IMG/VR virus record: IMGVR_UViG_3300046000_006661
Span: 1-64,000 of that record
Strand: one strand, 5' to 3'
DNA length: 64,000 bases
From: a virus
Shown: one piece after another, positions 1-64,000 of the stretch
How positions within the stretch are numbered: the stretch's first letter is position 1
Layout of the letters: each line of letters starts with the position of its first letter
The notes under the pieces: model-generated
What the model was told of the DNA's origin: nothing
The model's input: only the letters and a program-made list of their open reading frames with translations
Database searches by the model: none
Program-made: the position numbers and the translations under genes

Positions 1-1008
1 GATTTAGATCAACAACTTAATACCGTATCTTCTGATCAACAGTTTTTAGACAATCCGTTAATTGGTGGGTGTGTGTTTGATATTTTAAACATAGATGGAA
101 CAACTGCCGCCGCAAATTTCTTCACAGGAAAGTATTCACGCTCTGTAACTGTTTCAGCGCTAGATAATGAAAACATTTTCGGCACTTATAAAAAAGATTT
201 CGGCATAAGATGTAGATTGCCCAATTCATTTGATGGATCAATTTTCACAGGTGTATTCTTGGCGTATGGTAATGTTCCTAATATTTTGGACATTGTGCCA
301 AACTATTCTGAATTTAGTGGAGCATCACAAGCAACAGAATCGCTTAACATCTCGATTGTATTGCAGAACGACTTGCGATTTACACAAATGGATCGCTATG
401 ATGTTTATGCTTCGACTGGAGCTGGCTCTGCCGTAAACGAATTGACATATCTTAATCCTACAGCTCAAGAGGGTTACTTATTCTCGCAGAGTGTTGCTAA
501 CGTATCTAACGCTTACGCTTTAACAATTAACAAGGGAGCATTGACAGAAAACACTCCATACTACTTTACAGTTGTTCCATACGGAGCTTTAGGGTCTGGC
601 AAGTCTTTTGTTTTCGGACCAACCACATTCGTAACTAAACAAACAAATGTAGTGCTATCAAGCGCCGATGTAAATGCCGTTAATATTTACGATGGAACTG
701 GATTCAATCAAACAATATACCAAACAGGTAAACTTTGCTATGGAAGAGGTGTCATTCATGAATTTGATTCTGGAGTTTTTACCAGCGTAAAATACTTAGT
801 AGAAATTAAAGACACAGGAAATATCAGAAGACTTTCTGAATTGAAAGGAGTAATCAATACCACTGGTCTTGCTTTAATACAAGAACCCGTAAACGATACA
901 TCATCGACATATCAACTTACGGGTCTTGCGGGAGGACTGTGTGGTTTGTATGTGAGCGGAAGTAACTATACTGGCGCGACTTACAAATTACAGGGAACGA
1001 TGTTTTAA
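1..1008 (+). CDS. Large tail protein, C-terminal part (partial at left edge)
   Basis: The reading frame is open from base 1 with no stop upstream, so this is the end of a larger protein; the GTG at 73 is probably an internal valine. The visible 335 residues are rich in Thr, Ser, Gly and Asn with short beta-strand-like stretches. One segment (about residues 110-210) ends in YYFTVVPYGALGSG, which resembles the last strands of a fibronectin type III domain. Such domains are common in the tail-tip and host-specificity proteins of long-tailed phages. There is no catalytic motif. It converges on the small leftward gene at 1005-1163, overlapping it by 4 bases. The tail role is inferred from composition and the other tail genes in the window. 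Confidence 0.6.
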   Translation, partial: DLDQQLNTVSSDQQFLDNPLIGGCVFDILNIDGTTAAANFFTGKYSRSVTVSALDNENIFGTYKKDFGIRCRLPNSFDGSIFTGVFLAYGNVPNILDIVPNYSEFSGASQATESLNISIVLQNDLRFTQMDRYDVYASTGAGSAVNELTYLNPTAQEGYLFSQSVANVSNAYALTINKGALTENTPYYFTVVPYGALGSGKSFVFGPTTFVTKQTNVVLSSADVNAVNIYDGTGFNQTIYQTGKLCYGRGVIHEFDSGVFTSVKYLVEIKDTGNIRRLSELKGVINTTGLALIQEPVNDTSSTYQLTGLAGGLCGLYVSGSNYTGATYKLQGTMF

Positions 1009-1163
1009 TTGCTTGCCATTGCTTCTAATCCAGCCAAGAAGTCTGCTTTCGCATGTTCTGGCAAACGAGCGTAAAACTTCTTTGCTCGACGGTATGCGCG
1101 TTTTGACATTGCATTTTCAGGTTGGAGGATTTGTCTCAGTTTTTTTGCTTTTTTATTGTTCAT
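1005..1163 (-). CDS. Small basic protein, 52 residues
   Basis: I found this short frame by translating the gap. It starts with ATG at 1163 and ends with TAA at 1005-1007. The start overlaps the stop of the upstream acetyltransferase gene as ATGA (1160-1163), the same coupling used throughout this genome, which supports it as a real gene. The protein begins MNNKKAKKLRQ and has a run of basic residues (SKRAYRRAKKFYARL) likely to form an amphipathic helix, then a short acidic/hydrophobic helix. The basic face could bind nucleic acid, but no family is recognised. Its end overlaps the end of the convergent rightward gene by 4 bases. Confidence 0.7.
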   Translation of the reverse strand: MNNKKAKKLRQILQPENAMSKRAYRRAKKFYARLPEHAKADFLAGLEAMASN

Positions 1164-1615
1164 AGTTTGCTAATATATGTTTCGGTATCTTTAAGGAAGC
1201 CCATTTTATGGTAGAATGATTTTACTTTTTGGTGATAAGGATTGTTGACTGCCGTAGACATGGTGATGTATTTGCACCCCATTTGTCGAGCAGTCTCAGT
1301 TGCTGTTTTAAACAGTTTATAACCAGCTTTTGGATTCTTAGATAGCCACAAAAATTCGTGAATTATTTCTTCATTGAATTTTGGGCATCGAACTTTCTCA
1401 AAAGCGATCATTGCGTCAAATTTATCGCCTTGTAAATTTCCCCACACTAATAAATCCCACGCCAAAATAGATGGATGAGAGAAGTTAGCCTTGATAGTCT
1501 CTGGGCTGTGAGCTACCAAGGCGTGACCTTCATACAAATCATGTTGTTTAAAAAGCTCATACATATCGTCAATAAGCTTTTCAAATTCTACAGGATTTGT
1601 AATACGCTTAATCAT
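1160..1615 (-). CDS. GNAT-type N-acetyltransferase-like protein
   Basis: This 151-residue protein has the size and order of a GNAT acetyltransferase. A central beta strand (HEFLWLSKNP) is followed by KAGYKLFKTATETARQMG, corresponding to the acetyl-CoA-binding region and helix. The C-terminal part, STAVNNPYHQKVKSFYHKMG, matches the end of GNAT domains where the chain reads N..A...Y...GF. The usual Q/RxxGxG/A pyrophosphate loop is weak, so the donor and activity are uncertain. Phages use such enzymes to modify host or virion proteins; the substrate here is unknown. It overlaps the upstream gene by 8 bases and the downstream small gene by 4. Confidence 0.7.
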   Translation of the reverse strand: MIKRITNPVEFEKLIDDMYELFKQHDLYEGHALVAHSPETIKANFSHPSILAWDLLVWGNLQGDKFDAMIAFEKVRCPKFNEEIIHEFLWLSKNPKAGYKLFKTATETARQMGCKYITMSTAVNNPYHQKVKSFYHKMGFLKDTETYISKL

Positions 1616-2372
1616 TGATTTTCTTAATCAAGACACGCGCTGTCTTGGCTGGAATATCAGTGAAGCCGCTCCAGTTTTTAGCATCTGCCAAAAGATCAAG
1701 AGTAGTTGTGTCATTCGCTTCTGTAGCGTTAGTCCACATATTGCGGAGATACACTTTGAAGTCTTCGAACGAGAAGATTTTAAGCTTGTCGTTTACATTC
1801 TTTTCCAAAGCTCCCTGTGGCGTGATAGGAATAACGCTGGATTGCACAAGGTCAGAAATATCAACCGCTTTGTTTTTAGACTTGTCGATTTCATCAGCCC
1901 CGACAATATGAATATTGAGGAAGTTGCGAACGCAACGAACGAATGCACGATTACACGCGATGGTTTCTAGGAACTTCAAGCAGAAGTTGTCAGTATTTGC
2001 TTCTGTGGCATTTGCAACATCTTCAAAAACAACTTCTTCATTGCTTGTTTCAAAATTACCAATCCATTCGATACAGCACAGTGCTGTAACATAATTTGGC
2101 GCTTCATGTCTGATGTTATAACGAACACTCTTAAAGCCTCGTAAGCGAGCCAACTCTTTGATGCCGCCAAGCATAATAAGCAATTGCTTATCGTCCAAGC
2201 CTTCAATAGATGTCGGAACGGATTGTTTCCGAATCTCAAAGTAATCTTTATTTGGGTAAAGAAACTGTGGATCAATCATAGCTCGCCAATCGACGAAGCC
2301 GTCTGGGGTGAACTTGTATTCTTTGTTTTCGATGAGTCCATCGGGACCTCTTGTTATTTTATTTTGTGTCAT
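1608..2372 (-). CDS. Conserved phage protein, possible single-strand annealing protein
   Basis: I do not recognise a named family with certainty. The 254-residue protein has an alpha/beta N-terminal half and a striking helix, TIACNRAFVRCVRNFLNI (about residues 142-159), after a Glu/Asn-rich loop. A loop followed by a helix with regularly spaced Arg and small residues recalls Rad52/Erf-type annealing proteins, in which a similar helix lies in the DNA groove. The C-terminal third (about 190-254) is mixed helix with Lys pairs at the very end, as in domains that bind DNA or SSB tails. The annealing role is a guess from this pattern; no catalytic motif is expected. It overlaps both neighbours by a few bases in the same leftward operon. 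Confidence 0.45.
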   Translation of the reverse strand: MTQNKITRGPDGLIENKEYKFTPDGFVDWRAMIDPQFLYPNKDYFEIRKQSVPTSIEGLDDKQLLIMLGGIKELARLRGFKSVRYNIRHEAPNYVTALCCIEWIGNFETSNEEVVFEDVANATEANTDNFCLKFLETIACNRAFVRCVRNFLNIHIVGADEIDKSKNKAVDISDLVQSSVIPITPQGALEKNVNDKLKIFSFEDFKVYLRNMWTNATEANDTTTLDLLADAKNWSGFTDIPAKTARVLIKKIND

Positions 2373-3522
2373 AGAGATAGAAATGGTTTAATTCGCTAAG
2401 AAGCAACTCATTATCTTCTATGACGAGGTTCTTGTCAAGAATATTTTTGTCTTTTTTCCAATGATAGGTGCTGGGGTATTTTTTGCCGCGAGAAATGATC
2501 GTTTTATTGGAGTGAAAAAATGACTGGTTAAAAGTGATTTTTTTATCTTTTAAAATAGACTTATCAGCAGTGGCATAAACTTGCACGTTGGAATTGAAAT
2601 ACTTATTACGAATCGTTGGAAGAATCGACACATCTTTAACCAAAAGATTGATGGTAATTCCTAGACCGCTAATATAGTTGAGGTAATCATCAGAAATAAC
2701 ACTTTCCTCATTTACTAGAAAAGTAATATTCTTTAATTTGCCGCGAAGTTTCTGGATGAATTGATGGGGGATCATCTTCTCTGTAAAGAATGAGAACGAT
2801 TGCAGATACTCGCACCACGTTTCTACATACGAAAAAGAGTCAAGATAATCGAGTCTCATGAACCAGTGTTTCTCTGGCATTCCTGGCATTTGCGCAAAAA
2901 AGTCTGGAACCAACTCGAAAACAGAATGATGGTAAAAATCACCAAGGAAACGAGTTTTGAGCGGAATAGATTTTTCGGGCGTAAATTTTTTAATAATCGC
3001 ATTTGCTATATCTTCTGGTAAAATTTTGTTGATTGAATCTTGTTGATCTACAGCGTTGAAGCTAGGCTTGACAGCCCAAGGCGCTTCGATGTTTGTTTTG
3101 TTTGAACTCCAGTAGCCATCAGAACAGGCGGCGTAAGAATCGCCAAATAATGTGACAATAGGAATATCATTGGCGCTAGCATAATGCATAAGAGCGTCAT
3201 TGCCACCGATATGCACTAAACTATTCTTTACGATATATGCCTGTTTTTTGAAATCAAGATCAAAGATCATTTCATCTACTGACGATAGTTTCTGTGATTT
3301 TGAAGAACCGATTTGAATAATCTTAATCGACTGCTTGCTCAAAAACGAACGCACAGTATCAAACACAATATCAAAATACTTATACTGCTTCGACTGAACT
3401 TGTGGCTCTACCGATACGGTAATATATTTTTCTGGAATGACTGGAAAGAAATGTTCCGCCAAAACAGGCTTGCCAATTTTCACGCCAAGATTTTTGGCAT
3501 ATTCTTCTATTAGGTGACTCAT
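2359..3522 (-). CDS. GT9-like glycosyltransferase, C-terminal half plus extra domain
   Basis: Residues 30-150 match the C-terminal nucleotide-sugar-binding half of GT9 (heptosyltransferase-like) enzymes: SVEPQVQSKQ, the DEMIFDLDFK loop, then SLVHIGGNDALMHYASANDI followed by PIVTLFG, the hallmark GT9 donor-site strand-helix-strand. The acceptor-binding N-terminal Rossmann half is missing here, but it is recognisable at the end of the preceding gene (3519-5405). The two genes overlap as ATGA at 3519-3522, so the full GT9 fold would need both products. Residues 180-387 form an extra domain I cannot assign. The split may be functional or may come from a frameshift. Confidence 0.7.
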   Translation of the reverse strand: MSHLIEEYAKNLGVKIGKPVLAEHFFPVIPEKYITVSVEPQVQSKQYKYFDIVFDTVRSFLSKQSIKIIQIGSSKSQKLSSVDEMIFDLDFKKQAYIVKNSLVHIGGNDALMHYASANDIPIVTLFGDSYAACSDGYWSSNKTNIEAPWAVKPSFNAVDQQDSINKILPEDIANAIIKKFTPEKSIPLKTRFLGDFYHHSVFELVPDFFAQMPGMPEKHWFMRLDYLDSFSYVETWCEYLQSFSFFTEKMIPHQFIQKLRGKLKNITFLVNEESVISDDYLNYISGLGITINLLVKDVSILPTIRNKYFNSNVQVYATADKSILKDKKITFNQSFFHSNKTIISRGKKYPSTYHWKKDKNILDKNLVIEDNELLLSELNHFYLYDTK

Positions 3523-5405
3523 TGTAAATCGAATTGAATTTTATCTTTGCCGTTGTGAATGTAGCAGATGTTCTTTTGGGTAGTTGTTGTTGGCATAAAT
3601 GCTAGGTCGAAATAACCTTTATGAGCGCCAGCTCCCTCTAAAATAAATGAATTCTCCAACATTTCAGAATATAAAATACATTTGTGAACAAAACGGTTAT
3701 CCTCAATCAGCGGGAAATACTCTTGCCGTGTGGCGAAGTAGATGTTGTGCTGTGGATATTGCTTATGCAAGTTTTCCATAAGACCGTTCAGCAAAAGAAT
3801 ATCAGATTCTGTTCCTTGCGCTAGAACGCAAATACGTCTGCCTTCGTCATCTTTATCAAGAACGCTTTCAAATTCTACAGGCTTTTGTTGTTGCTGCAAG
3901 CAGACATTGCGAAAATGATTGTGCATTTGTTCGCGATTGATTTCTTGCTGTAGTTTGTTTTTCCATATTTTGAACGAAGTGTGATTTTCGTCAACTGATT
4001 CGCCAAGCATTTCCTTATGCAAAGAGATGATAAAGTCTTTTTCATCTGCTTCAAAATTAGGCTTGTGATCAGCATTGAATCGAGAGGGAGGATTGTCAAA
4101 GTCGTAATCAACTTCTGGCATAGAATCAATGAGAGATTCAAGCTCTTCACCAATCGCTTCAATAGAACAATAGTCCACTACAAATTGACGAGCTTTAATA
4201 CCAATCGCTGCACGTTCAATCGAGGGCATATTATAAACAGTGAGTAACTGTTCGGCAATATGATCGGGATCGGTAGATGCTTTGATGAATTGAGTTCCAG
4301 GCTCTCTATACTCTGCCCAATTAAGAGGCAAGCCGCCGCTTTCTTCTGTGCAATACTCTTCGCCGCAAGAATAGTTTGTGACGAGTGTGATAAGCTCTGT
4401 GAGTTTTGCTTCTTGAATTGGAATCTCTTGACCGCCACTTGTAAATGGATGGCAGTATACGTCCATAAGGTTGTAGATTTCATTCAGTTGAGCTTCACTT
4501 ACTCCTTGGTTAATGTTTGTAGTGCTTACCGTTCTTTTACCACCACATGCTGGGCAGTCGCGATCTTGCCCCATAAATGGCGCAATGAAATAGCTCTTAC
4601 ATTGTTGGCAGAAATAAGTGGTGAGAATGTCTTTGTTGTCAATGCCCTTTTCTTGCAAGAGAGTTGGAATGTCCCATCCCTCTGACCAGTGAGTGTGCAA
4701 CAAGAGTTTAGCATGAGGAACTTGTTGTTTAAACTTTTTAAAACCTTCCAGCAAATTAGGAACGCTTTTTCTAAGCTGATTTCTAAACACAAAGCCCACA
4801 ATATATTCATTAGACAAATTAAACTTCTGACGCAATGCAGCGCGTCTATGATCATCCATTCTATAGAATTGATTTACGTCTAAGCTTCCTCTGAGAGTTT
4901 TAATATGATTATAACCCATTCGTTGGAATGCTTTTTCCGCGAAAGAAGACCATACATAGTAATGTTTGATTTTGGGCGCAGCATCAATAGCTGATTGTAG
5001 AATTGGTAAGCTGTCAAGCGTAGTCCAAATCATGGAGTTCACTTTATTCCACCAAGGCTTTTCGTAGAAGCCGTCGAATGCCCAAATGTCCTCGATGCCA
5101 ATATAAACATCAGGACGCACAGTATTGATAACATCATCAATACCAAAAGCACCATACGCAGCTTGACGTTGCTTGTGTTGGTCTTGATTGATTTCTGCCA
5201 TCTTTTGAACATCTGGCAAAGAGCCATAAGTAGTCCATGGAGTGCTATCAGTTTCGGGGCAGCGTCTCATCAAGCCATTAGCAAGCTCAAAGATTTCATA
5301 CTTGCCTGTATTAAACAGATAGCGCAAGATATTCTTTTTGTGCTTACCAAAGCCTGTGAAAGCTTTGCAGAAATTACTATGTATGAGAACTTTCTTTTTA
5401 GTCAT
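3519..5405 (-). CDS. GT4-type glycosyltransferase with inserted zinc ribbon and C-terminal GT9 N-half
   Basis: Residues 1-430 form a GT-B glycosyltransferase of the GT4 kind: the second Rossmann domain starts at EYIVGFVFRNQLRKSVPNLL and the donor loop is SGGQEIPIQEAKLTE, giving the E-x7-E-like pattern of retaining GT4 enzymes. An insertion at about residues 266-289 contains CQQC and CPAC, two CxxC pairs that should bind one zinc; this is unusual inside a GT-B domain. Residues 525-628 (GRRICVLAQGTESDILLLNG onward) look like the N-terminal Rossmann half of a GT9 enzyme, whose other half is encoded by the next, ATGA-coupled gene. Acceptor and sugar are unknown. Confidence 0.75.
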   Translation of the reverse strand: MTKKKVLIHSNFCKAFTGFGKHKKNILRYLFNTGKYEIFELANGLMRRCPETDSTPWTTYGSLPDVQKMAEINQDQHKQRQAAYGAFGIDDVINTVRPDVYIGIEDIWAFDGFYEKPWWNKVNSMIWTTLDSLPILQSAIDAAPKIKHYYVWSSFAEKAFQRMGYNHIKTLRGSLDVNQFYRMDDHRRAALRQKFNLSNEYIVGFVFRNQLRKSVPNLLEGFKKFKQQVPHAKLLLHTHWSEGWDIPTLLQEKGIDNKDILTTYFCQQCKSYFIAPFMGQDRDCPACGGKRTVSTTNINQGVSEAQLNEIYNLMDVYCHPFTSGGQEIPIQEAKLTELITLVTNYSCGEEYCTEESGGLPLNWAEYREPGTQFIKASTDPDHIAEQLLTVYNMPSIERAAIGIKARQFVVDYCSIEAIGEELESLIDSMPEVDYDFDNPPSRFNADHKPNFEADEKDFIISLHKEMLGESVDENHTSFKIWKNKLQQEINREQMHNHFRNVCLQQQQKPVEFESVLDKDDEGRRICVLAQGTESDILLLNGLMENLHKQYPQHNIYFATRQEYFPLIEDNRFVHKCILYSEMLENSFILEGAGAHKGYFDLAFMPTTTTQKNICYIHNGKDKIQFDLQ

Positions 5406-5880
5406 CGGAGCGGTTTTGCATTTGAGCGTTTGAGCGAGCTTCGTAAAGTTTTTGCAAAATTACTTTGCAGAACTCACGAATTGCGTAAGCTTCTCCAGGT
5501 TCAATACCAATACCAAACTTCAAAGCTGAATTCTTAGTAATGGAAAATGAAAAAGCTTTAGTGCCATCATTTTTCTGATAAGGCTTAAACGAGATGCTAG
5601 TCTTATTTGTTTCGTGGCTATGAAATGCTTTGTATTCAGAATAGTTTTCAATAGCGTTGATGATGCCGCCAACTTCAAATTCGTTTAGTTTGATTACTAC
5701 TGTTTTTTCTGGGTTTTTTGCATTCTCAGCAAAGGAACCGTTTTTTGTTTTTTCATCCCATGAATGCTGCATAATAGCGTTGACATATAGGCAAGGGTCT
5801 TTGAATTTACCAGTAGTGCCAAGACGGAAAGCGAATGCGCATCCGCTCGATTTTGAATTGGGTTTATAGAGTTGAATCAT
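5398..5880 (-). CDS. Possible ssDNA-binding protein (whirly/PC4-like fold suspected)
   Basis: This 160-residue protein begins with strand-forming sequence, then TVVIKLNEFEVGGIINAIEN, a beta hairpin, KAFSFSITKN, and a final helix (AYAIREFCKVILQKLYEARS). Several strands followed by a helix, with Lys/Ser-rich strands, resemble PC4/whirly-type single-strand DNA-binding proteins that some phages use in place of OB-fold SSBs. I cannot confirm that from sequence alone, and this phage also has a typical OB-fold SSB at 38367-38759. It is the first gene of the leftward operon 1005-5880 and faces a divergent rightward gene across a 53-base gap that contains a palindrome. Confidence 0.5.
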   Translation of the reverse strand: MIQLYKPNSKSSGCAFAFRLGTTGKFKDPCLYVNAIMQHSWDEKTKNGSFAENAKNPEKTVVIKLNEFEVGGIINAIENYSEYKAFHSHETNKTSISFKPYQKNDGTKAFSFSITKNSALKFGIGIEPGEAYAIREFCKVILQKLYEARSNAQMQNRSDD

Positions 5881-5899
5881 ACCTGATTTTAAATAGTGC

Positions 5900-5914
5900 G
5901 TAGAAATTTTCTAC
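5900..5914. promoter_or_regulatory. 15-bp palindrome in divergent intergenic region (operator candidate)
   Basis: GTAGAAATTTTCTAC is a perfect palindrome with 7-bp arms around one central base. It lies in the 53-base gap between the leftward gene starting at 5880 and the rightward gene starting at 5934. Its size and symmetry fit a dimeric repressor site controlling both transcripts. A TATAAT lies at 5928-5933, directly against the GTG at 5934, with no convincing -35 box. Confidence 0.4.
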
Positions 5915-5933
5915 TAAAAGTGTAAGATATAAT

Positions 5934-6581
5934 GTGTCCTATCTAAATCATAATATTCCCACGATTACTTGCCTACTACGCAATGAATATCTTTTTAATC
6001 ACGAAAAAGGACATGGTGAGTATACTTCATGCGATGTCCATTCTGTAACGTCAATTGAGAAGAGAGTTCCTCTATTTGAAGCGTTCTTGACGAATGGAGT
6101 AAACTGGACTCGCAGACCTATTACAGCATTCTGTTGGAAGCCTTGCGATCCAGTGCCATTGGAACATGCAATGTATTGGGATTGTTTTAGTCCTTATGTT
6201 GATGTTCAGGTTCGCACACGAATGAAAGGTCTGAGAGCTTTACTCATCACGCCGCAAAATACCAAAGAAGCTGGAGAGTATATGTTCACGCTTGATTGGG
6301 GATGGGAGAATAAGAGTATCTTGGACACCAATTTTTCTGAAACACCAGAACATAAATGCGCTCATGTATTCAAAATGGACAATGGTAACTTTTATGCTTA
6401 CCCAAACAATCGCATTGTGTGGCACGATAATGCGTGGGTTGATAAGCCTATTGACAAAAATCCTGGATATAAGATCGACTTGACAGTATATAGCGTCGAA
6501 AATAAACGCACACTGTTTACTGATTATAGCTACATGACAGAATTCACCACTCAACCAAAAGAAGAAAATGTCACTCACTAA
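5934..6581 (+). CDS. Hypothetical protein, 215 residues
   Basis: I do not recognise this protein. It starts with GTG at 5934, the only in-frame start that keeps the Cys/His-rich N-terminal part (TCLLRNEYLFNHEKGHGEYT, then CDVHS). Later segments are rich in Trp and aromatic residues (NGVNWTRRPITAFCWKPCD, DWGWENKS, NRIVWHDNAWVD), typical of a compact beta-rich protein. Conserved-looking Cys and His residues could bind metal. No signal peptide or membrane segment is seen. It is the first gene of the rightward block and overlaps the SET-domain gene by 14 bases, so the two are probably translated together. Confidence 0.55.
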   Translation: MSYLNHNIPTITCLLRNEYLFNHEKGHGEYTSCDVHSVTSIEKRVPLFEAFLTNGVNWTRRPITAFCWKPCDPVPLEHAMYWDCFSPYVDVQVRTRMKGLRALLITPQNTKEAGEYMFTLDWGWENKSILDTNFSETPEHKCAHVFKMDNGNFYAYPNNRIVWHDNAWVDKPIDKNPGYKIDLTVYSVENKRTLFTDYSYMTEFTTQPKEENVTH

Positions 6582-6978
6582 AAAAGCATTAACAAATCAA
6601 ATATGCAATGGCATATTAGTAAAGCTAGTACCAAGCTCTATCGTTGGCGCAGGAGTTGGAGCTGTCACTCTTACTGAAATTCATAAAAATGAAGTTGTTT
6701 TCGCGCCAAAAGATTTGTGCTTTATCCGCTGGGGTGAAGTTAAAAATGTCGAGAATAACATCTTAGATCATATCAAAAAAGTCTGCAACAACAACGAATA
6801 CGGTTTTTGGATTGATTGCCACATTAACGATATTGGCGCAGCTTACTTCGTGAATCATTCTGATGAACCAAACTTAATTCACGACAGAGAGCGAGATATT
6901 TACTATGCCGCAAGAAAAATTCAAATTGGAGAAGAGCTTACGTGTAAATATTCTTCAGACGAGATTGATTGGGTGTAA
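6568..6978 (+). CDS. SET-domain protein (putative lysine methyltransferase)
   Basis: The 136 residues are essentially one minimal SET domain. The N-terminal motif is SIVGAGVGAVTLTEIHKNE (family pattern GxGxxA...I..GE). The central motif is YFVNHSDEPNL, matching the family RF(I/V)NHSxxPN that binds S-adenosylmethionine, and the end has ARKIQIGEELTCKYSSDE, matching AxRxIxxGEELxxDY with the catalytic-site tyrosine. There are no pre-SET or post-SET cysteines. SET enzymes methylate lysines in proteins; the target here is unknown. The gene overlaps the upstream unknown gene by 14 bases and precedes tail fibre genes, so a virion protein or a host protein could be the substrate. Confidence 0.8.
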   Translation: MSLTKKALTNQICNGILVKLVPSSIVGAGVGAVTLTEIHKNEVVFAPKDLCFIRWGEVKNVENNILDHIKKVCNNNEYGFWIDCHINDIGAAYFVNHSDEPNLIHDRERDIYYAARKIQIGEELTCKYSSDEIDWV

Positions 6979-6987
6979 TAATGTTTG

Positions 6988-7323
6988 ATGAGTGCTGCAT
7001 ATACAGGAATAACTATTGAACAGAGAGGTTGCTATGATTTAACGCTTACTATTCAACGAAGCAATGGCATTTATAATTTAAGTGGAGTCACTCTCACTGG
7101 TCAAATTCGCAGAAGCTTTGATGATGCTTTGCAAGCAGTTCTCACGACAGAAATTATTAGCATACCAAGTGGTATTGCAAAAATCAGTTTGAATTCGGCG
7201 CAAACGCTAAATCTCGATTTAGCGCCGTCTTATTGGGATTTATATGCAGACAAATCTGGCGAATGCCCAGATAAATTGATGCATGGTCCTGTTTATGTCA
7301 TTAAATCTGCAACTAATCCATGA
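6988..7323 (+). CDS. BppU-like tail/baseplate attachment domain protein
   Basis: This short beta-rich protein begins with ATG at 6988; a TTG one codon earlier is less likely. The pattern YDLTLTIQRSNGIYNLSG, then LTGQIRRSFDD, then strands ending in LDLAPSYWDLYADKSG resembles the N-terminal immunoglobulin-like domain of BppU-type proteins, which fix fibres to the baseplate or tail tip. It overlaps the following fibre gene by 4 bases (ATGA at 7320-7323), which fits an adaptor translated with its fibre. The assignment is by fold-like pattern only. Confidence 0.55.
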   Translation: MSAAYTGITIEQRGCYDLTLTIQRSNGIYNLSGVTLTGQIRRSFDDALQAVLTTEIISIPSGIAKISLNSAQTLNLDLAPSYWDLYADKSGECPDKLMHGPVYVIKSATNP

Positions 7324-10300
7324 GCGAATTTACAATAAATGTAGTTCAAGATCCATCGACAATTATTGATATAAATAATTCAAATCAAACTGTGTCTTTG
7401 AATATCCTTGAAGACCAGTATAACTCTATTCAAGTAAATGATAACTCTAATGATGTATTATTGAATCCTTCTGTTTTTTACAATGGAATCAATATCGTCT
7501 ATTTAAGTGGCGTAAGTGGTGAGCTTCTTCACAATACTTTTGGTGATTTGCAGGGGGGATCTACTGGTCAATATTATCATCTTTCATCTGGACAGTATTT
7601 CAATTTAATTACTGGCGCAGTTGTTAGACCAAATGAAACTGGTTCATTTTTAACTATAGGATCGGCAGATCTTCGCTATGTTGGTCTTGCTGGAGATCAA
7701 ACAATTAGCGGAGCCAAAGCTTTTGTTTTACGACCAAGTGTTAATGGCACAGGGGTAATGCTTAGTGGAGAGGCTGTGAGTGTCAATACAGGAGAATTAA
7801 CAGGCGCTTTTTACCCGCTTAATAGCAATCCAAGTAACTATATTACAGGAAGTGTTGTAAGACCTTCTGAAACTGGTGTATTTTATCCAACAAGTAACCC
7901 AAGTGGTTACATTACTGGAGTTGATCTTTCTGCTTACGTTACTGGCAATGTGGTAAGACCATCTGAAACGGGCAATTTTATCACCGCTTCGCAAACTGGA
8001 GCGTTTTACGCTGCCAGCAACCCTTCGGGATTTATTACAGGTGTTAATTTATCTAACTATTCTACAATTGCTTTCTCGACTGGAATCAGTGGTTCTTTAC
8101 AAAATCAAATAACCAACTTAAACAATCAAACGGGAAACTATTATCCAACAAGCAATCCTTCTGGATTTATTACAGGAGTCGATCTTTCATTCTCTGGCAA
8201 CTATTATACCAAAAGCGAATCTGAATCCAGATACGTTAATACAACTGGCGCGGAAACAATACTTGGAGACAAAACCTTTCATGATAAAGTATATATCAAC
8301 AATTTGTATGTCACTGGTCTTGAAACAATCGTAAATACCACAAACACGAATATCGCAAGTAATTTCATCATGCTTAATTTGACTGGTGGGGCAGTTGATG
8401 GTGGTTTGTTTTTTGTAACTGGTGCTGGTTTGACTGGTATCAATGATTCTGGTGCGATTCTTGGTTTTGATCATTCAGATAAGTTTAAGTTTGGAATTGG
8501 AACTAGAGCTAGCGATCTAAGTGTTTTAGATACGATAGCTTCCGTTGAAGAAATGACGGGTATTAGTGGTAGCTTGCAAACCCAAATCAGCACCTTGTCT
8601 AATGCTACTGGTTCTTATGTTTTAAATTCTCAGACTGGTGCATTTTATTCTGTAAGTAATCCCTCTGGATTTATTACTGGAGTTGATCTATCTACTTATG
8701 CGACAATCACTAATCTCGCTGCGACAGGTTCGACGCTACAAACAAACATCAATAACCTAAGTGGCGTTTACGCGACCATAAGCAATCTTAACAGCACTGG
8801 AAGCTCTTTAGATTCTAAAATTAGTTTACTTAGTGGTAGTTCTGTTTTGCTTTATGGTGATCAAACTATTTCTGGTGTTAAAACTTTCACTACAGGAGTA
8901 AATATTAGCGGAAATCTAACAGTTGATACAAATACATTGTTTGTTGATAGTGTCAATAATAGAGTAGGTATCGGGACGACTACACCACAAAGTACTTTCA
9001 TGCTTGATGTTAACGGTCAGGTTGTGATAAGAGGTGATAATTATCTAAATGGTAGCTTAAGAGAGTTTGGTGCGAATGCTTATAAACTCTCTAAAGCTGG
9101 AGATAGTTGGATTAATGGCGGTAATGTCGGCATTGGCACAACAACTCCAGCTGCCCCTCTTCACATTAATACATCACTGAGTGGTGTAGCCGTAAGAATA
9201 GGTCAAGACGGTACAGTAGGTAGATTAGAGTTTGGTAATGTTAATGTTGCATTAACTAGAATATCTAATCAACTAGCATTACAAGGGTTTGATGGCTTTA
9301 CATTCGGTACTTCGAGTGGTGAAAGAATGAGAATTGATTCTTCTGGTAATGTCGGCATTGGCACATCATCTTTAATAGGCAAGTTAGATGTTGCTGGAAG
9401 TCTCACAACTACAACTCCTTCTAATGTTTTGGTTCTATCTCGACCTTACAATCCTGGAGTAGCATTTCATACCGCAGCATCATTTAGACTATCCAATCCT
9501 AATACAAACGTAAACAATACTAGACTAGACATAGCGTTACAACAAGGAAACTCAGTATCACCAGTAACACCTGACACTACAGTTATGACGCTTCTAGGTG
9601 ATGGTCGCGTTGGTATTGGAACAACATCGCCGTTAACTCCATTACATACCTATACCGCAGGTAATAATTCACTAACGATTGAAGCTGGAGCTGGCGATTC
9701 TCAAGTTATGTTGAGATCCGCAGGATCGCTTAAATTTCTATTTGGCTATGAAGATTCTGATGATGGTTTTAGAATTTATAATTATGGAACATCAGCTACT
9801 TCACTTTTTGCAAAATCAACAAATGGTTATATCGGCATTGGAACAGTTGCTCCAAATGAAAGATTAACTGTCAGTGGAAATGCAAATATAAGTGGAAATA
9901 TAAGTGCCAACAATCTTGTTTATAATACAGGAAATCAAACCGTAAGTGGAATCAAAAACTTCCAATCTGTTCCATTGGTTAGTGGCGAAGAGGTTTACTA
10001 TAAAAAGAACGTAGTATATTTTACTGGAAATAATTTTACTCCAGATGCGAATCTTGCAAGAACTTTTGAATATGTTTTAACTGGACTTGCAGGTGCAAGC
10101 GCCACTTTGAACGCGCCAATCAATATGAATAATGGCGAAAATATTGTAATAAAAATAAAACAAAGTCCAAGCGGTAGCAACAATATCATATTTAATAGTA
10201 ATTACAAATTCCCAGGAGGAGTTATTCCCTCTTTAACTTTGACACCAAGCAAAGCAGATATATATACAGCGCTTAAAATAGATTCTAATTTTTATTCGAC

Positions 10301-10325
10301 TTATATTAAAGATTTTATTAATTAA
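7320..10325 (+). CDS. Tail fibre protein with tandem repeats
   Basis: This 1001-residue protein is a fibrous tail protein. Residues 150-470 contain repeats of the form FYxxSNPSGFITGVDLS, separated by VVRPSETG linkers, and several short heptad-like segments (SGSLQNQITNLNNQTG, TLQTNINNLSG) that suit trimeric coiled coils. Residues 545-860 contain five copies of the fibre motif xVGIGTTxP followed by a short beta strand, as found in long phage fibres with beta-helical or knitted shafts. The C-terminus (about 900-1001) is a beta-rich tip. I see no S74 intramolecular chaperone motif, so trimerisation may need another factor. The role is host adsorption. Confidence 0.85.
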   Translation: MSEFTINVVQDPSTIIDINNSNQTVSLNILEDQYNSIQVNDNSNDVLLNPSVFYNGINIVYLSGVSGELLHNTFGDLQGGSTGQYYHLSSGQYFNLITGAVVRPNETGSFLTIGSADLRYVGLAGDQTISGAKAFVLRPSVNGTGVMLSGEAVSVNTGELTGAFYPLNSNPSNYITGSVVRPSETGVFYPTSNPSGYITGVDLSAYVTGNVVRPSETGNFITASQTGAFYAASNPSGFITGVNLSNYSTIAFSTGISGSLQNQITNLNNQTGNYYPTSNPSGFITGVDLSFSGNYYTKSESESRYVNTTGAETILGDKTFHDKVYINNLYVTGLETIVNTTNTNIASNFIMLNLTGGAVDGGLFFVTGAGLTGINDSGAILGFDHSDKFKFGIGTRASDLSVLDTIASVEEMTGISGSLQTQISTLSNATGSYVLNSQTGAFYSVSNPSGFITGVDLSTYATITNLAATGSTLQTNINNLSGVYATISNLNSTGSSLDSKISLLSGSSVLLYGDQTISGVKTFTTGVNISGNLTVDTNTLFVDSVNNRVGIGTTTPQSTFMLDVNGQVVIRGDNYLNGSLREFGANAYKLSKAGDSWINGGNVGIGTTTPAAPLHINTSLSGVAVRIGQDGTVGRLEFGNVNVALTRISNQLALQGFDGFTFGTSSGERMRIDSSGNVGIGTSSLIGKLDVAGSLTTTTPSNVLVLSRPYNPGVAFHTAASFRLSNPNTNVNNTRLDIALQQGNSVSPVTPDTTVMTLLGDGRVGIGTTSPLTPLHTYTAGNNSLTIEAGAGDSQVMLRSAGSLKFLFGYEDSDDGFRIYNYGTSATSLFAKSTNGYIGIGTVAPNERLTVSGNANISGNISANNLVYNTGNQTVSGIKNFQSVPLVSGEEVYYKKNVVYFTGNNFTPDANLARTFEYVLTGLAGASATLNAPINMNNGENIVIKIKQSPSGSNNIIFNSNYKFPGGVIPSLTLTPSKADIYTALKIDSNFYSTYIKDFIN
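7800..8200 (+). repeat. Tandem repeats inside the fibre gene
   Basis: Four imperfect units encode variants of SNPSG(Y/F)ITGVDLS with linkers such as VVRPSETG. A further copy lies near 8640-8700. Units differ at many third codon positions, so they are old duplications or are kept by protein selection. Confidence 0.75.
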
Positions 10326-10330
10326 AAAAT

Positions 10331-13300
10331 ATGTTTTTACCATTTTCGAATTTAGACAAAAATACCACAACAGAAAACTTATTATATCCGAACGGTATAG
10401 TTTACGCTTCTTTGGTTAAAGATAATATTTTGTATCTTGGCGGATCTTTTAATTCACTTTGTGAAGTTTATCCAAGTTATGCAACATTAGATAATGAACT
10501 CAATATTTATCCAGCAGAAGTAGATACTAGAACATACGGAACAAGAAACAATAAAGGAGTTGTTGATACTACAGTAGATCAGTATGGAAATAGATATTTA
10601 CTTGGTGGTTTTTCATCGGTGAATAATCTTTCTCAAGTGCCATTCCCAGATGGAAGAATTTCTCAATCCCCAGCGAATTTTTTATTTGGAAAAATAGGAT
10701 TGGCGCAAATTACTCCTTCGGGTTTAAATACTGGACTTGGATTGAGTCTTGGCGGCGGAACAAGTTTGAGAAATATACAAAGCATTGGCTCTGGAATATT
10801 TTTCATGCATGGTGGAAATAATATAGCTGTGTTTACAGGAAATGGAGCATTTAACGCTGCAAGTTATAATTATGGTTTATATAATCAGACTGTTATGAAA
10901 TTTAATCTGCTTGAAAATCCTGCTAATAATTATAAATGGGCTTTAAGGGCAGACCAGCTTTGGACTCAAAATTTCTCAAACGCCACTAAAACAGATGGTC
11001 CTCCAATAGATTATTTTGCAGATACGGGAAATTTTTATCCTAATAAAACTGGAATTTGGATCGCTGGACAATTTACAACTGCGGCAGGAGTCGTTTGCAA
11101 TCGCTTGGTATGTTTAGATTATGTAAGCGGAACTTATATTACTGGATTAACCATAGCTAATGGTCCCAATGGTAATATAGATCAAATCTTAAAATATGGA
11201 GATAAAATTTATATCATGGGTCCCTTTACAACTTTTAGTGGAGTATCCAGAAATCGAATGGCGGCAATAAATCTGCCAAGTATGAGCTTATCTCCATTTA
11301 ATCCCAATGCTAATAGCACCATCAGACAAATGGCAACTGGAGCAAATGGTATGTATTTGGTGGGAGATTTCACTACTATTAATGGATCAGGTGGAAACTA
11401 TCAAAACATCTGCAAAGTTGATTACGAAAGTGGGCTTTTAATTACAGGCTTTAGACCAAAATTTAATTTTGGAAATAATCCTTGTGGAAGTATTGCTGAA
11501 TTTGGTGATAAAGTTATTATAAATTCGACAACACCTAACAATAGAAGCTGGACATATAAAATTGATAATCGTCCGACAAGTGGTCCTTTGATACCTGATT
11601 ATCATAATCCAATAGCTTTTCCTATAGTAATAGATAATATTAGCGGTTTAACCACTTATACTGGTTTAGGCTATGGAGCTGGTACCACAAATGTATATCA
11701 AGGAGATCAAAGTTCTATTGCGGGTTTTAATGTGATTAAAAAAATAGATAATAAAATACATATTTTTGCCAAACAAGGTGGAGCTTTTGTGCAGAAAGTA
11801 CCTAGAAACAATGCTTTTGCAGTCGATCTAAATACGAATAGAATAACAGAATGGAATCCAAATCTCCAAATGATCAACGCTGCTACTAGCGCATACTCTC
11901 TCGCTAATGATACGCAAGCAGTATATTGTATGCATCTTGATACGGGAGATAATACAATAACAATTGGCGGAAGATTTAATACTGTAAATGAATCTAACAA
12001 CGCTTCTAAAATCAGAAATTCTATAGCTATTGTAGATGCCATCAGCGGTGGGTTAACAACAAATTTAAATGTTAATTTGGGAGTAAATTACGATGTTATA
12101 GCAATCGAAAAAAGTGGAAGTACGCTATTTTTGGGCGGAAACTTTATTTCTGGAACCGTGCCTAATAGATACAACAATTTTATAGGACTAGACATAAATA
12201 CTAATGCGCCAACTCATGGAAGAAATTTTGAAATTAATAATAACCTTTTTGGTTTAAATTCTAATAAAACTTCCAGTTCAAAAGTTTCCTGCATGAAAAG
12301 GAAAGACAATCTTCTTTATGTCGGAGGAACTTTCGACACAGTAAGCGGAAATAATAGATATGGAATTTTTTGTTTAAATATACAAAATAACACAATAACA
12401 GATTTTAATTTAAACCTTGACAGAGGCGATGTCAAAGCCATGGATATAGATCCATCTACTAATACTTTGTATATTGGTGGCGGATTTAGATCGGTATTGG
12501 GGCAAGAAAGAAATTATGGCGCAGCTATAAATTTAAATAATACGGGGTTGTTAGAATGGGACCCAGAACTGTCTAAAGAACCGACAAATCTTAAAGTTAC
12601 TCCATCTGGAGTAGTAATATGTGGTAGCTTTTCTAATGCTGGAGAAAGAAGAGCTGGGTTGGCATTTTTTAGCATAGAAAGCGGAAGTCTTTTAAAGCGA
12701 AATGTTCATTTAATGGGATCTACATATGGAGGAGTGTATACAACAGAAATACATAAAAAAACTTTATATGCAAACGGAAGTATAATCTCTGCAACTATAC
12801 CTCAAAGCGTTGGATCACAAAATTTTACTCCACATGCGTTTCAAATGAGATATAATTTGGAGTCTGGTCATATTGTAACTGGATATGTTAACGATAGAGA
12901 TGGCGCTCCACTTTGCATTAGGGGAGGGGGGCAGGTTTTATCTACATTTTTAGAATCTGGTTTTATGTATATGGGAGGATCATTTACAAATGTTCAAAAC
13001 ATGTCTCCAAGCACAAACACAAATTCTACAGTTACAAGAAATAGGGTTGCTTGGTTTGATTTAAATAACCAAATGATTTCTGGAATAGACTATAATGTAA
13101 ATAGTGACGTTCGAGCAATTAAAAGAAAAGATAATTTTCTTTACATAGGTGGATCATTTACATCTGTATTGGGTGTGGCAAGAAATCGTATAGCAAGAAT
13201 AAATTTAAATACAAATACTCTTGACGCATGGAATCCAAATTCCAATAGCACTATTTATGATTTTCAATTTAGCGGCGATAAACTTTTTGCTGGTGGTGAT

Positions 13301-14200
13301 TTTACAACTATGAGCGGATTAAGCAGAAATAGAGTTTGTAGATTTGATATTTCTTCAGCTTCAGGAGGAGTTCTTGAATCTTACAATCCACTGATTTTAA
13401 ATGGCGGGATTAGAAAACTTTTAGTTTCGGGAGATAGTTTATACGCTGGGGGAACATTTGGTCAAGTTGGAGCAGCTGCAAATAATGTTTATGCTTATGC
13501 TGCTGCTTTTAATGCGAATAATGCTAATCATATTACGACTTTTCGTCCTTTTTCTGGCTATACTGTTCCTACAACTTATTGGTTTGCAAATCGAGCCGCA
13601 GGAGGAACAGATGGAGTTACATCTTTTCACATGCATCCTAGTGGATTATTTATAGGTGGAGATTTTATATCAGTGGGGGGTTCTGGTGATGATGTTAGTC
13701 CAAGAGGAGTGTTTTTAGTTAACCCCGCCAGTGGAAACATATTAAGAAATTATGGAGGATTCGGTCAGCAAAGTATTTTTAAAGAAAGAATGCCTTTTGG
13801 TGCGGGAGATAGTCATCCTGGAAATATATGGGATATAAAAAGTACTGGAGATATGTTAATAGTTGGAGGTGAATTTGCCGATGTGCCAGAATATAGATAT
13901 TCAAATTCCGCTTCTCCTCAAAACAGTTTCATTACTTTAAAAGATAAAATAACAGGAGTAAATATTGGCAATTTTGATTTTACAATAGATTCAGAATTGC
14001 CAGCATCTTTAAATGATGCGTTGAATAATACAAATTCAAATAGCTCGAACTTGTTTGTATATGATGCATCTTTTAATGAAGATAAAATATTTTTCCATGG
14101 ATTATTTGGCGACATGAAAGATCCAAATTTTAGATGTTCTATTGCCGCTATGGATTATAGCGGAAAGATTGATAAGAATTTTCAAGGTTTTGGAGTGTAA
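10331..14200 (+). CDS. Large beta-propeller tail protein (Delta-60/DUF5122-like repeats)
   Basis: The 1289 residues are built from about 16 repeats with the pattern (F/Y)xGG(S/D/T)Fxx(V/M)xGxxRNxxAxxN, for example GGSFTSVLGVARNRIARI and GGDFTTMSGLSRNRVCRF. This is the blade signature of Delta-60 (DUF5122) beta-propellers; sixteen blades suggest two propellers in a row. Blades are spaced about 60-80 residues apart, with longer loops at about 440-520 and 800-880. No enzyme motif or signal peptide is visible. It follows the fibre gene by 5 bases. Propellers in this position probably bind a host surface polymer or support the fibre; that role is inferred. Confidence 0.8.
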   Translation: MFLPFSNLDKNTTTENLLYPNGIVYASLVKDNILYLGGSFNSLCEVYPSYATLDNELNIYPAEVDTRTYGTRNNKGVVDTTVDQYGNRYLLGGFSSVNNLSQVPFPDGRISQSPANFLFGKIGLAQITPSGLNTGLGLSLGGGTSLRNIQSIGSGIFFMHGGNNIAVFTGNGAFNAASYNYGLYNQTVMKFNLLENPANNYKWALRADQLWTQNFSNATKTDGPPIDYFADTGNFYPNKTGIWIAGQFTTAAGVVCNRLVCLDYVSGTYITGLTIANGPNGNIDQILKYGDKIYIMGPFTTFSGVSRNRMAAINLPSMSLSPFNPNANSTIRQMATGANGMYLVGDFTTINGSGGNYQNICKVDYESGLLITGFRPKFNFGNNPCGSIAEFGDKVIINSTTPNNRSWTYKIDNRPTSGPLIPDYHNPIAFPIVIDNISGLTTYTGLGYGAGTTNVYQGDQSSIAGFNVIKKIDNKIHIFAKQGGAFVQKVPRNNAFAVDLNTNRITEWNPNLQMINAATSAYSLANDTQAVYCMHLDTGDNTITIGGRFNTVNESNNASKIRNSIAIVDAISGGLTTNLNVNLGVNYDVIAIEKSGSTLFLGGNFISGTVPNRYNNFIGLDINTNAPTHGRNFEINNNLFGLNSNKTSSSKVSCMKRKDNLLYVGGTFDTVSGNNRYGIFCLNIQNNTITDFNLNLDRGDVKAMDIDPSTNTLYIGGGFRSVLGQERNYGAAINLNNTGLLEWDPELSKEPTNLKVTPSGVVICGSFSNAGERRAGLAFFSIESGSLLKRNVHLMGSTYGGVYTTEIHKKTLYANGSIISATIPQSVGSQNFTPHAFQMRYNLESGHIVTGYVNDRDGAPLCIRGGGQVLSTFLESGFMYMGGSFTNVQNMSPSTNTNSTVTRNRVAWFDLNNQMISGIDYNVNSDVRAIKRKDNFLYIGGSFTSVLGVARNRIARINLNTNTLDAWNPNSNSTIYDFQFSGDKLFAGGDFTTMSGLSRNRVCRFDISSASGGVLESYNPLILNGGIRKLLVSGDSLYAGGTFGQVGAAANNVYAYAAAFNANNANHITTFRPFSGYTVPTTYWFANRAAGGTDGVTSFHMHPSGLFIGGDFISVGGSGDDVSPRGVFLVNPASGNILRNYGGFGQQSIFKERMPFGAGDSHPGNIWDIKSTGDMLIVGGEFADVPEYRYSNSASPQNSFITLKDKITGVNIGNFDFTIDSELPASLNDALNNTNSNSSNLFVYDASFNEDKIFFHGLFGDMKDPNFRCSIAAMDYSGKIDKNFQGFGV

Positions 14201-14211
14201 TAAAATATATC

Positions 14212-14451
14212 ATGGAACAAGTAATAGTTGATCATTTAATTTCTTTAGGATTTGAAGATTCTGGACAAGGTGTTTTCAAAAAACAAGAGATAACGATAAC
14301 TCATGCAGAAAACGCTTATCATTTAAGTTTTTATCTTGATCCTTTTGGCGATATTACCCTAGTCAACAGAATAGACGAAAGAAGATTTTTAGATATAAAA
14401 ATTAACAATTTTATAGATTGCGTGCAATACGTTAAAAATAAGCTATACTAA
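14212..14451 (+). CDS. Small hypothetical protein, 79 residues
   Basis: ATG at 14212 lies 11 bases after the stop of the propeller gene, with A/T-rich DNA and no Shine-Dalgarno sequence in between. The protein has an N-terminal helix (EQVIVDHLISLGFED), three or four short strands and a C-terminal helix (INNFIDCVQYVKNKLY). I do not recognise a family. Its place at the end of the rightward fibre operon suggests a late or virion-assembly accessory role, but nothing in the sequence fixes it. It converges on the leftward gene ending at 14463. Confidence 0.5.
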   Translation: MEQVIVDHLISLGFEDSGQGVFKKQEITITHAENAYHLSFYLDPFGDITLVNRIDERRFLDIKINNFIDCVQYVKNKLY

Positions 14452-14462
14452 AATAATTACTT

Positions 14463-15527
14463 TTACGCTGAACTCTTTGCATCGCCAATCAAAGGCTCCA
14501 TAATATCTGTAACTAAAAACGTGTTGTATTGACTGAGGCTTGGTATCATTGCCAATGCCTCTTCATTACGTAAGAATACACTTACCATGTGTAGTATTTT
14601 TGCAGGACGAGAGCTTTCGTATAGATATATCTCGCACAGATAGTTGAAAATCGTCTCATAAACAAACAGGCGAATCATTAAATTGAAGCATGAATTATAC
14701 TCTTCAATAAACTGTTCCTGATTAAAATCTGGAAACAAAGATTTATAATCCATCGCAAATTGTCTTTGATATTCTAGCGGAATGCCCATGTTAATAAACA
14801 AATAGCACAAATCAAACAACTGATTTCCCATGTAACCATTCTGTAGGTGCTGGAATTTAAACAAATTATTTCTGATTAAAATGTTATCAGTGTTGAGCTT
14901 TCCGTGGCAAAAGTCAGAAGTCTTACAGAAACTTTGCCGCGAAAGATATTCGATTTCGTTTTTCAGAATTTGAAGAATTGACCGCAGACTATTGATGTTA
15001 GAATGATCTGCAATAGCGGCAAGTGAATGTTCTGGTAGCTGTTCTATATCGCAACGAGAGAACAGATCGTTGATATAATGCGTGAATGTTCTATCTACCT
15101 TTACGCCGCGCAATTGATCGAAAGAGTATAAGAAAGAATCGCTGCTCTCTATAAGAGATGATATGCCAAACTCTGTTACTGTGTCTGCTGATTCAAACGA
15201 GGTCACAATATACTGTAGATGCTCACCATACTTGGTCTTGCCATGTTTGTAAGCAACAGGGGCAAATGGGGCTAGCTGTTTGAGAATACCATACTCATGC
15301 GCGAAAAATGAACCATCGCCATCGAAAGAGTATTTGAAGTATCGTGGTTGTCCATCAACTGTAGCTTTGAAGCAGTCGAAGTCCATTTGTGAATCCAAAA
15401 AACTAACATCCTCTACAGAAGAAAAGCCAATCTTTTTTAATAGATTAGCTGCCAAGAGTTCATTTTCTGTGTCTGTTTGATTCAGAGAAAATAGATAAGG
15501 TCTATCAGCATTTGTTATAGATTTCAC
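14463..15527 (-). CDS. Aminoglycoside phosphotransferase/choline kinase-like protein, probably inactive
   Basis: The protein has the layout of an APH-type kinase: an N-lobe with ATVDGQPRYFKYSFD (Lys-bearing strand), then a helical C-lobe with FCHGKLNTDNILI at the catalytic loop and a helix after it (QLFDLCYLFINMGIPLEYQR). Active enzymes have HGDxxxxN, with Asp as the base, and a metal-binding Asp in the following IDW/IDF strand. Here the first Asp is Lys (HGK) and the second strand reads LFKFQHLQNG with no Asp. Both changes argue for a pseudokinase or a ligand-binding role. The start is GTG at 15527. A terminator lies just upstream. Confidence 0.65.
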   Translation of the reverse strand: MKSITNADRPYLFSLNQTDTENELLAANLLKKIGFSSVEDVSFLDSQMDFDCFKATVDGQPRYFKYSFDGDGSFFAHEYGILKQLAPFAPVAYKHGKTKYGEHLQYIVTSFESADTVTEFGISSLIESSDSFLYSFDQLRGVKVDRTFTHYINDLFSRCDIEQLPEHSLAAIADHSNINSLRSILQILKNEIEYLSRQSFCKTSDFCHGKLNTDNILIRNNLFKFQHLQNGYMGNQLFDLCYLFINMGIPLEYQRQFAMDYKSLFPDFNQEQFIEEYNSCFNLMIRLFVYETIFNYLCEIYLYESSRPAKILHMVSVFLRNEEALAMIPSLSQYNTFLVTDIMEPLIGDAKSSA

Positions 15528-15543
15528 TTTGTATTATAACGAA

Positions 15544-15569
15544 AAAACCCAGCCTTTCGACTGGGTTTT
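15544..15569 (-). terminator. Rho-independent terminator
   Basis: AAAACCCAG (15544-15552), an 8-base loop, and CTGGGTTTT (15561-15569) form a 9-bp stem. The A-run on its left becomes a U-run in leftward transcripts from the 15592-15819 gene; T-rich DNA on its right could also stop rightward transcripts. Confidence 0.75.
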
Positions 15570-15591
15570 AGGTTTTTTATATTCGACTTAC

Positions 15592-15819
15592 TTATGCAGC
15601 GTAACCTGTGCTATTAGTAAAGACGAAATCAATTCCCGATTTATTGATCAGTCGCTCACGACGATTTTTGCGATCATAAATCGACACTTTTTGTGGAGTT
15701 TCACGACGAAACTGAGCGTTGATAACTTCTCCGTTTTTGAGATAAAGACCGAAGAAACGACCTTTTGCTTGTTTCATTGCGTCTACTGCCGATGTTTTTT
15801 TAGTTTGTTTGTTCTTCAT
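15592..15819 (-). CDS. Small basic hypothetical protein, 75 residues
   Basis: The protein starts with a Lys-rich tail (MKNKQTKKTSAVDAMKQAKG) followed by about 50 residues of likely beta sheet (RFFGLYLKNGEVINAQFRR, then SIYDRKNRRERLINKSG). A small barrel with a basic tail would fit RNA or DNA binding (an Sm-like or SH3-like barrel), but I cannot assign a family. It is the last gene before the terminator at 15544-15569 and sits 12 bases after the ClpA-like gene, so it is probably co-transcribed with it. Confidence 0.5.
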   Translation of the reverse strand: MKNKQTKKTSAVDAMKQAKGRFFGLYLKNGEVINAQFRRETPQKVSIYDRKNRRERLINKSGIDFVFTNSTGYAA

Positions 15820-15831
15820 TGCGCTGTTATA

Positions 15832-18126
15832 CTAAGCGATTACCACCGACTTGTCAAGAACTTTTATCGTCAAATTGCGACTTTTTTTACCAGAGGCAAT
15901 GAATTGCGCGACTGAAGTTTGCACTTTGTTTCTGAAGATTGTTTTGATTTCGCGAGCGTGTAGTTTGCTTACGTCATCGACTAAATCTGAAAGAGTGATT
16001 TGGCAGTTGATTTTTATTCCTTTTTTATCTGCTCTCTCTTTGAGTTCTTCAAGGCACTGATCGAAAATCTTAGAAAGAGATTCTTCATTGATTTTTTCAA
16101 AGATGATAATCTCGTCAATACGCGAGCGCATCTCTGGAGACAGCGCCTGTTTGATAGAAGACTCGAAAGAATTGGTGACATCTTCTGCATGAGACATAAA
16201 GCCCATTGACGGCTTGCTTGCTTCTACTGCGCCAATGTTACTCGTAAGAACGACAATCGTGCGAGAGAAGTCGATGTTGCGCCCATATCCATCTTTAAGC
16301 TTTCCTTCATCGAGGATTTGAAGCAACAAATTCAGCACAGAAAAGCTACCCTTTTCGATTTCATCAAACAAGATGAGACTGTTGGGATTGTTGCGCACGA
16401 AATCTGTAAGAATGCCTCCTTCGTCATATCCAACATATCCTGCACTTGCCCCCAAAAGTCGAGACACAGAAGCTGATTCTTGGTATTCGCTCATGTTAAG
16501 CTGTAGATAGCTGCTGTCATTGCCGAAGAATTCTTTTGCAATTTTTTTGGCAGTATAAGTTTTACCAACGCTTGTCGGACCAACAAACAGAAAGCTAGAC
16601 AATGGTTTATTCGGGGCATTGAGTCCTGCTTTTGCACATGCCAAACAATTGTAGATTTTTTCGATTGCTTTGTTTTGACCGAAGATTTCTTTTTTGAAGT
16701 TGTCTGCCAGATCAGAGAATTTTTTGTCCAAGTTATTTCTAAGTGTATCTACATTCATGCCTGAGAGTTCCGACATAACCTTGAGCAAGTCTTCCATAGT
16801 GACAACTGCGATTGATTCTTCACCTGTTTGATTAGTGGTATTGAAGATGCGAATTTTTGCTTTAGCAAAAGCGCGATCAATAACATCAAAAGCCTTGTCG
16901 ATGAATTTTTTGTGCGGCAAATAAGTCTCGCACATATCAACTGACATTTTTAACATTTTTTTCGGGAACTTAATGCCGTGATACTTTTCATAAGCTGGGG
17001 CTGCTTTCAGAACAATTTCTTTCATTTGTTCCAAGTCAGGTTCTTTAATATCTAAAATGTGGAATCTTCGTGTAAGTGCGGCATCTTTTTCAAAGTATTT
17101 TTTATATTCTGAATATGTTGTTGCGCCAATGCACTTAATTTCGCCGCGAGCTAGTGCTGGCTTGATTAGGTTAGCAAAGTCTGGAGAACCTTCTTTGCCG
17201 CTGCCAGCGCCGATAATGCCATGAATTTCGTCAATGAACAAGATGGCGTTACCGTCAGCTTTCAGTTCTTCGACTAGCTTGCTAAAACGCATCTCAAATT
17301 GACCACGATACTTGCTGCCAGCAATAAGCGATCCAACATCAAGAGAGTATATTTTTTTGTTTTTTAATGGTCCGTTATACTTTGGCGAAGAAATGTTTTG
17401 AGCCAAGCCTTCGACAACAGAAGTTTTTCCAGTTCCAGCTTCTCCAAGTAAAACGCAATTGCTTTTGATTTTGCAGTTAAGAATTTCTTCTAGGCTGCTA
17501 ATCTCTTTATCTCGACCAGAGATGATGCCAAAACCTGGCTTTGATACAACATCGTTTAGCAAAATGCAAAATCTATTGATTTGCGATTGACCTAGTTGTT
17601 TTGATTCAGCTGCATCTTCTTCATCGTCAAGATCGAGACCAAGATCATCGCCAATCATTTCTATCGAATCGCTTTTAAGAAAAGCGTCAATAGAGTTTTT
17701 GAAATGCTCTGTATCAATGCCATTCTCTAGGAGAAAATCGCAAAACTTTTCTGAGCTTTGAAGAACGCCCCAAATAAAATGCTCTGTTCCAATGAACATG
17801 TTCTCATGCTTGATGGCGAGCATAGTAGCGTTTGAAATGCAATTCTGGATTTCTTTTTCGACAAGAGACTCCATTTCAGTGCTGAAAAACATATCAGGAT
17901 TCTTCTTGGCGAATTTTTCTACAATAGTATGAAGAGTTTTCGGCTTAATAGAGAAACCTTTGCTTTCTATAAACTCAAGAAAAGGTGTGTTGCTATGCTC
18001 CCATAAGGAGATCAGCAGGTGATAGATGTTGGTTATTTTATGATTCTTAGATTCTGCTAATTTAGTTACATGCATCCAAGATTCTAAAGCACTGAATGTC
18101 CAATTTTTTTTGTCAAGGTCCATCAT
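15832..18126 (-). CDS. ClpA/ClpC-like AAA+ unfoldase
   Basis: At 764 residues this matches ClpA in length and domain order. The N-domain (1-150) has two Clp-N-like helical repeats. The first AAA+ module has Walker A GEAGTGKT near residue 229, Walker B AILFIDEIHG and the arginine-finger region ALTRRFH. The second has Walker A GPTSVGKT near residue 516 and Walker B LILFDEIEKG. There is no ClpB-type coiled-coil middle domain, so it is a ClpA/ClpC-type protein. After the sensor strand VVLTSNIGA comes SMGFMSHAED (near residue 640), the position of the IGL/VGF loop that docks ClpP. No ClpP gene is visible here, so the host protease may be the partner. It heads leftward, 14 bases after the polymerase gene. 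Confidence 0.85.
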   Translation of the reverse strand: MMDLDKKNWTFSALESWMHVTKLAESKNHKITNIYHLLISLWEHSNTPFLEFIESKGFSIKPKTLHTIVEKFAKKNPDMFFSTEMESLVEKEIQNCISNATMLAIKHENMFIGTEHFIWGVLQSSEKFCDFLLENGIDTEHFKNSIDAFLKSDSIEMIGDDLGLDLDDEEDAAESKQLGQSQINRFCILLNDVVSKPGFGIISGRDKEISSLEEILNCKIKSNCVLLGEAGTGKTSVVEGLAQNISSPKYNGPLKNKKIYSLDVGSLIAGSKYRGQFEMRFSKLVEELKADGNAILFIDEIHGIIGAGSGKEGSPDFANLIKPALARGEIKCIGATTYSEYKKYFEKDAALTRRFHILDIKEPDLEQMKEIVLKAAPAYEKYHGIKFPKKMLKMSVDMCETYLPHKKFIDKAFDVIDRAFAKAKIRIFNTTNQTGEESIAVVTMEDLLKVMSELSGMNVDTLRNNLDKKFSDLADNFKKEIFGQNKAIEKIYNCLACAKAGLNAPNKPLSSFLFVGPTSVGKTYTAKKIAKEFFGNDSSYLQLNMSEYQESASVSRLLGASAGYVGYDEGGILTDFVRNNPNSLILFDEIEKGSFSVLNLLLQILDEGKLKDGYGRNIDFSRTIVVLTSNIGAVEASKPSMGFMSHAEDVTNSFESSIKQALSPEMRSRIDEIIIFEKINEESLSKIFDQCLEELKERADKKGIKINCQITLSDLVDDVSKLHAREIKTIFRNKVQTSVAQFIASGKKSRNLTIKVLDKSVVIA

Positions 18127-18140
18127 ATTTGATTACACTG

Positions 18141-20699
18141 TTATTTTAGCTCTGAGAGCTTCATGTAGATTTTATCTTCTAAAAGGACGAGCTTGTCAAG
18201 CATAATAATGTCGTTATTTTTTTGACCAACACCAATTACCACTTCTCCTTTTTTGGGAATCTTTTTACCAGAACTTAGGAAGTTTGTAAGTTTCGGCTCT
18301 CTGCTGTTGTCCATAAGTAGCATTGAAATGTTACCACGCTCATCAGCAATGTCAATGCGAGCATATTTGTTTCCATTGGCGCTAGTCCTAGAAATGGAAT
18401 CCACGACAAACCCGACAGAACATACGGTGGTATTGTTACTGACTGAAGATAAATCATGCGAAGAAACAAAATGAGACTGACTAGCTTCTTTGAAGACTTC
18501 GCGAATGTTTTGTGAATAGCTGTAACCAAGAAGCTTGCTCTCAAAGAACCAGTTAGCATACTTGATATGTTGTTTATTTTGGTCATAGATTTGTCTATAG
18601 GGTTGATATTTTGTTTTGAATGTTTCAAAACGCTTTTCAGAAAAGATGGCTTTGTTGTCATCGCCAACTGCTTTGGTTTTTACGGAGTCGCTGATGCTTT
18701 CCAAAAGATTGAAATTATACTTTTCGCCCAAAGTAATCAGGTTTCTTTTCTCTCTATCTGTGAGGATATTAAATGTTTGCGCTTCCAAAACTAATCGGCA
18801 GCGATCTTTCTCAACGAAGTGATCGAGTAAACCAGCTTGAGCAAGTCCAGACATTAAGCCAATATTCACACCAGCTTGTTTTGCCGCCATAAACACCTCA
18901 TATTTGTTTTCGAATTCTCCTTGACGAAACTCTAGCAATGCTTCTAGGGACTTTGTAGAAACGCCTTTGATCGTATTCAAGCCGTAGCGAATATCTTTAC
19001 CTTCAATCGAGAAGTCGATTTCAGATTTGGTAAGACTAGGAGGCAAAAGCTCAATGCCAAATGACGAAAGCTCTTGGGAAATCTTTAGGATTTCTTCATG
19101 AGGACTTGGCTCGAATTGCGCAAACTTCAAAAGGCTCAAGAAGAACTGTTGAGGATAGTTGAATTTGAGATACACAGTCGTAGCTGCAAGGTAGGCATAA
19201 GCCATAGAGTGCGACTTGTTGAACGAGTAATTTGCAGAGTCTTCGGCAACCTTCCACAGAATATCTCCAATGATAGGATCAAGACCGTTCTCTTGGATTT
19301 TTTGAGCGATTTTATCTTTCCACTCCGCCATTTTATCGACTTTTTTCTTGCCAACAATTCGACGCAATTGTTCTGATTCATCAAGATTAAATCCGACCTT
19401 TACTGCCATCTTCATCAACTGTTCTTGAAACAAAGGAATGTTGCCAGTGTATGAGAGAACATCATCGAAGAACGGATGGATAGATTGAGACTCGCCTGTT
19501 CTTACATATTCTGCATACTTGTCGAGGAAGTCTAATGCTCCAGGTCTTGCGATAGCAACTACCGCAGAAAGCTGCTCTAGGTTGCGTGGCGCGACTTTCT
19601 GTGCGACTTTGAAGTTGGTATCAGCTTCAATCTGGAACAGACCTTTAGGAGCTTGCAGTGTTTGCAATGCTGCGTAAATAGAAGGATGCTCTACATCAAT
19701 GTCGTGAGCTTTGATGCCAATCTGTTGGCAAACGTCATTAACTACCGACAGTGTGCGCAGCCCAAGAATATCGAACTTGACCATCAGCTCTGCCACATTG
19801 TTCATATCATACCCCGAAACTAATGCTTCTTCACCAGTATTCTGCACAGGCATAATCTCTTCTAGTGGATAGTAGCTAATAGCAATACCAGATGGATGAA
19901 CGCCGACATTCTTGTTAAGACCTTCGATCTTTTTGGAGATGCGATAAATACGTTTGTTCTTGTTGGCGAATTCTTTGAAGACTTCACTTTCTTCATACGC
20001 TACGCCAAGCTTCGCTACCTTGCCAAACTTTTTGGGGATTGAATCACTAATTATATTAACTTCCGACTCTGACATCTCGCCAACAATCTTGCCGCACTCT
20101 TTAATGCATAGTTTGCTGCTTAGAGTGTTGAGAGTTAGAATCTTGGAAGTTCTGCCAGCGTATTTTTTATTAATATAATCTAGCACTTCTTGTCGTCTAT
20201 CGTAGCTAATGTCGTTGTCAACATCGCATAGTAGCGAGCCATCCAAAAATATTTCGCCGTTGTGTTCGATTTTTCGCGCACGGCTTTTGGAAACAAATCG
20301 CTCGAAGAATAGATCATGTTTGATTGGGTCAATGTTAGTTACGCCAATTGCATACAACACCAAACTTCCAGGAGCTGAGCCACGACCCGCACCTGTAGGA
20401 ATGCCTGTTTCGTGACAGAAATTAATAATGTCCCAATTCAACAAAACATAATCAATAAAGCCCAAATCTTCAAAGACAGACAATTCCATCTTGAGACGCT
20501 CAAAGTATTTTTCTTTGTTTGGAAATTCAAGAATGCCTCGTTTTTTCACACCTTCAAAACAAATGCGGCGTAAGAATTCAAAGTTAGAAATGCTATCGGG
20601 AATTCCCAGCTCTTGATAGTAGCGCTGTTCGATTTGGATTTTAGGAAGTTTTACCCCTGCTGGAAATGGGGATTCGTAATGTGAGAATTGTTCAATCAT
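18141..20699 (-). CDS. dnaE: DNA polymerase III alpha subunit core (DnaE-like, no PHP domain)
   Basis: This is a family C polymerase of 852 residues that starts where the PHP domain of normal DnaE ends. The palm has TGAGRGSAPGSLV (GRGS nucleotide motif) and CDVDNDISYDRR near residue 159, which supplies two catalytic aspartates; the third is in VKFDILGLRTL. The fingers follow, with QLRRIVGKKK and the Asn/Lys-rich YSFNKSHSMAYAYLA. Next is a helix-hairpin-helix region (IRYGLNTIKGVSTKSLEAL) and an OB-fold (CSVGFVVDSISRTSANG). I do not see a clear clamp-binding motif. The PHP domain (21322-22089) and a proofreading exonuclease (20696-21325) are separate upstream genes, each joined by ATGA overlaps. 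Confidence 0.93.
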   Translation of the reverse strand: MIEQFSHYESPFPAGVKLPKIQIEQRYYQELGIPDSISNFEFLRRICFEGVKKRGILEFPNKEKYFERLKMELSVFEDLGFIDYVLLNWDIINFCHETGIPTGAGRGSAPGSLVLYAIGVTNIDPIKHDLFFERFVSKSRARKIEHNGEIFLDGSLLCDVDNDISYDRRQEVLDYINKKYAGRTSKILTLNTLSSKLCIKECGKIVGEMSESEVNIISDSIPKKFGKVAKLGVAYEESEVFKEFANKNKRIYRISKKIEGLNKNVGVHPSGIAISYYPLEEIMPVQNTGEEALVSGYDMNNVAELMVKFDILGLRTLSVVNDVCQQIGIKAHDIDVEHPSIYAALQTLQAPKGLFQIEADTNFKVAQKVAPRNLEQLSAVVAIARPGALDFLDKYAEYVRTGESQSIHPFFDDVLSYTGNIPLFQEQLMKMAVKVGFNLDESEQLRRIVGKKKVDKMAEWKDKIAQKIQENGLDPIIGDILWKVAEDSANYSFNKSHSMAYAYLAATTVYLKFNYPQQFFLSLLKFAQFEPSPHEEILKISQELSSFGIELLPPSLTKSEIDFSIEGKDIRYGLNTIKGVSTKSLEALLEFRQGEFENKYEVFMAAKQAGVNIGLMSGLAQAGLLDHFVEKDRCRLVLEAQTFNILTDREKRNLITLGEKYNFNLLESISDSVKTKAVGDDNKAIFSEKRFETFKTKYQPYRQIYDQNKQHIKYANWFFESKLLGYSYSQNIREVFKEASQSHFVSSHDLSSVSNNTTVCSVGFVVDSISRTSANGNKYARIDIADERGNISMLLMDNSREPKLTNFLSSGKKIPKKGEVVIGVGQKNNDIIMLDKLVLLEDKIYMKLSELK

Positions 20700-21325
20700 A
20701 GATCAATGTTAAAAATTTGTTTTTTGAAGATTTCGAATGTCATCTCTACATCGTAGAGGCTATCGTGAAGTTTTTTAGGGTCATGAGGAATGTCGTAGTA
20801 TTTAAGCATGAATGCTTGACTGGTTTTTAAACCCTTTTCGCGAATATGCAACATCTTATATTGCCATGATAAGAAATTTTCTTTGTCGGGCAAGATGTTC
20901 TTGAATATGGCAGTGGATATTGATTTTGTGTCAATGACTCTTTTGACATAAGAGTGATCGCTATCCATGCCGATCATTTTGCGCCAGACGTTGATCATAT
21001 AAACATCGAAGCCAAGAAAGTTCTGCCCAATAACTAAAAACGATGGATCATAAAGATACTTGGAAAGTTTTTCGAATACCTGAATAGGATGTTCAGCTTT
21101 TGAATAATAGTGGTCTTTGTCAAAGCCTGTAATTCTGGCAGCATCGGGAGATACATTTATACTGTCCCAGCGAATAAAGTGATCATGCTTGGAAACGATT
21201 GTATTGCCACGGCAAATAGTCCATGAAGCTTGCCACGGTCTGGAAGAAACGAGGTTGAGTCCCTCTGTCTCTGTATCTAAAACTATGTAGCTTTGATCTT
21301 TTTTGAATCTAAGTAGGTCGTTCAT
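20696..21325 (-). CDS. DnaQ-like 3'-5' proofreading exonuclease
   Basis: The protein carries all DEDDh exonuclease motifs: ExoI VLDTETEGL near residue 19, ExoII VIGQNFLGFDVYMI, and ExoIII KLHDSLYDVEMTF, with the catalytic His and last Asp. At 209 residues it is a single catalytic domain. The gene lies between the PHP gene and the polymerase core gene with 4-base overlaps on both sides, so it should be made together with them and act as the proofreading subunit. This order (PHP, exonuclease, polymerase) resembles the PolC enzyme of Firmicutes, in which the exonuclease is inserted in the PHP domain. Confidence 0.88.
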   Translation of the reverse strand: MNDLLRFKKDQSYIVLDTETEGLNLVSSRPWQASWTICRGNTIVSKHDHFIRWDSINVSPDAARITGFDKDHYYSKAEHPIQVFEKLSKYLYDPSFLVIGQNFLGFDVYMINVWRKMIGMDSDHSYVKRVIDTKSISTAIFKNILPDKENFLSWQYKMLHIREKGLKTSQAFMLKYYDIPHDPKKLHDSLYDVEMTFEIFKKQIFNIDL

Positions 21326-22089
21326 GGTTGGTTCATTATTGTTTTAAGTTTTTGTTCGTATTGTTCCCAGCAAAATTCATCGCTGCCAAAGTGTTCTAAG
21401 TTGGGGCAAGAGAGTGTCGCTTGCTTGCCAAATTTGCGGTCACTGAGAATCTTGTATGTCTGAAAGGCATCGCAGTCAGATTTGTGCTTATAAAAAATAG
21501 ATTGCACTAATTGAATTGATGCATTTGGCATGGTATCTCGCGCATAACGATGCACAGCTTTCTTGATTAGTTCATCAAATGGAAGTCCATTAGACTCGAT
21601 GAAAAATACTGGATTGAGCGGTGCGATATTTGGAATGCAATTGCCCATAATCATTTGATTATTAAAAATAAATGAGTCATAAAAAGGAACAGCTAACATC
21701 AGATCGTCGCTCCAGTGAGAGATCAGATCGTCATTAGAGATAGCACCTTTTTGACTTGTATTGATAAAAGAATACAATTGATTCAAAGCTTTGCAACCAG
21801 CGTCATTTTTTGCAAAGGCAATAAGCTTATGATTAGACTTGGTATTGGCATCAGAGTTGCAGCATACGAATTTGTAGCCGAAGTGTAATTGAATGCCTAG
21901 CTCTTTAGAAATTCTAAAGGCTTCGAAGAATCCAGTCATTGATTCCTCAACCAAGAAAAGGTTCTTCAAACCGCTTTCTTTAGCGATTGAAAAGATGCTG
22001 TCAGAACCATCCGAAGTTTCTTTGTCGGGGTGCTGTAGCGTGAGAATCGACTTGCCTATCGAGAAGTGAGATGTAAATATAGGAATCAT
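21322..22089 (-). CDS. Stand-alone PHP domain of the split polymerase III alpha subunit
   Basis: The 255 residues follow the course of the DnaE N-terminal PHP domain: a first strand ending FTSHFSIGKS (family HTHYS), then DSIFSIAKESGLKNLFLVEE (family LA...G..AIAITDH), FFEAFRISKELGIQLHFGYK (family F...A...GIKPI.G.E), and a helical tail ending where the polymerase core protein begins. Most metal ligands are missing: HxH has become SHF and TDHG has become VEES, so it is probably structural, as in many DnaE proteins. I chose ATG at 22089; a TTG one codon upstream is possible. No intein motifs are visible at the break. Confidence 0.78.
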   Translation of the reverse strand: MIPIFTSHFSIGKSILTLQHPDKETSDGSDSIFSIAKESGLKNLFLVEESMTGFFEAFRISKELGIQLHFGYKFVCCNSDANTKSNHKLIAFAKNDAGCKALNQLYSFINTSQKGAISNDDLISHWSDDLMLAVPFYDSFIFNNQMIMGNCIPNIAPLNPVFFIESNGLPFDELIKKAVHRYARDTMPNASIQLVQSIFYKHKSDCDAFQTYKILSDRKFGKQATLSCPNLEHFGSDEFCWEQYEQKLKTIMNQP

Positions 22090-22121
22090 CAAGAAGAGAA
22101 TAATACATCCCCTTCACGATG

Positions 22122-23138
22122 TCAAGACTTTTTTTGATGTGTAGGACATCCGCCATAGCTACGCTTCTCGTATTTTTGTCCTTCTGGAATATCTGATTCA
22201 TTAAAATATGATTTTAATTGCTTTCCGTTTTCATCTACAGTGGAGAAATAATCGAAAGCCCATTTACAGGAACATGCCCACATAGGAGTTCCATCAATCT
22301 TTAGCTGTCCTGGATATTTGGCGAATCCACATTGTAGTGGTCCACTAAAAGTTTTATCTTTCGGGAACGGCTGCTTAGATGCAAAGTTAGAATAAGCATC
22401 TTCTTCGGAGAAATTGTCGAGGTATTCTTGAATCGCTGTTAGTTGATGCTCAAAGCCTTCTAAGTCATCATCGGTGATTGGAGCCATGCGAATGATGCCA
22501 GAGTTCTTTGAATCGTCTAATTCAAACTTCAAAAATAGAAACTCGCTTGCTCTATCCGAATATTCGGGGAACAAGTGTTTTACTGCAAGACTATACATGT
22601 AGTCTTGTAAATTGTCTTTAACTTCTTTGCCTTTGAAAGTTTCGCGGCTAGTTTTAAAATCTCGAATTAGTGCAAACTTCTGCTTCTTGTAGAGAAATAG
22701 TTTGTCGATGAATCCTTTGATTTTGTATTTGAATTTTCCGTCATTAACGACAATATCGAAATCTTGTTCCGACACGGCTAGAGCTGGTTTTCCAGCAGAT
22801 AGACCGAAGAAGTCATACATCAGTCCATTGAGTGTCATTTTTTTAATCAACTCGATGTTATCATCATCATTTACCCCAAGACGTTTAGCGTGTTTGAAAA
22901 TTAGTTTCTCGATAGACTTCACCGAAAAGACATCTTGTTTTTTAATGATTTTGTCGTAGATTTTTTTTCTACGAGGCTCGCCAAGAACTTCAAAGATTAA
23001 GTGGCAGATCGTGCCGCGATTTGCGCCATCGTTTGATTTGTCGGGTATGCCAATAACATACTTCGCATAATACATCCAGCTACAAGACTGGAGAGTTTTG
23101 ATGCGACTAGCGGATAACGAATTCTTTGGTTCACTCAT
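22122..23138 (-). CDS. PD-(D/E)XK nuclease, RecB/AddB/Cas4-like
   Basis: The start LSASRIKTLQSCSWMYYAKY is typical of AddB/Cas4-type nucleases. RGTICHLIFE provides the His motif, IKGFIDKLF the Asp, and ALIRDFKTS the Asp-x-Lys of the active site. C-terminal cysteines (CGF, CSC, GGCPTH) together with Cys near residue 19 could hold an iron-sulphur cluster or zinc, as in the related family. Such enzymes process DNA ends in recombination. It is in the replication operon, overlapping the primase by 4 bases. Its exact substrate is not clear. Confidence 0.82.
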   Translation of the reverse strand: MSEPKNSLSASRIKTLQSCSWMYYAKYVIGIPDKSNDGANRGTICHLIFEVLGEPRRKKIYDKIIKKQDVFSVKSIEKLIFKHAKRLGVNDDDNIELIKKMTLNGLMYDFFGLSAGKPALAVSEQDFDIVVNDGKFKYKIKGFIDKLFLYKKQKFALIRDFKTSRETFKGKEVKDNLQDYMYSLAVKHLFPEYSDRASEFLFLKFELDDSKNSGIIRMAPITDDDLEGFEHQLTAIQEYLDNFSEEDAYSNFASKQPFPKDKTFSGPLQCGFAKYPGQLKIDGTPMWACSCKWAFDYFSTVDENGKQLKSYFNESDIPEGQKYEKRSYGGCPTHQKKS

Positions 23139-24205
23139 GAGGATTTTAATACTTTTCTTAGCATAGACAGGTCTTTTTCTTTAAATTTCTGCTTGTTTGC
23201 GGCTACAAAAGTAATCAATTCCTTGATGAATTGAGAACGGTCTACAGGAGTATTATACCATTTTTTTAGATCGACTCCAGAATTAAATGCGTCAGAGAAG
23301 TCATTGTGAGATTCTGGCGGCAAATTAATCTCGATACAATTAAAATCAAAATACGGCAAAAGATTTAACAATGTTTTGACGCATCCAAGATAGCCATGAT
23401 TCTCGCCATCTAAGTCATTGTTGCCAGCGATTACGATTCTCTTAACAGGAAAAGAGCTGAGATACGATAGCATGATAGACTGACAACCGAGTCCAAAAGA
23501 TACAAGATTGTTTTTGATGCCAGACTCAAAAAGAGCCATGCTATCGCCTATGCTTTCGACAATCACAACTTCTCCTGCTTTGCGAATGATTGAATCAACA
23601 GTTTCTTCTGCGGGAATATATGCTGGATAAATCCAATTCTTTCTCTTACCAAGATGTTTCCACTTGGGAATTTTGTCATTACTATCGTCTATCTTTCTGC
23701 CGCTGAAGCCAATGATTTGCTTATACTCGTTGTAGATTGGGAATACCATACGTCGATACATCTTTCCAGATTGAGCGAGTCCAGTTTTGTAAAAGTTAAG
23801 AGTATCATCTGACAATCCCTTCTTCTTATAGAAAGAAAAATTGGGGAACAGATTGTTCAGCATTGATTCAGGGTAGATTTGGTCCATTTCGATTGTTTGT
23901 TTTTCAATATATACGTATTCTTCAGACTTGTTGATAGAAGATAAAATGTTTTTAATAGCTTGCTGGTCAGAGCCAAAAGTCAATTTGATTAGTCTCTCAA
24001 AGGGAAACTTCTGACTGCCTTGAGCATAGTCAGTCCATACTCCAGTGTTCTTGTAAACACAAATAGCAGTTTCATTGTCGCCGCCTCGATATAAAGCTTT
24101 TGTGCGCCAATGATTTCCGCAATCAATCAAGCGATACCCTATTTTTTCAAGGGTAGGCTTGATGTGAACGGGATCAATTGAAGTCTGGGATGTCATCTGA
24201 TTCAT
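23135..24205 (-). CDS. DnaG-like primase (Toprim)
   Basis: The 356-residue protein has a Toprim domain with VVIVESIGDSMAL (conserved Glu) and IVIAGNNDLDGENHG (Asp-x-Asp). Before it comes the RNA-polymerase-like region YRRMVFPIYNEYKQIIGFSG, as in DnaG (FPI.....V.GFGGR). The N-terminal part, CGNHWRTKALYRGGDNETAI, is where DnaG has a zinc-binding domain, but most zinc ligands are absent. It lies directly after the helicase, with a 32-base overlap from the first Met; the second Met (24196) would reduce this to 23. It should lay down primers for the split polymerase. Confidence 0.85.
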   Translation of the reverse strand: MNQMTSQTSIDPVHIKPTLEKIGYRLIDCGNHWRTKALYRGGDNETAICVYKNTGVWTDYAQGSQKFPFERLIKLTFGSDQQAIKNILSSINKSEEYVYIEKQTIEMDQIYPESMLNNLFPNFSFYKKKGLSDDTLNFYKTGLAQSGKMYRRMVFPIYNEYKQIIGFSGRKIDDSNDKIPKWKHLGKRKNWIYPAYIPAEETVDSIIRKAGEVVIVESIGDSMALFESGIKNNLVSFGLGCQSIMLSYLSSFPVKRIVIAGNNDLDGENHGYLGCVKTLLNLLPYFDFNCIEINLPPESHNDFSDAFNSGVDLKKWYNTPVDRSQFIKELITFVAANKQKFKEKDLSMLRKVLKSS

Positions 24206-25682
24206 TGTCTTCTAGGTCTGCGCCACCTTCCATTACGCGAGCAATGTCACGAAGGTCTCCTTTTTCGGTGATGCAAAAATTATGGAACTCAAGATTGATA
24301 AAGTTCTTCCGCAAATTATCGCCAATGCGAACTGGTTCAACAGCACCAGCAATGTCTTTGCCAAGGTGTCGAGCTTTTACATTGATAATTTTATGAGTGC
24401 CAAAGTTTCTTCCCTCTGTTTCAATTTCATCAGCAGTTTTATTGCGAAGAATAAACATGTGAGAGCAGAACTGTGTAATTCGGTCTGACAACGATACGAT
24501 ACTTTCATCATCAACAATGTTTGCTGACTGACGGTTGTTGGTAATACCACTTCTGTTAGATTGCACAGATGTAATCATGGGAATGACAGGCTCACCTTCA
24601 TGAAGGATTTCTTTCTGAAGACACTTCTTGAATTTGTCAACCATTTCGCCGACTACTTGCCATTCATTCTTGCCGCCGCCAGATTCTGAAGTTGTTTTGA
24701 TATAGTCAAATGAGAAGATCATTTTATTGCCACGACCAACTTTGCCATAGTAGAATCGCTTGAGAACCTTGATCATTGAATCTACATCCATGCCGCCGAC
24801 ATTGTAGTAATAAAACTTGAGGTTTTTTACTTTTGCCCAAGTAGCACGAACCTTTGCGACAACATCTGGTCCAGCTTTTCTCCAGTTTCCTGTTTCGAGA
24901 AGATGCATTTGAACTCCAGAAATAGCAGCGCACTGACGCATGATAAGCTCTTCTTTGCTCATCTCGCCATTGTCGAAGTGCAATACAGGAACATTGTATT
25001 TCATCGACACTTTAGTTGAGTAGTCCATGCACCATTGAGTCTTTCCTACGCCAGATCGAGCAACGATAACTGTGATGTTTCCAGGTCTTAGCAGTGATCC
25101 ATAGATTTCATTGATTTTTTCATGAGGACCCATCATGCCGAATTCGGTAATGGGATTGTTGCCTCGCTCTTCAATCAATGCTTCCATTTCATCATAGATG
25201 TTTTCTGGCGTATCGTTTCCAATCTCATAAAGATTGATGCGCGAATTGTAGGAGTCATCTGCTGCTCCTATGATTTGACTATAGCTCGACTCTGGAGCAA
25301 TAGACTTCATCTTGCGAGCAATCTCTTGAGAGGATTCATATATCTCTCTACGAATCGTGAACTTCTTGAGTTCTTTTGCTGTCTTAATTAGATTGCCGTG
25401 CGGGACTTTGCGCATGGCAAGCGAGCGAATGTAATCAGCAGGATTGAGTCTATCTTCGAAAGATAATCCTAGTGACGATACTCGTTGTGCAACGATGACC
25501 TCATCAATCTGATCGCCAGCGTCGATCGCTTGTTTGATTACTGTAAAGATGGAACTGTGCAGCCCCGAATCTTCGCTGTAGAAATCCTTGTGGCTAATGA
25601 AATTGGAAATCTCACAATAGCTTTCGGGTTCTTTGATTAGTGCCGCTAGTAGTTGTTTTTCTAGTTCTAAGTTATAGATCAT
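24174..25682 (-). CDS. Replicative DNA helicase, DnaB-like
   Basis: This is a DnaB/RecA-fold helicase. The N-terminal helical domain begins YNLELEKQLLAALIKEPE, as in DnaB. The ATPase has VIVARSGVGKTQWCMDY (Walker A) near residue 220 and the Walker B-like MIFSFDYIKTTS, with later VQSNRSG matching the Gln/Arg-finger region. I chose ATG at 25682; a TTG at 25718 would add 12 residues directly after the upstream stop. It unwinds DNA and works with the primase whose gene it overlaps and with the polymerase subunits further along. Confidence 0.9.
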   Translation of the reverse strand: MIYNLELEKQLLAALIKEPESYCEISNFISHKDFYSEDSGLHSSIFTVIKQAIDAGDQIDEVIVAQRVSSLGLSFEDRLNPADYIRSLAMRKVPHGNLIKTAKELKKFTIRREIYESSQEIARKMKSIAPESSYSQIIGAADDSYNSRINLYEIGNDTPENIYDEMEALIEERGNNPITEFGMMGPHEKINEIYGSLLRPGNITVIVARSGVGKTQWCMDYSTKVSMKYNVPVLHFDNGEMSKEELIMRQCAAISGVQMHLLETGNWRKAGPDVVAKVRATWAKVKNLKFYYYNVGGMDVDSMIKVLKRFYYGKVGRGNKMIFSFDYIKTTSESGGGKNEWQVVGEMVDKFKKCLQKEILHEGEPVIPMITSVQSNRSGITNNRQSANIVDDESIVSLSDRITQFCSHMFILRNKTADEIETEGRNFGTHKIINVKARHLGKDIAGAVEPVRIGDNLRKNFINLEFHNFCITEKGDLRDIARVMEGGADLEDNESDDIPDFN

Positions 25683-25718
25683 CTGAGTTGAGGATAAGGT
25701 TTTTTTTACCGTTGTCAA

Positions 25719-26126
25719 TTACAAAATTACGCCAAATGAGGAAAAAAGTTCTTCGCAGATTTTATCCTTTGGATAAATTTCGACAAGAGTGATTCCATTG
25801 ACTTCGCAGAATTGTAATTTCTTTTCATCTCTTTTTAATTGCTGGAGATATTGAAAACGATTGCCGTGGAAGAATTCAACATATTTCGTGTGTTGACCTC
25901 CTTGAACTTCGACGGCAATTTTTTTGTTAGCGTTGTAGAAATCAAAAGAAAGGCGAGTGCCGACAAGTTTGAACTCTTCGAAAACAATGTCGTTCTTCCA
26001 GTATGGAAAAAGAAATTCTTTAACGTATAGTTGAAACTTGCTGCGACTCTTGCCCTTCCATTTGATTAAATATCTCTTGGCATTTTTAAGCTCTGCGACA
26101 GAACCATTGATTGTTTTAAACTTCAT
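25719..26126 (-). CDS. Vsr/DUF559-like endonuclease-fold protein
   Basis: The protein has a restriction-like layout: a basic helix (YLIKWKGKSRSKFQLYVKEF), then LVGTRLSFDFYNANKKIAVE, where the catalytic Asp sits in SFDF and Glu follows in AVEVQGGQH, and a terminal strand ITLVEIYP. This resembles Vsr-like and DUF559 nucleases. I chose the ATG at 26126 (MKFKTINGS), which overlaps the recA-like gene by 11 bases; an upstream ATG at 26186 would overlap by 71 bases. It may act in repair or recombination with RecA and the helicase, between whose genes it lies. Confidence 0.65.
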   Translation of the reverse strand: MKFKTINGSVAELKNAKRYLIKWKGKSRSKFQLYVKEFLFPYWKNDIVFEEFKLVGTRLSFDFYNANKKIAVEVQGGQHTKYVEFFHGNRFQYLQQLKRDEKKLQFCEVNGITLVEIYPKDKICEELFSSFGVIL

Positions 26127-27258
26127 TGCAAATTGCTTTCTTGAAATATCCAACAAGGAATTTGCTGAGTTGTGGGTCTTGTTCAATTTTGTTGAATACC
26201 GATTCTAGTCCTTGCACTTTACCGAATGCTGGAAGAGAATTTTCCGCGAGAAGTTCTTCAAATTCTTCCGTTGCTGTGTACCAAGCACCACCCTTACCAA
26301 GAAACTCCCACAGCAGAAGCAAATCAACGATTTCTTTTTCAATCCATACAGAGTTGCCATTTGTGCGACCGTATTTAATTGGGTAAGCAATCGTGAGATT
26401 CGTTTTTTCGTTGGGAGACTTTTTCACAGTTACTTTTGCGAAGTGACCAATGATTGGGTTGTTGACAGCATCAATTGTCTTGTCAGAAGGATTTTTAAGA
26501 ATTAAATCTCCCTTGTATCGCGGCTCAAACTCAAGAATGAAGTTTGCAAAGTGCAGAAGTGCATTGCCGCCAGTGGCAGTTGTTTGGCGAACTGGAGCTT
26601 TGGAATATGGATCGAGCTTAATGTCAGCGCGAACTTGGCTAATGAATACTGCCATGTGACCTCTCTTAGCAAGAGCAATCGAAAGGCGCTTCATAAAGTT
26701 TGCGGCAATCACAGCACCGCCAGCAACTTTGTTTGAGTCTTCGAAGTCCTTGTCAAGATCGCCTTTGGTGATTAGTCCATCGACAGAATCAAGCAAGAAA
26801 TAGTAGCGATTGTCTTCTTCGTTTTTGGTAACGAGTTCGCGCATTGCGGCGACAACAGTTTCATAAATGTTGCTTTCAAATACAAAGCATGTTCCAGCTT
26901 CCCATTCTTCTGGCTTGAAAACAAATTTGATACCTGATCTTTCTCTCATTTCCTTAGACAAGCGACCTTCTGCTTTGATGTAGAATCCTTTTGAATTTGG
27001 AACAGTCGCCAAAAAGTTTTTCATGAATGCGAGCGCAGCGCTTGTCTTGCCTCCTTCATTCATACCGCAAAATCTATGCAATCCTGGACACAAGCCTCCA
27101 CCGAGTCTCAAGTCTAGTTGCAGAGAACTGCTCGAAACTTTGTAATCAATTTCATCCTCAAAATTGTAGTGATCTTCGGAATTCTGTTTTAAGAATGAGC
27201 CTAGCACGGAGCTTGACTTTAATACTTCTTTATCTTTATCTTGTTTAATTTTAGCCAT
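26116..27258 (-). CDS. RecA-like recombinase
   Basis: The 380-residue protein has a RecA core: Walker A GMNEGGKTSAALAF near residue 65, Walker B RYYFLLDSVDGL, the AVFISQVRADI strand and the DNA-binding-loop region PVRQTTATGGNALLHFAN, which matches RecA/UvsX patterns (..GG.AL.....). The N-terminal segment (1-35) is charged and probably forms the polymerisation helix. The C-terminal tail differs from bacterial RecA. It lies in the replication operon and probably promotes strand exchange with the annealing and SSB proteins. Confidence 0.85.
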   Translation of the reverse strand: MAKIKQDKDKEVLKSSSVLGSFLKQNSEDHYNFEDEIDYKVSSSSLQLDLRLGGGLCPGLHRFCGMNEGGKTSAALAFMKNFLATVPNSKGFYIKAEGRLSKEMRERSGIKFVFKPEEWEAGTCFVFESNIYETVVAAMRELVTKNEEDNRYYFLLDSVDGLITKGDLDKDFEDSNKVAGGAVIAANFMKRLSIALAKRGHMAVFISQVRADIKLDPYSKAPVRQTTATGGNALLHFANFILEFEPRYKGDLILKNPSDKTIDAVNNPIIGHFAKVTVKKSPNEKTNLTIAYPIKYGRTNGNSVWIEKEIVDLLLLWEFLGKGGAWYTATEEFEELLAENSLPAFGKVQGLESVFNKIEQDPQLSKFLVGYFKKAICNEV

Positions 27259-27595
27259 CTAAAAAGTCTTTTAATGATTTTATTTTTTTGTTTATTGTGG
27301 CATCCTCGCCAACCTTCTCACCTATATCGTAATCGGGGTACTTGGATAAGTCAACCTTAAAATTGAATGCGCGAAACTTTTTATCCATTGTCTCTTTAAG
27401 TTTGTCACAGACTAAATAAGCCAGAGAGTCAAGCTGTTTGTCAAAAGAAACGGCATTCATGAACTCAAGCGAGTATCTTTCGCACAAGTCATTTAGCAGC
27501 TTCATTTCTCGCATATAAAACAAACGCTTATCCTTTGTGGGGACAAGCGTGAGTCTTGCGAGTATGTGTTTTTTGTTGATCTTACTCTTTGCCAT
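27251..27595 (-). CDS. Hypothetical protein, 114 residues
   Basis: The start is ATG at 27595, and the gene overlaps recA by 8 bases and the dehydratase gene by 14. The N-terminus is basic (MAKSKINKKHILARL); the rest is mostly helix (FYMREMKLLNDLCERYSLEF, then SLAYLVCDKLKETMDKKFRAF) with a Lys-rich end. No domain is recognised. It could be a small accessory factor for RecA, because it is translated immediately before it, but nothing in the sequence proves that. Confidence 0.6.
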   Translation of the reverse strand: MAKSKINKKHILARLTLVPTKDKRLFYMREMKLLNDLCERYSLEFMNAVSFDKQLDSLAYLVCDKLKETMDKKFRAFNFKVDLSKYPDYDIGEKVGEDATINKKIKSLKDFLDG

Positions 27596-28709
27596 CCAAG
27601 AGCATTATGTCATGAAAAATCATCTTGTCAACTAAATTTTTGAAAGAAGTTTTTGGCTTCCATCCAAGCTCTTGACGAGCCTTTGTTGAATCACCAAGAA
27701 GAAGCTCAACCTCTGCTGGGCGATAGAATTTTTCATTGATTACCATCAGCACTCTGCCAGTTTCTTTTTGTTGAAAGATTTCGTTAATATCAGATCCTTT
27801 CCATTCGCCATGAATACCAGCAGCTTCAAATGCGAGTTCAACGAATTCGCGGATTGTGTGGGTTTCATTGGAAGAGAGAACATAGTCGCGTGGCTCTTGT
27901 TGATTGAGCATTTTCCATATACCATCGACAAAATCTTCTGCGTCTGACCAATCTCTTTTGGATTCGATATTTCCAAGTTCCAGAAGATTGTAAGCTTCTT
28001 CATTATCAATTGCTTTTTTAATGCGAGCTACTGCTTTGGTAATTTTGCGGGTAACAAATTCTTCACCACGACGAGTTCCTTCGTGATTGAATAACCAACC
28101 CTGAACAGCATATAGTCCATAAGATTCTCGCCATACTTTGAGAATTTGTCTAGCTGCTGCCTTAGATGCGCCATAAGGACTTCTTGGGCGAAGAGGATGC
28201 TCCTCACTCTGAGGCACTGTTACTACATCACCAAACTCTTCAGATGATCCAGCTTGATAAAATCGGCAAGCAGGATGATAGTTTCTGATTGCTTCAAGAA
28301 TATTGAGAACTGATGTTGCGTTAGTTTCCCAAGTTTGTTGAGCAAAATCCCAACTACTTCCGACAAAGCTTTGAGCTGCCAAATTAATAAAATAGTCAGG
28401 CTTTAGTTTTTCAATAATTCTCGAAATGGAGTGACAATCTGTCAGGTCAAAATTAATCAAATGGAATCTTTGGCTATTGATATGAGACAAATTTGTATGA
28501 TTGTAGACACTCAGCCTACGAACGCAACCAAAGATTTCATAATCAGTATTTTCCAGTAGATAGTCTACCATGTGGCTTCCGTCTTGTCCAGTAACTCCAG
28601 TTACAATTATGCATTTTTTATTGCCAAGAGTTTTGGCAGCGTCTTCGATATTTAGTATATTCATGTGATCTATTTTTTTGCCTATGTATTTTTCTTTAAG
28701 ATTGTCCAT
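27582..28709 (-). CDS. gmd: GDP-mannose 4,6-dehydratase
   Basis: This is a short-chain dehydrogenase of the GMD kind. The Rossmann start is IIVTGVTGQDGSHMVDYLL (GxxGxxG), followed by INLAAQSFVGSSW, the catalytic region AGSSEEFG with PLRPRSPYGASKAA (Tyr-x3-Lys), and NHEGTRRGEEFVTRKI, which is diagnostic for GDP-mannose dehydratases. It makes GDP-4-keto-6-deoxymannose, the precursor of GDP-fucose and related sugars. The N-terminus is about 30 residues longer than the bacterial enzyme. It is the first glycan gene after recA; no GDP-fucose synthase is visible in the window. Confidence 0.92.
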   Translation of the reverse strand: MDNLKEKYIGKKIDHMNILNIEDAAKTLGNKKCIIVTGVTGQDGSHMVDYLLENTDYEIFGCVRRLSVYNHTNLSHINSQRFHLINFDLTDCHSISRIIEKLKPDYFINLAAQSFVGSSWDFAQQTWETNATSVLNILEAIRNYHPACRFYQAGSSEEFGDVVTVPQSEEHPLRPRSPYGASKAAARQILKVWRESYGLYAVQGWLFNHEGTRRGEEFVTRKITKAVARIKKAIDNEEAYNLLELGNIESKRDWSDAEDFVDGIWKMLNQQEPRDYVLSSNETHTIREFVELAFEAAGIHGEWKGSDINEIFQQKETGRVLMVINEKFYRPAEVELLLGDSTKARQELGWKPKTSFKNLVDKMIFHDIMLLDGKE

Positions 28710-28736
28710 TTGCCTATTGAGTTTAATTAAAGATAA

Positions 28737-29369
28737 TTATTTTTTATCATTTATCAATAAAACATCATAATGATTAGATCCATATCGAAAATGTGCTGGC
28801 TTTGAAGAAATTAAAGAAAAACCCATTGATGTAAGCTTATTGATTATGATAGAATTGATGGCTCTTAAATTTGGATTGACAAAATCATGGAATTCTATCG
28901 TAAGCTGTTTAAATTTTTTCAAATCTTTTTCTTCTGCATTCAATAAAAGATCATATTCTGCTCCTTCAATGTCAATTTTTAGAATATCTATTAATTCATC
29001 GGGTTGCAAATCCATCATATTAATTAATTTTTTTAGTGTAGTAGTTTTTATTTTATGAACCTTCATTGATTCAGAAAAATAATCAAAAACGATAGATCCA
29101 TTATAAGGAGAGCTTTCGTCCTCATTAAAAGATACATACTCTTGTTCTGCATTGTGAACAATAGCCTGATTTAGCAATATAAAATTGTCTTTGTTTTTTA
29201 TTTTGCAAAAATTTGTTGGGTTAGCTTCAACTAGAATAGATTGCTGTATTTTAAATTTTTCATTTACCCCAGAAGAGAATTCTCCCAAGCAAGCTCCGAG
29301 ATCAATAATTTTCAAGTCCTTATCTTTTAATAGAGACTCATCTAAAGTGTGTTCACTAATTGTTATCAT
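28737..29369 (-). CDS. FkbM-type methyltransferase
   Basis: The FkbM methyltransferase pattern is clear: LKIIDLGACLGEFSSGV is the SAM-binding motif I, SILVEANPTNF follows, and IDILKIDIEGAEYDLLLNAE is the diagnostic motif. Such enzymes O-methylate sugars or polyketides. The gene overlaps the GT92-like glycosyltransferase gene by 14 bases and lies next to the dehydratase, so sugar methylation in the same glycan pathway is most likely. No membrane segment is present. Confidence 0.85.
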   Translation of the reverse strand: MITISEHTLDESLLKDKDLKIIDLGACLGEFSSGVNEKFKIQQSILVEANPTNFCKIKNKDNFILLNQAIVHNAEQEYVSFNEDESSPYNGSIVFDYFSESMKVHKIKTTTLKKLINMMDLQPDELIDILKIDIEGAEYDLLLNAEEKDLKKFKQLTIEFHDFVNPNLRAINSIIINKLTSMGFSLISSKPAHFRYGSNHYDVLLINDKK

Positions 29370-30159
29370 ATATTTTTTTATTTTGTTTAGATAGCTCGGT
29401 ATCTTCTATTTCTCCGATGTTAAGATGTTTAAAATACTCCCAATCTCTTGCATCGTCTGGATGGTGATTATTGACATCTCCTCTTTTCATTTTAACCTTT
29501 TCCCAAAATTCAATTGATTGTGTTGTATAGTGATTGATGATTAAATCATAATCTTTTTGACCTAAATATGAAGCATTTATTGATGAGAAATTTCCAATTG
29601 GATCGTGAACCCAAAGACCACTTATTCTGGCATCGCCATTGATTATGTATTTGCGACTAGATGTTCTATTAGGAATGAAAGATCCATTAATGAGACACAT
29701 CATTTCTCCATCTAAATCATGCCTCATCGTGCAAGATTGAACTATTGACTTTGGGTGTTCGACATTTCCATTTGAGTGAAACATCGCCCAATTCGCATAT
29801 ATTGCGTCATATTGTTTATATTTATTTAAAATATTTTTCAAATCTATTTCCTTGGGGGAATACCAAAATTCATCCAAATCGCAAATAATTGTCCATTCGG
29901 AATCTTTAATTTTAGGCAATATAAATTTATCATAAATAGCTTGTTGTCTATTATGAAATTTAGAAATGTCATTAATGATGAGAGTGACTACTTTTTTTTC
30001 TATATAAGGAGAAATAATTTCTAAGTATGAGTCAGAACTATTATCGTCAATTAAATATATATGTTCAACACCATGAAATAAATAATGCTCAATCCATTCC
30101 TTTAAATTTAAGGACTCATTTTTAAAAATAGCAGCTACAGATAACTTGTATTTTTTCAT
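29356..30159 (-). CDS. GT92/GT2-like glycosyltransferase
   Basis: The protein has a GT-A fold of the GT92 (DUF23) type: LSVAAIFKNESLNLKEWIEH, then HGVEHIYLIDDNSSDSYLEI, a DxD-like metal site in IICDLDEFWYSP, and SGLWVHDPIG in the C-terminal part. It should transfer a sugar from a nucleotide donor; the sugar and acceptor are not evident. It is translated from overlapping genes with the GT6-like enzyme (4-base overlap) and the FkbM enzyme (14 bases), so it belongs to one glycan assembly line. Confidence 0.8.
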   Translation of the reverse strand: MKKYKLSVAAIFKNESLNLKEWIEHYLFHGVEHIYLIDDNSSDSYLEIISPYIEKKVVTLIINDISKFHNRQQAIYDKFILPKIKDSEWTIICDLDEFWYSPKEIDLKNILNKYKQYDAIYANWAMFHSNGNVEHPKSIVQSCTMRHDLDGEMMCLINGSFIPNRTSSRKYIINGDARISGLWVHDPIGNFSSINASYLGQKDYDLIINHYTTQSIEFWEKVKMKRGDVNNHHPDDARDWEYFKHLNIGEIEDTELSKQNKKIYDNN

Positions 30160-30860
30160 GATCTCATTTCTGTATGGTTTTTATCTCTATGGATAATAAG
30201 TCTTGGCACGTTTAATCGCCACGATTCAGGATAAGAAAAAGAAGAAGAGACGATATTTACCTTTTCTTTATTATGAAAGAAATAATGATTTAGGTGTGAT
30301 TCGTCAAACCATTTAGCAATAAAATCATTATCTAAATCAATTTTAGCATTTTTATAAAGAGTGTCGCACATTTTTAAAACCTCTGAAGGAATTCCTCCCC
30401 AAAAGCAACCTTGAACATAATTTCCAATTTGCGTTGGATCTAAATATGCGGTAGAATTTTTATTTGTTTCTATATCCCACATATTTGGCGTAAATAAATT
30501 CTGTGGGTGATTAACGGCAAATAAATCATGAAATTCAAAATCATTAACATTTTCGACAACTAGTAGATCTGCGTCAAAATAAAAAACATAATCATATTGA
30601 GAAATTAAATCTTTTTTATCTACAAAATAACTATACCTTTTTAAAGAATTAAGTGGCCATTTTTCATGTTCAATTTTATTAAAAAAAACATTTGTTAATT
30701 TTTCTGAAAAAATATCTTCATCGGAAAAAAGTATAAAATGCTTTTCAAATTCATTTAGAAATTTTTTATTTATTGACTCGACAAGATCGAGCATTAGAGA
30801 TCTGTATTTATTTGTTCCAACTGCTAAAATTGCTATTTTCATATTTATATTTTTATCCAT
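30156..30860 (-). CDS. GT6-like glycosyltransferase (ABO/alpha-1,3-Gal/GalNAc transferase type)
   Basis: The domain matches family GT6: KWPLNSLKRYSYFVD, then YVFYFDADLLVVENV with the DxD-like metal motif (FDADL), AVNHPQ, and NYVQGCFWGG, the family V..G..FGG region; NHYFFHNKEKVNIVSSS is near the end. GT6 members include the mammalian ABO transferases and some bacterial and cyanophage enzymes. I report ATG 30860, but ATG 30842 (MKIAILAVG) would avoid most of the overlap with the GT11 gene and may be the true start. It probably adds Gal or GalNAc in alpha-1,3 linkage to a fucosylated acceptor; that is an inference. Confidence 0.78.
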   Translation of the reverse strand: MDKNINMKIAILAVGTNKYRSLMLDLVESINKKFLNEFEKHFILFSDEDIFSEKLTNVFFNKIEHEKWPLNSLKRYSYFVDKKDLISQYDYVFYFDADLLVVENVNDFEFHDLFAVNHPQNLFTPNMWDIETNKNSTAYLDPTQIGNYVQGCFWGGIPSEVLKMCDTLYKNAKIDLDNDFIAKWFDESHLNHYFFHNKEKVNIVSSSFSYPESWRLNVPRLIIHRDKNHTEMRS

Positions 30861-31636
30861 TCTTTTAGTAAAAGATCTTCCATATATTGAGCATTATTTC
30901 CTTCACACGAAAGATTTGCTAAATGTTGAGTAATCCATTGTTTTGGAGTTATTATAATTTTATTAGGATTTTTATTTAAATAAGCTCCCCACCAACTAAA
31001 TGTTGAATTGGCTATGATATTGTGATCACATTTCGACATTAATTCTAAATCAATATAATTGGCATTGTTATCAGCGAACTCAATATTTTCAAATCCCATA
31101 TCTTTAGTAAAGTTTTTTTTGCACCATTCAATATCATTTGAAAAAACTAAGAACTTTGTATTTGGTGGCATCAAATTATAGGCAGTTTTATAATAATCGT
31201 ATTCTAATTGTTCATAAAAATGAGAAGATGATAAGTAGTCTCCTCTACGAACATGAATAGAGCAATAACCACTTCCATTAAATGGAATTAAATTTGTAGT
31301 AAATAAATCTATAATTTCATCTTTATAGTCTAAGAAATACTTCTCACTTTGAAAGTCGCCATAAAAATAAAAATCTTCATTAATGTTCGGAACTTCTCTA
31401 TAGAGCATTGCAGATTCTTTAAAAACTGGAAGATTTTGGGGATTTTCATTTGAAAATTTTATTTTAGAAAAAATTGTATTAATATACAAATCAAACGGGG
31501 AATGTGGGCTGTCGTCACATAGCGATCTATAAATTTTAAAATTTTTATTATATCTTTTGGCATAAGCATAAGATGCAGCAATCTTAAATAAGATATTACC
31601 AAGTCCACTTTGCAATATAACAGAGCATGTATTCAT
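30845..31636 (-). CDS. GT11-type fucosyltransferase-like enzyme
   Basis: The signature of family GT11 (alpha-1,2-fucosyltransferase and relatives) is complete: LQSGLGNILFKIAASYAYAK at the start, CSIHVRRGDYLSS (the HxRRGDY donor-binding loop), FLVFSNDIEWCKKNF, and LELMSKCDHNIIANSTFSWW before GAYLN. The donor in this family is GDP-fucose, which links it to the GMD gene of the same operon. The protein is soluble by sequence, with no signal peptide. It overlaps the GT6-like gene and is ATGA-coupled to the next gene upstream (31633-32379). Confidence 0.88.
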   Translation of the reverse strand: MNTCSVILQSGLGNILFKIAASYAYAKRYNKNFKIYRSLCDDSPHSPFDLYINTIFSKIKFSNENPQNLPVFKESAMLYREVPNINEDFYFYGDFQSEKYFLDYKDEIIDLFTTNLIPFNGSGYCSIHVRRGDYLSSSHFYEQLEYDYYKTAYNLMPPNTKFLVFSNDIEWCKKNFTKDMGFENIEFADNNANYIDLELMSKCDHNIIANSTFSWWGAYLNKNPNKIIITPKQWITQHLANLSCEGNNAQYMEDLLLKEWIKI

Positions 31637-32379
31637 TTGTGTATAAAAAAAACGTCCTTTCTGTCTATTTCGTATTGCTTAAATACACTAGTAAAAGGCT
31701 CTCCGATAAGTATGTTTTTGTCGGCAAGATGTTTTCTAAAAACATATTGACCAACCCACATATCAGAATTAAACTCTGGTTCTCCAAGCCTTATTCTTGT
31801 TTCGCAAAATTGATTTAAAAATAACATTATGTTGTAATAATTACCACCAATTACGCCCATGTTAATGAGTTCCCATCGACCTGCCATAATGGAGAATAAA
31901 ACATAGTCATCCCATCCAACTTGTTGATGAAGATCTAAATAAGCAAACTCATTGAGCATAATGCTGTCTTTGCATACAAATAAATCAGTATCAGAAAACT
32001 CCGCAATGATTTGAGAAGGATCTTTGACAACTGTTACATCTGATCCATCAGTAAGAAATACGCTATCGAATTTGTTTTCTTCCAAGTAATTTCGATAGCA
32101 AAAAAATCTCCAATCATTATTAGAGTAATCGGATGGAGATACTTTGACAAATTTAATCTTGTCAGTGGTATATTTACTCAAAAAGTCATCAGATAAATTG
32201 TCGTAAAAAATACGACCTTCGAGACCAAGTTTATCAACTGAACTATACCAAGGCTCAATATATTTAAAATCATTTTGCGCAACGCGACCGTCTGCTTGAC
32301 GACCGATTACCCAAGGATCATTAGGATCATTAGGATGTTGCTTTAGAGAGAAGTAAGAAGTAAAAATGACTGAACTCAC
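31633..32379 (-). CDS. GT-A-type glycosyltransferase-like protein
   Basis: The start is GTG at 32379. The protein has a strand SVFLTDGSDVTVVKDPSQII with a likely DxD-like metal site (TDGSD) and a later ELINMGVIGGNYYNI, a pattern seen in GT-A glycosyltransferases near the acceptor region. The first 60 residues include IPWVIGRQ-like and EPWYSSVDK segments I cannot match to a family. It overlaps the GT11 gene by 4 bases, supporting a shared glycan pathway. Family and sugar are uncertain. Confidence 0.6.
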   Translation of the reverse strand: MSSVIFTSYFSLKQHPNDPNDPWVIGRQADGRVAQNDFKYIEPWYSSVDKLGLEGRIFYDNLSDDFLSKYTTDKIKFVKVSPSDYSNNDWRFFCYRNYLEENKFDSVFLTDGSDVTVVKDPSQIIAEFSDTDLFVCKDSIMLNEFAYLDLHQQVGWDDYVLFSIMAGRWELINMGVIGGNYYNIMLFLNQFCETRIRLGEPEFNSDMWVGQYVFRKHLADKNILIGEPFTSVFKQYEIDRKDVFFIHK

Positions 32380-32392
32380 AGCCTATTTTAAC

Positions 32393-33367
32393 TTACAAAT
32401 CAACTTCTTCAACCTGAATTTCTACATTTTGTAATTCTGGATATTCTGCAATAATTTCGTCGTATTCGACAAATTCAGAGTCATCCCAATCCCAATCCAT
32501 TCCATCATCATCGCTCAAAAGGAATTCTTCTGATGCCATAGATGATACAGGCTTCTTGCTCCAGAATCGGCAGCTCCAGTAACGAGCTTTCCAGCGAGGA
32601 CCAACATTGGTATCACACTGATGTCGGGCGCGGAAGTTTTTTCTGCGATCTGGATCGTCTCTGCGAATCTCCATGTTAGGATCGCCGAACTTAACCATCA
32701 CAGTGTTGCCTTTGTCATTTTTGACATAGACACCGAATTTTTTGTTGGAGCCACTTGGAAGACGGAACGGTTTGCCAAGAGTCTTCTTCTCAGCTTCGCT
32801 ATAATCAATATCAAAGAGATCAATGTCTCCTTCTTCATCCAAGTCTACATTAGCTTTCAAAAGGTCAATACGCGCCAAATCAAAGTCAATAGAATCAAAC
32901 TCCCAAAATACATCTTCTGGCTTTTGTTCGTAATACAATTCTTCACCAGATGCCACATCTTGATCGGCAGCGCGATAGGAATTCTTTACTTTGCCGCCAG
33001 CTTGCATCTTCAAAAACATATTGACGCGAGCCATTGCCCAGCTGTTTCTATTCTGTCCTGGTCTGTGAGACGAAGAAAATGCGCCTAAACCACGACGATA
33101 AACTTTCTTCAATTGAGAAAGCGTGACTTTTTTGCTGTGTTTTTCGTTATGGTTTTTGACTTTCTCTTGCAAAGAATTGACGATCTTTTCTGTAAATTCA
33201 ATCTTTGCGCCATCTTTCGATGCAGAACCTGCTGGATTTTTATCAGATCCTTTTTTGCGCTCGGACGGTTTAGCGGGGGTTTGCGCCCCGCTTTTTGGTC
33301 CAGATCTTTTAGCCGCTTCTGAATTTTCAAAGAGGTCTTTAATTTGCAAAGAGAAGTCTAATTCCAT
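32393..33367 (-). CDS. Conserved phage protein with RDDP..RHxCD domain
   Basis: A charged, low-complexity N-terminus (ERKKGSDKNPAGSASKDGAK) is followed by two modules I recognise from many phage proteins of unknown function. The first is KVTLSQLKKVYRRGLGAF then RNSWAMARVNMFLKMQAGG. The second is KFGVYVKNDKGNTVMVKFGD then RDDPDRRKNFRARHQCDT and ARYWSCRFWSKK, with conserved Arg, His and Cys. The C-terminus is very acidic (DDDGMDWDWDDSEF). The phage-wide occurrence suggests a virion or head-associated job, but no enzymatic motif is established. It stands between the glycosyltransferases and ribonucleotide reductase genes. Confidence 0.6.
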   Translation of the reverse strand: MELDFSLQIKDLFENSEAAKRSGPKSGAQTPAKPSERKKGSDKNPAGSASKDGAKIEFTEKIVNSLQEKVKNHNEKHSKKVTLSQLKKVYRRGLGAFSSSHRPGQNRNSWAMARVNMFLKMQAGGKVKNSYRAADQDVASGEELYYEQKPEDVFWEFDSIDFDLARIDLLKANVDLDEEGDIDLFDIDYSEAEKKTLGKPFRLPSGSNKKFGVYVKNDKGNTVMVKFGDPNMEIRRDDPDRRKNFRARHQCDTNVGPRWKARYWSCRFWSKKPVSSMASEEFLLSDDDGMDWDWDDSEFVEYDEIIAEYPELQNVEIQVEEVDL

Positions 33368-33400
33368 ACGAACTTATTACACTTTTTTTTAATAAAAAAA

Positions 33401-35053
33401 TCAACTTTCGCAACTAGAACATGTCAAAATTGATCGAGCTAAATCTTGAGATGGATTCGAACTTCTTTGATAATACAAAGATTTGATTCCTTGTTCCCAT
33501 GCAAAGATCATCAATTCGTTAATTTCTTTTGGTTTTGTGCCAGCAGGAATCATCAAATTGAGCGATTGTCCTTGATCAACATACTGTTGTCTTTGTGCTG
33601 CGTGAATCACAACTTCTTTTTGAGAAAGTTCTGCGAACGTCTTAAAAACATTCTTTTCGTCTTCCGAGAAGAATTCAAGATGCTGAACACTTCCACCATG
33701 AATCAAAATACTCTTCCAAGTTTCTTTGTCATTCTTTCCTTTTGATTCCAACACTTCTTCGAGTTTTGGATTGCGATAAGTAAATTGACCTTTAGCAAGA
33801 TTCTTAACGAAGTAGTTGCTATTGAGAGGCTCAATGCTAGGACTTACTTGCCCCAAAATAAAGCTAGAGCTTGTAGTAGGTGCAATAGCAATAGTCGTAG
33901 TGTTGCGGCGACCATAGCCTTTCAATACTTCTGGCTCGCCAAACATTGTAGCAAGTTCTTGAGAAGTTTTATCGGCACGTTTACGAATTTCTGAAAAGAT
34001 AGAGATATTCTCGAAATGAGCGTCCATGCTTTCCCATGCAATCATTTTTGATTGAAGGTAGCTATGATAGCCAAGAACGCCCATTCCCAAAGCTCTGTGA
34101 TTTTTAGCAAAGTTATGAGCGGCTTCCATCAAGCGATTGCCTTTTGTTTTCTCCACGAATTCAGTCATGACGGCATCCAAGAACATTACCATTGTTTCGA
34201 CGGCATCAGTCTTTTCGATTTCGTCCCACCACAACAAATTCAATGAAGACAAACAGCATACGAACGACTCATCATTGGTAGATGGAAGGAAAATCTCAGA
34301 ACAAAGGTTGCTTGCATTGATTTTATATTCTTTGTCTTTGTAGACTTGTGGAGCTTGATTGTTAGCGTTATCTGTAAAGAAAACGTAAGGATAGCCAGTC
34401 TCAGAACGCTTCTTGATTACTGCTCCCCATCTGCGTCTTTTTTCTTTATCGCCATCAATCATTGAATTCATCCAACCTTCAGGAATGGTAATTCCAATAG
34501 ACATTTCTTGAATAGAGTGACCCTCAGAACGAATCTTCATAAACTCGTCAAAGTCACCATGATCAATCGGAAGGTATGCCGCGAAGCTGCCTCTACGTGC
34601 GCTTCCTTGGCTGATTATCTTAGCTACGTTGTCAAACAACTCCATGCATCGGACTGCACCCTCTGCAACGCCACCTGTTGAAATTTTAGAACCTCTTGGG
34701 CGAATGTCGCCAAAATATCCAGATGTTCCGCCACCAACTTTAGTCATCATTCCGACTTCTGCTTGTTTAGTTAAGAAAGCTTCGATGCTATCAGAGATGT
34801 GGCTGTTAAAGCAAGAAATTGGATTGCCTCTTTCGTTTCCGAAGTTCATCCACACAGGAGTGGAGAGGCTGTAAAAGCCGCGAGACATGTAATCAACAAA
34901 CTTAGCCGCAAAACCTTCGATGCCAAGTATTTTTTGCGCTGTATTAGCAATTTCTTGAATTCTTTCGATGGGGGATTGACCCTCACTTAGATAACCTTGC
35001 TCCAAGAATTTAATGGAGTCTTCATTTAGCCAGTAGTATTTTTCTTTCGTCAT
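33401..35053 (-). CDS. nrdA: Ribonucleoside-diphosphate reductase large subunit (class I)
   Basis: The 550-residue enzyme carries the class I core residues: NPISCFNSHISDS (first redox Cys), NLCSEIFLP (radical Cys between Asn and Glu), DESFVCCLSSLNL (partner Cys), IAIAPTTSSSFI, and SLYYQRSSNPSQ (Tyr pair for radical transfer). It ends in LTCSSCES, the flexible Cys pair recharged by thioredoxin or glutaredoxin. It is about 200 residues shorter than bacterial NrdA and lacks the N-terminal ATP-cone, so it should escape dATP inhibition, as seen in other phage enzymes. nrdB lies 3 bases upstream. Confidence 0.93.
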   Translation of the reverse strand: MTKEKYYWLNEDSIKFLEQGYLSEGQSPIERIQEIANTAQKILGIEGFAAKFVDYMSRGFYSLSTPVWMNFGNERGNPISCFNSHISDSIEAFLTKQAEVGMMTKVGGGTSGYFGDIRPRGSKISTGGVAEGAVRCMELFDNVAKIISQGSARRGSFAAYLPIDHGDFDEFMKIRSEGHSIQEMSIGITIPEGWMNSMIDGDKEKRRRWGAVIKKRSETGYPYVFFTDNANNQAPQVYKDKEYKINASNLCSEIFLPSTNDESFVCCLSSLNLLWWDEIEKTDAVETMVMFLDAVMTEFVEKTKGNRLMEAAHNFAKNHRALGMGVLGYHSYLQSKMIAWESMDAHFENISIFSEIRKRADKTSQELATMFGEPEVLKGYGRRNTTTIAIAPTTSSSFILGQVSPSIEPLNSNYFVKNLAKGQFTYRNPKLEEVLESKGKNDKETWKSILIHGGSVQHLEFFSEDEKNVFKTFAELSQKEVVIHAAQRQQYVDQGQSLNLMIPAGTKPKEINELMIFAWEQGIKSLYYQRSSNPSQDLARSILTCSSCES

Positions 35054-35056
35054 AAA

Positions 35057-36028
35057 TTAAAACAGTTCGTCTTCGTCGTAGGATTGTGAATTTTTCGCAT
35101 ACTCTACGGGTCTGGAATGGAAAAAGTCAGTTTGATTAGGTGCGAGAACTTGCTCGTCGAACCAAAATGTATCATCCAATAATTGATTGTCAATATCAAA
35201 AACTGGAGAAAATCCAATTCCCGATAACGACTCATTGATTCTGTTTTTAATAAATTCTTTCAATACGGGAGCAGAAAGACCAGGCTCTTGAATTCCATTT
35301 ACCATCCAATCAATGATTTTGCTTTCTGCAATAAAAGCTTGCTCTGCTTCGTGAGCGATACGATCCTGCAACTCTTGGTCGAAAAGTTCTGGATATTCTT
35401 CGCGAATGGTGCTGATAATTTTCATGCCGACCATTGCGTGAATCGCTTCTTCATTGCGTGTATAGCGAACTTGCTGGTCGGTATCTTTAAGAACATTCTT
35501 ATTCTTGGCAAACCAATTGATTACGTAAAACTGACTGAACAAAGAGACGTTCTCAACGAAAAGAGTGAACAAGATCAAAGCGTAAAGATACTGCTTCTTG
35601 GAATCTTTGTAAAAGCGATGTGTGTATTTCTTGAGATACTTCACGCGCCCTTGAATCCACTCCAGCTTGAGGTTTTCCTCGAATACATCTTCCATGTCCA
35701 ATTCACGCAAAAGGCGCTCGTAAGCGTTGTTGTGAATTACCTCTACATTCGCCATTACGAAGCCCAGATCGGAAAGTGAGGGGTGGGGAAGGTTTTCGCC
35801 TAACTTAGCCCAGAATGTCTTAACGGCTACCTCAATTTGCCCAATTGCAGACAATGTTCTCACGATGATTTCGCGCTCCTTGTCATTCAGAACAGTTTTG
35901 AATTGGTGAAAGTCTGTTTTGAAGCTGAATTCTTTGTCAGTCCAAAATCCCTGATGCATTGCATCAATGAATTGTTCAGTCCATGGATATTTATTCGGTT
36001 TACGTGAGATTTGTTCTTCAAAGATCAT
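35057..36028 (-). CDS. nrdB: Ribonucleoside-diphosphate reductase small subunit (class I)
   Basis: The helical ferritin-like protein has the class I ligands: VEVIHNNAY supplies Glu, His and the radical Tyr four residues later; LFVENVSLFSQF and RNEEAIHAMVG supply the second set. The first ligand is not the usual Asp of LLDSIQ; the aligned region TLSAIGQIEV suggests the Glu in QIE takes its place. The C-terminal tail (SQSYDEDELF) would bind NrdA. It is the first gene of a leftward operon, 12 bases after a probable transcription start of the promoter at 36047-36074, so the leader is very short and lacks a Shine-Dalgarno sequence. Confidence 0.92.
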   Translation of the reverse strand: MIFEEQISRKPNKYPWTEQFIDAMHQGFWTDKEFSFKTDFHQFKTVLNDKEREIIVRTLSAIGQIEVAVKTFWAKLGENLPHPSLSDLGFVMANVEVIHNNAYERLLRELDMEDVFEENLKLEWIQGRVKYLKKYTHRFYKDSKKQYLYALILFTLFVENVSLFSQFYVINWFAKNKNVLKDTDQQVRYTRNEEAIHAMVGMKIISTIREEYPELFDQELQDRIAHEAEQAFIAESKIIDWMVNGIQEPGLSAPVLKEFIKNRINESLSGIGFSPVFDIDNQLLDDTFWFDEQVLAPNQTDFFHSRPVEYAKNSQSYDEDELF

Positions 36029-36046
36029 AGCAATTTGTTTACACGA

Positions 36047-36074
36047 ACTATCGTCAAAATCGCGTCAATGTCAA
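36047..36074 (-). promoter_or_regulatory. Leftward sigma70-type promoter upstream of nrdB
   Basis: TTGACA (forward TGTCAA, 36069-36074) and GATAGT (forward 36047-36052) are 16 bp apart on the leftward strand. The -35 is perfect and the -10 matches four of six positions. Transcription would begin near 36040, just ahead of the nrdB start at 36028. Confidence 0.6.
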
Positions 36075-36099
36075 CAAGAAAAATTTTTTATTTTTTTTC

Positions 36100-36127
36100 T
36101 TGACAAGTTGTTTTTGGTCATTATAAT
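36100..36127 (+). promoter_or_regulatory. Consensus rightward sigma70-type promoter
   Basis: TTGACA (36100-36105) and TATAAT (36122-36127) are both perfect and 16 bp apart. It lies back to back with the leftward promoter at 36047-36074; together they flank a T/A-rich stretch with an approximate inverted repeat. The transcript would carry a leader of about 300 bases before the 36434 gene. Confidence 0.85.
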
Positions 36128-36396
36128 GAGTACGTAGTACTTAGCGACCTAAGACAAAAGCTTTTGTAAAGTCTATAACGTATACGATAATCAATAAAGT
36201 ATTGTATAGTACTACCACTCTACGCTTATCTATACGTATACGCTTGCCAATAACTTCACGCTTAGAACTAAAGCTTTGGCGCAGAGCAATTACTAAGCGT
36301 TATAATTAATTTAAATCGCCCGAAATAAGATAGACTCTCTTTGTTCATAAGAACAATACATTTTCTTTTTTGATTAAAAAAATATCAACAAATTGC
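36128..36396 (+). other. Long untranslated region rich in palindromes (regulatory RNA, operator or origin candidate)
   Basis: No gene is seen here. It holds AGTAC-GTA-GTACT (36129-36141); CTTAG-CGAC-CTAAG (36140-36153); the 14-bp palindrome ACAAAAGCTTTTGT (36154-36167); CGTATACG twice (36179-36186, 36235-36242) in similar contexts; a nested hairpin with outer stem CGCTTAG/CTAAGCG (36259-36265, 36293-36299) and inner stem GCTTTG/CAGAGC; and TTGTTC-ATAA-GAACAA (36341-36356). These may be operator sites, a leader RNA fold or part of a replication origin. The sequence alone does not decide which. Confidence 0.55.
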
Positions 36397-36425
36397 TTGA
36401 CAAAGTAATAACTTTACGCTAAATT
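36397..36425 (+). promoter_or_regulatory. Second rightward promoter just before the 36434 gene
   Basis: TTGACA (36397-36402), a 17-bp spacer and TAAATT (36420-36425; five of six match TATAAT). The start codon ATG at 36434 lies where transcription would begin, so a leaderless mRNA is possible. Confidence 0.6.
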
Positions 36426-36433
36426 TCACTCGT

Positions 36434-36736
36434 ATGAAAGACAAAAAAACAACACAATCATACATCTGTTCTAGTGCAGAGTGGGATTGTCTTATCGAAT
36501 CAGCAGAATCGCCAATGGCGGCTGCAATAGCAGCTTTAAATCGACAAGTAAAATCTTCGGAAGATGGATTTTCTGTTGGAGCGACAATTGAAGTTATCCC
36601 AGTCAAAATCAACAAAAAAGCGGCAGAATTTATTTATTCGCCTTTTGTTTTAGCAGATCTTGGGATGCACTCATTCGCAAAAGACCTCGCAGAAAAACTT
36701 GGTCCACCAAAAAATAATCAAGAACAAGGAAAATGA
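36434..36736 (+). CDS. Hypothetical protein, 100 residues
   Basis: This is the first gene of the rightward nucleotide/SSB operon, with a TTGACA/TAAATT promoter ending only 8 bases upstream. It starts ATG-AAA-GAC with no Shine-Dalgarno sequence. The protein has a helix (AMAAAIAALNRQVKSSED, allowing for neighbouring residues) and a strand VGATIEVIPVKINKKAAEFI, ending in a Lys/Gln-rich tail. I do not recognise it. It overlaps the dUTPase gene by 4 bases (ATGA), so the two are probably made in step. Confidence 0.6.
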   Translation: MKDKKTTQSYICSSAEWDCLIESAESPMAAAIAALNRQVKSSEDGFSVGATIEVIPVKINKKAAEFIYSPFVLADLGMHSFAKDLAEKLGPPKNNQEQGK

Positions 36737-37227
36737 AACTATCAGTAAATTCTGTTGATTATATCAGCTTGCCAGCCAATATGGGGGATGCTGGATGGGA
36801 CGTTATCGCACAAAGCGAGCCAAAGATTGTTGGGAAGATTGCCTATGGTCCATATTGGGAAAAGATCGACTATATCGAATACGATACTGAACTAGCGATT
36901 GCCCCCGAAGAAGGCTATCACACGCTTGTTATGCCAAGAAGCTCGATTTCCAAGACTAATTTGTTTTTGCGCAATTCTGTTGGACTTATCGACAATGGCT
37001 ACCGTGGAACGATTAAACTTCGTTTTGGTTACATTTTTCAACCTCACGATATGATTGTTGATGGAGGCAAATTGTTATGCGAAGTAGATATGTTTCAAAT
37101 TTACAAAAAATACGACAAAATCGGTCAATTGGTTTTCACTAAAACAATCGAGCCAACGGAATTTGAAGTTGGCGCTTTAAATCAAACACAACGAGGAACT
37201 GGAGGCTTTGGCAGCACTGGATCATGA
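36733..37227 (+). CDS. dut: dUTPase
   Basis: All five trimeric dUTPase motifs are present: GDAGWDV (motif 1), MPRSSISKT (2), NSVGLIDNGYRGTIKL (3, with the catalytic Asp), YDKIGQLVF (4) and QRGTGGFGSTG (5, the C-terminal arm that closes over the active site). An insertion of about 25 residues follows motif 1. It breaks down dUTP, which keeps uracil out of DNA and provides dUMP for thymidylate synthesis. It overlaps the gene before and the dNMP kinase gene after by 4 bases each. Confidence 0.93.
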   Translation: MKLSVNSVDYISLPANMGDAGWDVIAQSEPKIVGKIAYGPYWEKIDYIEYDTELAIAPEEGYHTLVMPRSSISKTNLFLRNSVGLIDNGYRGTIKLRFGYIFQPHDMIVDGGKLLCEVDMFQIYKKYDKIGQLVFTKTIEPTEFEVGALNQTQRGTGGFGSTGS

Positions 37228-37826
37228 ACACTGAACCTAAAACAATTATTGGAATTTGCGGCAACGCTCGCTGCGGCAAAGATACTATGGCAGATCTAAT
37301 TCAAGAAGTCTTGGCAGACATTAATGTGAAAAGCAAGAAAATAAATCTTGCTGATTCTCTAAAAGATGAACTGCGAGACTTTGTTGACAAGACTCTTGGC
37401 ATTGATGTGTACACCGACAACACTGAAGAAAAAACAATCATCAGACCATTGTTGGTTACATGGGGAACGCATGTGCGCCGAAAGCTTGACAACAATGTTT
37501 GGATTAAACAAGCAGCGGAAAAGATGACTGAACAATGTGTCTATATCGTTCCAGATATTCGCTTTCCAAATGAGCTTGAGTGGTTGAGGCAGCATAAGAG
37601 CTATTGCATCTTTATTGATAGAATGGACGGCGAAAATATCGTTCCTCCAGCAAATGAAGAGGAGGCTGCTAACAATCCAATTCTCAAAGCTAGCTGCGAC
37701 TTCCAGTTGACTTGGCAAACTGTTGGCGCTGAAAATAAAAAAATGCTCAAGCAAGTTGCTATTGAAGTGCTTGAAAAAACCGTTGATGAAAAAGAAATTG
37801 AACTATGGACACAGACATTTCATTGA
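37224..37826 (+). CDS. Deoxynucleoside monophosphate kinase
   Basis: The P-loop GICGNARCGKDTMADLIQ at residues 10-27 and the following LID/NMP-binding regions (WGTHVRRKLDNNVWIKQAA, YIVPDIRFPNELEWL) match T4 gene 1-type deoxynucleoside monophosphate kinases, which phosphorylate dGMP, dTMP and related nucleotides. The protein has 200 residues. It is translated with dUTPase before it and overlaps the sigma-factor gene by 22 bases. It should feed dNTP synthesis with the ribonucleotide reductase encoded on the other side of the promoter hub. Confidence 0.85.
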   Translation: MNTEPKTIIGICGNARCGKDTMADLIQEVLADINVKSKKINLADSLKDELRDFVDKTLGIDVYTDNTEEKTIIRPLLVTWGTHVRRKLDNNVWIKQAAEKMTEQCVYIVPDIRFPNELEWLRQHKSYCIFIDRMDGENIVPPANEEEAANNPILKASCDFQLTWQTVGAENKKMLKQVAIEVLEKTVDEKEIELWTQTFH

Positions 37827-38374
37827 TTGAAAAAATCAAACAAGAAAACGACAGCGAAAGCCTTCAGTGTCTTATCGACAAGCATTCTGGCATTTACATC
37901 GACACCGTTAATAAAACAATCGCTAATGCAGCATTTTTTATTGATAAAAACGAAATCCTAGAGGAGAAAGATTATTACATCTATTCTGCTGCTTTAAAAT
38001 TCGAACCAGACAGAAACGTCAAGTTCTCGACATATCTAGCAAATGAAACTCGCTGGCGCTGTTTAAATATCTATAATAAACAAAAGAAATTCCAACGCGA
38101 ATCGCTTGACGATAACTTCGATCAATGCTCTGACGGCTCAATCTTCTTGGAAGAAATACAGGCGCAGGAATCTCTTGAAATGATCATCAAGATGGCTAGC
38201 GAACAAAAAGATCAAAGAATCAAAAAAATTATTGACATGCGCTATGGATTGACTTACAATAAGCCGCACGGATGGAAAGAAGTTGCGGAATCTTTGAAAA
38301 TGTCCATACAGGGCTGCATAGATATTCACGACAAATTCATCAGCAAAATTAAAAAAATTATTCAAAATGCATAA
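37805..38374 (+). CDS. Sigma-70-family RNA polymerase sigma factor
   Basis: The 189-residue protein resembles a compact (group 4-like) sigma factor. Region 2 reads ILEEKDYYIYSAALKFEPDR then VKFSTYLANETRWRCL, matching the core-binding and -10-recognition pattern KFDP.RGVKFSTYA..RIR. The C-terminal half has IKKIIDMRYGL and GWKEVAESLKMSIQGCIDIH, a helix-turn-helix of region 4 for the -35 box. It would direct host RNA polymerase to phage late promoters. It lies in an early-looking operon (dUTPase, dNMP kinase, SSB) behind a consensus sigma70 promoter, which the host enzyme can use first. Confidence 0.78.
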   Translation: MDTDISLIEKIKQENDSESLQCLIDKHSGIYIDTVNKTIANAAFFIDKNEILEEKDYYIYSAALKFEPDRNVKFSTYLANETRWRCLNIYNKQKKFQRESLDDNFDQCSDGSIFLEEIQAQESLEMIIKMASEQKDQRIKKIIDMRYGLTYNKPHGWKEVAESLKMSIQGCIDIHDKFISKIKKIIQNA

Positions 38375-38759
38375 TACAATCGTAGGAATCGGACATCTGG
38401 TGGCTGACCCCACCACTCAATCAACCTCTAGTGGCAAATCTATTTGTCGCATGAGAATGTGTATCTCAGACTCTAACTCAAAAAACAAATGTTTCATTGA
38501 CGTTGAGTGTTGGGAAAAACTTGGCGAAACATGCCAGCAATATCTAGTCAAAGGTCGTCAAATTTACTTTGAAGGCGAGCTTAGCTCCAGCACTTGGAAA
38601 GATAAAGATGGAACTGAAAAGTCCAAAAACTTTATCCGTGGAACGAAAATCAAGTTCCTTAATACTGGCGGCGGCAAAAAAGACGAAGCTGGCAAACCAT
38701 CAGCACCAGCTGCAAAACAAGACAATTTCGCAGCAGACGATGATGACATTCCATTTTAA
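38367..38759 (+). CDS. ssb: Single-stranded DNA-binding protein
   Basis: This is an OB-fold SSB: MHNTIVGIGHLVADPTTQS at the start, FIDVECWEKLGETCQQYL and KGRQIYFEGELSSSTWKDKD. A Gly/Ala/Pro-rich linker leads to the acidic tip DDDDIPF, which recruits partner proteins as in bacterial SSB. It covers single-stranded DNA in replication and interacts with polymerase, primase or recombination enzymes. The gene overlaps the sigma-factor gene by 8 bases. Confidence 0.93.
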   Translation: MHNTIVGIGHLVADPTTQSTSSGKSICRMRMCISDSNSKNKCFIDVECWEKLGETCQQYLVKGRQIYFEGELSSSTWKDKDGTEKSKNFIRGTKIKFLNTGGGKKDEAGKPSAPAAKQDNFAADDDDIPF

Positions 38760-38764
38760 TTGAT

Positions 38765-39847
38765 ATGAAAAGCCTAATAGTAGAAGCTCCACTTAATTCC
38801 CTTAGTTTCGGAAATGTTTCTTTTAACATTCTTCGGGAGTTGTATAAATTGAATTTTGATATTGGGCTTTTTCCAATTGGAAATGTTGACTTGTCTACTT
38901 TCAAAGTCTCAGAAGACTTTAAACAATATTTGCAGAGAGCAATTGATAATCGTTACTCGGCGTTGTCACATGGATCTCCATCACTGAAGTTATGGCATTT
39001 CAGTGGTGGAGAAGACAGAAAATCTCACTGTCAAAATCTTTTTACATTTTACGAGTGCAGCGAACCCACTGATATAGAAGTCGCTATTGCCAAATCCCAA
39101 AATAAGGTAATCGTTACTTCCAATTATGCGCTGGACTTGTTTAAACAAAAAGGGTGTGATAACTTTGTTTTTGCACCTCTTGGGTTCGATCAGGACTTCC
39201 AAAGAACTGATCGCACATACTTGAAAGGCGTAACTCATTTCGGACTGATGGGCAAGTTTGAGAAGAGAAAAAACACTGCTGGTATCATCAAAGCATGGCT
39301 CGAAAAATATGGAAACAACAACAAGTATCAACTTACTTGCTGTATTACAAATCCATTCTTTAAGCCAGAGCAAATGAATGAAATCATCAACGGTGTTCTT
39401 GGAGGCAAAAGGTATTCTAATATCAATTTTCTTCCATACTTGAAAACTAATCAAGAAGTCAATGAGTTGCTGAACGCAATTGATATTGACCTTACTGGAT
39501 TAAGTTATGCCGAAGGTTGGAATCTGCCAAGCTTTAATGCTACATGTCTCGGCAAATGGTCTATCGTCTCAAACTCCACCTCTCACAAAGATTGGGCTAC
39601 AGATGAAAACGCCATTCTCGTTGAGTGTGATTCTCATATCGACAGTCATGATGGAGCATTTTTTACTACTGGTCACAGCTTTAATCAAGGTCCTTTTCCT
39701 GCTTATTCTGAGCAAGCCATGATTGATGCATTTGACAGAGCAGAAAAACGCTTGGCAGACCAACCTATCAATACTGCTGGAATCAAACTTGGCGAGCAAT
39801 TAACTTATGCCAATACTGTCCAGAAAATTCTTGAGTCGTTCTCCTAA
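38765..39847 (+). CDS. GT-B (GT4-like) glycosyltransferase
   Basis: The 360-residue protein has a second Rossmann domain starting THFGLMGKFEKRKNTAGIIK, and the donor loop is GLSYAEGWNLPSFNATCLGK (the E-x7-E-like motif with E and N). It resembles GT4 mannosyltransferase-type enzymes. The acceptor is unknown. It follows ssb by 5 bases and overlaps the next gene as TAATG. It could add sugar to DNA, the capsid or a host glycan; its place in the nucleotide operon makes a DNA target worth considering, but the base modification itself is not visible. Confidence 0.78.
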   Translation: MKSLIVEAPLNSLSFGNVSFNILRELYKLNFDIGLFPIGNVDLSTFKVSEDFKQYLQRAIDNRYSALSHGSPSLKLWHFSGGEDRKSHCQNLFTFYECSEPTDIEVAIAKSQNKVIVTSNYALDLFKQKGCDNFVFAPLGFDQDFQRTDRTYLKGVTHFGLMGKFEKRKNTAGIIKAWLEKYGNNNKYQLTCCITNPFFKPEQMNEIINGVLGGKRYSNINFLPYLKTNQEVNELLNAIDIDLTGLSYAEGWNLPSFNATCLGKWSIVSNSTSHKDWATDENAILVECDSHIDSHDGAFFTTGHSFNQGPFPAYSEQAMIDAFDRAEKRLADQPINTAGIKLGEQLTYANTVQKILESFS

Positions 39848-40239
39848 TGCCAATTTATACTTATTTTAATTCTGAAACGGAAGAGTATCGGGACATTGTT
39901 CAAAAAATGAGCGATGTCCACGAATATTTTGGAGAGGATGGGGATGAAGCTACTTGGAAAAGAGTATTCACTGTTCCACATGCATCTATTGATTCAAAAA
40001 TTGATCCATTTAAATCCGAAGACTTTACTCGAAAAACTGGCGGCAAAAAAGGAACGTATGGAGACCTTTTAGATAAAAGCGCAGAACTTAGTCATCAACG
40101 AGCAGAGATGGCTGGCGGCGTTGACCCAGTGAAAGAAAAATACTTCAAAGACTATTCTGAAAAACGCAGAGGAGCAAAGCATCCCAATCAAATGAAATCA
40201 TTTGAAAGCAAGAATATCCAAGTCGATTTCGGCAAGTGA
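39847..40239 (+). CDS. Conserved phage protein with FmdB-like N-terminus
   Basis: The start MPIYTYFNSETEEYRDIVQK resembles the first two strands of FmdB-type zinc ribbons but lacks their cysteines. The rest (WKRVFTVPHASIDSKIDPF, then GGKKGTYGDLLDKSAELSHQ, GGVDPVKEKYFKDYSEKRRG) follows a pattern I have seen in T4-like and cyanophage small proteins of unknown function. It is basic, without membrane segments. It starts within the stop of the glycosyltransferase gene (TAATG) and converges on the tail gene at 40245. Confidence 0.6.
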   Translation: MPIYTYFNSETEEYRDIVQKMSDVHEYFGEDGDEATWKRVFTVPHASIDSKIDPFKSEDFTRKTGGKKGTYGDLLDKSAELSHQRAEMAGGVDPVKEKYFKDYSEKRRGAKHPNQMKSFESKNIQVDFGK

Positions 40240-40244
40240 TATTA

Positions 40245-41405
40245 TCAAGCAAACGCTCCAACTATATCAAAAGAACTGATGTATGTTGATGGTTTTGGAT
40301 ATGGCGAAACTTTTAATCCAGATGCGTCTGTAACCTCTACGGAGTAATTTGCGCTAAACTCTATTCTATTGTTTACTGTCATAGAATGCGAAAAAGAATT
40401 TATTTTCGCGCCACGAATCTCAAATTTTCCAGAAGCAGTTTGTTGTTGATCTGCAAATATAATATCGAAGTCGTACGTCTCTTCCGCTCTATTAAGCAGA
40501 TGAAGATTACCGCTAGAAAATTGATCAACTACAGCGCTAACGTCAACAGATGCTCTTATTGGCAACTGAAGCTTTCGTCCATATACGTGATTACTGCCTA
40601 AACCATATAGATCCGTTCTTTCAAATGGGACAGAAAGATTGACAGACTGAATGATTGCTCCACTAACGAGAACCGCTCCACCCATCTGTAGATTTTCGAG
40701 TTGAGCTGATACATTTTGAGGAGATACCACTTTTGGTCTAAATATATTGAGTTCATTGTTATTAAATTGGTTGGAATATCCTGATAATGATGTTTTTAAA
40801 TTACTGAAGTTCAAAAATCCTGATCCGCTATTGTTTCCTGAAGCAAGATTGATTGCTGGAATACTAACATTTGAACCTGTCAAATTTGTCATTTGAAGAT
40901 TTGACGCGCTGAACGAAGCAGATACCGTGGGCAATCCACCTACTTGAAAACCAACAGAATAGTTATTCAAAAAGCAGTTACCAATCGCTGCGCATGTCAT
41001 TCCACTGAAATTAGTTCGCGGCGAAACTCCCGTAAAACTCTGCAATAAATCTTGCCCGTTTTGATCATTTATAATCAAATAAAAATTCTGATCGCGAGTA
41101 GACATTCCAGATGCTATTGATCTTGCTGATCCACTTGCGGGTGATAGTCCAAGCAGATACTCGTTTACTAAATGCGGCGAAAAAAGATAATCAACATTAA
41201 AAGAAACATTCGGCGCTCTAACAATTGAATCTAATGCATATTGTTGCGAGCCTACTTGTTTTGATGTTTGTCTATCCACCGAAACAGAAATCTCTGATCC
41301 TTGAACTAGCGGCACAAAATAACCGCTCTGCTCGGTAGTAGTCCAAGCAGGAGATGGTGATGTTGCTAGTATTGCTGAATTGCTTTTGAATATGAATTTG
41401 CTCAT
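40245..41405 (-). CDS. Tail-tube-like structural protein (paralogue with in-frame YISSFDIVGAFA tail)
   Basis: This 386-residue beta-rich protein resembles the major tail proteins at 42346-43134 and 58389-59504. They share NCFLNNYSVGFQVGGLPTVS-type sequence ((F/Y)L(T/N)(D/N/E)YS..(V/A)VG..P(T/S)), the QVGSQQYALDSIVRAPNVSF-like start and a VEVTD-like end. Its last residues, KPSTYISSFDIVGAFA, match the tail that a -1 frameshift would add to the 58389-59504 protein. Here the tail is encoded in frame. It is ATGA-coupled to a tail-tip-like gene and is probably a distal or specialised tube component. Confidence 0.75.
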   Translation of the reverse strand: MSKFIFKSNSAILATSPSPAWTTTEQSGYFVPLVQGSEISVSVDRQTSKQVGSQQYALDSIVRAPNVSFNVDYLFSPHLVNEYLLGLSPASGSARSIASGMSTRDQNFYLIINDQNGQDLLQSFTGVSPRTNFSGMTCAAIGNCFLNNYSVGFQVGGLPTVSASFSASNLQMTNLTGSNVSIPAINLASGNNSGSGFLNFSNLKTSLSGYSNQFNNNELNIFRPKVVSPQNVSAQLENLQMGGAVLVSGAIIQSVNLSVPFERTDLYGLGSNHVYGRKLQLPIRASVDVSAVVDQFSSGNLHLLNRAEETYDFDIIFADQQQTASGKFEIRGAKINSFSHSMTVNNRIEFSANYSVEVTDASGLKVSPYPKPSTYISSFDIVGAFA

Positions 41406-42349
41406 TGATCGTTAGGAACTATCCCAAGTGGATCTTCCACTATTTCAATTTCCAATGTGTGTGAATTGTTGTAGTTCCAAGTGTGGCTCCACGATGGACA
41501 ATAGTATACCTTCAATCTATTGTAAACAGAAGGAGGTGTATGATAGAATCTTCTATAGCCGAATTTATTTTCCAAAAAGTGGAAGATGGCTTTAGCTTTT
41601 TGATCATCAATATTTTCAAACTTATACTGCCAATTGATTAAAGAAATATTACGCGAAGAATTTATCTTTTGGATAAAAGAGTTTTTGAAATCTACAGTGT
41701 CAACGCGCATTTTAACATCGTTTTGAACGCCAACATCTGGCTCGAAAAAGAATGACTGACTCCATTTTGCTGTAGAACCTGTTGGACCATCTAAAGAAGT
41801 GCTAGATGCAACATGATCTTCGGTGCAGTAATAAAAATTGTTTAATTTATTGCTATTTACCCCAGAATAAAGTATGTCATACTTTTTATAGGATTGAGCC
41901 GCAGACCAAGTTTTGTAGCTGGTATTGATATAAGACATTCCAGACCAATTAAGAATAGAAGAAGCCTGAAATACTTCTAGCGAAAATGCAACCTCATAAT
42001 GTTGCTTGTTTATGTGATTAATAGCATAGTTGTCGCAAACTCCACTTACCTTCTTATAGAAATCAGAAGGATCGTCAAATTCGATAAACTCTTGACCGCT
42101 TTTTAATTCTAAAAATCTCACCAACTGTTGAGCTTTGTTTTCGGGCAGATCGTATCTCAAATCAAACTTGGCGTTCAAGTTATTGACTGACATTGGAATC
42201 ATGTTATAGAATCCATTTTGTGTTTCATATAAACTGTTTCGCGAAGTGATTGACACTTTCGATCCGTATGCTGGAAACTCTGAGCTTAATGAAGCTAGTG
42301 GGCTAACGCCACTAATGTTACCTGTTGTTCTATCGTAAAAGCTGCTCAT
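41402..42349 (-). CDS. Minor tail protein, gpM-like (two copies of the domain)
   Basis: Two stretches follow the phage minor tail (lambda M/PF05939-like) pattern: FDLRYDLPENKAQQLVRFLE then SGQEFIEFDDP, and WQYKFENIDDQKAKAIFHF then FGYRRFYHTPPSVYN, each leading to an end like YEVAFSLEVFQASS and LEIEIVEDPLGI. In the family, one such domain joins the tail tube to the tip. Two copies in one chain suggest a duplicated ring component. Genes on both sides overlap as ATGA, and the tape measure gene lies upstream, as expected for the tail-tip region. Confidence 0.65.
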   Translation of the reverse strand: MSSFYDRTTGNISGVSPLASLSSEFPAYGSKVSITSRNSLYETQNGFYNMIPMSVNNLNAKFDLRYDLPENKAQQLVRFLELKSGQEFIEFDDPSDFYKKVSGVCDNYAINHINKQHYEVAFSLEVFQASSILNWSGMSYINTSYKTWSAAQSYKKYDILYSGVNSNKLNNFYYCTEDHVASSTSLDGPTGSTAKWSQSFFFEPDVGVQNDVKMRVDTVDFKNSFIQKINSSRNISLINWQYKFENIDDQKAKAIFHFLENKFGYRRFYHTPPSVYNRLKVYYCPSWSHTWNYNNSHTLEIEIVEDPLGIVPNDQ

Positions 42350-43134
42350 GAATGACCAATATAGTTAAGTGTTAATTTTACGCCGCCATCAGCAGATGAT
42401 GCTAGAGTCTCGCCAATTAGTGATGCATTTGGTATTGTGAGCTGCTGAATTGTTTGCGTATTGTCTTTTGACTTTACAGTAAAAGTTACTGTTTTGTTCT
42501 GTCTTCCTGATAAAAATCCACTCGCATTTTGCAAGAACGCATCGTCCACATCAATCTGAACAGACGCACTAAATTCAATAACTCTATCAGTAATTACTTC
42601 GGCGGGAAGAATTGAACCTATTTTGTAAAGTGGTTCTCTCCCAATCTTTAACGAGTAATCAAAACCAACTACTCTATTGGTAGTGGAATTGTCGCACGAT
42701 AAAGATATTGAGCCTTGGTTTGGTATGTATATTGTTGGAGCTGCTACCGAACCAGAATGGTTGATGCCACTTCGCATTTCTCCATAAACAGATAAAGCAG
42801 CATTAGTTGACGGCACAGTTCCCACAGCGCAATTGACGCTATACTCAGTCAAGAATCCGCTATTGAAGCCATAAGCTTGACCATTGTAGTTGATGCTGCC
42901 ACTTGTTGGCGAAGAACCTGTCAGTGATAAAACTGGATCGTTGTAAATCAAATACCGCGAGAATGTCACTTGTTTTTGAGTCTCGCCAGCAACTAATGTT
43001 TGCGCTGTAGACATTCCCAAAAATCTTGATAGAGCCGTTGATTGAGAATATGAAATATTGACGTTTTCAACTCCAAGCAGTTCTTGCCCAGAGATGAAAA
43101 CTTTATTCTCGTAGTTGTTTAATAAATCAAACAT
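42346..43134 (-). CDS. Tail-tube-like structural protein (short paralogue)
   Basis: At 262 residues this is the shortest of three related beta-rich tail proteins. The shared part is GFLTEYSVNCAVGTVPSTNA (compare YLTDYSIELAVGSIP in 58389-59504). It starts one base after the tape measure gene and overlaps the minor tail gene by 4 bases, the usual place for the distal tail protein or a tube adaptor. It lacks the YISSFDIVG tail. It may form the ring at the distal end of the tube. Confidence 0.7.
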   Translation of the reverse strand: MFDLLNNYENKVFISGQELLGVENVNISYSQSTALSRFLGMSTAQTLVAGETQKQVTFSRYLIYNDPVLSLTGSSPTSGSINYNGQAYGFNSGFLTEYSVNCAVGTVPSTNAALSVYGEMRSGINHSGSVAAPTIYIPNQGSISLSCDNSTTNRVVGFDYSLKIGREPLYKIGSILPAEVITDRVIEFSASVQIDVDDAFLQNASGFLSGRQNKTVTFTVKSKDNTQTIQQLTIPNASLIGETLASSADGGVKLTLNYIGHS

Positions 43135-43135
43135 A

Positions 43136-46100
43136 TTATCTTCTTAAAGAGCCTCCAATTCTTTTCTCGTCGTTGATGATCTGCAATACTGCGTCTTTGA
43201 TTTGACGAGCGAGTTGTTGACGGCTTGCAGATGGATCTTGCGAAGTTTCTTGAGAGGTTTGACCAGATGGAGCCACGTTGATTGTTATGTTTCCAGTTGA
43301 GCCAGATGCGCCAATAAGTTCATCAAGTTTTGCCAAGAGTTTTTCGTTGAGTTCCTTGCTTGTCTCTTCTGAAGTGATGGAAGTTCCACCAGAGTTCATT
43401 GATTGAAGGTTTGGCGCTCCAATGCTTTGAACAGCAGAGCGATTCATCACAAACTCTCCACCAGAAAGCATAGCTGGAACTGTGTCGATACCAGACCTAG
43501 ATGGAATCATTCCACCAGTAGCGCTTCCTTTGGGTTTTCGCGGTAAGAGTATAAATTCTGGATTCTCTACTAGCGGAGTCATATTTGGATCAGATAATCC
43601 CTCTGGAAATAAATTGCCACCACTCATACTTGTAGCTGCATCAAAAACAACTCCAGCAGGCGTTCTTGCTGTCCCTCTAGGTATGGAAGCATTTGCAGAA
43701 AATGGCATGGCTCCAGAAACTGGCTCAGCCCTTAACGCGCCAATTCCGCCGCTTTTATCAATGTAAGAAGCAAAATTCTGATCTGATTGATAAAGATCCG
43801 ATAATTGTTTGGCATTTCCGATTTGAGACAGTTTGAATTTATTTACAGCACCCGCAAAATCTCCAGAAAACATCTTTCCAGCACCACTAAATAAATTTGA
43901 TAAGCCTCCAACTTGTTGATTTCCTACTTTCCCACCTTTAATTGCTCCAGAAAATGCAGTGCCAAATTTTTGAAAAAATCCAGCATCCTTTGGCAGATTG
44001 CCGAGAGCGGCTTTAGCTCCAGAGCTAGCAGCATTCCCAATACCTCCTAATGCAGCGCTTCCAACCAACATCAATAATTGAGATGTTAAAGCTTTTTTCT
44101 TTTCTTTCTCTTGTTTCTTGGCTTCTATTTCAGCATTATACTGTTGCAGATACAAATCAAAAGCTTGCTGTTTTGCTGATTGAGTGGCTTCGAACTGTGG
44201 CGAATTTCTCATTCCAGAAACAGACAACATTGGACTTTCTGGCTCAAGAGCAATAGATTGGTAGCCATTTTCATTTGTCATTCTATCAAACACTCCCGAT
44301 GTACCACTTTGAGTTGCAAAGCTTAATAAATCTCTTTTGCCTAAAATAGCTCCAGTATTATAAGTTCCTGGGGTATAGAAGCCAGCATTGCCGCCTTGTA
44401 TTTTTTTGGCTTTTGATCGTCTTTCTTCATATATATTTTGTATTAATTTATTATATGGATTCTTTTCAGAATCGACCATGCCGCCATTAGCGTAACCATT
44501 CAATGTTCCGTTGTTGATTGCCTCTAAGAATTTTGGACCGTATTTCGATACAGCTTTCTTATTTACGACATATTCGCCGCCCATAAGCATTGCTGGAACA
44601 TCGTCTTTTGATCCAGAACCACCAGTTACTTTGCCGCCAGAAGCGAATCCAAGCATTCCAGATAAGAAATCAATAAATCCGCCACCACCAGCCGCTTCCT
44701 CTCCTTTTCCTTTAGGTTTTCCACTAACAATCCGATCAACTAATCTGCTAGTCATTCTTTGGTTTATAGTTTTTACCAACTCATAAGCGGCAGAACGGAA
44801 TCCTTCTTTGAGAGAAACAGTTCCTTCAATTGCAGAGTTTATTGCACCGCTAATTCCATCAGAAAACATTTTTGGAATGTCTTTGCCTAATAGATAAGCA
44901 AATTGCTCGCCATCTATCTGCATTTGCAAAAATGCATTTTGCATTCCTTCTGCGAATGTTGAAGGAGATCCCTTTAAATCGTCTAGTTGCCGCTGCAATT
45001 GAGAATTTTCTGATTGTCCTATGCTTTGAATTTCACCATTAATTTGCTTAATTGCATCTTCTCTTTCTCTAAGATCTTCTTTTGCTTTAGCAGCGTCTTC
45101 GCCACTTCTTATTGTATTTGCGGCTTGAGCTAATTTTTGTGCTAAACTTGCAGCGGCTTCATCTTGTAGTGTAAGTTCTTCTGTGGCATATTTTAATGCA
45201 GAATTATATATCTCCGCAGAGTCTGTCAATTTAGATAGTTCTTCGGCTTTTTTAAATTTTTCTTCTTCAGAAACTTTTGTAGTTAAAACTGTTGTAGTTG
45301 CTAATCCTGTATCTGTAGCTGGCCTGTAATCAGCTATTGATGATGTTCTACCAGTTGGATTGCCAAATTCTTTCATAAATGAAGGTTTGGCTCCACCAGC
45401 TTTACTCATCCGATCTGTAGCACTTCCAACTGGTCCCAATCTAAAGTTAGATGCCAAAGGATTATTAGGAATAACCTCTACCAGTTTTTTTAAAGCAATT
45501 GTGTTTTCTTTAATTTGTTCATTATTGTCTCCTAATGCTAATATATTTTCTTCGAGCTTAGCATTTCTCACGAACTCGGCTTTAGCATCTAAGATATTTC
45601 TTTCGCGTTCGCTTTGTAATTCATTTTGGAATTTAAGTCTTTCGAGTCTGTTTTCCTCATCTCTTCTTTCAAACGGAGAAATTCCATTAGTCTTAGATAA
45701 TTGAGCAAGCTTTACGTCAATGTCTGCATTTTTTAATTGCGATGCATATCCAACTTGTGTAGATTGATTCGATATGTCAGTTGCTCTTGCTGACATAAGT
45801 TGCGCGTATCTTTCAGACGCTTTATTGTTTTGTTCTTGGATTTTGTTTTTGGCAATTTCAAGATTTTTCGATTTTTCTTTTTCATCGTTTCCGTCTTGAA
45901 CGGCTCGATTTGTTCTTTCTTGCAAATCAAGAGCGTTCAATATTGCTTTAGCTAATTGCTCAGCAGCATAAATATTTTCTTTTAAATCAGTTCCCTGTAA
46001 TTGGGCTTTTGCAAAATCAATCGCAGCTTGCTGTTGATTATTACTGCTTAATATCGCTTGCGCTTCTTTATTATCTTTAAGATTTTTTAAAGTTGCTCTT

Positions 46101-49100
46101 ACTTTATCTTCTGCATTTGAGCCTTTAAACAGACCCTTGTCCATGAATTCTCCCGCCAATTTGTTTAGCTCTTCTTGGATTGTTTTTTGAGCTTCTAATT
46201 CGGCAGTTTGTTTTTCTAGCGCTGCTTGAGCTTCCAATGTTTTGATTGTTCTATTAGATGCTGAAAGATTTAAATCAGCTTCTATACCTGCTACAAGAAG
46301 TGAAGAATCATAACGCTTGTCTGCAATTTGCTGCTCTATCGTTCTAATAGACTCTCTTTCAAGCTTTTCTCGCTTGATAGCTTTAATTGTTTCTTGTAAT
46401 TCTCTTGGTGATCTAGCTGTCGCGCTAATATTTTCTTCCGCAATTGCTTTTTCTTGATCTTTCGCAAGAGATGTAGTTTTATTTATATATTCATTTTGTA
46501 TTTCTTCAGAAATGCCTTCTTTTTTTAAAGATTTAATTAAATTTAATAAAATTGTTGATTCTGGCGTTTGTCTACTTTGAGCATCTTTAAAAGAATTATA
46601 CTCAAAAGAACCCTTTTTAAAATCTTTGCCTTCATACAAATACATAGTATCAGCTATTGACTTGGCTGATTGAATTTCTTCATAACTTGCGCTACCTAAT
46701 ACTTTTGCATTATCTTCGCCTATTTGATTTAGTAAATTTTGAGGGCTTAATGTCGATGGTATTTCAGACATCATTTTATTTAACTCATTGATATAATTTT
46801 TAACTTGACCGCCATTAAGCTGCACTTCGCCTAATTCATTTTTATCTCCCTGTTTAGCGTAATTAAGTAAAAGTTCATCAATTGTTTTTTGAGGAATTCC
46901 AACACCTCTTGCGTTTGCCATAGATGTATATAATTCTTGGTTTAGTGTATCGCCAAGACCTTCTGTTAAATCACTATATCTTAATGAAGTCATGTCAATT
47001 TTTTGACCCATAGCTTTCGCTACTACTTGAAAGGCGGGAGCCATTAGTTTTTGTCCCGTGGTTTGTTCGCCATCGGATGTTAATTTTTGAGCCTTGCTTC
47101 CTATAGCCAAAACCGAAGCTCTAGCCTCTTCTTCAAATCTTTTCTTTATTGCTGGATTAATATTGTCTAAATTTACAGAAGCTTTACTAGCCGCTTCTGC
47201 TAATCTGCCAGTTGCTTCAGCAGCGCTCTTCATGCCTTGATTATTGCTATCTACATATTTTATAGCTTCCTTAAAAGCCACATACAAACCAACTCCTACT
47301 GCGGCAACACCACCCAATTTTCCAATGACTCTACCAAATCCTTTTTCTGCACCACCAAAAGCTTGCGATAATCCCTGACCAGCAAAAACTACTGTTGTTA
47401 CTGAGCTAGCAACTGCACCGAAACTATTAAATAATTTCGCCATACCGCTTGTCGCGCCTTCTGTAGCTCCAGTTAAGGCGCTCATTGCTCCTTGAACTGC
47501 AAAAATAGTTCCAAGCATATCTCTATTACCACCAGGAGTAGTGCTAGTGTCTCTTACTTTACCCATTGGGTTAGTAATAGATCTTTTTGCGCTTTGTGTG
47601 ACTGCTGCTTGTAAATTTGCTGCGTTTTGATTAGCTTCTGCTTTTTTATTTGCTGTGTCTGTTGCAAGCGTTTTAGATTGGATTGCTATTTGCTTACGCT
47701 CTTCTAATGTTTGTCGAAGAGGTTGTTGTGCAGCGGCGACAGCTTTCTGCTGTTGAGCTTCTTGCATTTGCATATTAGTTATTGCCGCTTGCGCTTGTGG
47801 CGATTTCTTCCCCGCTGCTTGTGCTGCTGCAAGATTAGCCTGAATCTGTTTTAAAAGATCCTCTTCTTTTTTTAACATATCCCTTTCTATCTTGCTTCGT
47901 TTTTTTAAACTTTCAGAAGTTTGCTTTAAGCTTTTCTCTTGATTATCATATTCATCTTGAATTTGTTTCAAGTTATCAGTCAATCCTTGATTAATTTTAA
48001 CTGTTGCTTCTGAAGGCTTCAAACCAACATAAGGAGATATATCTGCACCAGCTGCCCCAGCAGCAAAATTCGGCACAAACCCACCAGCAGCACCATACAT
48101 CATTGGATTAGCTCCTTCTTTTCTTGCGCGGCTAATACCTTGGAATCCGCCAGCAGGTTCATCGCGACGATTGGCAACCATCAAACCCATAGGGTTTGCC
48201 GCATTCTTTAGCGCAGGACTCTTATCAATATAAATCTGTGAAGCAGGAACACCAGCAGCCATTTCGCGACCTACTGCCGCTTGAAGTGGATTGGCAAAGT
48301 TGGGAAGGAAGCCGCCAGCAGCTCCGCCTTCAATATTTCTGCGAGCTTGTTCTTTTATTTGTTTATGTGCGATTCTAGCTCTCTTAACCAATCCTTGAAT
48401 CATTGGAGTTGGATCATTTATATGACTTCCTGACCTTAATGGAATACCAGCATCTAAATCTATTAAATCTTTAAGAATTGATTGAAATGCTCCCATCTCT
48501 CTTGTAGAAACAGAAACGCCAATTCCTCTATTCATTAAGTCTTGAAATCCAGCTTTTGCCGCAGGTATAACCTGCTCTAAAGACTTTCCAACTAGGTCTT
48601 GTTCAATTGGAGAAATTCCGTTTGGCAATACAGCACCAAGAAACTGATCAAAACCAAGAGTTTTTGCAATACCAGTCAAAGGCTTCAGCTTTTCTAAAAG
48701 CCTTTTTGCATTTTCTGATGCACGATTAGGTGTTCCTCCAGCAAAATTAGGAATAAAACCACCAGCAGCCCTGGTGTTGAAAGGCACAACGCCTTTAAAA
48801 ACCGCTGGCTTAGCTTTCGGGATAGAAGAAACCAATTCTCTCAAAATATAAGGTCCAATATTAAATCCTCTTTGCTCTGATTCCACGTAAGCGTTTTGGC
48901 TTTGTATTATTTTAGAAAATTCAGAAGCAGAAGGTCTCAATTGTCCATCAAGGTATTTATATAAAATTTCTTTTTCTGCTGGATGTAAAGCTACGTCCCA
49001 CGAATCTTTATAAGAAGCATAAGCTTGTGGAAACTCATTCTTTCTCATTACTAATTTTTGTTTGCCAGTAAATCCTCCTAAAAGAGCGGTGTTGCCATAA

Positions 49101-52100
49101 AAGCCACCTTTATGGTCGGTCATTCTTGCTTTATCTTGTCCATGGTCATCAGCATAACCCCTTCTGCCAGCTAGTGCTGCTTCTGTAGCAACCTGCTTTC
49201 CATGTTCGCTTTTGGGATTTAATTTTAAAAATTCTCCCTTTTGGATATAAGCATCGCTTTTCTTCCCATCGTAATCCTTTAATGATTTTTGGCCTCCTAA
49301 AAGTTTGTATTTCAAGTATTCTTCCGAATCAGCATCTATGCTATGGCCTTCTCCACCTCCTGACTCGCGAGTCCCACTAATAACATTTTTGTTATTATAA
49401 AATGCTGTATTTATTCTTTGGGCTGCGAATTTAGCGAATTTTTCTCTTAATTTGTCATTTGTTAAAAAAGTTTTTATCGTATATTTTGCATTATCAAGAT
49501 CTTTTCGTGTTTTAATGAGTCTTTCTGGTTCTTCGACAAATTTAGATACCATTGGCCAAACTTTATCTAAATCCAGTTTGCCTTTTAAAGCGGAAGAAAT
49601 TACTCCTTGGGGTAATTGAGATCCAAGATTTTTTGAAGAGGATATGGCAAATTTTGCAGCATTAAAAGCATCCATTACCCCGAAATTCGGCACAAACCCA
49701 CCAGCAGCATTAGGAATATAACCACGCGCAAAAGTATCTACTATAGAACTAATTCCAATGCTTAAACTACCGCCGCGCAAATCTTCGATAAATTCTTTGG
49801 GACCACTTTGCGTTTTGTTATGTAGACCTTTAATTTCATTAATCAACAAAGAAAAAACATCTTTACCCGAAACCCTCTTAGCATTTATCTCCCTACCATT
49901 TTTTCCCCTATAACTAAAAGAGTCAATATTCGTATTTTTTACATTGCTGTTTTTTCTGTACCAAAGCTGCGGATACATCCCCTTTAAAATTTCTTCAAAG
50001 CCTACTCGTTGTCCTCCTTGTAAATTAGCCTCTAAATCATCTAATCTTGTTTTATCTTGAGCTAGAAGTATAGTAGAATACAACTTCATACCAGACCTTT
50101 TTGATAACGCCCCCAAGTGATTAAACATTCTTAAACCATCGCCTTTTTGTAGAGACCTTATATAATCTATATTTATATAGTTTTTTAGTTTGCTTCCCGT
50201 TGATTTTGGATCGTATGATAATGGATCGTATAAAGATGCATCCAGTTGTTTTAGTGAGTATGAAGCGTAGCTTCTGCTTTTTGGATCTGTTGCTGTTTTG
50301 GATTTTTTACCAGTAACATTTGATATTCGTTTGTTGAGACCAGGAATATATCCACTTAGAGCGTCAGGCGCTGTTGTTGGTTTTCTTCCATACGCAATGG
50401 ATTGGTATTGAGGTGGAATTGCGGCTACATAATTCGGCACAAACCCATCAGCAGCACCATACGTCATCGGATCAGCTCCTTCTTTTATTGCTCTGTTGAT
50501 TCCTTGAAATCCACCCGCTGGTTCGTCACGACGATTTGCTACCATTAAACCCATTGGGTTTGCCGCATTTTTTAATGTGGGGCTTTTGTCAACATAAATC
50601 TGCGAAGCTGGAATACCAGCAGACATTTCTCTATTCACTGCATCTTGCAATGGATTAGCGAAATTAGGAATAAAACCACCAAAAGCATTTTTTGCTTGTA
50701 CTGCTTTTTGCGCTTCTGAAAGATTAAATGCGCCCTTTGCTTTTAAAATTTTAAGCGCTCTAGCGCTGTATTCAGGATCATTGAATACTTTTTTAATTAT
50801 TCCTTGAACTTGACCAGAACTTTCAAAATTAGCTTCTCCACCTCTTTTTGCCTCTCCTCTTTCAGCAGTTATTCCAAATATTTTACTAATACCTTCTGCA
50901 TTCGAAAAATCAAATGGCCTATTCTGTTCTTTACCAGAAAAAATTCCAGTAGATTTTAAATTTCCAGTCTTTAAATCTACTGCATCCCTTAAAGAATTAA
51001 CCGCTACTTTACCAGCAGCTTCAAATAAATCTCCCTGTGCAGCAGTTGGTAATAATTGTTGTCCTGGTGTTTTTGCTATTTTTCTTATTGTTCCAACCCA
51101 ATCTTCATTTTGAGCAAAAAGTTTACCATATAATTTATAAGCAAGATCGACAATTCCTTGTGCAAATGTATCACTTATATCTTCCTCTACCCCTTCAATG
51201 TCTCTACCAGATGGAGTATTTGTTTTTTGAATTCCAGAAAGTTGAATGTATTTATTTTTGTCTATTGGGGGTGCATCTTTATAGTTAAAGAACGGAATAT
51301 CAGCAATCTTCATTGTTGTATTTAAAAGACCCTTTTTCTTGCCAAATCGTGGAGAAATGAGAGCAATTCCACCAAGATTCTGGGCATTTAATTCATACGA
51401 ACCCTTGTCTGCTATTTTTGCTTGTTTAATATCCGCATTAACAGCCGATACAGCTCTGCTAGACTTCATTACCCTTTCAACTTGAGATGGTGCTGCCTGA
51501 GTTCCATCAGGAAACCAATAACTTCTGTATGGTCTACCAAATTCATCTTTCCCTGGTCTTATGTAATTTTCAATATTGCCAGCTTCAACATATTTTCTTA
51601 TCTCGTCATCTATGGCTTTTGGTCGTGGCGCTTCAGCAAAGTTTGGAATAAAGCCTCCAGCACTATTATCAATTATAGAATTAATTTTTCTTTCAGAAGC
51701 TCTTTGAGAAGTTCTTTGTTCAAAATAAGAACTATTATTAAGTTTCGTATCATAGGGAACAACTAATCCTAATTTTCCTGATACGTTCTCGTCAAATGGA
51801 TTTTTAATGTAGTTATTTGAAAGAAAAGAGTTTGCATATTTTTTAACAATTTCAAAAAGATTTTGTCTTTCCGTTGTTTTTACTTCATTATTGTCAGTTA
51901 AATCGAAAAATGAATTTTTACCCAAAATTGGTTTACCGAGTAATTGAGATGCGTCTATCTCTCCAATAACTCCTTGAACTTTGTTTTGTAATTTTATCCA
52001 TTTATCTTTATTTCCCTTTGTATCTCCTTTTGCATATTTTATATTTCTGATCGACGTTTCAATTGAAGAGACAGCTGATGGATCTGCACCTGCTTCTAAC

Positions 52101-54310
52101 CATTCTTTTTTATATCGTTCCAAAGCATCTTCATTAATTTTCTTGCCAGAGCTAACTCCGAGTTTAGTGAAAATATAATCATCTTCTTTTCTTGTTTTTG
52201 ACTGTCCTTTTCCAAGTACTAGCCCCGCTTCGTTTTGATAGGATTTAATTGCTTTTTTTTGTCTAAAGACGCTAATTATAGCTTTAAATTGATCAGATAG
52301 ATCTGCATTTTCTCCATTTCTTAAAGCTCCTGATTTAGATTTTTTAAAAGAATCTACAGTCGTAAATGGAGTTTCAATGATTTCTGGCTTTATTGTATTT
52401 GCAAAATTTGGAACCAATCCTCCAGCTGCATTGATTTTCTTTGCTCCCGATGGCAACCCCATAGATTGAACCATACGTCTATTAAACACAGCAGTGCCAC
52501 CACTTCCATTGAAATTCGGCACAACATACTCGCCAGTATGTGCAACCATCGTCCCTTTTTTACCGCCTCCAAAATTAAAGTTTGGCATGACAACTGGTCT
52601 ATCACCAGAACGAGCGCCACCTACTCCTTGTTTGATTGCCTTGCTTTCTTTTGCAACTGCTGGCATATAACCGCCAGCGCTATTGCCAATGCGCAAACCA
52701 GAATCTTTAGCTCTACCTCCTACATTATAAAGAGGCGCTGCTAGTCCAGAGGAAATATTAGCGCTTCTTCTAAGAAGAGCTTCTTGCTCAACCAATGCTC
52801 CAGTAATTAATCTCAATTGAGCTGCTCTGTTGCCTTCTAATGCAAACAGTTGCTGTTGCAGATTGACGTTCTTGGATAATATTTGAGAAATTGCTCCCTC
52901 GACATTTTGAACTTCTTTAGCTGCCTTACCAACTCCAAAGAATGCCTTCAAGCTAGCAAATCCAAACTGTACTAAATCTTTTGAAAGTTTAAGAATAATG
53001 CCGCCAAATAAAGCCAATCCTGGACCAGCTAAAAAGCTTCCAAGACCTTTAACAAGTCCACGAACCAAATTTCCTAAACCGCTTTCTTCGCCTAAAACTT
53101 TTTGAATGCCTTCTAGCAGACCATTGAAAAAGCCTAAAACATTTTTCAGGCTATCTGTTACGCCAATTTCACCAAGTTTCGCGCCAAGTTGCTCAGCACT
53201 TACAGCAACTTTATTTAATAATGCGGCTAGCGTTTGATTAAGAACTGCATTTTTCTGATACGCCTTGCTTCCAGCTTCACCCATAGCCTTCAAAGCGCCA
53301 GTAGTAACGGATGCTTCATCAGAAAGGTCGTTTAATGCAGCTAGCAATTTATCCAATTGATATACACCGCCTAGTTTTTTGGCAATATCTGCTTGCTCAA
53401 TTTGAGAAAAACTGCCCATTTTTTTAGCCAAGTTTTCTAATATTTTTAACGCTGGCAATACTTCTCCTTGAAGATCTGTAACTCCTACACGCATGTCTTG
53501 CAAATCGGACAAAACAGCTTTATCTTGTATTCTGCTAAAAATTGTTTTAAAAGCGTTACCGATAACAGCGCCACCTCTAGCGGTTTTTTCTTGAACTGCT
53601 GTAATAACAGCCGCTAATTCTTCAAACGAAACTCCAGCTAAATTAGCAACTGAGGCAGATCGCTTGAGACCCTCAATAATATCTCTTTCCGATACTGAAT
53701 ATTTTTGAGCAGCAGCAACAACTTTATTGAGAATTTCTGCTGTGGTGATTCCAGAACTCTTGAATGAGTTAAATGCAGCAGTCAAACCTTCAACAGATTG
53801 TGCGGCATCTAGTCCAGAAAGCCGCGAAAGAATCAAAGCATCGTTTAATCTAGCAAGTGTATCTTCTGCGTTCAAACCTTGACGAGCCAATTCTAATGCA
53901 CCTTTAGCAACTTCGTCAAACGATTTGCCAGTATTTTTTGCCACGTTAAAAATATCTTGACCAAATTTGTCAAGTTCTGAGCCTGTCTTATTTAAGACGG
54001 TGCTAATTTCTACTAGACTTTTTTCTACTTTAATAGTGCTAGTCAAAAGTCCAGACATCGCCTTAGATACGCCAGCAATAATACCAGCTGAAGCTCCGAA
54101 CGCCAAAACACGCGCATTTGCTGCTGCCATGGATTTTGAGAACTCATCTGCCTGACCAGTAATCCTACCCAATGGTTGGCTCAATGCGTTAATTTGCTTT
54201 GAGTTTGTTCCCAAGTTAATCTGCGAAGAACTACCTACACGCTTCATTGCAGCGGCGATACTTTGCTCTAATCCGACTTGAGTAACTTGTAATTGAATAG
54301 ACTGTGACAT
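43136..54310 (-). CDS. Tape measure protein, 3724 residues, with GGFIPNFA-type repeats and inserted domains
   Basis: Residues 60-280 match the phage tape measure start (MAAANARVLAFGASAGIIAG, later RGGAVIGNAFKTIFSRIQDK). From about 577 to 2085 the chain has about ten copies of (A/F)GG(F/L/Y)(I/V/L)PNF(A/G), separating globular segments. Two of these (near 799-811, FFDLTDNNEVKTT; near 1131-1156, RPFDFS to EAKRGG) look like PD-(D/E)XK folds. A 75-residue module (DAVNREMSAGIPASQIYVDK type) occurs twice, at about 1214-1290 and 2002-2080. Later parts are helical, with two hydrophobic membrane-like stretches (GLALFGGIILK; GVAAVGVGLYVAF). The C-terminus has two DDVPAMLMGGEYVVNKKAV-type elements near 3230 and 3610. 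It sets tail length; the inserts may be delivered or bind the tail tip. Confidence 0.9.
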   Translation of the reverse strand: MSQSIQLQVTQVGLEQSIAAAMKRVGSSSQINLGTNSKQINALSQPLGRITGQADEFSKSMAAANARVLAFGASAGIIAGVSKAMSGLLTSTIKVEKSLVEISTVLNKTGSELDKFGQDIFNVAKNTGKSFDEVAKGALELARQGLNAEDTLARLNDALILSRLSGLDAAQSVEGLTAAFNSFKSSGITTAEILNKVVAAAQKYSVSERDIIEGLKRSASVANLAGVSFEELAAVITAVQEKTARGGAVIGNAFKTIFSRIQDKAVLSDLQDMRVGVTDLQGEVLPALKILENLAKKMGSFSQIEQADIAKKLGGVYQLDKLLAALNDLSDEASVTTGALKAMGEAGSKAYQKNAVLNQTLAALLNKVAVSAEQLGAKLGEIGVTDSLKNVLGFFNGLLEGIQKVLGEESGLGNLVRGLVKGLGSFLAGPGLALFGGIILKLSKDLVQFGFASLKAFFGVGKAAKEVQNVEGAISQILSKNVNLQQQLFALEGNRAAQLRLITGALVEQEALLRRSANISSGLAAPLYNVGGRAKDSGLRIGNSAGGYMPAVAKESKAIKQGVGGARSGDRPVVMPNFNFGGGKKGTMVAHTGEYVVPNFNGSGGTAVFNRRMVQSMGLPSGAKKINAAGGLVPNFANTIKPEIIETPFTTVDSFKKSKSGALRNGENADLSDQFKAIISVFRQKKAIKSYQNEAGLVLGKGQSKTRKEDDYIFTKLGVSSGKKINEDALERYKKEWLEAGADPSAVSSIETSIRNIKYAKGDTKGNKDKWIKLQNKVQGVIGEIDASQLLGKPILGKNSFFDLTDNNEVKTTERQNLFEIVKKYANSFLSNNYIKNPFDENVSGKLGLVVPYDTKLNNSSYFEQRTSQRASERKINSIIDNSAGGFIPNFAEAPRPKAIDDEIRKYVEAGNIENYIRPGKDEFGRPYRSYWFPDGTQAAPSQVERVMKSSRAVSAVNADIKQAKIADKGSYELNAQNLGGIALISPRFGKKKGLLNTTMKIADIPFFNYKDAPPIDKNKYIQLSGIQKTNTPSGRDIEGVEEDISDTFAQGIVDLAYKLYGKLFAQNEDWVGTIRKIAKTPGQQLLPTAAQGDLFEAAGKVAVNSLRDAVDLKTGNLKSTGIFSGKEQNRPFDFSNAEGISKIFGITAERGEAKRGGEANFESSGQVQGIIKKVFNDPEYSARALKILKAKGAFNLSEAQKAVQAKNAFGGFIPNFANPLQDAVNREMSAGIPASQIYVDKSPTLKNAANPMGLMVANRRDEPAGGFQGINRAIKEGADPMTYGAADGFVPNYVAAIPPQYQSIAYGRKPTTAPDALSGYIPGLNKRISNVTGKKSKTATDPKSRSYASYSLKQLDASLYDPLSYDPKSTGSKLKNYINIDYIRSLQKGDGLRMFNHLGALSKRSGMKLYSTILLAQDKTRLDDLEANLQGGQRVGFEEILKGMYPQLWYRKNSNVKNTNIDSFSYRGKNGREINAKRVSGKDVFSLLINEIKGLHNKTQSGPKEFIEDLRGGSLSIGISSIVDTFARGYIPNAAGGFVPNFGVMDAFNAAKFAISSSKNLGSQLPQGVISSALKGKLDLDKVWPMVSKFVEEPERLIKTRKDLDNAKYTIKTFLTNDKLREKFAKFAAQRINTAFYNNKNVISGTRESGGGEGHSIDADSEEYLKYKLLGGQKSLKDYDGKKSDAYIQKGEFLKLNPKSEHGKQVATEAALAGRRGYADDHGQDKARMTDHKGGFYGNTALLGGFTGKQKLVMRKNEFPQAYASYKDSWDVALHPAEKEILYKYLDGQLRPSASEFSKIIQSQNAYVESEQRGFNIGPYILRELVSSIPKAKPAVFKGVVPFNTRAAGGFIPNFAGGTPNRASENAKRLLEKLKPLTGIAKTLGFDQFLGAVLPNGISPIEQDLVGKSLEQVIPAAKAGFQDLMNRGIGVSVSTREMGAFQSILKDLIDLDAGIPLRSGSHINDPTPMIQGLVKRARIAHKQIKEQARRNIEGGAAGGFLPNFANPLQAAVGREMAAGVPASQIYIDKSPALKNAANPMGLMVANRRDEPAGGFQGISRARKEGANPMMYGAAGGFVPNFAAGAAGADISPYVGLKPSEATVKINQGLTDNLKQIQDEYDNQEKSLKQTSESLKKRSKIERDMLKKEEDLLKQIQANLAAAQAAGKKSPQAQAAITNMQMQEAQQQKAVAAAQQPLRQTLEERKQIAIQSKTLATDTANKKAEANQNAANLQAAVTQSAKRSITNPMGKVRDTSTTPGGNRDMLGTIFAVQGAMSALTGATEGATSGMAKLFNSFGAVASSVTTVVFAGQGLSQAFGGAEKGFGRVIGKLGGVAAVGVGLYVAFKEAIKYVDSNNQGMKSAAEATGRLAEAASKASVNLDNINPAIKKRFEEEARASVLAIGSKAQKLTSDGEQTTGQKLMAPAFQVVAKAMGQKIDMTSLRYSDLTEGLGDTLNQELYTSMANARGVGIPQKTIDELLLNYAKQGDKNELGEVQLNGGQVKNYINELNKMMSEIPSTLSPQNLLNQIGEDNAKVLGSASYEEIQSAKSIADTMYLYEGKDFKKGSFEYNSFKDAQSRQTPESTILLNLIKSLKKEGISEEIQNEYINKTTSLAKDQEKAIAEENISATARSPRELQETIKAIKREKLERESIRTIEQQIADKRYDSSLLVAGIEADLNLSASNRTIKTLEAQAALEKQTAELEAQKTIQEELNKLAGEFMDKGLFKGSNAEDKVRATLKNLKDNKEAQAILSSNNQQQAAIDFAKAQLQGTDLKENIYAAEQLAKAILNALDLQERTNRAVQDGNDEKEKSKNLEIAKNKIQEQNNKASERYAQLMSARATDISNQSTQVGYASQLKNADIDVKLAQLSKTNGISPFERRDEENRLERLKFQNELQSERERNILDAKAEFVRNAKLEENILALGDNNEQIKENTIALKKLVEVIPNNPLASNFRLGPVGSATDRMSKAGGAKPSFMKEFGNPTGRTSSIADYRPATDTGLATTTVLTTKVSEEEKFKKAEELSKLTDSAEIYNSALKYATEELTLQDEAAASLAQKLAQAANTIRSGEDAAKAKEDLREREDAIKQINGEIQSIGQSENSQLQRQLDDLKGSPSTFAEGMQNAFLQMQIDGEQFAYLLGKDIPKMFSDGISGAINSAIEGTVSLKEGFRSAAYELVKTINQRMTSRLVDRIVSGKPKGKGEEAAGGGGFIDFLSGMLGFASGGKVTGGSGSKDDVPAMLMGGEYVVNKKAVSKYGPKFLEAINNGTLNGYANGGMVDSEKNPYNKLIQNIYEERRSKAKKIQGGNAGFYTPGTYNTGAILGKRDLLSFATQSGTSGVFDRMTNENGYQSIALEPESPMLSVSGMRNSPQFEATQSAKQQAFDLYLQQYNAEIEAKKQEKEKKKALTSQLLMLVGSAALGGIGNAASSGAKAALGNLPKDAGFFQKFGTAFSGAIKGGKVGNQQVGGLSNLFSGAGKMFSGDFAGAVNKFKLSQIGNAKQLSDLYQSDQNFASYIDKSGGIGALRAEPVSGAMPFSANASIPRGTARTPAGVVFDAATSMSGGNLFPEGLSDPNMTPLVENPEFILLPRKPKGSATGGMIPSRSGIDTVPAMLSGGEFVMNRSAVQSIGAPNLQSMNSGGTSITSEETSKELNEKLLAKLDELIGASGSTGNITINVAPSGQTSQETSQDPSASRQQLARQIKDAVLQIINDEKRIGGSLRR
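48066..48306 (-). repeat. Tape measure duplicated module, copy A (240 bp)
   Basis: The module encodes AVGREMAAGVPASQIYIDKS, then NPMGLMVANRRDEPAGGFQG, bounded on each side by a PNF motif. It is very similar at protein level to copy B but differs at many synonymous sites, so the duplication is old and the protein sequence has been kept. Confidence 0.85.
50432..50671 (-). repeat. Tape measure duplicated module, copy B (240 bp)
   Basis: This is the second copy: AVNREMSAGIPASQIYVDKS, then NPMGLMVANRRDEPAGGFQG, ending in the motif DGFVPNYVA on one side and GGFIPNFAN on the other. It lies about 2.1 kb from copy A, with the inserted domains between them. Confidence 0.85.
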
Positions 54311-54352
54311 GGCTCCTTTTTCCTATAAAGGATTACACCAAAAGTCTATGAA

Positions 54353-55324
54353 CTAGCCCATTAATTCTATCAATTGATCCATATTCATTACGCCGCCATT
54401 TTTGCTAATCTCATCGGACAAGCTAATGGCTCTAGCATTTGGATCAATCGCTTCTAAATCTTCTTTTGTAGCGCCGAAGACTGCTGAAGCTCCTTTTTCA
54501 GTATTGACATTTCCTTTATTGCTGTTGCCCTTCTTTCTTTCAACAAAGTCGAAAATTGCTTCTGGGTCTTGTTTCATTCTTTCGGGAATGTCTTCATTGT
54601 ATTGGAACATATTGAAGAAAATACGCGCATAGATTGCGAGCTTCAATTGATAAACAGAAAGCTCAATAATCGGCTTACCATAAAACGCCGAAACGTCTTC
54701 TGTTTGCGACATATACATGTTGAAGAAGTCACGCAATACCACACGTTGTATGTTCGACTCACTTAGCCTTCGACTAATGTAATCGTTTTCTTTTACAAAG
54801 AACTCCACCTCTTCTTCTGATAGATTAGAAAACTGCTCATCTGTAAAGAAATGGCGAGAACACTGTTGATCGGCATAAATCAAATATCGAATAAATTCCT
54901 CGTTGGATCGTTGAGAACCGTACCGCTCAGATGTCTTTCCTACAAGTTCTGCTTTTTTATTAAACAAGAAATAAAGCTCTTTTTGTTTAGCCTCAAGAGT
55001 TTCTTGAATATTTTTTTTCTGCGATGGTAGGAATGAGTTTCTTTTTGCGCCTCTTAAACCCTCCATCTCTTGTTCGAGTTCTATAATTTTGCGATCATCG
55101 TTGTCGCTCCATAATCCATCTTCACGCAAAGAATCGAGCATCTCCTCTTCCGAGGGGATGCCCTTTGATTCTGCAATTGATTTGTATTTGTTGTAAAATC
55201 TGTGGATATATCGTTGGTCTCGAATAGAGAAATGCTTGATGTATACAGTCTTTCCTTGAAAAGTTATGTCTGTATAGCCATCAAATATTTCTCCAACGAT
55301 TCCAATGTATTCCTCTTCAGTCAC
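54353..55324 (-). CDS. Putative tail assembly chaperone
   Basis: The start is GTG at 55324. The 323-residue protein is acidic and helical, with a conserved-looking centre (FIRYLIYADQQCSRHFFTDE, then FFNMYMSQTEDVSAFYGKP, LKLAIYARIFFNMFQYNEDI) and a Gly/Asn-rich tail. It sits directly upstream of the tape measure gene, where tail chaperones (lambda G/GT-type) are found. No slippery heptamer joins it to the preceding gene, and the two frames are separated by stops within a few codons, so I do not see a frameshift pair here. Chaperone function is inferred from position. Confidence 0.5.
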   Translation of the reverse strand: MTEEEYIGIVGEIFDGYTDITFQGKTVYIKHFSIRDQRYIHRFYNKYKSIAESKGIPSEEEMLDSLREDGLWSDNDDRKIIELEQEMEGLRGAKRNSFLPSQKKNIQETLEAKQKELYFLFNKKAELVGKTSERYGSQRSNEEFIRYLIYADQQCSRHFFTDEQFSNLSEEEVEFFVKENDYISRRLSESNIQRVVLRDFFNMYMSQTEDVSAFYGKPIIELSVYQLKLAIYARIFFNMFQYNEDIPERMKQDPEAIFDFVERKKGNSNKGNVNTEKGASAVFGATKEDLEAIDPNARAISLSDEISKNGGVMNMDQLIELMG

Positions 55325-55326
55325 AA

Positions 55327-56088
55327 TTAGAGTTCATTACTTTCGACTCGCTTCATTAGGTCGTCGAATGAATCTTTATCGGAAGCTTGATTGAAGAACC
55401 AGAACGCCAAAATTGTTGCGGCTTTTTTGGTAATCAAGAAATAGAGCGAATCGTCGGATTCTTCTTTCTTGTAATATTCTGCAAGCTTGTCGTCAAAATC
55501 TCCAGCTCCAAAATAAGGCGTTGGATTTTCGTCATCAACTCCTTGAATATAGGTAAGCATGATAACATACCAAAGAATAAGCCTGTTCTGAGCTTTGACA
55601 TCGGCAGTATGATCGAACAGTGCTTGATAATTCGACTCTGTTTCAACAATCTTGCGGCGAACTAATTGAAGCTCTTCGATAATTTCATCGACTCTTTTCG
55701 TTTGTTTTTCCGTTTTGTTTTGAATAATTTCGAGTCTTGAGTAATCAGACTGCAATTCAAAAATCTTTTTATAATTATCTACTAGCTCTTGAGCGTCATC
55801 TTCGCTCATTAGACCGCCAGTATCGCTATACTTTTTCGCTAACATCGCTTTCGTGAGAATGCCTTTTTTAATGCACTTGCTCATTTCAACACTAAACTCA
55901 AGTTCAGCATCTTCTAGTTCGCGGCGAGATGGCTTTTTAATTTTGACTGCGAGAGGCTCTTTTTCCTTGACTTTTTTAGTCACGGTAATCTGCTCGCCAG
56001 TTTTCTTGTCTGTTTTAGACGAGCTAACTTCCTTTTCCACTTCTCTGTCAACAGAGAAACTATATAATTCTTTAAAACCTTTTTCCAT
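55327..56088 (-). CDS. Putative tail assembly protein, 253 residues
   Basis: This is a highly charged, largely helical protein (KKVKEKEPLAVKIKKPSRRE, LEIIQNKTEKQTKRVDEIIE) with coiled-coil potential at about residues 110-150. It ends 2 bases before the next gene starts. Its place before the tape measure gene suggests the first chaperone of the pair, but the family is not recognised. The C-terminal part (LYFLITKKAATILAFWFF) is hydrophobic and may bind the tape measure protein. Confidence 0.5.
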   Translation of the reverse strand: MEKGFKELYSFSVDREVEKEVSSSKTDKKTGEQITVTKKVKEKEPLAVKIKKPSRRELEDAELEFSVEMSKCIKKGILTKAMLAKKYSDTGGLMSEDDAQELVDNYKKIFELQSDYSRLEIIQNKTEKQTKRVDEIIEELQLVRRKIVETESNYQALFDHTADVKAQNRLILWYVIMLTYIQGVDDENPTPYFGAGDFDDKLAEYYKKEESDDSLYFLITKKAATILAFWFFNQASDKDSFDDLMKRVESNEL

Positions 56089-56093
56089 ACTTG

Positions 56094-56381
56094 TTATTTA
56101 AATATAAATGAAACAGAATAGTTTTCCATTTCTTCAGTAAAATTTCTTAGAGATTCGTTGCCGCCATCAAGTATTCTTTTACGAATCCAATTCAACTTAT
56201 CGTTGGTAAAGTGATTTGCAGCAGTAATAATAACGTGATGTTCTTCTGGAATTAGCTCGTAAAGCTTATTATAATGAAAGTCGTGATCAGCTTTCATGTC
56301 CTCCAAAATTTTCAAGTAATTCTTGAATAAAGCGGTGACTTCTTTCTTGTGCTGCTTTAATAAGTAGTGATTAGCGTCCAT
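56094..56381 (-). CDS. Hypothetical protein, 95 residues
   Basis: This is the first gene of the leftward tail block. It has two helices (HYLLKQHKKEVTALFKNYLK and HHVIITAANHFTNDKLNWIR) and a short C-terminal strand. I do not recognise a family. The start ATG at 56381 faces the rightward head/neck gene across a 41-base gap that contains TATAAT-like sequence in both directions, so it probably has its own promoter. Neck or chaperone roles are both possible. Confidence 0.5.
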   Translation of the reverse strand: MDANHYLLKQHKKEVTALFKNYLKILEDMKADHDFHYNKLYELIPEEHHVIITAANHFTNDKLNWIRKRILDGGNESLRNFTEEMENYSVSFIFK

Positions 56382-56422
56382 TTTATCTATTTTATAATAG
56401 AAAAAAAAGTGTAAATTTCAAT

Positions 56423-56881
56423 ATGCCAAGTTTAATTAACCAAAAACTCATGGATAGGGTCAGTCTTAGATTAGCTGATCTACATGATACTTTCTCCCGC
56501 GAAATCACTGTTTATAAAAATGCAAAAAGAGTTGCCATTGCCAGCTCTCCTTCATTCAACGCTATTTATGGTAATTCTGGCGCAACAAATACATCTGAAT
56601 ATCAAACAGTATCTGCAACATTCTCAGCTCGCATTTACTATCTAAAGATGGATGAAGAATTTTTTCAAAACTCTTCTGCTGGCACTGATTCCCAAAATAA
56701 AATCATCATGCCAAACGGTTCTGTAAAAATTGTTGTCGATCCTAGAGGCTATTTGTTTATTAGAGAAGCTCGCAAGGTTGAGTTTGACGGCATCACGTTT
56801 TCCATTCGCAGCGATGGTAATCCAATTGGTTTGTTTAGTAATCAATACTATGAATTTCTTTTGACACCTATCGACGAATAA
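56423..56881 (+). CDS. Putative head-tail connector (neck) protein
   Basis: The 152-residue protein has a short N-terminal helix (MPSLINQKLMDRVSLRLADL) and many beta strands (VSATFSARIYYLKMDEEFFQ, KIVVDPRGYLFIREARKVEF), ending FLLTPIDE. The layout fits head-closure proteins, small beta-barrels that join the portal to the tail. It is the first of a run of three neck genes leading to the tail tube gene, and it overlaps the next gene by one base (TAATG). Without a structure search the assignment stays tentative. Confidence 0.6.
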   Translation: MPSLINQKLMDRVSLRLADLHDTFSREITVYKNAKRVAIASSPSFNAIYGNSGATNTSEYQTVSATFSARIYYLKMDEEFFQNSSAGTDSQNKIIMPNGSVKIVVDPRGYLFIREARKVEFDGITFSIRSDGNPIGLFSNQYYEFLLTPIDE

Positions 56882-57483
56882 TGAAAATTGGCAACCCCAT
56901 AATCCCGCAATCTGTTCTTAAAAAAGCTCGCAAAGACTCTGCAAAGGTTTTGCAAGCGCAAGTTTATGAATCAATTCAAAGAGAGTTTAACATAATCAAA
57001 GAACAAATGATTCGCGACTTTTTGAACTTGCCAGTTACTCAAGAAATTATGGGAGGCTCGGATTCTCCTAATATTTCTAGCACATTAGTTGGTGGAGGCA
57101 ATCTTTTTGGCTTTATAGGATTTGAGCGATCAGATAAACCCATCGAGCCTATTTTAGATCTTTTGGAGTCTTCATCTATTACGATTCGCGAAGGAGCCGA
57201 TCATCTTGTTACTATTACAATTCCATCTGCCGCATCTATTTTTAGCGTCACACCAATGCCATGGGCATCTGGACGCAGCTGGGCAAAAGGTATTGAAAGT
57301 GGAATTTCTGGGCTTGGCTTCTACATTGCAAAAAGTGGCGTTGGAAGATCAACCGCTGGAGTTCAATCTACCAAAAAAGTAAAAAGTGGAACCTTCAAAC
57401 GAACTCAATACATATCCACCTTTATACAAAAATACATCAAACAATTTTCCTCAATCAAATCGTCACAATTAAATCTTAAATAA
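56881..57483 (+). CDS. Putative HK97 gp10-like neck protein
   Basis: Helical at the N-terminus (SVLKKARKDSAKVLQAQVYE then REFNIIKEQMIRDFLNLP), with a middle strand region ending SITIREGADHLVTITIPSAA and a basic C-terminal part (TKKVKSGTFKRTQYISTFIQ). This resembles the gp10-type neck proteins of long-tailed phages. Overlap of one base with the gene before and 3 bases separation from the next show one operon. Its exact ring position is not determined. Confidence 0.5.
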   Translation: MKIGNPIIPQSVLKKARKDSAKVLQAQVYESIQREFNIIKEQMIRDFLNLPVTQEIMGGSDSPNISSTLVGGGNLFGFIGFERSDKPIEPILDLLESSSITIREGADHLVTITIPSAASIFSVTPMPWASGRSWAKGIESGISGLGFYIAKSGVGRSTAGVQSTKKVKSGTFKRTQYISTFIQKYIKQFSSIKSSQLNLK

Positions 57484-57486
57484 TCA

Positions 57487-58335
57487 ATGATCGAACAATT
57501 CCAACACAAAGCAACAAACTCTTTCATGCTGTGGTTTGACAACTACTTGCTAAAAAAGGGACAAGCCTATTCTAATAAAAGCGGCTCATTCTATTACTAT
57601 TCCGATGATCGTCTCGATGATCGCTTCAAGGCTTTTGGCAGTCCATATAAACAATGGGTGAATGATTCATCTATCGCTGGCGCAACTGTACCATCTGGCG
57701 TTTATGTCGGTGGAACTTTTCAGCCGCGAAGTTCTTCACTTCTTTTAGATTTTACTAATGGTCGCGCATTGATTAGTGGCGCAGCTTCTACAGCATCTGT
57801 TTCAGGTTCTTTCGCGGTAAAAGATTTCAACATCTACTTTACCAATGACGGAGAAGAAGATTTGATCGTGGACAAAAAATACACGCCCAACTCTCGCATT
57901 TTTTCTGCGGCTGCATCTTATATTGAGCCATACGATAATGTCGTGCCAGCTATTTTCTTGTCGAGCCAATCAATCAACAATGCACCATTTTCTTTTGGCG
58001 GCGAAGACACGACCAAGATCCAAATGAAAGCAGTAGTAATGGCAGAAAACTCTTATCAACTTGATGGCGCACTTTCTATTTTCGCCGATAGCTTCAACGA
58101 GGTTTTCCCGACAATACCATTCTCTGGCAATCCAACCACTGAATATGGAGATATTAAAAACGGCACTTATTCTTATGATTCATTAAAAAACCAATACAAT
58201 GGTGAGCCGCTTTTCTTTATTGATGAAGTTGTAACGTCTAAATTAAGCGACAAAGCAAGAAAGTCTTTATCGAATGATTTATTTATTGGATTTATTGATT
58301 TTGAAATTCACCAACAAAGATTTCATCGTTTGTAA
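57487..58335 (+). CDS. Putative tail-completion/neck protein, 282 residues
   Basis: The N-terminus (FQHKATNSFMLWFDNYLLKK) is followed by a beta-rich domain (GVYVGGTFQPRSSSLLLDFT, SGSFAVKDFNIYFTNDGEED), and the C-terminus is SNDLFIGFIDFEIHQQRFHR. It lies between the gp10-like gene and the tail tube gene, where tail terminator proteins are usually encoded. The C-terminal strand-rich tail would suit ring formation. No specific family was recognised. Confidence 0.5.
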   Translation: MIEQFQHKATNSFMLWFDNYLLKKGQAYSNKSGSFYYYSDDRLDDRFKAFGSPYKQWVNDSSIAGATVPSGVYVGGTFQPRSSSLLLDFTNGRALISGAASTASVSGSFAVKDFNIYFTNDGEEDLIVDKKYTPNSRIFSAAASYIEPYDNVVPAIFLSSQSINNAPFSFGGEDTTKIQMKAVVMAENSYQLDGALSIFADSFNEVFPTIPFSGNPTTEYGDIKNGTYSYDSLKNQYNGEPLFFIDEVVTSKLSDKARKSLSNDLFIGFIDFEIHQQRFHRL

Positions 58336-58388
58336 TTTTTTTTTCTCTTTTTTTTATTGTTGATGTAAACAAAGTAAAGTAAACACTT

Positions 58389-59504
58389 ATGGCAAGAAAT
58401 CGAATCATTTATCAATCGGAAGGCGTATATATCAGCAAAGAAGCTACCTCTACTGGCAGCGGTGATCACGCCCAGCTTTCTCGCGTACAATCCGCGAACT
58501 ACAATTTCAACATTGCTCGTCAGGATGTTAACCAATACGGTGAGTTGGCTCGTATCGACTCTATCGTTCTGGAATCTCCTACTGTGTCGATGGATATGAG
58601 CTACTACATCACTGATGGTCGAAATGAAGCCGCTCTTGGTTTCTATGTTCCCACTGGCACTCAAACTCAGTCTCAGTTCCCATCTGGTCACATTGTAGAC
58701 GGAAGTGGAAGAAATCTTTATATCGTAACCAGTAACGAAGGTACCGACCTTAACAACTTTGATGGCGCATCTAGCTTGAGTGGTAAAGGTTGCATCGGCG
58801 TTGGCAATGCTTATCTTACCGATTACTCAATTGAGTTGGCTGTTGGCAGCATTCCTACCGCAACTGTTAGCTTCGAAGGCTCCAACATGAATGCATTCAC
58901 ATTCAGCGGAACTAATTCAGGAACTTCTGTTGCGATCAATCAAGAATCTGGAACTGCACTTAATTCTGTTATTCGCTTGAAAGAACCCGATAGCTTTACT
59001 GGAGCTGCTGTGGTTACTGCTCTTCGTCCTGGTGACGTTACCATTAACTTTGGCACTTGGGGAACTGGCGGTTTGATTTCTAAACTCGGTGGCACTGATG
59101 GTGCGCACATTCAAAGCGCAAGCTTGTCTCTTCCTCTTGGTAGAACTCCAATTGAGCGACTTGGTTCTAAATTCGCTTTTGCGCGTGTTGTTGACTTCCC
59201 AGTTACCGCTACTCTTACTTTGAATGGCGTACAAAACGAAGTTGCTGGTGGCAACTTGGTTGATTTGGTCAATGCAAATCCCAAGCAAGACATCACAATT
59301 TCGGTCAAGAAGCCAGGAACTAACACTAATGAGCTTGCTGTTGTATACGTTATCAAACGTGCGCAGCTTGATTCTGCTAGTGTTTCTAGCTCGATTGGTT
59401 CAAACAAAACTGCTGACTTTACATTCACAACTCAAATCGGTGGTGCTAACGACACAGACAACGGTATTCAGATGAGCGGGAGCTTTACAACAGCCCCTTT
59501 TTAA
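58389..59504 (+). CDS. Tail tube-like major structural protein (short form; frameshift form ends at 59572)
   Basis: This beta-rich protein of 371 residues shares the tail tube paralogue core YLTDYSIELAVGSIPTATVS with the proteins at 40245-41405 and 42346-43134. The short form ends SFTTAPF-stop (59502-59504). The last codons contain CCCTTTT (59495-59501), read as C-CCT-TTT, a canonical X-XXY-YYZ slippery site. A -1 shift adds 23 residues ending PTYISSFDIVGALS at stop 59570-59572. That tail matches the in-frame tail PSTYISSFDIVGAFA of the 40245-41405 paralogue. The major tube subunit is probably the short form, with a minor long form in the tail; the ratio is unknown. Confidence 0.85.
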   Translation: MARNRIIYQSEGVYISKEATSTGSGDHAQLSRVQSANYNFNIARQDVNQYGELARIDSIVLESPTVSMDMSYYITDGRNEAALGFYVPTGTQTQSQFPSGHIVDGSGRNLYIVTSNEGTDLNNFDGASSLSGKGCIGVGNAYLTDYSIELAVGSIPTATVSFEGSNMNAFTFSGTNSGTSVAINQESGTALNSVIRLKEPDSFTGAAVVTALRPGDVTINFGTWGTGGLISKLGGTDGAHIQSASLSLPLGRTPIERLGSKFAFARVVDFPVTATLTLNGVQNEVAGGNLVDLVNANPKQDITISVKKPGTNTNELAVVYVIKRAQLDSASVSSSIGSNKTADFTFTTQIGGANDTDNGIQMSGSFTTAPF

Positions 59505-59572
59505 GTAGCCCTTCTGAACCTCCTGCTCCAACTTATATTAGTTCATTTGATATTGTTGGTGCGCTTTCATAA
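59495..59572 (+). other. Programmed -1 ribosomal frameshift signal and extension reading frame
   Basis: The slippery heptamer CCCTTTT occupies 59495-59501; the zero-frame stop TAA follows at 59502. The -1 frame runs CCC-TTT-TTA-AGT-AGC to TAA at 59570-59572. A stem can form 4 nt downstream: 59506-59518 (TAGCCCTTCTGAA) pairs exactly with 59624-59636 (TTCAGAAGGGCTA). Part of 59516-59523 could instead pair with the terminator's left arm, giving competing folds. The conserved paralogue tail supports real use; expression has not been shown. Confidence 0.75.
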
Positions 59573-59593
59573 AAATTAAAAAAAAAAAAAAAA

Positions 59594-59622
59594 GGGGGTT
59601 CTGAAAACAGAACCTCCTTTTT
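59594..59622 (+). terminator. Rho-independent terminator after the tail tube gene
   Basis: GGGGGTTCTG (59594-59603), loop AAAA, and CAGAACCTCC (59608-59617) form a 10-bp stem with one G.T pair, followed by five T. It lies inside the 13-bp inverted repeat 59506-59518/59624-59636, so termination would remove the distal frameshift stem arm; readthrough transcripts would keep it. Confidence 0.75.
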
Positions 59623-59664
59623 ATTCAGAAGGGCTAAAAAAACAAAACAAAACAAAATAAAAAT

Positions 59665-60645
59665 ATGCCAAGATACATAGATTACGAAACATTTATAACT
59701 CCTAGTGGAGCCTTACCAGTTGCTCCAATTCAACCATACGAATATGCTTCCATTTACAATGGAATTAGCGATTTATTAATAAACGATGGAATAATTACAT
59801 TTACTGGCTTGCCAACTGGTATTGTTGTAGCTACACCAGAATCAAGCACAGCGCCATTTGATCAAGTTTTTGTTGATCTTGAGGATGCTGACGATTTCGT
59901 AACACTAAATTTAAATGGAAACTACTGGAGCGGCAGTGCTATTGATAGTGGCGGCGAAGGCATAATATGTTCATATACTTCTGGAGGATTTTGGGCCATG
60001 GCACTTTATGATGGCGTAGAGCTGTATAGTATTATCCATACTGGAGATGGCGACCCTAATTCCTCTATATTGGATATTTCATTTAATCCGCTACAATCAG
60101 AATTACTAGAAAATCCTATTAATTTCGCTCCAGGACAAGAGGCTCCCATTAATTTAGTTCCAGGAGCTACTTATCAATTTGATGGTGACTCGTCCAGTAT
60201 TACTGTTCCGATTCAATTTAATCAAACTAGAAATGCTAGTTGGTATCTAGCACAAGTCAATAGATTCGGAGGCGTTTCTTATGGGCAATTAAATATTTCT
60301 GGAGTGGCATTTACAGGTGGCAGTTATCAAACTGTTACAATTCCATCGAAATCTGCTGGTGCTACACAGCTATATAATGTAAAATGGCTCAATGGTCAAT
60401 TAACACTAACATCAGGAGCTGGACAAATGGCTCCAGACCCATTCGCAAATTTTAATTATGGAGTAGGAAATAATGTCTCCGCAATAATTCCAAACGAGAT
60501 AATGAGCAGCTATAGCATTATATCTAGTAATACTGGGAATAGTGGAACAGCTTCTATTCAAATCAATAATGCGCAACAATTTAGCGACCTGCCCTTGCCG
60601 CTTAGAAAGTTGCATGTTGTCTTTGACATTGCCGAGGATCTATAA
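59665..60645 (+). CDS. Hypothetical structural protein, 326 residues
   Basis: This beta-rich, Ser/Gly/Asn-rich protein has little helix (YASIYNGISDLLINDGIITF, SYTSGGFWAMALYDGVELYS, SSITVPIQFNQTRNASWYLA). It carries no enzyme motif or signal peptide. It follows the tail tube terminator and precedes a strong terminator, so it may be expressed as its own unit. A virion role such as tail decoration or an adhesin is likely from composition, but no family was recognised. Confidence 0.55.
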   Translation: MPRYIDYETFITPSGALPVAPIQPYEYASIYNGISDLLINDGIITFTGLPTGIVVATPESSTAPFDQVFVDLEDADDFVTLNLNGNYWSGSAIDSGGEGIICSYTSGGFWAMALYDGVELYSIIHTGDGDPNSSILDISFNPLQSELLENPINFAPGQEAPINLVPGATYQFDGDSSSITVPIQFNQTRNASWYLAQVNRFGGVSYGQLNISGVAFTGGSYQTVTIPSKSAGATQLYNVKWLNGQLTLTSGAGQMAPDPFANFNYGVGNNVSAIIPNEIMSSYSIISSNTGNSGTASIQINNAQQFSDLPLPLRKLHVVFDIAEDL

Positions 60646-60651
60646 ACCACT

Positions 60652-60680
60652 AAAAAGGCGCTGTGAAAACAGCGCCTTTT
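60652..60680. terminator. Bidirectional rho-independent terminator
   Basis: AAAAGGCGCTGT (60653-60664), loop GAAA, and ACAGCGCCTTTT (60669-60680) make a 12-bp perfect stem with A- and T-runs on both sides. It lies between convergent genes ending at 60645 (+) and 60702 (-), stopping both transcripts. Confidence 0.9.
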
Positions 60681-60701
60681 CTGTTTCTACATCTTTCTTT
60701 T

Positions 60702-61181
60702 TTACAGAAAGCTATTGTAATCAGCAATGGTTAATACGCCATCAGTTTCCAATCCGCCCAACTGTAAAGGCTCAGACTGATACATATTATACTGATGAGC
60801 GAGCTTGTCGATCTTAGTTTCACAATCATCCGACAAAGACTTGTATACTTTTGATACTTCGTTCTTGTTGGTGAATGTAACAGAGCTGTTGCCATCTCTT
60901 AGCGAAAGAATATCTGAGCCATCTGTGTTTCCCACTAATCCTTTCAATGCATTGCGCGATTGTTTGCGGTAATAGTTCGCCATATACATCTCCTTATAGA
61001 TAGCCTGAGACTCTTGATCTAGTGGAGCATTAACTCCGCTGTAAGATGTATTGATGCGCGTATTTAATAGCCCCAAATTAGCGCCAAGCCATGCTTCAAT
61101 GTAAGAACGTGGCACAATGCCAGTATCACCATCGAATTCCGTCTGAAATATTTTGGTTGCTAAACCACTTAATGTACTCAT
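60702..61181 (-). CDS. Putative head-tail connector protein
   Basis: The 159 residues include helices typical of connector proteins (SYIEAWLGANLGLLNTRINT, SQAIYKEMYMANYYRKQSRN) and a C-terminal part (NEVSKVYKSLSDDCETKIDK). It is the last gene of the leftward head cluster and follows a 151-residue protein by 14 bases. Head completion proteins of similar size lie after the capsid gene in many phages. No family match is certain; it ends at the bidirectional terminator. Confidence 0.55.
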   Translation of the reverse strand: MSTLSGLATKIFQTEFDGDTGIVPRSYIEAWLGANLGLLNTRINTSYSGVNAPLDQESQAIYKEMYMANYYRKQSRNALKGLVGNTDGSDILSLRDGNSSVTFTNKNEVSKVYKSLSDDCETKIDKLAHQYNMYQSEPLQLGGLETDGVLTIADYNSFL

Positions 61182-61195
61182 GTATTCTTTTACAC

Positions 61196-61651
61196 TTAGT
61201 TATTGAGCAGCTTCAATAATTCTTTATGCTTGGGATTGTTGTGGTCGATAACAAACGACTGCACAGCAGTAGGCATAATGTTGCGGCGACTATTGCGTGT
61301 GTAAGCAGTAAACTCTCTAATAAGACTCTTCTTCAATACAGGCTTTTCGTGGTATGGATTTGTGCCAATCTTGAGAGCAAGTTTCTGCATATCAGAAAGA
61401 GACATTTCCGCGAGATTCTGTTCAAAGATTTCCAACTCATTTGTGCCGAATGGACTGATTTCACTCACGCCCAACATAACTTCCAACTTGCGCATTTTAT
61501 CTGTAAATTCTGGAGTACCAACTAAGCCAGATGCTTTCATTTCTTCAATTTCTTGAATTAGTGTTCTTTTTGGGGCGCTGGCAATTGATTCAGACACAGG
61601 CTCTTGAATCATTCCATTGGTTTCTTCTACTATTTTTTTCTTTCTAGCCAT
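61196..61651 (-). CDS. Hypothetical head-module protein, 151 residues
   Basis: The N-terminus is Lys-rich (MARKKKIVEETNGM); the middle is helical (TLIQEIEEMKASGLVGTPEF, EIFEQNLAEMSLSDMQKLAL), with a basic end (LIREFTAYTRNSRRNI). It lies after the capsid terminator, so it is expected at lower expression than the capsid. I do not recognise a domain. It may help connect or package in the head, which is inferred only from position. Confidence 0.5.
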   Translation of the reverse strand: MARKKKIVEETNGMIQEPVSESIASAPKRTLIQEIEEMKASGLVGTPEFTDKMRKLEVMLGVSEISPFGTNELEIFEQNLAEMSLSDMQKLALKIGTNPYHEKPVLKKSLIREFTAYTRNSRRNIMPTAVQSFVIDHNNPKHKELLKLLNN

Positions 61652-61685
61652 ACTTTATGGTAACATTTAAATATTAATTTTAAGC

Positions 61686-61731
61686 AAAAAAATACCCACC
61701 CTGGTTCGCATCGTTGAGAGGCGTGGTGGGT
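61686..61731 (-). terminator. Leftward terminator after the capsid gene
   Basis: ACCCACC (61694-61700) pairs with GGTGGGT (61725-61731) around a 24-base loop, and the A-run at 61686-61692 gives a U-run on the leftward strand. A second inverted repeat (GGTTCGC at 61703 and GCGAACC near 61752) offers a competing fold. It would let the highly expressed capsid message end before the lower-expressed 61196-61651 gene. Confidence 0.65.
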
Positions 61732-61771
61732 TTTTTGAAAGCTGGGAGGCGAACCCCCCAGCCTGAATCTA

Positions 61772-62914
61772 TTAGGCGAGACCCGTAATGATCTTGCCAA
61801 CCAGAGCGCGAGTGTCAAGCACCATGCGACCTTCTTCCATCGAGCCGAAGTAGCCGATTTTCTTCTGACGAACGCTGTATTGGTCATCAGCAGTCAGAGA
61901 GAACTCCGAACCATTTTCCGAATCGACAGCAACAGCACGGATCAGAGACTCACGACCACGATCAAGACCGATGATGATCTCTTCATTAGTACCATCAAAT
62001 GCAGAGGTGACTGTTCCAGCAGTATTTGTATACTGAGTGTTGCCAGCAACAGTATCGAAGATAGTGTTGAAGCGTTGACCACGACCAAGCTCATTGATTT
62101 CCATGATAGCCACACCATAAAACTCAGGAATGCCTGCGGAGTTATAGATAGCAGTTCTCATGTCTTCAGGAGCAGCGATACCATCGGCAGGAGAGCCACC
62201 AGCAGGTGAACCTTTGGTATTGATTGGATTGTAAGCCATAGCGCGAAGCTCTTGAACAACTTCAGGAGAAACGATGATGTCGGTAAGACCACGACCTTGA
62301 CGAGCATCTGGAGTACCACCAACCCAAGAAGTGTTGATACGCTTAGCGAGAGTGAACAATTCGTTCAAATCTGCCAAGAGGAAACGACCAGCGGTGTTGC
62401 CACGTTGAACGTGTCGCTTGCTGTTGGTTTGAGCATTGGCGAGAGCGCCAAGCAACAGGTTTGCAGAAGTCTTCTCTTGCTTCAGAAGGATTTCTTGAGC
62501 AAGGCGAGTGAAGGTTTTGCTGATTACATCCAAGCGGCTCTTAGCAGCATAGCGCTTATCGAAGCTCAATGCGGAGTCAAGAGTGTAGGTGTGAATCTTC
62601 ATTTCAGAAACAGTAGGAAGCACTTGGTTCTGAGGAAGACCGCCAGCAGCGCTTTGGCTGTAAACTTCGATATAGTCTTCAGCGTTGACATCATAATAGA
62701 GGTCAAGCGGAATGCTAGGATTGTCATCGGCATTGAATTGAAGAGTAGTGAACAAGTTGCTCAACGTAGGAGCGTTATTGATCACTTCAGCCAACACAGG
62801 ACCGATGAACTCAGCGAGTGCAACTTGAGCTTCGGTCGCGATAGCGCGATTTTTCGAAGCCATAGCTTTTACAAGCTCGATTTGTTCAGGAGTTCTTTTA
62901 AGGGTAATTTTCAT
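61772..62914 (-). CDS. Major capsid protein (HK97 fold)
   Basis: The 380 residues match the HK97-type capsid pattern: a helical N-arm (TPEQIELVKAMASKNRAIAT) and E-loop-like region (PSIPLDLYYDVNAEDYIEVY), the spine helix (SRLDVISKTFTRLAQEILLK), the P-domain (GRGLTDIIVSPEVVQELRAM) and C-terminal strands (DQYSVRQKKIGYFGSMEEGR). No cleavage site is evident near the N-terminus. It is followed by a terminator and preceded by the decoration and scaffold genes, the usual head order. Confidence 0.9.
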   Translation of the reverse strand: MKITLKRTPEQIELVKAMASKNRAIATEAQVALAEFIGPVLAEVINNAPTLSNLFTTLQFNADDNPSIPLDLYYDVNAEDYIEVYSQSAAGGLPQNQVLPTVSEMKIHTYTLDSALSFDKRYAAKSRLDVISKTFTRLAQEILLKQEKTSANLLLGALANAQTNSKRHVQRGNTAGRFLLADLNELFTLAKRINTSWVGGTPDARQGRGLTDIIVSPEVVQELRAMAYNPINTKGSPAGGSPADGIAAPEDMRTAIYNSAGIPEFYGVAIMEINELGRGQRFNTIFDTVAGNTQYTNTAGTVTSAFDGTNEEIIIGLDRGRESLIRAVAVDSENGSEFSLTADDQYSVRQKKIGYFGSMEEGRMVLDTRALVGKIITGLA

Positions 62915-62937
62915 GTGATTATTTTTCTAAGTTAAAA

Positions 62938-63573
62938 TTAGAGACCCAAGAAAACGATGGCATACGAGCCAGTCAAAGGATCTGAAAGATTTGCGGTTGA
63001 AACGGTAGCTGTGCGCGAGCCAGTAGCCAAAACCGTGCCGACTTTCTGGGTATCGCTGTTAGCGCAACCAGTAACTTTACCGCTAACGCCGCTAGGAAGT
63101 TTGAAACCAGAACCAATTGCTGGAACGGAGCCAGCGAAAGCAGAAGCAGCAAGGGTGAATACACCACGGCTAGCAACAGGAACCGCTTGACCAGGAAGCA
63201 TACACATCAACTCTTCAGCTTTTTGTGGGTAGTAGAGAAGCTTCTCACCGTTTTCGTCAGTCTTTGCAGTTTGACGAAGAGTAATGCCAAGAAGAGCATC
63301 GCCCGAAGTCGCAGGTTTCAGCGAGAGGGAAACGCGAGGATATTGGTTAACTCCAACGTGTGGGTAATTGGTTTTGCCGAGATAGGAGTCGTAAGCGCTG
63401 TCATACACGATAGTATCGAGATTGAGGTTGCCAGATTCCACGGTAACGAAAACGCCAGCATCGCCATTGTCGCTGCTAGTAACGGATTCATTAATGAATC
63501 CAGTACCCATAGCGAACATGTTGATAACATCAGTTTCGTTATACTGTCTGAATGGTAGTGTTCTAAGTGCCAT
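62938..63573 (-). CDS. Putative capsid decoration protein
   Basis: A beta-rich, Gly/Ser-rich protein of 211 residues sits immediately before the capsid gene. Segments include TGFINESVTSSDNGDAGVFV, YPHVGVNQYPRVSLSLKPAT, LPSGVSGKVTGCANSDTQKV and a final SYAIVFLGL. Decoration proteins of this size are often encoded next to the capsid. No specific family is recognised and no catalytic residues are seen. Its product is probably abundant. Confidence 0.6.
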   Translation of the reverse strand: MALRTLPFRQYNETDVINMFAMGTGFINESVTSSDNGDAGVFVTVESGNLNLDTIVYDSAYDSYLGKTNYPHVGVNQYPRVSLSLKPATSGDALLGITLRQTAKTDENGEKLLYYPQKAEELMCMLPGQAVPVASRGVFTLAASAFAGSVPAIGSGFKLPSGVSGKVTGCANSDTQKVGTVLATGSRTATVSTANLSDPLTGSYAIVFLGL

Positions 63574-63605
63574 ATATTTTGTTTATTAGATTGTTTTTGT
63601 TTAAA

Positions 63606-64000
63606 TTAGGAGATTACAATGTTTTCTCTGCTAAATGCATTAGCAAATTTTTCTTTGAAAGAGACGGGTTTTTGCGATTGAGCTTCGTTGTTGTTTGGAA
63701 GAGTGGTTTCGGAAGCTTTAGCATTGTCAAGAGCTTCTTGAGCCAGCTCTTCTGCGGTTTTGGTTTCAGAAGCATTCGAAACGGAAATTTTCTTAGCGAC
63801 TTCTTCGTCAATACGAGCTTGAATTTGTTTTTCGAAAGCTGCTTTAGCTTCTTTGTTTTTGTGTTTCCACATAACGGCAAGCTTTTCTTGATAAGAAGCA
63901 AAAGCTTCTTCGGTAGCAGCAAGTTCTTTAAGATCAGAAGCCAAAACTTTGCGATCTTCGTCGTCAAGCTCATAGCCTTGGTCGATTACTTCCATACGGG
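63606..64000 (-). CDS. Putative scaffold/prohead core protein, C-terminal part (partial at right edge)
   Basis: The frame stays open to the window edge (codon CGT before the visible Met at 63995), so this is likely the end of a longer protein. What is seen is acidic and helical: DEDRKVLASDLKELAATEEA, KNKEAKAAFEKQIQARIDEE, AEELAQEALDNAKASETT. Coiled-coil helices and an acidic tail fit a capsid scaffold, and it lies directly before decoration and capsid genes. A prohead protease could be fused further upstream, outside the window. Confidence 0.6.
   Translation of the reverse strand, partial: RMEVIDQGYELDDEDRKVLASDLKELAATEEAFASYQEKLAVMWKHKNKEAKAAFEKQIQARIDEEVAKKISVSNASETKTAEELAQEALDNAKASETTLPNNNEAQSQKPVSFKEKFANAFSRENIVIS

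Follow-up and report, generated by a model that had tools for sequence, protein, structure and literature searches.

Tail-tube proteins extended by translational frameshifting are already known. In SPP1 the short gp17.1 and the frameshifted, extended gp17.1* occur in the tube at a ratio of 3:1, and the extension lies on the outside and is dispensable (PMC8718954); the shift is +1 (PMC9022992). In the lactococcal 936 phages, a programmed frameshift producing MTP-TpeX puts a host-binding function on some of the tube subunits (PMC6669499). The Tsh proteins of the Listeria phages PSA, A118 and A500 arise by a +1 shift at CCC_UGA, on the final sense codon of the major tail gene, just ahead of its stop (PMC5009743). 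At the tail tip, T5 has p140, which forms a pb6-like ring and touches the fibre collar p132 with its C terminus, in an assembly that includes the L-shaped fibre; p140/p132 have been called a landmark of T5-like phages (PMC10038345).

The viral DNA analyzed here, a stretch of 64,000 nucleotides (IMG/VR record IMGVR_UViG_3300046000_006661, positions 1 to 64,000; hereafter the window, or W), resembles these systems in part. As in SPP1, a tail-tube protein would have a short form and a frameshifted form with a C-terminal extension, and as in the Listeria Tsh genes the shift falls on the sense codon that precedes the stop in the major tail gene. However, SPP1 adds an FN3 domain by a +1 shift whereas W and the other records with the shift add a peptide of 20-26 residues by a -1 shift, and Listeria Tsh is shifted +1 at CCC_UGA whereas W is shifted -1 at U_UUU_UAA with a downstream stem. 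A preliminary description of this DNA had cited PSA as a precedent for programmed frameshifting of a major tail protein; the tail gene of PSA uses +1 and not -1 shifting (PMC5009743). The extension of 936 TpeX is the carbohydrate-binding domain itself, whereas W fuses only a short tag and the proposed adhesin is encoded by a separate gene. The 20-26 residues are not an Ig-like, FN3 or carbohydrate-binding domain, a trait of SPP1 and 936 that is not required of the wider class. The case of W is that of a peptide instead of a domain, shared with a tip protein and added by -1 slippage at a stop-adjacent U_UUU_UAA; the short swappable docking tag would be its new element. The features concerned are the following:

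58389-59504, plus strand: zero-frame gene for the major tail tube protein (371 aa ORF; stop TAA at 59502-59504)
59498-59504, plus strand: shift-site core U_UUU_UAA, invariant in 6/6 members
59501-59572, plus strand: -1 frame extension, 23 codons (LSSPSEPPAPTYISSFDIVGALS), then a stop at 59570-59572
59506-59518, plus strand: 5' arm of the outer stem, 13 exact pairs with 59624-59636, also coding for SPSE in the -1 frame
59586-59625, plus strand: terminator-like hairpin inside the outer stem, in its 105-nt loop (18-nt arms 59586-59603 and 59608-59625, 4-nt loop)
59624-59636, plus strand: 3' arm of the outer stem, non-coding
59665-60645, plus strand: downstream gene for the proposed adhesin docking on the tag (326 aa; family not in Pfam or PHROGs)
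60653-60680, plus strand: terminator past the downstream gene (20-nt core GGCGCTGTGAAAACAGCGCC at 60657-60676)
40245-41405, minus strand: p140-like tip paralogue of the tail-tube protein (386 aa), following a minor tail gene at 41402-42349 (PF05939)
40248-40292, minus strand: C-terminal tag encoded in frame by the tip paralogue, translating as PSTYISSFDIVGAFA (model residues 372-386, disordered)
43136-54310, minus strand: tape measure protein, context of the tail module (3724 aa; phrog_4211 E 1.2e-47, PF10145 E 6.4e-31)

The 3' end of the tail-tube gene reads GCC CCT TTT TAA, so that CCCTTTT at 59495-59501 is read C-CCT-TTT in the zero frame. On re-checking, all coordinates of the preliminary description (the ORF, CCCTTTT, TAA, the -1 stop, the 13-bp repeat and the paralogue) were borne out. 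The tail-tube protein and the tip paralogue are homologues (28% identity, E 5e-22), and through the model of the latter (T5 pb6 fold, Z ~20) the former is predicted to have the tail-tube fold. The peptide shared by the tube tail and the tip paralogue occurs in just two places within the window. A tblastn search of the INPHARED phage records gave no match; the tube protein, its paralogue and the downstream gene retrieved nothing above cut-off from PHROGs and Pfam, and a search of the PDB by sequence with the tube profile gave no tail-tube match, only weak PDZ/protease matches.

Protein searches of IMG/VR retrieved about 75 tail-tube relatives, plus three in bacterial MAG contigs, two of which are Flavobacteriales; this is a hint only of the host. 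Four relatives (L001, L002, L004 and L005) have the same 3' cassette as W, and a fifth, L104, was found by searching with the downstream gene. This set of six frameshift records of uncultured phages comes from different metagenomes, three of the sequences being close, and the tube proteins of the other five are from 94% down to 54% identical to that of W. All six retain the TAA of the zero frame, the -1 tail and a stem rich in G+C. The remaining relatives, including L003 and L006 (87% identity), show a normal gene end, mostly with a terminator, and no such tail. A relaxed DNA pattern scan recovered the five known viral-contig members and 26 other sites, none of which ends a long zero-frame ORF.

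The -1 tails are LSSPSEPPAPTYISSFDIVGALS in W, LSSPSEPPAPTYISSFDIVGAFA in L001, LISPSEPPEPPTPTYINPFDIVGAFA in L002, LISPSEPSYISSFDIVGALT in L004, LISPSEPSFYAEFGIYGAFAPSV in L005 and LSSPSETLFDEFSVYGAFVPES in L104; their length varies from 20 to 26 aa and the indels are multiples of three. Over the six records pN/pS is below 1 in the -1 frame only (0.50; zero frame 1.41, +1 frame 2.01), and the out-of-frame extension is thus conserved as a protein. Readthrough of the TAA as the source of the tail was rejected given the zero-frame value, and also because L004 has a second in-frame stop directly after the first (TAATAA), which excludes simple readthrough into its tail. The -1 ORF is unlikely to be translated separately, as the open -1 stretch of W has no ATG, GTG or TTG before the tail. 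The programmed -1 shift adding a tail to the tail-tube protein, which the preliminary description had proposed, is supported by conservation in six phages and by selection on the -1 frame. The shift very probably makes a long tube subunit, and a minor long subunit would be present in virions.

Concerning the shift site, the bases at 59495-59497 are variable: CCC in W, L001, L002 and L005, ACC in L004 and AGT in L104. A heptamer on which two tRNAs could slip is found in the first four and is broken in L004 (ACCTTTT, read A CCT TTT) and L104 (AGTTTTT, within TCA GTT TTT TAA). The canonical X_XXY_YYZ heptamer, taken for the signal in the preliminary description, is therefore not what is conserved; U_UUU_UAA at the stop is. 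The same description had called for a comparison of homologues, in which the tail proved to be conserved and the CCCTTTT heptamer did not. As only U_UUU_UAA is invariant, the site points to slippage of tRNA-Phe beside the stop codon. All six cases are accounted for by one tRNA-Phe passing from UUU to UUU, and tandem slippage in L104 would leave the P-site tRNA almost unpaired.

A stable structure follows the shift site a few nucleotides downstream. The 13-bp exact stem 59506-59518/59624-59636, reported to start 4 nt past the heptamer, was re-found as such, and in all six records the stem starts 4-6 nt after the heptamer position. The 151-nt element of W has a folding energy of -54.8 kcal/mol (z = -8.7), a stability that none of 200 shuffles reached, and z ranged from -7.2 to -9.3 in the five frameshift sequences folded. 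Over the six sequences 92% of the cells of the outer stem are paired and 9 of the 13 pairs are invariant, with one compensatory change; its covariation is weak and does not exceed that of shuffles. The outer stem is nonetheless supported by its 3' arm, conserved though non-coding, and by the G+C-rich stem being confined to the frameshift loci among 74 loci checked. The inner hairpin has changed in sequence in L005 and L104 and has kept full pairing. This terminator-like hairpin precedes the 3' arm, and only transcripts extending beyond it can therefore form the outer stem. The 9-mer GAACCTCCT is found both beside the 5' arm (59516-59524) and in the inner hairpin (59610-59618), and an alternative, antiterminator-like fold is therefore possible. 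A search of Rfam with the element gave nothing near the gathering score.

The downstream family adjoins all six frameshift genes and was found in none of some 70 fetched tail-tube relatives without the cassette. Of 15 records searched for it, four have it, all with the cassette. The core GGCGCTGTGAAAACAGCGCC lies after the downstream gene in W and L001 and directly after the tail-tube gene in the cassette-less L003 and L006, a placement by which tail, stem, hairpin and downstream gene together form a single insertion that separates the tube gene from its former terminator. The cassette is gained or lost as a unit, with at least four gains or losses on the tail-tube tree, all forced by supported branches (in a quick tree with SH-aLRT support only). 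Between W and L002 the downstream proteins are about 40% identical and the tube proteins 93%; such fast evolution is as expected for a host-contact protein, which the downstream product may be. Its model is poor (pTM 0.41), with no recognizable domain.

The model of the tip paralogue (pTM 0.82) matches T5-type duplicated tail tubes over residues 6-374 (Z ~20). The alignment with pb6 reaches residue 373-374 of the tip model, at which point the Ig-like domain comes next in pb6 (PMC8718954). Like T5 p140, the paralogue is predicted to have a duplicated tail-tube fold without the Ig-like domain, and it is encoded with tip genes. Another match of the model is to a 293-residue chain of the T5 tail tip, by our own identification probably p140. 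As with p140, the tip paralogue is a duplicate of the tube protein at the tip, and the T5 protein contacts the fibre anchor through its C terminus; the C terminus of the paralogue may do likewise. Across the relatives, the type of the tag correlates with the adjacent fibre gene. Unlike p140/p132, the fibre link in the W group appears to be a swappable C-terminal peptide.

The core of the tip relatives is conserved and their C-terminal peptide is exchangeable, being of the PSTYISSFDIVGAFA type, LWxxIxxxW, or absent. A fibre gene comes next in 14 of 14 distinct sequences with the LWxxIxxxW tag and in none of the eight distinct tip proteins that carry the YISSFDIVGAFA (FDI) tag (four) or are untagged (four). 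Tag exchange is thus tied to the fibre gene, with p about 3e-6 (1 in 319,770) in Fisher's exact test, which ignores relatedness. The genes after the LW-tagged tip genes lie within 90 nt and are of the M(N/S/D)LGP type; among three such neighbours scanned, Gp34_trimer was matched by the first and BppL_N by another, and the third gave just a weak beta-roll model. The FDI tag has at least two origins on the tip tree. Both genes are available for four phages. W and G005 bear matching tags on tube and tip, with no fibre gene after the tip gene. The tubes of G001 and G016 carry the FDI tag, and their tips have the LW tag and a fibre of their own. The tail that the preliminary description called paralogue-matching is therefore so in W and G005, and not in the other two, whose tip tag differs. 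The FDI tip tag was also found in L120, L121 and L136, which are fragments without the tail-tube gene and so provide no test of the link.

Three further observations concern the tip relatives. The tip tag linker APEPPTYISSFDIVGAFA of L121 (L121:1648-2820) resembles the linker SEPPAPTYISSFDIVGAFA of the tube -1 tail, a likeness that suggests copying between tip and tube genes. Distant tip relatives (L151-L182, e.g. L153:2336-3443) end in YINESINP, followed by the family MSKRI...LPxATQLNxxDQFIFY, which could be a further tag-fibre pairing, the same pattern in more distant phages. The relative at G013:C1:48257-49312 (L089) was reported with one internal TAG in the matched stretch.

We propose, at a probability of roughly 0.6 for the explanation as a whole, that some of the ribosomes reaching the end of the tail-tube gene slip by -1 on U_UUU_UAA, tRNA-Phe shifting from UUU to UUU with the stop codon in the A site or about to enter it, and that the downstream stem is the likely stimulator. 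Slipped ribosomes would add a C-terminal tag of 20-26 residues, giving a tube made mostly of short subunits with a tagged minority. Judging from the pb6-like fold, the tag would exit the tube where T5 pb6 carries its outward Ig-like domain. Its role would be to dock an adhesin that another gene encodes, most likely 59665-60645; to this part of the proposal we give slightly better than even odds. In W and G005 the tip paralogue would have swapped the usual fibre tag for the peptide of the tube, so that tip and shaft carry the same partner. Of this scheme, the common layout, the coding selection on the -1 frame, the linkage to the downstream gene and the tie between tag exchange and fibre genes are observed; how efficiently ribosomes shift, the entry of the long form into virions, what the stem does and which protein is the partner are inferred.

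W has a further fibre gene (7320-10325, BppL_N), so that the partner of the tag could be a different protein. This fibre was rejected as an explanation of the FDI tag because partial matches to it are also present in G001, whose tip carries the LW tag. Far from the tail operon, the plus-strand region 7320-14200 forms a second host-contact module: a small ORF (6985-7323) precedes this 1001-aa BppL_N-type fibre gene, after which comes the gene for a DUF5122 beta-propeller protein of 1289 aa.

Other explanations of the tail and its structure were weighed against this proposal. The homopolymer-rich site (CCCCTTTTT) raises the thought that a frameshift mutation left the -1 tail behind as a relic, or that the sequence was misassembled there; yet the tail is common to six records from different metagenomes, at 94% down to 54% identity, with purifying selection and in-frame indels, and such an origin is hardly credible. 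The arrangement is neither chance nor a sequencing error. Alternatively, the extra base could come from RNA polymerase and not the ribosome: one U added to the T5 run gives an identical protein product, and the run is kept (as T6) in L104 despite different codons. The run is, however, just 5-6 T long, shorter than those known to support efficient polymerase slippage, and the structure conserved at frameshift spacing would be without a role, which makes this origin highly improbable. The outer stem and inner hairpin could instead be a transcription attenuator of the downstream gene, any frameshifting being independent of them. The inner hairpin is indeed terminator-like and covarying, and as 59516-59524 repeats 59610-59618, competition between the region of the 5' arm and the terminator stem is conceivable; but an attenuator alone is unlikely when the outer stem lies 4-6 nt past the heptamer position in 6/6 records and is present only where the -1 tail exists.

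The function of the tag can also be read differently. With the frameshift real, the tag could be an assembly signal that marks a special place in the tube, for instance the ring beside the tip or the collar; a common assembly partner would then lie behind the shared peptide. In W and G005 the same peptide type is present both on the tube subunits and on the ring protein of the tip, and T5 p140 is itself a tube-like tip ring beside pb6 (PMC10038345). Against this, the type of the tip tag tracks the fibre gene (14/14 versus 0/8), tube and tip carry different tags in G001 and G016, and the close relatives L003 and L006, 87% identical, do without the cassette, which is therefore dispensable for assembly. 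We give the assembly signal only a small chance and favour docking of an adhesin.

A broader reading, which we put forward tentatively and at somewhat less than even odds, is that a small code of exchangeable C-terminal peptides on proteins of the tail-tube fold chooses the fibre, with one tag mounted by frameshifting on a minority of the shaft subunits. As the stem would form only on transcripts that carry the adhesin gene, the tag would be coupled to its partner. If the proposal is true, a short plug frameshifted onto a few tube subunits would be a cheap route to a second receptor-binding protein, and the plug would move together with the adhesin gene. Natural -1 frameshifting would be extended to a stop-adjacent U_UUU_UAA site. 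The attachment of tip fibres in T5-like phages would be readable from a short C-terminal peptide, which would help to predict which host-binding parts and tails form pairs.
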